Shown here: piece after piece, positions 1-22,081 of the stretch
How the letters are laid out: the number at the start of each line of letters is the position of its first letter
Position numbering within the stretch: the stretch's first letter is position 1
Source: a bacterium
GTDB lineage: Bacteria > Planctomycetota > UBA11346
Length of the DNA: 22,081 nt
Assembly: GCA_020049615.1 (NCBI GenBank)
Contig: JAIFKN010000227.1
Span: 1 to 22,081, forward strand
Direction of reading: 5' to 3'
Notes under the pieces: generated by a model
Told to the model about the DNA's origin: nothing
The model's input: the letters and a program-made list of their open reading frames with translations, nothing else
The model's database searches: none
Program-made: the position numbers and the translations under genes

Positions 1-1053
1 AGGAGGGGCTGACCAGCGACGAGGTCGCGGTGGCCATCGCCCGCGCCTGCGGGGTCAAGGCGGTCGATGTCGGCTTCGCCGGCCGCAAGGATCGGCATGC
101 GATCACCCGGCAGTGGTATTCGGTGCGTACGCCCGGCGAGGCGCCGCTGCAGGCGCTGCAGGGGGCCTTCGCCAAAGGCCGACTGGAGGTGCTCCAGGTC
201 GCCCGCCATGGCAACAAGATCCGCATCGGCCATCTGCGTGGCAACCGCTTCCGCCTCGGCCTCGGCCTCGGTGATGCGCGCGAGCTGGTGCCGTTGCAGG
301 CCGCCCTCGACACCCTGGCTCGGCATGGCATCGCCAACCGCTTCGGCCCGCAGCGCTTCGGCTTCGGAGGAGTCAACCTGCGCATCGCCAGCGCCTGGGG
401 TCGGGGCGATTTCGCCGCCGCCGTCGAGTTGATCGTCGAAGTCCGGCGACCCGCTGCCCAGCCGCTTCCGGCTCGGCCCCGAGGGCCGGGTGCTGGCGGC
501 GCTCAAGCGCGGCATGGAGCCGGAACGCGCGCTCAACCAGGCCGAGGAGCTGCGCAAGCTGATCGCTTCGGCCGGCCAGGCGGCGGTGTTCAACGCTGTG
601 CTCGACGCGCGCGCGGCGGCCGGCCTGTCGCACGCGCTGCGTGAAGGCGATATCGCCTGCACTCGCGACGGCATCCCCTTCCTCGTCAGCGCCGCCGATC
701 TCATCGACGTCAACCGTCGCGCCCAGCCGGGCGAGCTCGACGCGCTGACCACGGGCCCGATGCCCGGCACCTGGCGCATCGCGCCGAGCGACGCCATCCT
801 CGCCGAGGAGCGCGCCTGGAGCGCGGGGACCGGGCTTGACTGGGCCTGGTTCAACGACGGCGGCCCGTTCGAGAGCCCGGGCGGGCGGCGGCAGAACTAC
901 GTCACCTTCCGCGAGCCGCCCACGGTGCGGCCGGACGGCGACGTGGTCTGGGTCGAGTTCGCCCTGCCCTCGGGCTCGTTCGCCACCGAGGTGCTGGCTC
1001 AGGCGGGGGTCGAGATCCCCGCCGACCGTTCGGGTTCCGCCCCGTCAACCTGA
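1..1053 (+). pseudogene. truD: tRNA pseudouridine(13) synthase TruD, 5'-truncated by window edge and frameshifted
   Basis: TruD converts U13 of tRNA(Glu) to pseudouridine in the cytoplasm. The reading frame is already open at base 3, so the N-terminus lies outside the window. The family signature around the catalytic aspartate is visible as GFAGRKDRHAITRQ, with the Asp codon at 90-92. Frame 3 stays TruD-like through about base 432 (ending AAAVELIV). The family sequence then resumes in frame 1 as GDPLPSRFRLGPEGRVLAAL from 445 and runs to the stop at 1051-1053, including the typical C-terminal stretch FALPSGSFATEVL. One net +1 (or -2) change between about 433 and 448 therefore splits the gene. 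A deletion of one A and one G from short homopolymers would restore a smooth frame (ELIVESPGDP), which suggests possible sequencing error. If real, the protein loses its C-terminal half. Identity as truD is firm; whether it is a true pseudogene is open. Confidence 0.88.
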
Positions 1054-1514
1054 TCCTCGGGCACGGTGGCGGTGCGCTTCGGCCCTGGCGCCAGTCGGCC
1101 GCACAGCACGGCGCAGGCCCCGGTCAGCGCCGCTGTCAGCAGGCCGCTCCACCACTGCCAGCCGCCGCGTCCACCGACCAGCATGTCGAGGCCCTGGACC
1201 GCGAGCGACATCCCGGCGCCGGTCAGCAGCAGGGCGAGCCAGCGCACCCCGGGCAGCCAGCGGCGCACCGGTACCAGCAGGATGATCAGCACGAGGTGGG
1301 CACCGGCATGGAACCAGTGCGAGCCGGGATCGACGGGATCGCGCAGCGCGCCGGCCAGCCACACCCGCCACATCCACGCCTGCGGATCGCCGACCACCAC
1401 CGCCCAGGCGCAGAGGGCCAGGGGCAGGTCGGGAGCGCCGGGATAGGCCGCCAGCCGCGCATGCATGAGCACGACGGCACCCAGCACGAACGGGATCCAG
1501 AGCAGCAGGCGCAC
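999..1514 (-). CDS. small polytopic membrane protein, MreD-like
   Basis: About 171 residues if it starts at the GTG at 1514; a TTG at 1562 would add 16 residues that look less membrane-like. The protein shows about five hydrophobic segments: near the N-terminus (LLLWIPFVLGAVVLMHA), then PLALCAWAVVV, LVLIILLVPV, LALLLTGAGMSLAV and LLTAALTGACAVL. A polar, Pro/Glu-rich tail follows. The pattern PDLPLALCAWAVV followed by LAGALRDPVDPG resembles the rod-shape protein MreD, where a PDLLLAL segment precedes a GLLxDxxSPGPLG segment. MreD is a membrane partner of MreC in cell-wall elongation. MreB and MreC are not in the window, which weakens the assignment. The 3' end overlaps the 3' end of truD by about 55 bases on the opposite strand. 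It lies downstream of the CAZyme operon in the same direction but is separated by more than 120 bases, so cotranscription is unclear. Confidence 0.55.
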   Translation of the reverse strand: MRLLLWIPFVLGAVVLMHARLAAYPGAPDLPLALCAWAVVVGDPQAWMWRVWLAGALRDPVDPGSHWFHAGAHLVLIILLVPVRRWLPGVRWLALLLTGAGMSLAVQGLDMLVGGRGGWQWWSGLLTAALTGACAVLCGRLAPGPKRTATVPEDQVDGAEPERSAGISTPA

Positions 1515-1641
1515 GACGGCAGCGTAGCCCTGGAAGCGGCAAGCTCCAGTTCGGCGGGGCAATGGCCCGGCGCGCGCCGCCGGCGGGCGCGGGCTCGACT
1601 GGCACCGTCCGGAATCCGCCCCGGTGCACCGCCAAGCGGAG

Positions 1642-3702
1642 TCAGTAGGCGAACACCACCACTTCGTGGCAGGTCAGCGCCGGTACCGTGACGCGCACGG
1701 CGCCGATGCGCCGGCTGAGCGGCAGGCGGCGACCGGCGACGACCAGGCTGGCCGAGCGGATCCGTTCGGGCACGCGCAGGGCGACCGGAACGTCGCACAG
1801 CGTCGGAAGGTCCTCGATGACACTGGTGCGTCCACGAGCCTGCGGACTGCCGTAGGTCAGGTGCACGCAGTACCGGCGGTGCTGCGGCTGATGCACGACG
1901 TTGGCGCGGCCGGCCGACAGCAGGCTGGTCTCGAGGGTCGGCCGGGCATGGACGCGACGCAGCGCGTTCAGGAAGAGCTGGCGATGGACGCGGGCGCCAT
2001 GGTAGTAGTAGGTGGCACCGATGGGATGGGCGAGCCACAGAACGCGACCCTTGCCCAGCCGCCGTTCGAGGATCGCTGGATGGGCGGCATCCCGCTCGCC
2101 GTAGGGCGTGTTCTGGTGCGAGCAGTAGGCGGCGACGGTGCGGTCGAAGAGCGGTTCGCGGACGCTGGCCAGGACGCGTGCGGCCCGGCCGGGGCGGCAG
2201 CGCAGCGCCGGATCGTAGTTGAGGAACGGCGAGGTCGGGAGTTCGGTGGCGAGGGTGCTGCCGGCGACGGTGTAGTCGCAATCCCGCTCGCCGCGCCCGA
2301 GGTAGGAGGCGCCGAGGTCGAGGATGAAATTCTTGCGGGTCCGATCCAGGGCGCTTTCGCCGATCACCACCAGTGCGCCGCCGGCGCGGGTCCATGCCTC
2401 CAGGCGGGCGGCCTCGGCGTCATCCAGGCATTGCGCCCCGGTGAGGACGAGGGTGTCGTAGCGCGACAGGTCGGAGGTCGGACCGGCGGTCTCGAAATCG
2501 GTCTGCGTCTCCAGCAGCATCTGGGTGACGCCGTAGTCATGGTCGAGCTTCTGGGGGCCACCGACCACGCCGGCGACCGGGGTCGGGAGATCGGAACGCT
2601 CACGGCAGGTCAGGCGGACGGCGAGATTGGCCGAGGGACGTCCATCGAGGCCGTAGGCCTCGACCCGTGCGACGTGGGCATAGGCCGGAGCGAGGTTGCG
2701 GTAGGTCGCGAGATCCATCTCGCCGCTGGGATGGAGCTGATCGCCGAACGAGCAGCGCGCGCCCCAGGCGATCATGTTGGCCGCCTCGTAGCGGATCGCG
2801 TCGGGATGCTTGAAGCCGCCGAACTCGCCCCACGAGGTGTGGAACTTGCCCGACATCGCCATCATCTCCTTGCCGGCGGTGACCGGATGGCTGGCGAAGA
2901 ACTTGGCCCGCGGCTGGAACTTGTCGTAGCCGCCCCACACCGTCGGCAGATCCTCGAGTTCGAGGTGGGTCTGCTCGGTCAGCGAGGCGTCGGCGGAGTC
3001 GAGGTTGGCGCGGCCGTTGAAGAAGGCGGTCGCCCCGGGGCGCGTCTCCGCGATCGCCGCTTTGCACTCGCGCATGAACGATTCCCACTGTCCCTCGTGC
3101 CAGCTCCTGGTGGCTGCAACGTCGTCGAGGTCGATGCCGGCGGAACGCATCTGGCTGACCGCGGCGGGCGAGAAGCTGCGTTCGTGGAACATGATGTCGT
3201 AGAAGACGCCGTGCAGGGGGTAGCGGCTGCACACCTCGCGGGTCAGGTCCAGGACATGCTGGCGGTAGGCGGAGGCGATGCAGAGGAACTTCCACGACAC
3301 GATCGGCCGCTTGGCCGTCGGCTGCGCCTCGGACGGCGGGTTCATCCACTGCGGCTTCCCGGCGCGGTCGAGCGCCACCCATTCCGGATGCAGTTCGGCG
3401 TCGTTGGCCGACCAGCCGACGGTGATGTAGACGGCGGTGCGCACGCCGATGGCCTGGCAGGCGCGGATCTGCTCGCCCAGCAGGTCGAGCTTGGCGGCGA
3501 GATGCGGATGGCGCATGCCGACGCGGGTCGGGAAGTAGCACCAGCTGTGGTGGCACTTGGCGAACAGGGTGATGTAGTTCACCCGTCCGAGCTTCAGGGC
3601 GCGTTGGAAGCGCTTGCGGTCGAAGCGGCTGCCGACGCCGCGGATCGCCTCCGAGGTATGGAAGTCGAGGTGGACGTGGCGGGCGGGCAGGTGCGGGGTC
3701 AT
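1642..3702 (-). CDS. GHL6-type glycoside hydrolase with beta-galactosidase trimerisation-like domain
   Basis: 686 residues with an ATG start and no signal peptide, so probably cytoplasmic. Residues about 8-340 look like the (beta/alpha)8 barrel of hypothetical glycosyl hydrolase family GHL6, related in architecture to GH29 fucosidases and GH42-type galactosidases. Typical pieces are HLDFHTSEAI (11-20), the ITLFAKCHHSW block (44-54), GVRTAVYITVGWS (86-98) and GVFYDIMFHE (165-174). Asp169 in the last block is a candidate catalytic residue by position. Residues about 376-470 match the trimerisation/GATase-like domain of GH42 enzymes (HDYGVTQMLLETQTDFE, then LSRYDTLVLTGAQCL and the RAGGALVVIGE loop). 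A C-terminal beta-rich region follows. It is the last clear enzyme gene of the minus-strand operon, 75 bases after the esterase gene. The substrate is unknown; fucoside, galactoside or another exo-activity are all possible. Confidence 0.82.
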   Translation of the reverse strand: MTPHLPARHVHLDFHTSEAIRGVGSRFDRKRFQRALKLGRVNYITLFAKCHHSWCYFPTRVGMRHPHLAAKLDLLGEQIRACQAIGVRTAVYITVGWSANDAELHPEWVALDRAGKPQWMNPPSEAQPTAKRPIVSWKFLCIASAYRQHVLDLTREVCSRYPLHGVFYDIMFHERSFSPAAVSQMRSAGIDLDDVAATRSWHEGQWESFMRECKAAIAETRPGATAFFNGRANLDSADASLTEQTHLELEDLPTVWGGYDKFQPRAKFFASHPVTAGKEMMAMSGKFHTSWGEFGGFKHPDAIRYEAANMIAWGARCSFGDQLHPSGEMDLATYRNLAPAYAHVARVEAYGLDGRPSANLAVRLTCRERSDLPTPVAGVVGGPQKLDHDYGVTQMLLETQTDFETAGPTSDLSRYDTLVLTGAQCLDDAEAARLEAWTRAGGALVVIGESALDRTRKNFILDLGASYLGRGERDCDYTVAGSTLATELPTSPFLNYDPALRCRPGRAARVLASVREPLFDRTVAAYCSHQNTPYGERDAAHPAILERRLGKGRVLWLAHPIGATYYYHGARVHRQLFLNALRRVHARPTLETSLLSAGRANVVHQPQHRRYCVHLTYGSPQARGRTSVIEDLPTLCDVPVALRVPERIRSASLVVAGRRLPLSRRIGAVRVTVPALTCHEVVVFAY

Positions 3703-3777
3703 GTCGGGAATGATCGGCTATGCGATCGTGGCCGGCAACCATCACTCGCGCAATCGGCCGTTGCTTCCGCGCAAGGA

Positions 3778-4803
3778 TCAGCCGGCGAGGGCGGGGACGA
3801 GGCGGCGCAGGCGTTCGGCCAGGCGTTCGGCCATCACCGCGTGTCCCTCGCTGCTGGGATGCACCAGGTCGCAGGTCAGACCGGAGACATCGGGCAGGAT
3901 GTCGTGACCGTGCAGGAAGGTGACGCCATGGCCGGCGTGCTCGCAGGCGATGGCACGTAGCGTCTCGGCGTACGCGGTCATGGTGCGGGCGAGATCGTTG
4001 GGCGAGGGCAGCAGGTCGTCGCCGGTGAGGAAGGGCGAGATCAGGGCCAGCGGCCGGCCGGGACGCCGGCCGGTGATGGCGGTGACGAGGTGGCGGGCGC
4101 GGCGGGCGAATTCCTCCGGGGTGACGCTGTGGCGCATGTTGATGCCCAGTTCGCAGGTGGCGAAGTCCCAGTCGTCACGTCCGGCGATCCAGTCGGCCAT
4201 GCCCGTCTCGCAGAAGCACGAACCGCTCTGGCCGAGGTTCAACGCGTCGACGCCGAGCAGGCGCGCCGTGATGGCGACATAGCACTGCTGCCGGGTCACC
4301 GGCGTGTAGCCGTGGGTGATCGAGGAACCGTACGCCAGCCAGCGCAGGCGCGGCTTCTGCTCGGGCAGGGGCGGGGCGATGCTGCTGCCGAGCAGGTCGA
4401 TCCCATGCAGCAGTACCGGGCCGTCGAGGACGATGCGCCAGACCGCTGGATCGAAGCGGCGGCGGGCGAAGGCGGATGGGGCAAGGCGGGCGAGGCCGTC
4501 GTTCTCCCAGTCGAGGATCTGGCGATGCAGCCGTCCCGGCTCGAGCCTGACATGGGTCTGCAGCACATCGCCACGGTGGACGAAGAGATCGCCGCCGGTT
4601 ACCGCCGTCAGGATGACGGCGCAGCGTCGGCCGGAGACGGCGCGGAAACGAATCTCGGAGAGGGCGCAGTCGCCGGTGACCAGGGTGCCGTTGACGAACG
4701 GCGCCGAGACGCTGCGCGGCACCCGCCGGACCAGCGGTCCGGGATAGCCGCAGTCGGCGTCCAGTTCAGCGATGTTGTGGAGTTCACACAGGTCATCGAG
4801 CAT
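3778..4803 (-). CDS. SGNH/GDSL-type carbohydrate esterase with N-terminal jelly-roll domain
   Basis: 341 residues. The ATG at 4803 is chosen because it sits 4 bases after the stop of the upstream GH39 gene and is preceded by GAAGG. All SGNH blocks are present in the C-terminal half. Block I is GSSITHG at 159-165, with Ser161 as nucleophile. Block II is NLGQSG (Gly191), block III is GIN (Asn222), and block V is DLVHP with Asp312 and His315. Residues about 1-150 form a beta-rich domain like the N-terminal jelly roll of SsfX3/CE2-type esterases. Family knowledge suggests removal of acetyl or similar acyl groups from sugars. No signal peptide is visible, so it likely acts on imported acylated oligosaccharides inside the cell. 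Its tight coupling to GH39 suggests deacylation before or after that enzyme acts. The specific acyl group and sugar cannot be read from sequence. Confidence 0.87.
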   Translation of the reverse strand: MLDDLCELHNIAELDADCGYPGPLVRRVPRSVSAPFVNGTLVTGDCALSEIRFRAVSGRRCAVILTAVTGGDLFVHRGDVLQTHVRLEPGRLHRQILDWENDGLARLAPSAFARRRFDPAVWRIVLDGPVLLHGIDLLGSSIAPPLPEQKPRLRWLAYGSSITHGYTPVTRQQCYVAITARLLGVDALNLGQSGSCFCETGMADWIAGRDDWDFATCELGINMRHSVTPEEFARRARHLVTAITGRRPGRPLALISPFLTGDDLLPSPNDLARTMTAYAETLRAIACEHAGHGVTFLHGHDILPDVSGLTCDLVHPSSEGHAVMAERLAERLRRLVPALAG

Positions 4804-4807
4804 GGTG

Positions 4808-6283
4808 TCAGCCTTCGAGCAGGGCCACGCCCGGCCGTTCGAGCCGGAACCTGGCGATGAGCCGTCCATCCTCACGACGCAGCTGCAGGTCCTCGGCCGG
4901 CCGCAGCCGGTCCTGGGCCCGCAAGTCGTCGAGCTGGCGTGGCGTCGGATACGCCGGGGCGCCCATCGCCCGCCAGGCGGCGACGATGCTGTTCTCGCTG
5001 GCGCCGATGCGCCACAGTTGCGGGTTCCGCGCCGATGCCGGCAGCTCGACCTCGACCTCGCCGGCCTCGGCCGGGGCGTCGGATGCGGCGGGATGGCGCC
5101 ACACCAGCACGGCCGCGCCGCGCGGGCCGGTCGTCGCCACTGCCCCGTCGAGTTCACCGCCGCCCACCGGCACCGAGTCCGTGCCAAGGCGGTGCAGCAT
5201 GACGTGGGCGTTCCACGCCGGCTTGCGCAGGCCGTGCAGCGACAGCATGCCGTAGTGGCCCTGGAACTCGGAGGACTGGTAGCCGGCCTGGTCGTAGATG
5301 TCGGACAGGCTCCAGAAGGCGAAGGCGTCGGCCAGTTGCGACACCTCGGCCATGGTCTTGGCGATGAAGGCTGCCTCGAGCGGGCCCTCCTTCAGCGGAT
5401 CATGCGGGAACCATGAGCGCCCCCACTCATTCCAGTGCACCTCGCCGCGGTAGCCGCGCTGGCCGAGCGTGCGGCGCAGGCCGCGCACCACGCCGGTGGC
5501 GAAGTGCGGGCTGTCCTTGACCTTATGGCTGGCCGGTCCGTCGAAGGGCGAGAGCGGCTGGGATTCGCTGTCGTTGTTGTAGACGTGGGTGATGAGGTAG
5601 TCCGGCGTGGTGCCGTCGCGGGCGGCGTGGTCGAGGAATTCGGGGATCCATTCGCCGCGCGCGGTCGAGGGGCCGCCGAAACGCAGATCCGGATGCACCG
5701 ATTTGACCGCCCGCCAGGTCGCCGACCACAGGCGGAAGAACTCCTCCTGGGAACCGCCGAAGAAGCAGCCACGCAGGTTTGGCTCGTTCCAGCACTCGAA
5801 GTGCCACGAGCGCACCTCGTCCAGGCCGTAGCGTTCGATATGGTGGCGTATGCCCGAGGCGACGAACTCGCCCCATTGGCCGAGGTCACGTGGCATGCTG
5901 CTGTTGTTGCGGTCGGGCCAGCAGCGGCAGGTGCCGTCGGTGAAGTCGTCGGGCACGAAGCAGGTGGTGTAGACGGGCTTGAGGCCCAGTTCGATCAGGC
6001 CTTCCAGGCAGTAGTCGACAATCTGCCAGTTGGCCGCCTTGCTGCGTTCGGCGGGCGGCATCCGCCACTGCGTCAGCTGGTTGGCCCAGACGCGCATCTC
6101 AGGCGAATACATGGCGCAGGCCCGCACATGGCGGACGCCCAGCTCGTCGCGCGCCAGACGCAGGTGTTCGCGCTGGTCGGCGCGCACCAGCCAGCGGAAC
6201 TGGTCGACGTTGGCGAACGGCGCGAAGGTGTGGCGGAAGGGGGCGGAGGGCCCGTTCCAGGCGGGGCTCAGGCGGAGGGTCAT
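4808..6283 (-). CDS. glycoside hydrolase family 39 protein (beta-xylosidase-like), copy 1
   Basis: 491 residues from the ATG at 6283, which lies 31 bases after the stop of the GH94 gene; longer frames would run into that gene. The GH39 acid/base signature is WHFECWNEPN at 160-169 with Glu167. The nucleophile signature is VHWNEWG at 282-288 with Glu286. These positions fit retaining GH39 enzymes, whose characterised members are beta-xylosidases and alpha-L-iduronidases. The barrel occupies roughly residues 20-340 and a beta-sandwich follows, typical of clan GH-A GH39. No signal peptide is present, so it is probably cytoplasmic. The stop codon is 4 bases from the start of the SGNH esterase, which implies translational coupling. 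It is paralogous to the gene at 8765-10315, so the operon carries two GH39 enzymes that may differ in linkage or substrate. Confidence 0.9.
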   Translation of the reverse strand: MTLRLSPAWNGPSAPFRHTFAPFANVDQFRWLVRADQREHLRLARDELGVRHVRACAMYSPEMRVWANQLTQWRMPPAERSKAANWQIVDYCLEGLIELGLKPVYTTCFVPDDFTDGTCRCWPDRNNSSMPRDLGQWGEFVASGIRHHIERYGLDEVRSWHFECWNEPNLRGCFFGGSQEEFFRLWSATWRAVKSVHPDLRFGGPSTARGEWIPEFLDHAARDGTTPDYLITHVYNNDSESQPLSPFDGPASHKVKDSPHFATGVVRGLRRTLGQRGYRGEVHWNEWGRSWFPHDPLKEGPLEAAFIAKTMAEVSQLADAFAFWSLSDIYDQAGYQSSEFQGHYGMLSLHGLRKPAWNAHVMLHRLGTDSVPVGGGELDGAVATTGPRGAAVLVWRHPAASDAPAEAGEVEVELPASARNPQLWRIGASENSIVAAWRAMGAPAYPTPRQLDDLRAQDRLRPAEDLQLRREDGRLIARFRLERPGVALLEG

Positions 6284-6314
6284 GGGGGCGACGGTAGTGG
6301 GTGAAGCCGAGGTG

Positions 6315-8747
6315 CTAGCGGGGCGACCCCAGGTCCAGCTCGCAGCTGACGGCGACCTCGGTGCGGCCGGACAGCAGGCCGGCCTCAAGCAGGTCGCCTG
6401 GTATGACCTGGCCATCGACCACCAGGCGGTGCACGCCGCGTCCGAGGCCGCGCGGGTCACGGATGGTGAGACGCACCAGGCAGCCGCGGAAGCGCCGCGT
6501 CAACCGTACCTCGGGCCAGTCGCCGGGCAGGCAGGGTGCGATGCGCAGCCCGCGCGGTTCCGGCCGGAGGCCGAGCAGGTGCTGGGTGACGGCGAGATCC
6601 ATCCACGCCGCGGTGCCGGTCACCTGGGTGACGTTGGCCCAGCCGAACTTGGGGTTCTCGGGACCGATGATGTTGCTGACGTAGGCGTAGGCCTCGGCCT
6701 GGTAGCGGTCGAGGCCGACCTGGGCGATGGCCAGGTGCGGTACGAGTTGACGATACCAGCGCCAGGCCAGCGCCCGCTCGCCCAGCTTGGCCGCGGCGAT
6801 GATCGCCCAGGTGTTGGCGTGGCAGAAGATGGCGCCGTTCTCGCCGCAGCCGGGCGAATAGCCGCTGTAGGGATCGAGCTCCTCAGGGAAGGAGCGGAAC
6901 GACGGGTCGAGCTTCTTCAGGCCGACCGGCGTGCCCAGGCGCTGCTCCACCGCGGCGAGGGCGGTGCGGTTGCGCGCCTCGTCGCCGAGGCCGGCGAGGA
7001 TCATCCAGGTCTGGCTGTTGAGCCAGATCTGCCCGTCCCGGCAGGCGTGGGAACCGAAGGCCCGGCCCTCGTCATCGAAGCCGCGGATCCACCAGCCGCC
7101 ATCCCAGCCGCAGGCGAGGATGGCCGCCGACTGGCGGGCGATGGCGGCCTCGAATCCGGCTTGCGCGGCCGGGTCGCCGCGCAGCTGGGCCAGAGCGACG
7201 AGCAGGCGCAGGGCGTGGACGTGCTGCTGGGCCGCCATCATCGACTCGCCACGGCCGAGTTTGGAGAACTTGCCGATCGAGTCGTTCCAGTCGCCTTTCA
7301 TGGTCAGCGGCAGTCCATGCGCGCCGAGGTGCGACTCGGTGAAACGGACGCCGGCCTGGAGGTGGTCCCAGACCGACGCCTGGCCGTCCTCGCCCAGCCC
7401 ATCGGCGGCCAGCCATGGCGCGACCGCGTCGAGCAGTGCGGCATCGCCGGTCTCGCTGACGATGGCGTCCACCACCAGAGGCAACCAGAGGTGGTCGTCG
7501 CAGTGGATGGCGCTGCCCGGATGGGTGCGGTCGTCCGGAGACCAGCCGTGCACGCAGTGCCCATCGCGGTACTGCTGCGACAGCTGCTGCAGGAGCACGC
7601 CGCGCGCCCAGTCAGGCTTGCGGTAGGCGATGGCGAGCATGTCCTGGCAGGTGTCGCGGAAGCCGAAGCCGCTGCGGATGCCGCTGGCCTGCGAGCTGAT
7701 CGAGCGGCTGTAGCGTCCGGTGTGCACGCACTGCACCGGATTCCAGGTGTTGACCATGCGAGCCACATCGGCATCGGGCAGTTCGACCTGCAGCACGCCG
7801 AGGTGCTCGTCCCACCACGCGCGCAGGCCGGCCTTCAGCCGGTCGACCGCTCCGGGCGCGCGCAGCCGGCCGATGGCCGCCTCGGCCTCGTGCAGCGCGC
7901 GCGGCCAACCGACCACGGCGCGTGGACTGCCGCCGAGGAAGAAGGCATGGCGGCGGGATCCCCCGGCCGGCAGCTCGGAGCGGATATGCAGCGCTGCGCA
8001 GGGCTCTCCGCACAGGTTGTCCTCGTTGCCGCAGGAGCCGCGCTCCACCGCCTGCGGATCGCGCTCGTCGCGGTAGTGGCCGACGAAGGCGTCGCGGTCG
8101 CCCGTCCAGCTGGCGAGCGGGTCGCTGGCGGCGAACCAGACCAGCGGACAGCGGTCGAGCTGCGGGTTGAAGTGGAAGTGGCGGTAGAGGTAGACCAGGG
8201 CATCGCTGGGCGCGTGCCGGGTCACCTGCAGGTTGTGCCTCACATAATAGGCCCAGTTGATGTCCTGGCCCCAGTCCAGCAGGCACAGCTCGACGTAGGC
8301 GAAGATGTCGAGGCGGATCGCCTCGCCGGCGGCGTTGCTCAGGCGGAGGTCCCAGACCAGGGCGTCCTCGCCTGGCGGGATGAACAGCTCCAGTTCGGCG
8401 CTGATCGCCCCCTTGCGGGCGCGGAAGGTGGTGATGCCCGGGCGGTGCTCGGCGGCGAAGGCATCAAGGGCGGTCTGCGCGGGGCGCCAGCTCGGCGACC
8501 AGACCGTGCCATCGGGGTGCCGGATGTAGACGTAGAAGCCGGGGCTGTCGGTCGGCAGCTGGTTCAGGCGGTAGCGGCTGATGCGGCCCTTGAGCGGACT
8601 CCGCCACCACGCCAGCCCGCCCCCGGCCTGGCTGACGAAAGCATGCAGGTTGCCGTTGGAGAGGTAGTTGATCCATGGCGACGGCAGGGTGGGTGAGGTG
8701 GCGATGACGGCACGCTCGGCGTCATCGAAGCGATATGGGGCGGCCAT
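6315..8747 (-). CDS. GH94-family disaccharide phosphorylase (cellobiose/chitobiose phosphorylase-like)
   Basis: 810 residues, the usual length for GH94 inverting phosphorylases, which cleave beta-linked gluco-disaccharides with phosphate to yield a sugar 1-phosphate. The N-terminal domain (about 1-270) is the beta-sandwich. The (alpha/alpha)6 catalytic barrel includes GIRSGFGFRDTCQDML (356-371), DDHLWLP (417-423) and MKGDWNDS (483-490). Asp486 aligns in position with the general acid at about 490 in characterised members. A conserved late block reads GPENPKFGWANVTQVTGTAAW with the phosphate-site Thr region, followed by LRIAPCLP. No signal peptide is present, consistent with cytoplasmic energy-saving phosphorolysis. 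The gene is 17 bases downstream of one GH39 gene and 31 bases upstream of the other. Cellobiose, chitobiose, laminaribiose-type or cello-oligomer substrates cannot be separated by eye. Family assignment is strong; specificity is open. Confidence 0.9.
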   Translation of the reverse strand: MAAPYRFDDAERAVIATSPTLPSPWINYLSNGNLHAFVSQAGGGLAWWRSPLKGRISRYRLNQLPTDSPGFYVYIRHPDGTVWSPSWRPAQTALDAFAAEHRPGITTFRARKGAISAELELFIPPGEDALVWDLRLSNAAGEAIRLDIFAYVELCLLDWGQDINWAYYVRHNLQVTRHAPSDALVYLYRHFHFNPQLDRCPLVWFAASDPLASWTGDRDAFVGHYRDERDPQAVERGSCGNEDNLCGEPCAALHIRSELPAGGSRRHAFFLGGSPRAVVGWPRALHEAEAAIGRLRAPGAVDRLKAGLRAWWDEHLGVLQVELPDADVARMVNTWNPVQCVHTGRYSRSISSQASGIRSGFGFRDTCQDMLAIAYRKPDWARGVLLQQLSQQYRDGHCVHGWSPDDRTHPGSAIHCDDHLWLPLVVDAIVSETGDAALLDAVAPWLAADGLGEDGQASVWDHLQAGVRFTESHLGAHGLPLTMKGDWNDSIGKFSKLGRGESMMAAQQHVHALRLLVALAQLRGDPAAQAGFEAAIARQSAAILACGWDGGWWIRGFDDEGRAFGSHACRDGQIWLNSQTWMILAGLGDEARNRTALAAVEQRLGTPVGLKKLDPSFRSFPEELDPYSGYSPGCGENGAIFCHANTWAIIAAAKLGERALAWRWYRQLVPHLAIAQVGLDRYQAEAYAYVSNIIGPENPKFGWANVTQVTGTAAWMDLAVTQHLLGLRPEPRGLRIAPCLPGDWPEVRLTRRFRGCLVRLTIRDPRGLGRGVHRLVVDGQVIPGDLLEAGLLSGRTEVAVSCELDLGSPR

Positions 8748-8764
8748 GTCGGATCCGGAGGGTA

Positions 8765-10315
8765 TCAGCGGGAGGTTTCGCCCATGCCGGCGTTCCAGGC
8801 CGCCATGGCGGCCGGATCGGTGCCGCGTGGGAAGGCGCGCTGGCCGATCGGACGCAGCTCGAGATAGAGCAGCTCGCCCGGATCGAGGCGCAGAGGGATC
8901 TCGACGGCGCCAGCCGCGGGAGTGACGCGTTCGCAGGTCCAGGCCGGCTGGGCCATCGCGCGCAGAGCCTCTTCGACCGTCGGGGACAGGTCGTGGGGCG
9001 CGCCCATCGCCAGCCAGTGCTCATACGCGCTGCCTGCTCCTGGTCCGACCCGCGCCGTCAGCACAAGGTGTTCGCCGGCGCCCTCCACCGGCATGCGCAG
9101 ACGGTCGTTCCACGCTGCCGGAGCGGCGTCCTCCAGCAGGCGCTGGTTCCAGGCGACCACCCGCACGGCCTCGCCGTCGCGTGTCGCCGCCAGGCCGGCG
9201 GCGGGTGGCCGCGCGCCGTCGAGCTCCACGGTCAGCCGGCCACCGCGCAGGCGCCGCAGGAAGGCGAACGCATGGTAGGCCGCCTTGGGGATGCCGTGGA
9301 TGGTCAGCAGGCCGTAGGTCATCGAGAAGGCGGAGCGGGGGATCGCCCCTTCGCTGAACACGTCGCTGCCGACCCACCAGCACAGGGTGTCGAGGATGCC
9401 GTCCAGCTCGACCGCAGCCCGCGCCGCCAGCGCCGCGCCGTGGAGCTGGTCGTTGGTCGCGTTGGTGCACCAGTCCACCGTCTGCGCCGAGGCGCAGCTC
9501 ATCGCATTCCATTCCGTCCAATGCACCGGCAGGCCGGGACGCAGGGTCCGGACCCGTCGTACCGCCTCGGCGACGGTGGCGGCGAAGTACGCCCCGGGGG
9601 CATGCGGGCTGCCACGCCGATCCGGGAAGTCGACCTGCTCGTCCTGGGGGTAGAGGTGCGAGGAGACGAAGTCGAGCGGCACGCCGCTGGCATCGCAATG
9701 GCGGATGAGGTCCTCCAGCCAGCTCGCCTTCGAAGACGCCGGTCCGCCGACGCGCAGGGCCGGGTCGACCCGTTTGATGGCGCGGGCCGAGGCGTCGTAG
9801 AGCGCGAAGTAGGTCTCTTTACTGCCGCTCCAGAAGCAGCCGAGGTTGGGTTCGTTCCACACCTCGAACCACCAGGAGCGCACCTCTTCGGATCCGTAGC
9901 GGTCGATGAGATGGCGGGTGAACGTCTCGACCAGAAGTTCCCACTCGTCCATGCGACGAGGCGGGGTGACGTTCATGCGGTACCAGAACATGGTCTGGGT
10001 CCCCGAGGCCAACGGGGTCGGCATGGGGTTGAGTTCGACGAAGGGCTTGAGCCCGATGGCGAGGAGGGCGTCGTAGACCTGATCGACCCACCGCCACTGG
10101 AAGGCGAGGGTCCCATCCGCGAGACGGCTGACGACCTGCATGTCGTCGTCGAAGATGGCATGGAAGCGGCAGTGGCGGAAACCGATGTCGCGCTGCAGCT
10201 GGCGCAGATGCGCCAGCAGGTCCTCGCGCAGCAGGTCGAAGGCCCTGCCGACGGCGATGGCGTTGCGCCAAGGCTGGGCGTAGGGCTGTCCCGGGCCGGT
10301 TGTCAGACGGATCAT
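8765..10315 (-). CDS. glycoside hydrolase family 39 protein (beta-xylosidase-like), copy 2
   Basis: 516 residues starting at the ATG at 10315; first gene of the minus-strand CAZyme operon. The acid/base motif is WWFEVWNEPN at 148-157 with Glu155. The nucleophile motif is HWTEWN at 265-270 with Glu268. Both positions are close to those of characterised GH39 beta-xylosidases. Supporting barrel elements include RFHAIFDDDM (50-59), a classic GH39 strand, and DFVSSHLYP (215-223). A C-terminal beta-sandwich region extends to the end. No signal peptide is seen, so it is probably cytoplasmic. The start faces the divergent secreted CBM-like gene across a 222-base intergenic region with three inverted repeats. 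Compared with copy 1 it keeps the same catalytic pair but differs through most of the chain, so it is an old paralogue rather than a recent duplication. Confidence 0.9.
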   Translation of the reverse strand: MIRLTTGPGQPYAQPWRNAIAVGRAFDLLREDLLAHLRQLQRDIGFRHCRFHAIFDDDMQVVSRLADGTLAFQWRWVDQVYDALLAIGLKPFVELNPMPTPLASGTQTMFWYRMNVTPPRRMDEWELLVETFTRHLIDRYGSEEVRSWWFEVWNEPNLGCFWSGSKETYFALYDASARAIKRVDPALRVGGPASSKASWLEDLIRHCDASGVPLDFVSSHLYPQDEQVDFPDRRGSPHAPGAYFAATVAEAVRRVRTLRPGLPVHWTEWNAMSCASAQTVDWCTNATNDQLHGAALAARAAVELDGILDTLCWWVGSDVFSEGAIPRSAFSMTYGLLTIHGIPKAAYHAFAFLRRLRGGRLTVELDGARPPAAGLAATRDGEAVRVVAWNQRLLEDAAPAAWNDRLRMPVEGAGEHLVLTARVGPGAGSAYEHWLAMGAPHDLSPTVEEALRAMAQPAWTCERVTPAAGAVEIPLRLDPGELLYLELRPIGQRAFPRGTDPAAMAAWNAGMGETSR

Positions 10316-10391
10316 GCTGGGTACCTGGGATGCTGGAGTAGCCGCTGGGCAATCGACTCGCTCAACAGCTCGTCAGACTAAGCGCCAGGAG

Positions 10392-10433
10392 ATCCGCCGG
10401 ATAGCCAGGAACGCGCAAGGGGCTCCGGCGGAT
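10392..10433. promoter_or_regulatory. inverted repeat 1 in divergent CAZyme intergenic region
   Basis: A perfect 9-base dyad: ATCCGCCGG at 10392-10400 and CCGGCGGAT at 10425-10433. An inner AGCC/GGCT pair (10403-10406 and 10421-10424) extends the stem past a two-base bulge. It could be an RNA hairpin or a protein-binding dyad. Its position between two divergent CAZyme transcription units favours a control role, but no regulator is identified. Confidence 0.4.
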
Positions 10434-10447
10434 TGCGCAGGTATGAC

Positions 10448-10468
10448 GGTGCAGGCAAAAACTGCACC
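10448..10468. promoter_or_regulatory. inverted repeat 2, possible operator
   Basis: Perfect 7-base arms GGTGCAG (10448-10454) and CTGCACC (10462-10468) surround a 7-base centre GCAAAAA. The compact dyad with a short A-rich centre has the shape of an operator for a dimeric repressor such as a LacI- or GntR-type protein. No such regulator gene lies in the window, so this is inference from shape and position. Confidence 0.45.
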
Positions 10469-10476
10469 TCAGCCAT

Positions 10477-10505
10477 GCAAGAAACAACCTATCACGTTGT
10501 CTTGC
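10477..10505. promoter_or_regulatory. inverted repeat 3, upstream of the CBM-like gene
   Basis: Arms GCAAG(AA)ACAAC (10477-10488) and GTTGTCTTGC (10496-10505) pair over 10 bases, with a two-base bulge and a 7-base centre CTATCAC. The repeat ends 32 bases before the ATG at 10538, where it could act in the promoter or in the 5' untranslated RNA of the CBM-like/beta-helix operon. Confidence 0.45.
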
Positions 10506-10537
10506 CGCCATCGTTCACTGTTCGCCCAGGAGACCAC

Positions 10538-11065
10538 ATGCGCCCCATCCTCACCCTCATCCTCCTCGCCGCGTCGGCCATCGCTGCCGACAACCTCATC
10601 GTCAACGGCGACTTCTCCTCGACCGAAAGGCCGACCAGCGGCGCCTTCTTCGGCTGGAACGAAGGTGATCCGGCGCACATCACCCTGACAAGCGAGGGAA
10701 CGCAGTCCTTCGCCCGCAACGCCGACGGTGTGCACATCAACACCTGGCAGGACATCGTCGTCCAGCCGGGCTGGAAGGCGCTCAAGGTGTCGGCGCGCAT
10801 CCGGGTCAAGGGCCTGGAACGCACCGGCAGCGAGGTGTGGATGGTGCCCAGTCTGCAGTTCCTCGGCCGTGACGCCTCCAACCAGGTGGTTGGCGAACCC
10901 AAGTGGACCAAATTCATGGTCACCGCCGACCAGGACTGGACGAACCATAGCGCGGTGAAGACGCTGAGCGCTGAGACGAAGACGGTGCGCGTCTCGATCG
11001 AAACCTTCGGTGCCAAGGGAGTGTTCGACTTCGACGACATCACGGTTACGCCCATCACGCAGTGA
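10538..11065 (+). CDS. small secreted CBM-like (jelly-roll) protein, copy A
   Basis: 175 residues. The ATG at 10538 is supported by AGGAG at 10528-10532 with 5-base spacing and by a clear signal peptide MRPILTLILLAASAIA, cleaved before ADNL. The mature start NLIVNGDFSS, followed by an aromatic-containing strand, a GWKALKVSARIRVKG strand and a closing FDFDDITVTP strand, matches carbohydrate-binding modules of the CBM4/9-like jelly-roll fold. In that fold NxxxNGDFE begins the domain and DDIxL ends it. No catalytic domain is attached, so it is probably a free secreted binding protein or an accessory subunit. It lies 40 bases upstream of the beta-helix gene in the same direction, suggesting one operon and a joint role on polysaccharide. 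A clear homologue occurs in this window at 18383-18909. Confidence 0.82.
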   Translation: MRPILTLILLAASAIAADNLIVNGDFSSTERPTSGAFFGWNEGDPAHITLTSEGTQSFARNADGVHINTWQDIVVQPGWKALKVSARIRVKGLERTGSEVWMVPSLQFLGRDASNQVVGEPKWTKFMVTADQDWTNHSAVKTLSAETKTVRVSIETFGAKGVFDFDDITVTPITQ

Positions 11066-11105
11066 CCTCGCCTGCCGCGCACCACGTCAACCGTTAGGAT
11101 ACCAC

Positions 11106-13535
11106 ATGACCTGCTGTCGCCTCCTGTTCGCCCTGGCCGCCATCCTGCCTGCGGCGGCAGCCGAGTATATCGTCTCCCCGCAGGGCGATGACGGGGCGTC
11201 CGGCATGGCAGCGTCGCCGCTCCGGACCATCGGCGCCGCGGCCAAGCGCGCCGGTCCTGGCGACACGGTAACGATCCGGGCCGGCACCTACCGCGAGACG
11301 GTGGTGCCGGCGCGTTCTGGTGAGCCCGGCCGGCCGATCACCTTCCGCGGCGCGGCCGGCGAGAAGGTGGTCATCGATGGGTCCGATCCGGTCACCGGTT
11401 GGAAGCCGTGGAAAGACGGCATCGAGCAGGCGCCGATGCCAGGTGACTGGTTCAGTCGCGCGACGCCAGGTGATGGCGTCAACCTCTACGATGCAGCGGT
11501 GCTCAACAACGCCGACCAGGTCTTCGTTGATGGCGCCATGGCGTTGCAGGCGCGCTGGCCAAACAGCCCGACCCTGGATCCGTCCTTCCCTGGCAAGGCG
11601 GTGACCGAGAAGTTCATCGGCAAGTCGCGCGACAAGAGCGGCAATTGGACGACCGGCACGCTGGTGGACGAGCAGCTCGATCTGGATCCGCAGCAGGCAG
11701 TCGGCGCGCAGATCATGCTGCAGCCGAATCACGGGGCCTGGGCCTGGCTGCTTACCGGCCGCATCGCAGCCCTGGACGGCAAGCGCTTCACCTACGTCTC
11801 GCGCAGCGATAGCGGCAAGGACTTCTCCCAGGACAAGCTCGACGACAGGTCGCGCTACTACCTTTTCGACAAGCTGGAACTGCTCGACGCCCCTGGCGAG
11901 TGGCATCACGACAAGCAGGCCGGCGTCCTGTACCTCAAGTCGCCGGACGGCCAACCGCTCGGCACCCGGGTCAACGCCAAAAAGCGCCTATACGCCTTCG
12001 ATCTCAGCGAGCGTAGCCACATCGTCATCCGCGATCTGGCGATCCATGCCTGCACCATCACCACCGACCGGGACGGCGGCGGCGACAACATCCCCTACGG
12101 TGCGGATGGCGCCACGCGCTATCCCTGGCGCAATGCGGCGCACGGCCTGCCCAAGGAGCCGTACCATCAGCCCGACAAGTTCAGTGACGCACCAAGCAGT
12201 GATGTGGTGCTGGAGAATCTCGACGCCACCTACATCTCGCACTTCACTGACGTCAGCGGACACTTCTTCTGCCAATGGGGCCAGTCCTCCGGTATCGTGC
12301 TGTCGGGCCGCAACCACCGCATCGCCGGTAGCCGCATCCGCTGGAGCGCCGGCAACGGCATCACCCTGCTCGGGCGCGAGCATCGCGCCGTGGGCAACCT
12401 GATCGAGGACACCGGCTACGCAGCCAACGACTGCACCGCGGTGCATACCGGCGGCACCGAGCGCATCTCCAGCGACCACGAGATCGCCTGGAACACCATC
12501 CGGCGCACCGGCCGGTCCGGCCTGCTGCCGCGTTGCTTCTACCGCAGCGAGGCAGCCGGCGACAGCGACTGGAAGGGGCGCGTCCACCACAACGACATCA
12601 GCCAGTTCGGCATCCAGGACTGGGACGTCGGCGGGGTGTACGGTGCGGGCGCCGGGCGCTACCTGCGCTTCGACCACAACTGGATCCACGACGCCTACGA
12701 GCACGTCGACGACCTCGGCCAGGGCGCCTTCACCGCCAGCGGCATCTATCCGGATTATGGCTCCACCTGGGTGATCGACCATAACGTCATCTGGAACGTC
12801 GAGTGGGGCATCCATCTCCAGAACCAGGATGACAAGGCCAAGCCGGCGGGCTATCTGGTGTTCAACAACACTGTCGCGGTGCGCATGCTCGGTGGTCAGA
12901 AATCGATGCATGGTCCCTATGGCGTGGTGCGCAACAGCGATGCGCCCAACCAGGAGACGCGCATCGAGGACAACGTCCTCGTGCTGCTCGACCAGAGCGC
13001 CCGCTACAAGCCGGTGGATTTCGCCAGCGATCCGCAGGTACAGCGGGCGGTGGAGGGCAACGTCCAGGTCGCTGGCCTGACGAGCGGAGTCCTCGCGGGC
13101 GGCAGCGCGTTTCCGGCGTGCCTGGTCCCGAAGGCCACCGCCAGCGACATCGTCGGACGGTCGGGCAGGCGAGAGATGCGTACTGCCGCAGGCTTCCCTC
13201 TGCCGCCGATCGATTCCAGCCCGGACCGTGGCGCCTTTGCTTCCGGGGTCGAGCCTTGGCGGGCTGGCCACGAGGCTTGGCCCGGACGTCACGTCGAGGT
13301 CAAACCGAAACCTGCTGTTGCGCCCGCCGCGCCCGCCGCGCCCGCCGCGCCTGTTGCGTCAACCGCGCCTGTGGCGCCAGTCGCGCCAGTCGCGCCAGTC
13401 GCGCCAGTCGCGCCCGTCGAATCGTCATCCGCCATGCTAGTGACCATTGGCGCGATTGCCGCACTCGTAGCCGTCGTCTTCATCCTCGTGCTGTCCAACC
13501 GTCGTCCGGCAGGAGGACGCGGCCGTCGGCAGTGA
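11106..13535 (+). CDS. secreted right-handed beta-helix protein with Ala-Pro stalk and C-terminal membrane anchor
   Basis: 809 residues from the ATG at 11106, preceded by TTAGGA. A signal peptide (about 1-19, ending AAAA before EYIVSP) is followed by the typical entry of beta-helix enzymes: YIVSPQGDDGASG, then SPLRTIGAAAKRAGPGDTVTIRAGTYRE. The same entry occurs in GH120 xylosidases, GH141 enzymes and several polysaccharide lyases. Residues about 300-640 contain helix rungs such as IAWNTIRRTG, VHHNDISQFGI, FDHNWIHDAYEH, IDHNVIWNVEWGIHLQ and YLVFNNTVAV. Residues 739-771 are a tandem Ala-Pro-x stalk, then a hydrophobic span (about 776-797) and a basic tail RRPAGGRGRRQ. The protein therefore seems exported and held in a membrane by its C-terminus. 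It is probably a polysaccharide hydrolase or lyase, but I cannot name the catalytic residues. It is the second gene of the divergent CAZyme operon. Confidence 0.85.
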   Translation: MTCCRLLFALAAILPAAAAEYIVSPQGDDGASGMAASPLRTIGAAAKRAGPGDTVTIRAGTYRETVVPARSGEPGRPITFRGAAGEKVVIDGSDPVTGWKPWKDGIEQAPMPGDWFSRATPGDGVNLYDAAVLNNADQVFVDGAMALQARWPNSPTLDPSFPGKAVTEKFIGKSRDKSGNWTTGTLVDEQLDLDPQQAVGAQIMLQPNHGAWAWLLTGRIAALDGKRFTYVSRSDSGKDFSQDKLDDRSRYYLFDKLELLDAPGEWHHDKQAGVLYLKSPDGQPLGTRVNAKKRLYAFDLSERSHIVIRDLAIHACTITTDRDGGGDNIPYGADGATRYPWRNAAHGLPKEPYHQPDKFSDAPSSDVVLENLDATYISHFTDVSGHFFCQWGQSSGIVLSGRNHRIAGSRIRWSAGNGITLLGREHRAVGNLIEDTGYAANDCTAVHTGGTERISSDHEIAWNTIRRTGRSGLLPRCFYRSEAAGDSDWKGRVHHNDISQFGIQDWDVGGVYGAGAGRYLRFDHNWIHDAYEHVDDLGQGAFTASGIYPDYGSTWVIDHNVIWNVEWGIHLQNQDDKAKPAGYLVFNNTVAVRMLGGQKSMHGPYGVVRNSDAPNQETRIEDNVLVLLDQSARYKPVDFASDPQVQRAVEGNVQVAGLTSGVLAGGSAFPACLVPKATASDIVGRSGRREMRTAAGFPLPPIDSSPDRGAFASGVEPWRAGHEAWPGRHVEVKPKPAVAPAAPAAPAAPVASTAPVAPVAPVAPVAPVAPVESSSAMLVTIGAIAALVAVVFILVLSNRRPAGGRGRRQ
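13320..13418 (+). repeat. 9-base tandem repeat encoding the Ala-Pro-x stalk
   Basis: Eleven in-frame nonamers. Three exact GCGCCCGCC units (13320-13346) come first, then variants GCGCCTGTT, GCGTCAACC and GCGCCTGTG. Four exact GCGCCAGTC units (13374-13409) and one GCGCCCGTC close the array. The translation is Ala-Pro-Ala three times, then mainly Ala-Pro-Val. Two internally homogeneous blocks suggest local expansion by slippage, which could change stalk length between strains without shifting frame. Confidence 0.92.
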
Positions 13536-13684
13536 AGACGGACAAGCGCCTGCTCCACGCAGGTCGCTCCCAGGAGACCTGAGCGGGTCCACAGTCCGCA
13601 GATGGGCCGTTTCAGTGGCAGGTGGCGACGGGTGCTGGCTGGCACGGCTTCTGGTGTTCCCGCCTGCATCGGCACAATCGCGAT

Positions 13685-14932
13685 ATGCTGCTCGCGGCCG
13701 ACCTGTTTTTCCGCTCGGGGCGCTGGCGCCGGCTGGCAGTCGGCTGCGCCGTGGGTTCCTTGGCCTGGGCGGCGGATGGCGCCAACGAGTTGACCAATCC
13801 AGCTGATGTGCGAGCCAGGCGAGAGGCCACGCGCGGCCGTGAGGTGCAACGGCCTCGATCTGAAACACAGGATCCGCCAGCGAGCAGCCCGGCGGCACCA
13901 GCGACGTCGGCAGCCACGGCGCCTGCCAAGCAGGTCCCGGCCGACGAATCCCTGCCATGGACGGCACCCGCGGCACCACCGCCAGCGGCGCCGCGTCCGC
14001 CCTTGGTGCGTCCGACCCTGGTGGTCGGGGTCGAACAGGGCTGGTATGACATGGCGATCGAGAACGGCACCGATCCTTCCGCCGGCGGCGGCTCGCTGGG
14101 CACGGCCTACGCTGTCGGCTACCAGATCGAAGCGTTCACCATGACCACCATCCGCTCCAGCGCTCGGATCGACGATTGGGGTTTCTCGGCATTGGCTGGC
14201 GCCAATGAGGCGGATGGAGAGGTGGGCAGCACGCTGGCCGGTGTCATCCAGCGCTACGACAGCGATGAGTCCGGTTGGTGGGAGGCAGCGGTGAGCTGGG
14301 CATCCCTGCGCGGCTTCGCCACCACCGTCACGGCTGCAGGCGAACGTCTCGAGGACGCCATCGACTCGACCTGGCGCAGGGTGGCGGTCGAACGTCGCGG
14401 CTACCCGATGCTGTGCTGGGGCGTGGCTTATGAAGACTTCGCCATGCCCTCTGCCTACAGCCTGGATGACCCTGATGGCCAGGTGCTGGCGTTCTTCGAT
14501 ACGGACACGCGGTGGCGCACCGTCTCAGCGCATCTCGGCCTCGACAGCGTCATCGCTGCGACGCTGGAACGGCGCGAGGGGTGGATGCCGCTCTACGAGG
14601 TGCGGGTCGGCCTTGGATGCGGATCGCTGAGCTATGACGCTGGAGCCGTTGAGCGTTCTGCCGGGGGGTATGGATACCAGGTCGATGACAGCAGCGGCTT
14701 CGTCATGACCGCGCGGGCCGAGGGCGTGCTCGGGCTGGCGCTGGCAGGGGCTTGGCAGGGCCTGTGGTGCCAGGCCGCCATCGGGGGACGATTGCACGGC
14801 GCATGGTACAGCACCCTGACCGAGCACGACGAGGAGAACCCCACGTCAGCCACCTACGACACGCTGGTGCTCAACAGCGAGGTCAGCGTGGTGTCCTATG
14901 GGGTGTTTGCGCGCGTCTCGCTGGTGTGGTGA
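13685..14932 (+). CDS. exported protein with Pro/Ala-rich linker, probable outer-membrane beta-barrel
   Basis: 415 residues from the ATG at 13685, chosen because it puts a signal peptide (RRLAVGCAVGSLAWA, cleaved near 29/30 before ADG) at the N-terminus. A GTG at 13622 would add 21 residues, and neither start has a strong ribosome site. Residues about 60-110 are rich in Pro and Ala, like a periplasmic spacer. From 111 on, alternating hydrophobic/polar strands rich in Gly, Tyr and Trp appear (TLVVGVEQGWYDMAIENG, YQVDDSSGFVMTARAEG, VVSYGVFARVSLVW). The C-terminus ends in an aromatic residue after alternating residues, as in outer-membrane barrels recognised by the BAM complex. I do not recognise a named family. 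It starts 149 bases after the beta-helix gene in the same direction, so it could belong to the same operon or be independent. Confidence 0.72.
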   Translation: MLLAADLFFRSGRWRRLAVGCAVGSLAWAADGANELTNPADVRARREATRGREVQRPRSETQDPPASSPAAPATSAATAPAKQVPADESLPWTAPAAPPPAAPRPPLVRPTLVVGVEQGWYDMAIENGTDPSAGGGSLGTAYAVGYQIEAFTMTTIRSSARIDDWGFSALAGANEADGEVGSTLAGVIQRYDSDESGWWEAAVSWASLRGFATTVTAAGERLEDAIDSTWRRVAVERRGYPMLCWGVAYEDFAMPSAYSLDDPDGQVLAFFDTDTRWRTVSAHLGLDSVIAATLERREGWMPLYEVRVGLGCGSLSYDAGAVERSAGGYGYQVDDSSGFVMTARAEGVLGLALAGAWQGLWCQAAIGGRLHGAWYSTLTEHDEENPTSATYDTLVLNSEVSVVSYGVFARVSLVW

Positions 14933-14944
14933 TCGGCAGTTAGT

Positions 14945-14968
14945 CCTGAATTCAGGGCGCTTCGCCTT
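14945..14968. terminator. possible bidirectional terminator between convergent genes
   Basis: A 12-base palindrome CCTGAATTCAGG (14945-14956) overlaps a short GC-rich hairpin, AGGGCG-CTT-CGCCTT (14954-14968, one G-T pair). It lies between the convergent stops at 14932 and 15038, where a shared terminator is expected. There is no clean T tract on either side, so support is weak. Confidence 0.3.
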
Positions 14969-15037
14969 GATATGTATGTTGGCCCTTATCTCGGAGTGGG
15001 GTTGTTCTTCTAGGACTCTGTTCCGTGATCAGTCGGT

Positions 15038-15844
15038 TCAGCCCCGGCGCAGGCGGCGCCAGCGTGCCCAGGCCTGCGGACTGGAGAAGCCCAGGGCCTG
15101 AGCGATCCCGGCCTCGTTGCAGCCTTCGCGCCGCAGGACCTCGGCCTTCCGACTGCGGCACCGGTCGATGAATCCACCCACCGTACGGCCGGTGGCGGCG
15201 CGGAAACAGCGGGCGAAGTACGCACGGCTGACTCCGGCGAGACGGGCCAGGCTTGCCAGGGAATTCCCAGCCCCGCCGCTGGCTTCGAGGTGGCGGCAGA
15301 TGGCGTCGAGGGCGTCAGCCCGCAAGCGGCCGCCCGCCACCGCCGGTTGCCAGCCAGCCTCGGCGACCTGAACCAGCACCGATGCCAGGGCGCAGCGCAG
15401 GCGCCGGGGTCCATCGTTGCCGATCCGGATGGCGAAGGGGTCGACGCCGCAGGCGGCGGCGCTGAGGGCGAGGACGCTGCGCGCACTCCACGTCGTGCCG
15501 CCCCCGACCAGGCTGACCAGGATGCGGCCGCCCATCCAGGCCAACCAGAGCTGGCGGGCGCCGGATCCCGGCGGCAGGCCGCAATCATGCGGGGTGCCGC
15601 CAGGAAGGACGGCGACCAGGCCGGCGGCGGCGTCCTGCACCGCCTCGCCGACGGCGAAGCCGCCCTCGCCGCCCAGGCTGAGCATCACCTCGGCGTGCGG
15701 ATGGGCATGGCGGTGACGACGGCGCCAGGCGGCTTCGGCCGGCTTCGGCCTCAGGCCCTCCGGCGATCCCGGGGCAGCCAGGCGCCAGGCACTGGGCGTC
15801 AGCAGCAGGTCGAGTTCGCGGTCGGCGAGGAAGGAGTGGGCCAT
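15038..15844 (-). CDS. AraC-family transcriptional regulator
   Basis: 268 residues from the ATG at 15844, preceded by CTGGAAACC. A longer frame reaching 15931 would overlap the divergent gene's ribosome site and is less likely. The N-terminal half has a cupin-type sensor pattern with RHRHAHPHAEVMLSLGG near 42-58 and a later PGGTPHDCG strand. The C-terminal 75 residues are the double helix-turn-helix of AraC proteins: SLASLARLAGVSRAYFARCF (helix-turn-helix 1) and then GIAQALGFSSPQAWARWRR (helix-turn-helix 2, in place of the usual GFxxxSYFxRxF form). Such proteins usually sense a small sugar or amino-sugar ligand and activate a neighbouring operon. The gene diverges from the DegT aminotransferase gene across about 89 bases that carry a direct repeat, so that operon is the likely target. 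Confidence 0.86.
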   Translation of the reverse strand: MAHSFLADRELDLLLTPSAWRLAAPGSPEGLRPKPAEAAWRRRHRHAHPHAEVMLSLGGEGGFAVGEAVQDAAAGLVAVLPGGTPHDCGLPPGSGARQLWLAWMGGRILVSLVGGGTTWSARSVLALSAAACGVDPFAIRIGNDGPRRLRCALASVLVQVAEAGWQPAVAGGRLRADALDAICRHLEASGGAGNSLASLARLAGVSRAYFARCFRAATGRTVGGFIDRCRSRKAEVLRREGCNEAGIAQALGFSSPQAWARWRRLRRG

Positions 15845-15851
15845 GGTTTCC

Positions 15852-15908
15852 AGATGGTCACTCCAGGGCACCCGCGGGCAATCGACGGCCGGTGGAGATG
15901 GCTCACCA
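15852..15908. promoter_or_regulatory. imperfect direct repeat, candidate AraC-type binding sites
   Basis: AGATGGTCACTCCA begins at 15852 and AGATGGCTCACCA begins at 15896, 44 bases apart (about four helical turns) in the same orientation. AraC-family activators typically bind direct repeats near the divergent promoter. An alternate CCCGCGGG palindrome lies between them at 15871-15878. The match is imperfect and was found by eye. Confidence 0.35.
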
Positions 15909-15933
15909 TGCGCAGGAGAGAACGGAGCCATCC

Positions 15934-17151
15934 ATGAAGGACAGGATCATCGCGCCAACCTACCCCGTCCGCCGGCCTGCGGTCATCGCCGCCGCCCTCG
16001 AACGCCTTGAAAAGCACGATTGGACACGTCTGGAGGGCGAACCCGAGACCGAGTCCGCCCTTCTCGCGTGGCATGGCAACGGCATCGACGGCCGCGAACC
16101 CGAGATCTGGTATGTCGCCTCGGGTACCGCCGCCCTGGAAGCCATCATGCTCGGCCATGAAATCGGTCCCGGCGACGAAGTGGTGGTGACGCCCTACACC
16201 TGGGGAGCGACGGTTGCGGCCATCCTCGCCATCGGCGCCATCCCGGTCTTCGCCGATATCGATCCCATCACGGGCCTGCTGGATCCGGACGCTGCCGAGG
16301 CCGCCATCACCCCGCGCACCCGCGCCCTCATGTGCGTCCACCTCTTCGGCATGCCCTGCGACGGCACCCGCCTGCGCGACATTGCGGACCGCCACGGCAT
16401 CCTGCTCTTCGAGGACGGCAGCCAGGCGCATGGCGCGCGCTGGCGCGGGACGCGCGTCGGCGCATTCGGCCACGCCGCCGCCTTCTCGTGCATGGGCCTG
16501 AAGCTGCTCGCCGGCACCGAAGGGGGCTACGCCCTCTTCCACGATCGCGCTGCCGCCGAGCGCGCCTACCTCTATGGACGGCATCCACGCGGTCTGCGCT
16601 CCGACCGCGCCGCCGCCCTCGCCGAGCAGGGCCTGCTCGATGCCCTCCAGCTCGGCTGGCGCCCGTGCACCGTCGGTGCCGCCCTGGTGCGCGCCGCCCT
16701 GCCCCAACTCGACGGCGAGGTCGCCGCCCGGCGCCGCAATGCGGCCATGCTGCGCGATCGCCTCTCCGCCTGCCGGCACCTCTCCATGCCGGCCGAGGCG
16801 GTTGGTGCCGAGTCGGCCTGGCATCTGCTGTCCCTGGTCTTCCATCCCGAGGCGGCGAATTGCGATCTCGCCACCTACCGCGAACGTCTCGACGGCCTGG
16901 GTGCGGGCAGCTTCCGTTACATCCCGGTGCCCATCCACCGCCTCGCCCGTCTCAATCCGCACGGCTACACCGGACCGCGCGTCTTCTGGCACGAACAGCT
17001 CCTGCGCGCTGGCGTCGATTACCGGCGCTGCTCCTGCCCGCAGGCGGAATGGCGGGCGGAACGCGAATTCACCATGGGCTTCAACTGGACCGTCGACGAC
17101 CCCGTCTCCATGCATCGTCTCGCGGACGCCCTCATCACAGCAGCAGCATAG
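15934..17151 (+). CDS. DegT/DnrJ/EryC1/StrS-family PLP-dependent aminotransferase
   Basis: 405 residues from the ATG at 15934, with GGAG at 15924-15927. The fold-type I signature of the sugar/cyclitol aminotransferase family is clear. It includes ASGTAALEAIMLGHEIGPGDEVVVTPYTW (split here as two family blocks, 62-74 and 75-90), FADIDP (106-111), VHLFGMPCD (135-143) and FEDGSQAHGARW (159-170, Asp161 for the PLP ring nitrogen). The PLP lysine is Lys190 in FSCMGLKLLAGTEGG. These enzymes transfer an amino group to keto-sugars, inososes or related ketones. No nucleotide-sugar biosynthesis genes flank it, so a classical dTDP- or UDP-amino-sugar pathway is not indicated here. It sits 14 bases upstream of alanine dehydrogenase, which suggests alanine/pyruvate as its amino partner. 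Acceptor identity is unknown. Confidence 0.88.
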   Translation: MKDRIIAPTYPVRRPAVIAAALERLEKHDWTRLEGEPETESALLAWHGNGIDGREPEIWYVASGTAALEAIMLGHEIGPGDEVVVTPYTWGATVAAILAIGAIPVFADIDPITGLLDPDAAEAAITPRTRALMCVHLFGMPCDGTRLRDIADRHGILLFEDGSQAHGARWRGTRVGAFGHAAAFSCMGLKLLAGTEGGYALFHDRAAAERAYLYGRHPRGLRSDRAAALAEQGLLDALQLGWRPCTVGAALVRAALPQLDGEVAARRRNAAMLRDRLSACRHLSMPAEAVGAESAWHLLSLVFHPEAANCDLATYRERLDGLGAGSFRYIPVPIHRLARLNPHGYTGPRVFWHEQLLRAGVDYRRCSCPQAEWRAEREFTMGFNWTVDDPVSMHRLADALITAAA

Positions 17152-17165
17152 ACCAGGAGCATACC

Positions 17166-18251
17166 ATGCGCATCGGCGTCCCCTCCGAGACCAAGACCCG
17201 CGAACGCCGCGTCGGCGTCACCCCGGCCGGCGTCCTCGCCCTGGTTTCGGCCGGGCATCAGGTGCTGGTGCAATCCGGGGCCGGATCGGGATCGGGCTTC
17301 GACGACGGCCAGTACGCCGCCGCCGGGGCGGTCGTGGTGGCGAGCGCATCCGAGGCCTGGGCCGCCGAGATGGTGGTCAAGGTCAAGGAGCCGCTCGCGG
17401 AGGAATACGGCTTCCTGCGCCCGGGTCTGCTGCTCTTCACCTATCTGCACCTGGCGGCCGAACGCGCTCTCGCCGGACGACTGCTGGCGAGCAACTGCAC
17501 CGCCATCGCCTACGAGACGGTGCAGGTCGGCCGCCACCTGCCCCTGCTCGAACCGATGAGCGAGATCGCCGGGCGCATGGCGACCATCGTCGGCGCCAAT
17601 CACCTGGCCTCAGCCCTGGGCGGATCCGGCGTCCTGCTCGGCGGTGTGCCTGGCGTGCTGCCGGGCCGGGTCGTGGTGGTCGGCGGCGGCACGGCCGGGC
17701 TCAACGCCGCGCGCATGGCCCTCGGCCTCGGCGCCGAGGTGGCGGTGCTCGACATCGACGCCGAGCGCCTGCGCACCATCGACCTGCAGCTGCGTGGCTC
17801 CGTGCGCACAGTCCACTCGAGCCGCCAGGCACTCGTCGAACTCGTGCCCGCAGCCGACCTCGTGATCGGCTCCGTCCTGATCCCCGGGGCCAAGGCGCCG
17901 AAGCTGATCACCCGCGACCTGCTGTCGCGCATGCGGCCGGGTTCAGTGCTGGTGGACATCGCCATCGACCAGGGCGGCTGCGCCGAGACTTCGCGGCCGA
18001 CAGCGCACGACGACCCCGTCTACACGGAAGCCGGAGTCCAGCACTACTGCGTAACCAACATGCCGGGCGCCTACGCCCGCACCGCGACTCAGGCCCTGAC
18101 CAGTTGCACCCTGCCCTACGTCCTGCGTCTGGCCAAGGCCGGCATGGCTGGCCTCGACGCCTTGCTCGCCGCCAGCCCCGACCTGCTTGCCGGTCTGAGC
18201 ACCCGCGCCGGCGAGTTGCGCTGTCCGGCGGTCGCCGCCGCTTTGGCCTAG
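17166..18251 (+). CDS. ald: alanine dehydrogenase
   Basis: 361 residues from the ATG at 17166, with AGGAG at 17155-17159. The enzyme catalyses the reversible NAD-dependent conversion of L-alanine to pyruvate and ammonia in the cytoplasm. Family hallmarks are intact. [20 protein letters not shown] carries Arg15, and VKVKEP carries Lys74. His95 occurs in FTYLHL, and the NAD site [10 protein letters not shown] starts at 173. Asp196 in VLDID selects NAD, and Asp268 in DIAIDQGG completes the catalytic set. These positions agree within one or two residues with characterised enzymes. The gene is 14 bases after the DegT aminotransferase, so the two are almost surely cotranscribed. Ald could recycle alanine for the transaminase, or drain ammonia from alanine formed by it. 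Its stop overlaps the end of a converging frame at 18248. Confidence 0.93.
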
Positions 18252-18382
18252 TCGCCGGCTGTGCGCTGGACCACGGGGGAGAGCATGGCGAGGAGTGCGA
18301 GGATGAGGTGCATGTGCTGTCGCTCCAGCCAGGCAGCGGCATTGTCCAGGCGCAGAGGGTCGCCATGCCGATGTGGATCGGG

Positions 18383-18909
18383 CTATTCGGCGGTAACCAC
18401 GATATCGTCGAAGTCGGTCTCGAGTTGCCGCAGGCGACCTCGAACTCCTGCGCGCCGGCAGGGATATCGGCGGTGATGCTGAGGCTCTTCCAGCCGGAAT
18501 CCTTGGCCGGATCGGTGTCGGCATCCACCAGGACGATGCCGAGATAGGCGCGCTTGCCCTCGGGCAGGATGAAGCTGTTGGCCAACCTGGCGTTGCCGTA
18601 GTTGATCGCCGTGTCGGGCTTGAAGCCGGAGAGCCGGATACGGCAGCTGACGTGGAGCTTCTTCCAGGCCGGGTCGATGGCGATGCGCTTGACCGGCAGC
18701 ACCTGGGTCGGCTTGGTCATGCGCAGGAAGGTGTTGCCATCTTCGCTCTGCAGGCTGACCACGGCGGAGGTTTTGTCGTTCTCATGTGGGCTCCAGTTGG
18801 TCCAGCCGGCGGTGAAGTCGCCGTTCGCCACCAGGTTCTTGACCACCGGAGCGGTATCGGCGGCGGTGCAGGCGGCGAGGAGGGAGAGGCTGATGAGCAG
18901 ACGATGCAT
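18383..18909 (-). CDS. small secreted CBM-like (jelly-roll) protein, copy B, frameshifted near its C-terminus
   Basis: The ATG at 18909 follows AAGG and starts a signal sequence (MHRLLISLSLLAACTAA). The LAAC could also be a lipobox, so the protein may be a lipoprotein. The mature part, NLVANGDFTAGWTNWSP, then WKKLHVSCRIRLSG and GWKSLSITADIPAGAQEFEVACGN, is clearly homologous to the protein at 10538-11065 and of CBM4/9-like jelly-roll type. In the start frame the sequence then becomes non-homologous and runs on antisense into alanine dehydrogenase (to 17908). One base further on, the expected end DFDDIVVTAE and a TAG (18383-18385) appear. Restoring one C in AACTCGAG at about 18418-18424 gives CGNLETDFDDIVVTAE, so a one-base loss explains the break. 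Coordinates given are for the repaired gene. It lies 47 bases downstream of the giant GH-like gene. Confidence 0.75.
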
Positions 18910-18956
18910 GATGGTACCTTGTCGGTTGGTGCAGATGGGATGCGAATGATGGATGT

Positions 18957-21900
18957 TCACCAGCGGTAGTAGCGGAACGGGTCGTCGCCGGTGGAGAAAT
19001 CGGTGCGGTAGCCGCGCTCATACCAGGGTGCGCCAGCGATGTCGCCGGGCAGGGCCAGGCCGAGGTCGTCATTCCAGCCGAGGAATCCGCCGGGGCCCTG
19101 GCGGTTGAACACGCGTACCGCGACAGCCAGCGTACCGGTCTTGACCAGGGTTGCGGGCACCCGGTAGACCCGGTTGCCGGTTCCGCTGCTGCGGCCGATC
19201 TCGGTGCCACCGACATAGGTGACGTCGTCGTCGCCGATCCGCCCCAGGCTGAGTTCGAGGTCGCGGCCCAGCCAGTGCGTCGGCACCTCGACGGTGCGGC
19301 GCAGCCACACCGCTCCGTCGATGTCGGCGAAGGCGTCCTCGAACAGTCGCGGCAGCAGGATCGTCTGCCAGGCGCGATCGTCCGTCGTCGGCTGGTGCCA
19401 GGTCGCCGCGCCCGGGTCGATGCCAGGATCGAGGAGTTCGCCGGGCGACTTGGCCGGCGGCACGGCGCGTTCGATCCGCGCCTGCCAGGCGCCACCCAGG
19501 ACGATCGGCGTCCCCTGCTTGTCGGCGCGGCGCAGGCGCATCTCCGCGGCCGTCTTGGCGCTGAAACCGCCGCCGCCGAACCAGTCGAAGACGCGGACGG
19601 CGATCACCGCCGGCCCGGCCTGCACCAGTTCGGGCTTCACGCCGTAGCTGCGTGCCGTCTGCCAGGCGTCGGGGTTCTCCCGGCCCATGCCGCCGACCTT
19701 CACGCCCTGGAACCACACCTGGTCGTGGTCGTCGATCGCTCCGAGCTCGAGGACCAGCTTCTGGCCCGCCCAGTCGGCCGGGATCTCGACCTGCTTGCGC
19801 ACCCAGATCGCGCCGTCGAACTGGCTGACGCTGGTCTCCCAGGCGCCGGGCACCGGGATGGGGAACCAGCCGGTGGCGTCGGCGGTGGCCGGAGCGGCAT
19901 CGAAGCGCGGCTGGTCCGGCCACGGTTGGGTGGACGGAGCCAGCGGACGTTCGACCTGCATGAGCCACTGCCCGGCCAGCCGGCGCGGCGCGTCGCGGCC
20001 GAGATCGCTGAGCAGCGCCTTGCCGTCGCCGCGCGCAGCGATGCCGGTGTTGCCGGCGAGCTGGGCCAGGGCCCGCGACCAGCGCCACTGGCTGAAATGG
20101 AACCACGGCTGGTCGGCTGCCGGCAGGGCTGCCGGATCGATGGTGGTGACGATCGCCACGCCCTCACCGACCGCCAGCCGACCCAGCAGACCGTCGGCGC
20201 CGATCTCGCCACCCGGCGGAGCGCTGCGCAGCACCGCCACGGAGGCCTCGTTGCGCAGCCGCAGGTCGGAGGCCGCCAGTCCGCGGGTTTCGGGCCAGCC
20301 TGGTACGACCAGGCTGCCGAGATGGCGGTCCGCCAGTGCGGTGGCGAAGCCCAGCCGGGTATGCGTGGCATCGACCAGGATCAGGGCCCGGCCGCCTCGT
20401 TCGAGCCAGGCGCTCAGGTCGGCGTCGCTGATCGCGGCGTCGCTGGCCAGGATGACTGGACGCAGATCTGCGGGCAGGACCGTCGCCGGCGCGCTGATCA
20501 GGCCGAGGCTGGCGACCGTCTTGGAATTGCCGAGGACGGAGGTCTCGCGGCGCGGCGCCTCGCCGGCGTAGCTGGCTGCGTGCTCGACCAGACGGCGCAG
20601 GATGAGGGCGGCGGCCGGATCAGGCCGGCTGCGCTCGTCGAGGTCGAGGGTGCACCACAGCAGCAGGCCTGCTCCGCAGGGCAGTTCCATGAGCGGGCTG
20701 AAGGCGAGGTCGAACTCGCACTGCAGCAATGGACGCCAGGCGCCGTGATGCGGCTTCTCGATGGCGAGGCCGGCGACCGTGCCGCTGTTGCCCCACTTCC
20801 AGCCGTGGCGCGGGTAGCCATGGGCGTCCTTCTCGTAGAGCGGGATCGGCTTGGCCGGGACGCCCGAGCCGGCGCCGTTCCAGTCGCGCAGGTCCGCCGC
20901 CTGCAGGTTGGCCAGGACCGGATGCGCCGCCATGCTCGGCACCGGGAAGACGGTGCGCGAGGACCAAGCCGAGGTGCGCAGGCCCTGGTCCTGCTCGTAC
21001 CAGGAGCGCTCCTGGGTCATCACGACCAGACGGCCGCCGGCGGCGACGTGGGCCGCCAGGTCGCAGGCGCGCGCCTCGGGCCTGGCCATGGCGTGGCGAC
21101 CGATCACCACCACCCGACCGGGAGCGGGCCTGCCATCCCAGGCCGCGACGGTGTAGCCCAGTTCCTGCAGGGCGCGGGTCGTGGCCCCGAGCGGATCGAG
21201 AGCCAGCACCGTGCCGCTGGCGCGCGGGGCGGCCGGATAGATCTGGACCTCGAAGGCGTCGCGGTGGGCGCGGGCGCCGATGGTCGCGTCGAGGACGATG
21301 GTGATCTCGCGGCGGCCGGCGGCCGGTGCGGCGAAGGCGATCGGCAGCGTGGTCTGCCCGGCGGGCGCGAGCCGGCCATTGCCGCTGCCCTCGGCGATGG
21401 TCTTGCCGTCGCTCTGCGCGCGCCAGGTCGCGGACCAGTCCGCGGCGTCGCGCTCATCGTTGATCAGCAGGACGCATTTGCGCACCTCGGCGCCGGCGAC
21501 GACATGATGGTCCTTGGCCACCAGCTCGACCGGGTCGGAGCCGGGGGCGTTGGCGATGTAGGCCAAGGTGGCTCCGCCGGCACCGTCGGGCGAGCCCTGG
21601 GCCAGGGCGGCCCAGGCCGGCTGCGGGATCCGTTCCTGCGTGCGGATGACCGGCTGCCAGGGACCGCGTTGGCCGGGGACGAAGGCCGGGGCGGGGACCT
21701 CGCTGCGCGCGCCATGTTTCCACGACATGGCGCCATTCCACGGCAGCGGCAGGGTGGTCGACCCCAGGGCCCGCCAACTGCGCCAGACCGCGCGCTGATT
21801 CTCGACCTGGAGGGCCTGGAACGCCGGCTCGCTGTCCATGTTGACCGAGCGGAAGCGCCAGCGGCCCTTGCCCTCGTAGCCCGCAGCCATCGCCTTGCGG

Positions 21901-22081
21901 TACTCGGCGCGCTCGCTGCGGTAGGCCTGCTCACCCTGGTAGGCGGCGCAGTACTCGCTCATCAGCGGTTCGCTGGTGTCGCTGTTGAAATGGTTGTTGC
22001 GGTCGCGGTTCAGGCTGAGGTTCATCGGCGTCTCGAACTCGACCGGCCAGAACGGCATGGTGCCGGTCTGGGACCATTGGC
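18957..22081 (-). CDS. large glycoside-hydrolase-like protein (C-terminal part), GH2/sialate-esterase-type sugar-binding domains
   Basis: The frame is open to the window end, so the N-terminus and any signal peptide are missing; more than 1,030 residues are visible. Counting from the Met at 22058, the first about 130 residues look like the end of a catalytic barrel (PFWPVEFETP, then NQRAVWRSWRALGSTTLPLPWN). Residues about 278-355 resemble a GATase/trimerisation-like domain (TVLALDPLG, then GRVVVIGRHAM and AAHVAAGGRLVVMTQE), with a second similar segment near 520-560. Two beta-sandwich domains follow at about 725-835 and 890-1005. Each has the pattern WxRKxVEIP, LELGxIDDxDxVWxxG and IAVRVFD, as in GH2 enzymes and the inserted domain of sialate O-acetylesterases. 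This is a probable exported or surface carbohydrate enzyme. The catalytic family cannot be named from this fragment. The gene is followed at 47 bases by a small CBM-like gene. Confidence 0.8.
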   Translation of the reverse strand, partial: QWSQTGTMPFWPVEFETPMNLSLNRDRNNHFNSDTSEPLMSEYCAAYQGEQAYRSERAEYRKAMAAGYEGKGRWRFRSVNMDSEPAFQALQVENQRAVWRSWRALGSTTLPLPWNGAMSWKHGARSEVPAPAFVPGQRGPWQPVIRTQERIPQPAWAALAQGSPDGAGGATLAYIANAPGSDPVELVAKDHHVVAGAEVRKCVLLINDERDAADWSATWRAQSDGKTIAEGSGNGRLAPAGQTTLPIAFAAPAAGRREITIVLDATIGARAHRDAFEVQIYPAAPRASGTVLALDPLGATTRALQELGYTVAAWDGRPAPGRVVVIGRHAMARPEARACDLAAHVAAGGRLVVMTQERSWYEQDQGLRTSAWSSRTVFPVPSMAAHPVLANLQAADLRDWNGAGSGVPAKPIPLYEKDAHGYPRHGWKWGNSGTVAGLAIEKPHHGAWRPLLQCEFDLAFSPLMELPCGAGLLLWCTLDLDERSRPDPAAALILRRLVEHAASYAGEAPRRETSVLGNSKTVASLGLISAPATVLPADLRPVILASDAAISDADLSAWLERGGRALILVDATHTRLGFATALADRHLGSLVVPGWPETRGLAASDLRLRNEASVAVLRSAPPGGEIGADGLLGRLAVGEGVAIVTTIDPAALPAADQPWFHFSQWRWSRALAQLAGNTGIAARGDGKALLSDLGRDAPRRLAGQWLMQVERPLAPSTQPWPDQPRFDAAPATADATGWFPIPVPGAWETSVSQFDGAIWVRKQVEIPADWAGQKLVLELGAIDDHDQVWFQGVKVGGMGRENPDAWQTARSYGVKPELVQAGPAVIAVRVFDWFGGGGFSAKTAAEMRLRRADKQGTPIVLGGAWQARIERAVPPAKSPGELLDPGIDPGAATWHQPTTDDRAWQTILLPRLFEDAFADIDGAVWLRRTVEVPTHWLGRDLELSLGRIGDDDVTYVGGTEIGRSSGTGNRVYRVPATLVKTGTLAVAVRVFNRQGPGGFLGWNDDLGLALPGDIAGAPWYERGYRTDFSTGDDPFRYYRW

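What the first reader, a model, noticed from the sequence alone, without database searches (positions are those of the whole stretch)
1642..13535. Divergent CAZyme locus combining intracellular GH39 x2, GH94, SGNH esterase and GHL6 with a secreted CBM-like/beta-helix pair
Seen: five signal-less CAZyme genes on the minus strand (gaps of 4-75 bases) face two signal-peptide genes on the plus strand across a 222-base region. Known: GH39, GH94 and SGNH esterases act respectively by exo-hydrolysis, phosphorolysis and deacylation. Inference: this is one polysaccharide-use system with envelope cleavage followed by cytoplasmic finishing, possibly on an acylated hetero-polysaccharide mixing xylose- or uronic-type and beta-glucose-type units. 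I know no standard locus with exactly this set, and no SusC/SusD-type genes are present.
Basis: partly seen in the sequence, partly recalled or inferred. Interest (0 to 1): 0.7.

Follow-up and report, generated by a model that had tools for sequence, protein, structure and literature searches.

The report
Two-compartment fucose-polysaccharide digestion gene cluster
Seven neighbouring genes of an uncultured, probably planctomycete bacterium encode known kinds of sugar-cutting and sugar-binding proteins that likely take apart a fucose-containing polysaccharide, first outside and then inside the cell; in the nearest relative found, most of these genes are present but scattered, so this is an unusual combination of known parts rather than a new kind of system.

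The parts
1642..3702 (-).
   Evidence: 6tvk E 7.5e-108 over residues 7-686; PF14871 2e-28; residue numbers; ALfuk2 D154/E235 from passages of PMC10154630
3778..4803 (-). SGNH-type esterase, 341 aa; S161, D312, H315 in the expected motifs (motifs recalled)
   Evidence: PF13472 6.7e-15; weak match to 4lhs, E 8.8e-4; residues
4808..6283 (-). GH39a, retaining glycosidase type, 491 aa; E167 and E286
   Evidence: PF01229 2e-61; 4m29 E 4.3e-62; 967 homologues at E <= 1e-20 among the 7997 candidates scored
6315..8747 (-). GH94 inverting disaccharide phosphorylase type, 810 aa; catalytic D489; acceptor-site changes S359 and G635
   Evidence: PF17167 2.8e-100; 8ho7 E 8.4e-123; residues
8765..10315 (-). 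GH39b, beta-xylosidase-like, 516 aa; E155 and E268
   Evidence: PF01229 4.5e-89; 4m29 E 6.6e-80
10316..10537 (.). 222-base divergent intergenic region with a perfect 10-base inverted repeat (10392-10401 / 10424-10433), a candidate operator
   Evidence: 0 of 500 dinucleotide shuffles reached 10 bases; motif absent from the 5 upstream stretches of G001 counterparts examined
10538..11065 (+). Small secreted CBM-like jelly-roll protein, 175 aa
   Evidence: AlphaFold2 model pLDDT 77.8; Foldseek matches include CBM16, CBM22, CBM4; 7 homologues aligned, 38-77%
11106..13535 (+). Secreted GH141-like beta-helix protein, 809 aa; D507 and D550; low-confidence Pro/Ala-rich linker about 732-777; C-terminal helix 778-797 read as a membrane anchor

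Best explanation
This is a CAZyme gene cluster of a probably planctomycete bacterium whose seven products are predicted to break down an ester-substituted, likely fucose-containing polysaccharide in two compartments. Likely order of events (all inferred from families and residues; no activity was measured): a GH141-like beta-helix enzyme, predicted to be exported and held at the membrane by its C-terminal helix, would cut the polymer outside the cytoplasm with the help of the small CBM-like protein. Oligosaccharides would enter through a transporter that was not recognised among the window genes. In the cytoplasm the SGNH esterase would remove acyl groups, the GH151 enzyme the terminal alpha-L-fucose, and the two GH39 enzymes beta-linked, xylose-like end residues. 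The GH94 phosphorylase would split the remaining beta-glucosyl disaccharide with phosphate, giving glucose 1-phosphate and an acceptor sugar that is probably not glucose.
Against: GH141 is polyspecific: fucosidase, xylanase and endo-fucanase members are known, so the fucose link rests mainly on GH151. Sequence alone ranks GH120 (3vst, 2.7e-12) above GH141 (5mqp, 5.9e-6), and Foldseek TM-scores to 5mqp are moderate (0.44 and 0.57). The five-gene run is not conserved: counterparts lie on four contigs in G001, 0 of 4 GH39a relatives at 45% or more shows GH94, GH151, SGNH or GH39b beside it, though some of these contigs are short, and L003 has the GH94 (60%) without partners. No transporter, fucose-catabolism gene or sulfatase was recognised in the window. 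Co-transcription was not shown; no promoter-like site was found in 10200-10700.
Confidence: 0.42

Rival explanations
1. A plant-cell-wall (acetylated xylan or xyloglucan) cluster: the beta-helix enzyme acts as a xylanase like Xyn141E, the GH39 pair are beta-xylosidases, the SGNH enzyme is an acetyl-xylan esterase, GH94 finishes gluco-oligosaccharides and GH151 only trims fucosyl side groups.
For: GH39b is closest to beta-xylosidases (4m29 6.6e-80); a GH141 xylanase exists (passages of PMC5593877); in G001 the CBM-like/beta-helix pair lies beside GH30 and GH4 genes.
Against: No GH10, GH11, GH43, GH67, GH115 or xyloglucanase family was hit among the window proteins scanned; GH151 and GH141 together are not needed for plain xylan.
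Confidence: 0.27
2. The neighbours do not form one pathway: several independent one- or two-gene sugar functions happen to lie side by side in this genome.
For: In G001 they are placed apart, GH39a behind a regulator with a LacI-type sugar-binding domain and GH151 between an AraC-type and a LacI-type regulator; only CBM-like/beta-helix keeps its neighbour.
Against: Gaps of 4-75 bases in one direction in the window; the same families run together in G002 and partly in G001; gene order between window and G001 is scrambled in general, so loss of order is weak evidence.
Confidence: 0.22
3. The beta-helix protein is not a GH141 hydrolase but a GH120-type beta-xylosidase, a lyase or a carbohydrate epimerase that shares the fold.
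Confidence: 0.08

Closest known systems
GH151 alpha-L-fucosidase ALfuk2 (PDB 6tvk)
   Same: Full-length alignment of the 1642-3702 protein; nucleophile and acid/base residues kept
   Different: Sits in a five-gene run with GH39, GH94 and an esterase; activity untested
GH141 (BT1002, PDB 5mqp; Xyn141E; endo-fucanases Wf141)
   Same: Beta-helix fold and catalytic Asp pair
   Different: Only 24% identity in the structural alignment; Pro/Ala linker and C-terminal helix read as a membrane anchor; Pfam GH141_M match below cut-off
GH39 beta-xylosidases (PDB 4m29/4ekj)
   Same: Both catalytic Glu; near whole-length similarity
   Different: The two window GH39 are only about 30% identical to each other; GH39a has Cys, Asp and Gln where the aligned xylosidase has His, Glu and Glu (alignment; that these line the sugar pocket is recalled)
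GH94 cellobiose phosphorylase (PDB 3qde, 8ho7)
   Same: Near whole-length similarity, catalytic Asp and the Arg-Asp donor-site pair
   Different: Positions equivalent to an acceptor-side Arg (R362 of CgCBP; mapping recalled) and Lys (role recalled) are Ser359 and Gly635
Planctomycetota CAZyme gene clusters (PMC11131199) and Bacteroidota PULs
   Same: Co-localised CAZymes of complementary kinds
   Different: No SusC/SusD; no transporter recognised in the window; gene set not kept together in the nearest relative found

Membership tests
GH151 alpha-L-fucosidase | Full-length sequence relation to a characterised GH151 enzyme | tested here: met
   6tvk, E 7.5e-108, query 7-686
GH151 alpha-L-fucosidase | Nucleophile D154 and acid/base E235 of ALfuk2 | tested here: met
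   D169 and E250 in the window protein (alignment, numbers; ALfuk2 residues from passages; the 29-residue offset between chain and paper numbering is inferred)
GH151 alpha-L-fucosidase | Release of alpha-L-fucose | not testable with these tools
   needs the purified protein
GH141 | Beta-helix catalytic fold closest to BT1002 | tested here: met
GH141 | Catalytic Asp pair D523/D564 of BT1002 | tested here: met
   D507 and D550, invariant in 46 of 46 aligned sequences; the 5-residue offset of the 5mqp chain numbering is inferred
GH141 | Pfam GH141_M insertion domain at curated cut-off | tested here: inconclusive
   20.9 bits against 27, only profile positions 122-152 of 156
GH39 | Family profile and both catalytic Glu | tested here: met
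   for both proteins; roles of the two Glu from passages of PMC6933502
GH39 beta-xylosidase | Activity on xylosides | not testable with these tools
   GH39 also holds a beta-glucosidase that looked like a xylosidase by sequence (passages of PMC6933502)
GH94 phosphorylase | Family profile, catalytic Asp | tested here: met
GH94 cellobiose phosphorylase | Cellobiose-type acceptor (+1) residues | tested here: inconclusive
   Ser359 and Gly635 replace Arg and Lys in the alignment; the role of the Lys and the exact numbering are recalled, not taken from a call
CAZyme gene cluster | At least two CAZymes separated by at most two genes | tested here: met
   window annotation; definition from passages of PMC11131199
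Bacteroidota-type PUL | SusC/SusD pair | tested here: not met
   no such family in the 16 window proteins or pieces scanned

The most novel reading that the evidence does not exclude
A two-compartment fucoglycan pathway bracketed by two unrelated fucosidase families, a membrane-anchored GH141 outside and a GH151 inside, and closed by a GH94 phosphorylase of a new specificity that splits a beta-glucosyl disaccharide whose other sugar is not glucose. Planctomycetes and verrucomicrobia would re-assemble it from movable modules rather than keep it as one fixed locus.
Probability: 0.25. Interest if true: 0.55.

Novelty: new variant of a known kind. Interest (0 to 1): 0.33.

Why it matters
PMC11131199 (passages) states that, to its authors' knowledge, no planctomycete CAZyme cluster had been characterised functionally, and lists GH151 and GH141 among families that may target fucose-rich polymers. 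If the reading is right, this locus gives testable enzymes for fucose-containing polysaccharides, of which fucoidans are described as slow to degrade (abstract of PMC12786026), and a GH94 with an unknown acceptor, a practical target for making new disaccharides. It is also a small example of a cluster whose parts co-occur across genomes while their order does not.

Tried and rejected
Rejected: (1) 'GHL6' as a family of unknown function; a solved alpha-L-fucosidase matches over the whole length. (2) A strictly conserved seven-gene locus; see G001. Survey of 98 relatives of G001 (G001 itself counted), matches of 45% identity or more over most of the query: GH151 in 2 of 98 (a third genome, G015, has a 106-residue piece at 47%), GH94 in 3 of 98, GH39a in 4 of 98, beta-helix over at least 570 residues in 4 of 98 (a fifth, G013, at 43%), SGNH in 0 of 98 (best 43%). 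For some genomes only part of the first-look candidates were scored (at most 10 or so), so these are lower bounds. GH39b and the CBM-like protein were not surveyed across the 98. Relatives of G002: GH151 at E <= 1e-30 in 3 of 145; the GH94 of its type only in G002 itself, next best 34%. (3) The inverted repeat as a shared operator: absent upstream of the five G001 counterparts looked at. (4) RNA elements or tRNAs: none found. (5) The window's organism by name: no own genome is held. Planctomycetota is inferred from names given to homologues: P0122 (76%), P0020 (49%), and P0246 and P0101, whose longest contigs (12467 and 6354) have the lengths of the G024 and G015 contigs read here. More distant homologues also carry Verrucomicrobia and other names, so this is not settled.

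GH151 neighbourhoods: of 12 places with E <= 1e-50, 10 were read; GH94 lies near in 1 (G052), a weak beta-helix match in 1 (G029) and an MGH1-like match in 1 (G021). G002's truncated GH151 adds one with all three. Neighbours beyond the ends of the short contigs could not be seen, and no chance expectation was computed for these co-occurrences.

Print: none of the titles and abstract starts listed (12 of 24 papers, 4 of 4, 8 of 8, 11 of 12) names this combination; apart from passages the texts were not read. Two listed and unread papers on Verrucomicrobiota glycan use (PMC8857213, PMC13174399) may bear on it.

Dropped or corrected rows: one search used a wrong frame for the beta-helix gene, corrected; the overlap rule hid the L002 GH94 and MGH1 rows, which searches show. 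The alanine dehydrogenase had no match in G001, which shows nothing by itself.

Full report
What is there. The window carries five tightly packed minus-strand genes without signal peptides (1642-10315; gaps 75, 4, 31, 17 bases) facing two plus-strand genes with hydrophobic N-termini (10538-11065 and 11106-13535) across 222 bases. Pfam confirms GHL6, SGNH, GH39, GH94, GH39 and, just below its cut-off, a beta-helix. The CBM-like protein has no Pfam family, but its model is a jelly roll whose structural matches include CBM16, CBM22 and CBM4 modules.

GH39 and GH94. Both GH39 proteins keep the two catalytic Glu and are closest to bacterial beta-xylosidases, but they are only about 30% identical to each other. 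GH39a differs from the aligned xylosidase at a His and two Glu (that these contact the sugar is recalled), so a different end sugar is possible. GH94 is closest to cellobiose phosphorylase (8.4e-123) with the catalytic Asp (D489) and the Arg-Asp donor pair kept. At the positions of an Arg and a Lys next to the acceptor it has Ser359 and Gly635. PMC5309861 (passages) assigns CgCBP R362 to contacts at the -1 and/or +1 subsites; mapping that Arg to this column, and the role of the Lys, are recalled. PMC8741936 (passages) reports that +1 residues are less conserved, in line with the varied specificity of GH94. A non-glucose acceptor is therefore likely, not shown.

Conservation. The nearest relative found is MAG Bin_7_3 (G001, reached through L001). 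Counterparts: GH39a 79%, GH151 80%, GH94 78% and GH39b 81%, beta-helix 85% (84% by tblastn) and CBM-like 76%; SGNH only 43%. They lie on contigs C209, C208, C65 (GH39b and GH94, about 4.4 kb apart) and C47 (the pair). Contexts differ: GH39a follows a regulator with a LacI-type sugar-binding domain, GH151 sits between an AraC-type and a LacI-type regulator, GH39b follows a GH141-like gene by 10 bases, and the CBM-like/beta-helix pair lies beside GH30 and GH4 genes. GH94 is 0.3 kb from its contig end, so its downstream neighbour there is unknown. Only the CBM-like/beta-helix order is kept; it is also suggested in three further contigs by equal contig lengths. The TruD and AraC-DegT flanks are rearranged as well, so lost order says little against shared function.

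Recurrence of the theme. In a Verrucomicrobia MAG (L002, G002), ROK, GH94 (57%), a GH141-like protein with the Asp pair, an MGH1-like glycoside hydrolase and GH151 (39%, cut by the contig end) follow one another in one direction. In L001 a GH141-like gene, GH39b, an MGH1-like gene and GH94 share a contig. G052 has another GH94 near a GH151 gene, and G021 an MGH1-like match near GH151. Against this, L003 has the GH94 (60%) with none of the partners, 0 of 4 GH39a relatives shows any, and 7 of the 10 GH151 places read in the G001 survey show neither GH94 nor a beta-helix nor an MGH1-like match. So families, not gene order, recur, and not always; no chance expectation was computed.

Mechanism. The best-supported account is a two-step pathway: cutting of a polysaccharide outside the cytoplasm by the membrane-anchored GH141-like enzyme with a free CBM-like protein, then cytoplasmic deacylation, defucosylation, GH39 trimming and GH94 phosphorolysis that saves energy as glucose 1-phosphate. 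Sequence relations, predicted fold and conservation of catalytic residues are shown; substrate, export, order of events, import and co-expression are inferred. The main rival is a plant xylan or xyloglucan cluster, since GH141 contains a xylanase and GH39b looks like a xylosidase. The next is that the genes are unrelated neighbours.

Verdict. The finding is real and the inside/outside split is sound. The set is a variant of the CAZyme gene clusters known from Planctomycetota (passages of PMC11131199), not a new kind of system. The new points are the fucosidase-family signature on both sides and a GH94 with an altered acceptor site.

Noticed in passing
window 1-1053 (+): TruD is split over two frames (ORFs 30-644 and 490-1053); the counterpart in G001 (L098 4621-5766) is one 381-aa frame, so the window copy has a frame break, either a sequencing error or a broken gene.
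   Followed up: partly
window about 18300-18909 (-): A second CBM-like gene, about 31% identical to the first over 83-91 residues, sits beside the GH2-like gene; its reading frame appears to shift near its C-terminus.
   Followed up: partly
window 18957-22058 (-): 1033-aa protein with only a GH2 sugar-binding domain recognised (PF02837) and no recognised catalytic domain; it starts 23 bases from the window end, so its true start may lie outside.
   Followed up: no
window 15038-17151: AraC regulator and DegT/DnrJ-type aminotransferase are divergent with 2 bases between the start codons; the pair is kept in G001 C225 (58% and 87%).
   Followed up: partly
window 13685-14932 (+): 415-aa protein with a hydrophobic N-terminus and no Pfam or NCBIfam match, directly downstream of the beta-helix gene.
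   Followed up: no
L002 9026-16923: ROK, GH94, GH141-like, MGH1-like and GH151 genes in one direction in a Verrucomicrobia MAG, possibly a simpler form of the same pathway.
   Followed up: partly
window 10392-10433: Perfect 10-base inverted repeat with 22-base spacer in the divergent region; 0 of 500 shuffles of the region reached 10 bases.
   Followed up: partly
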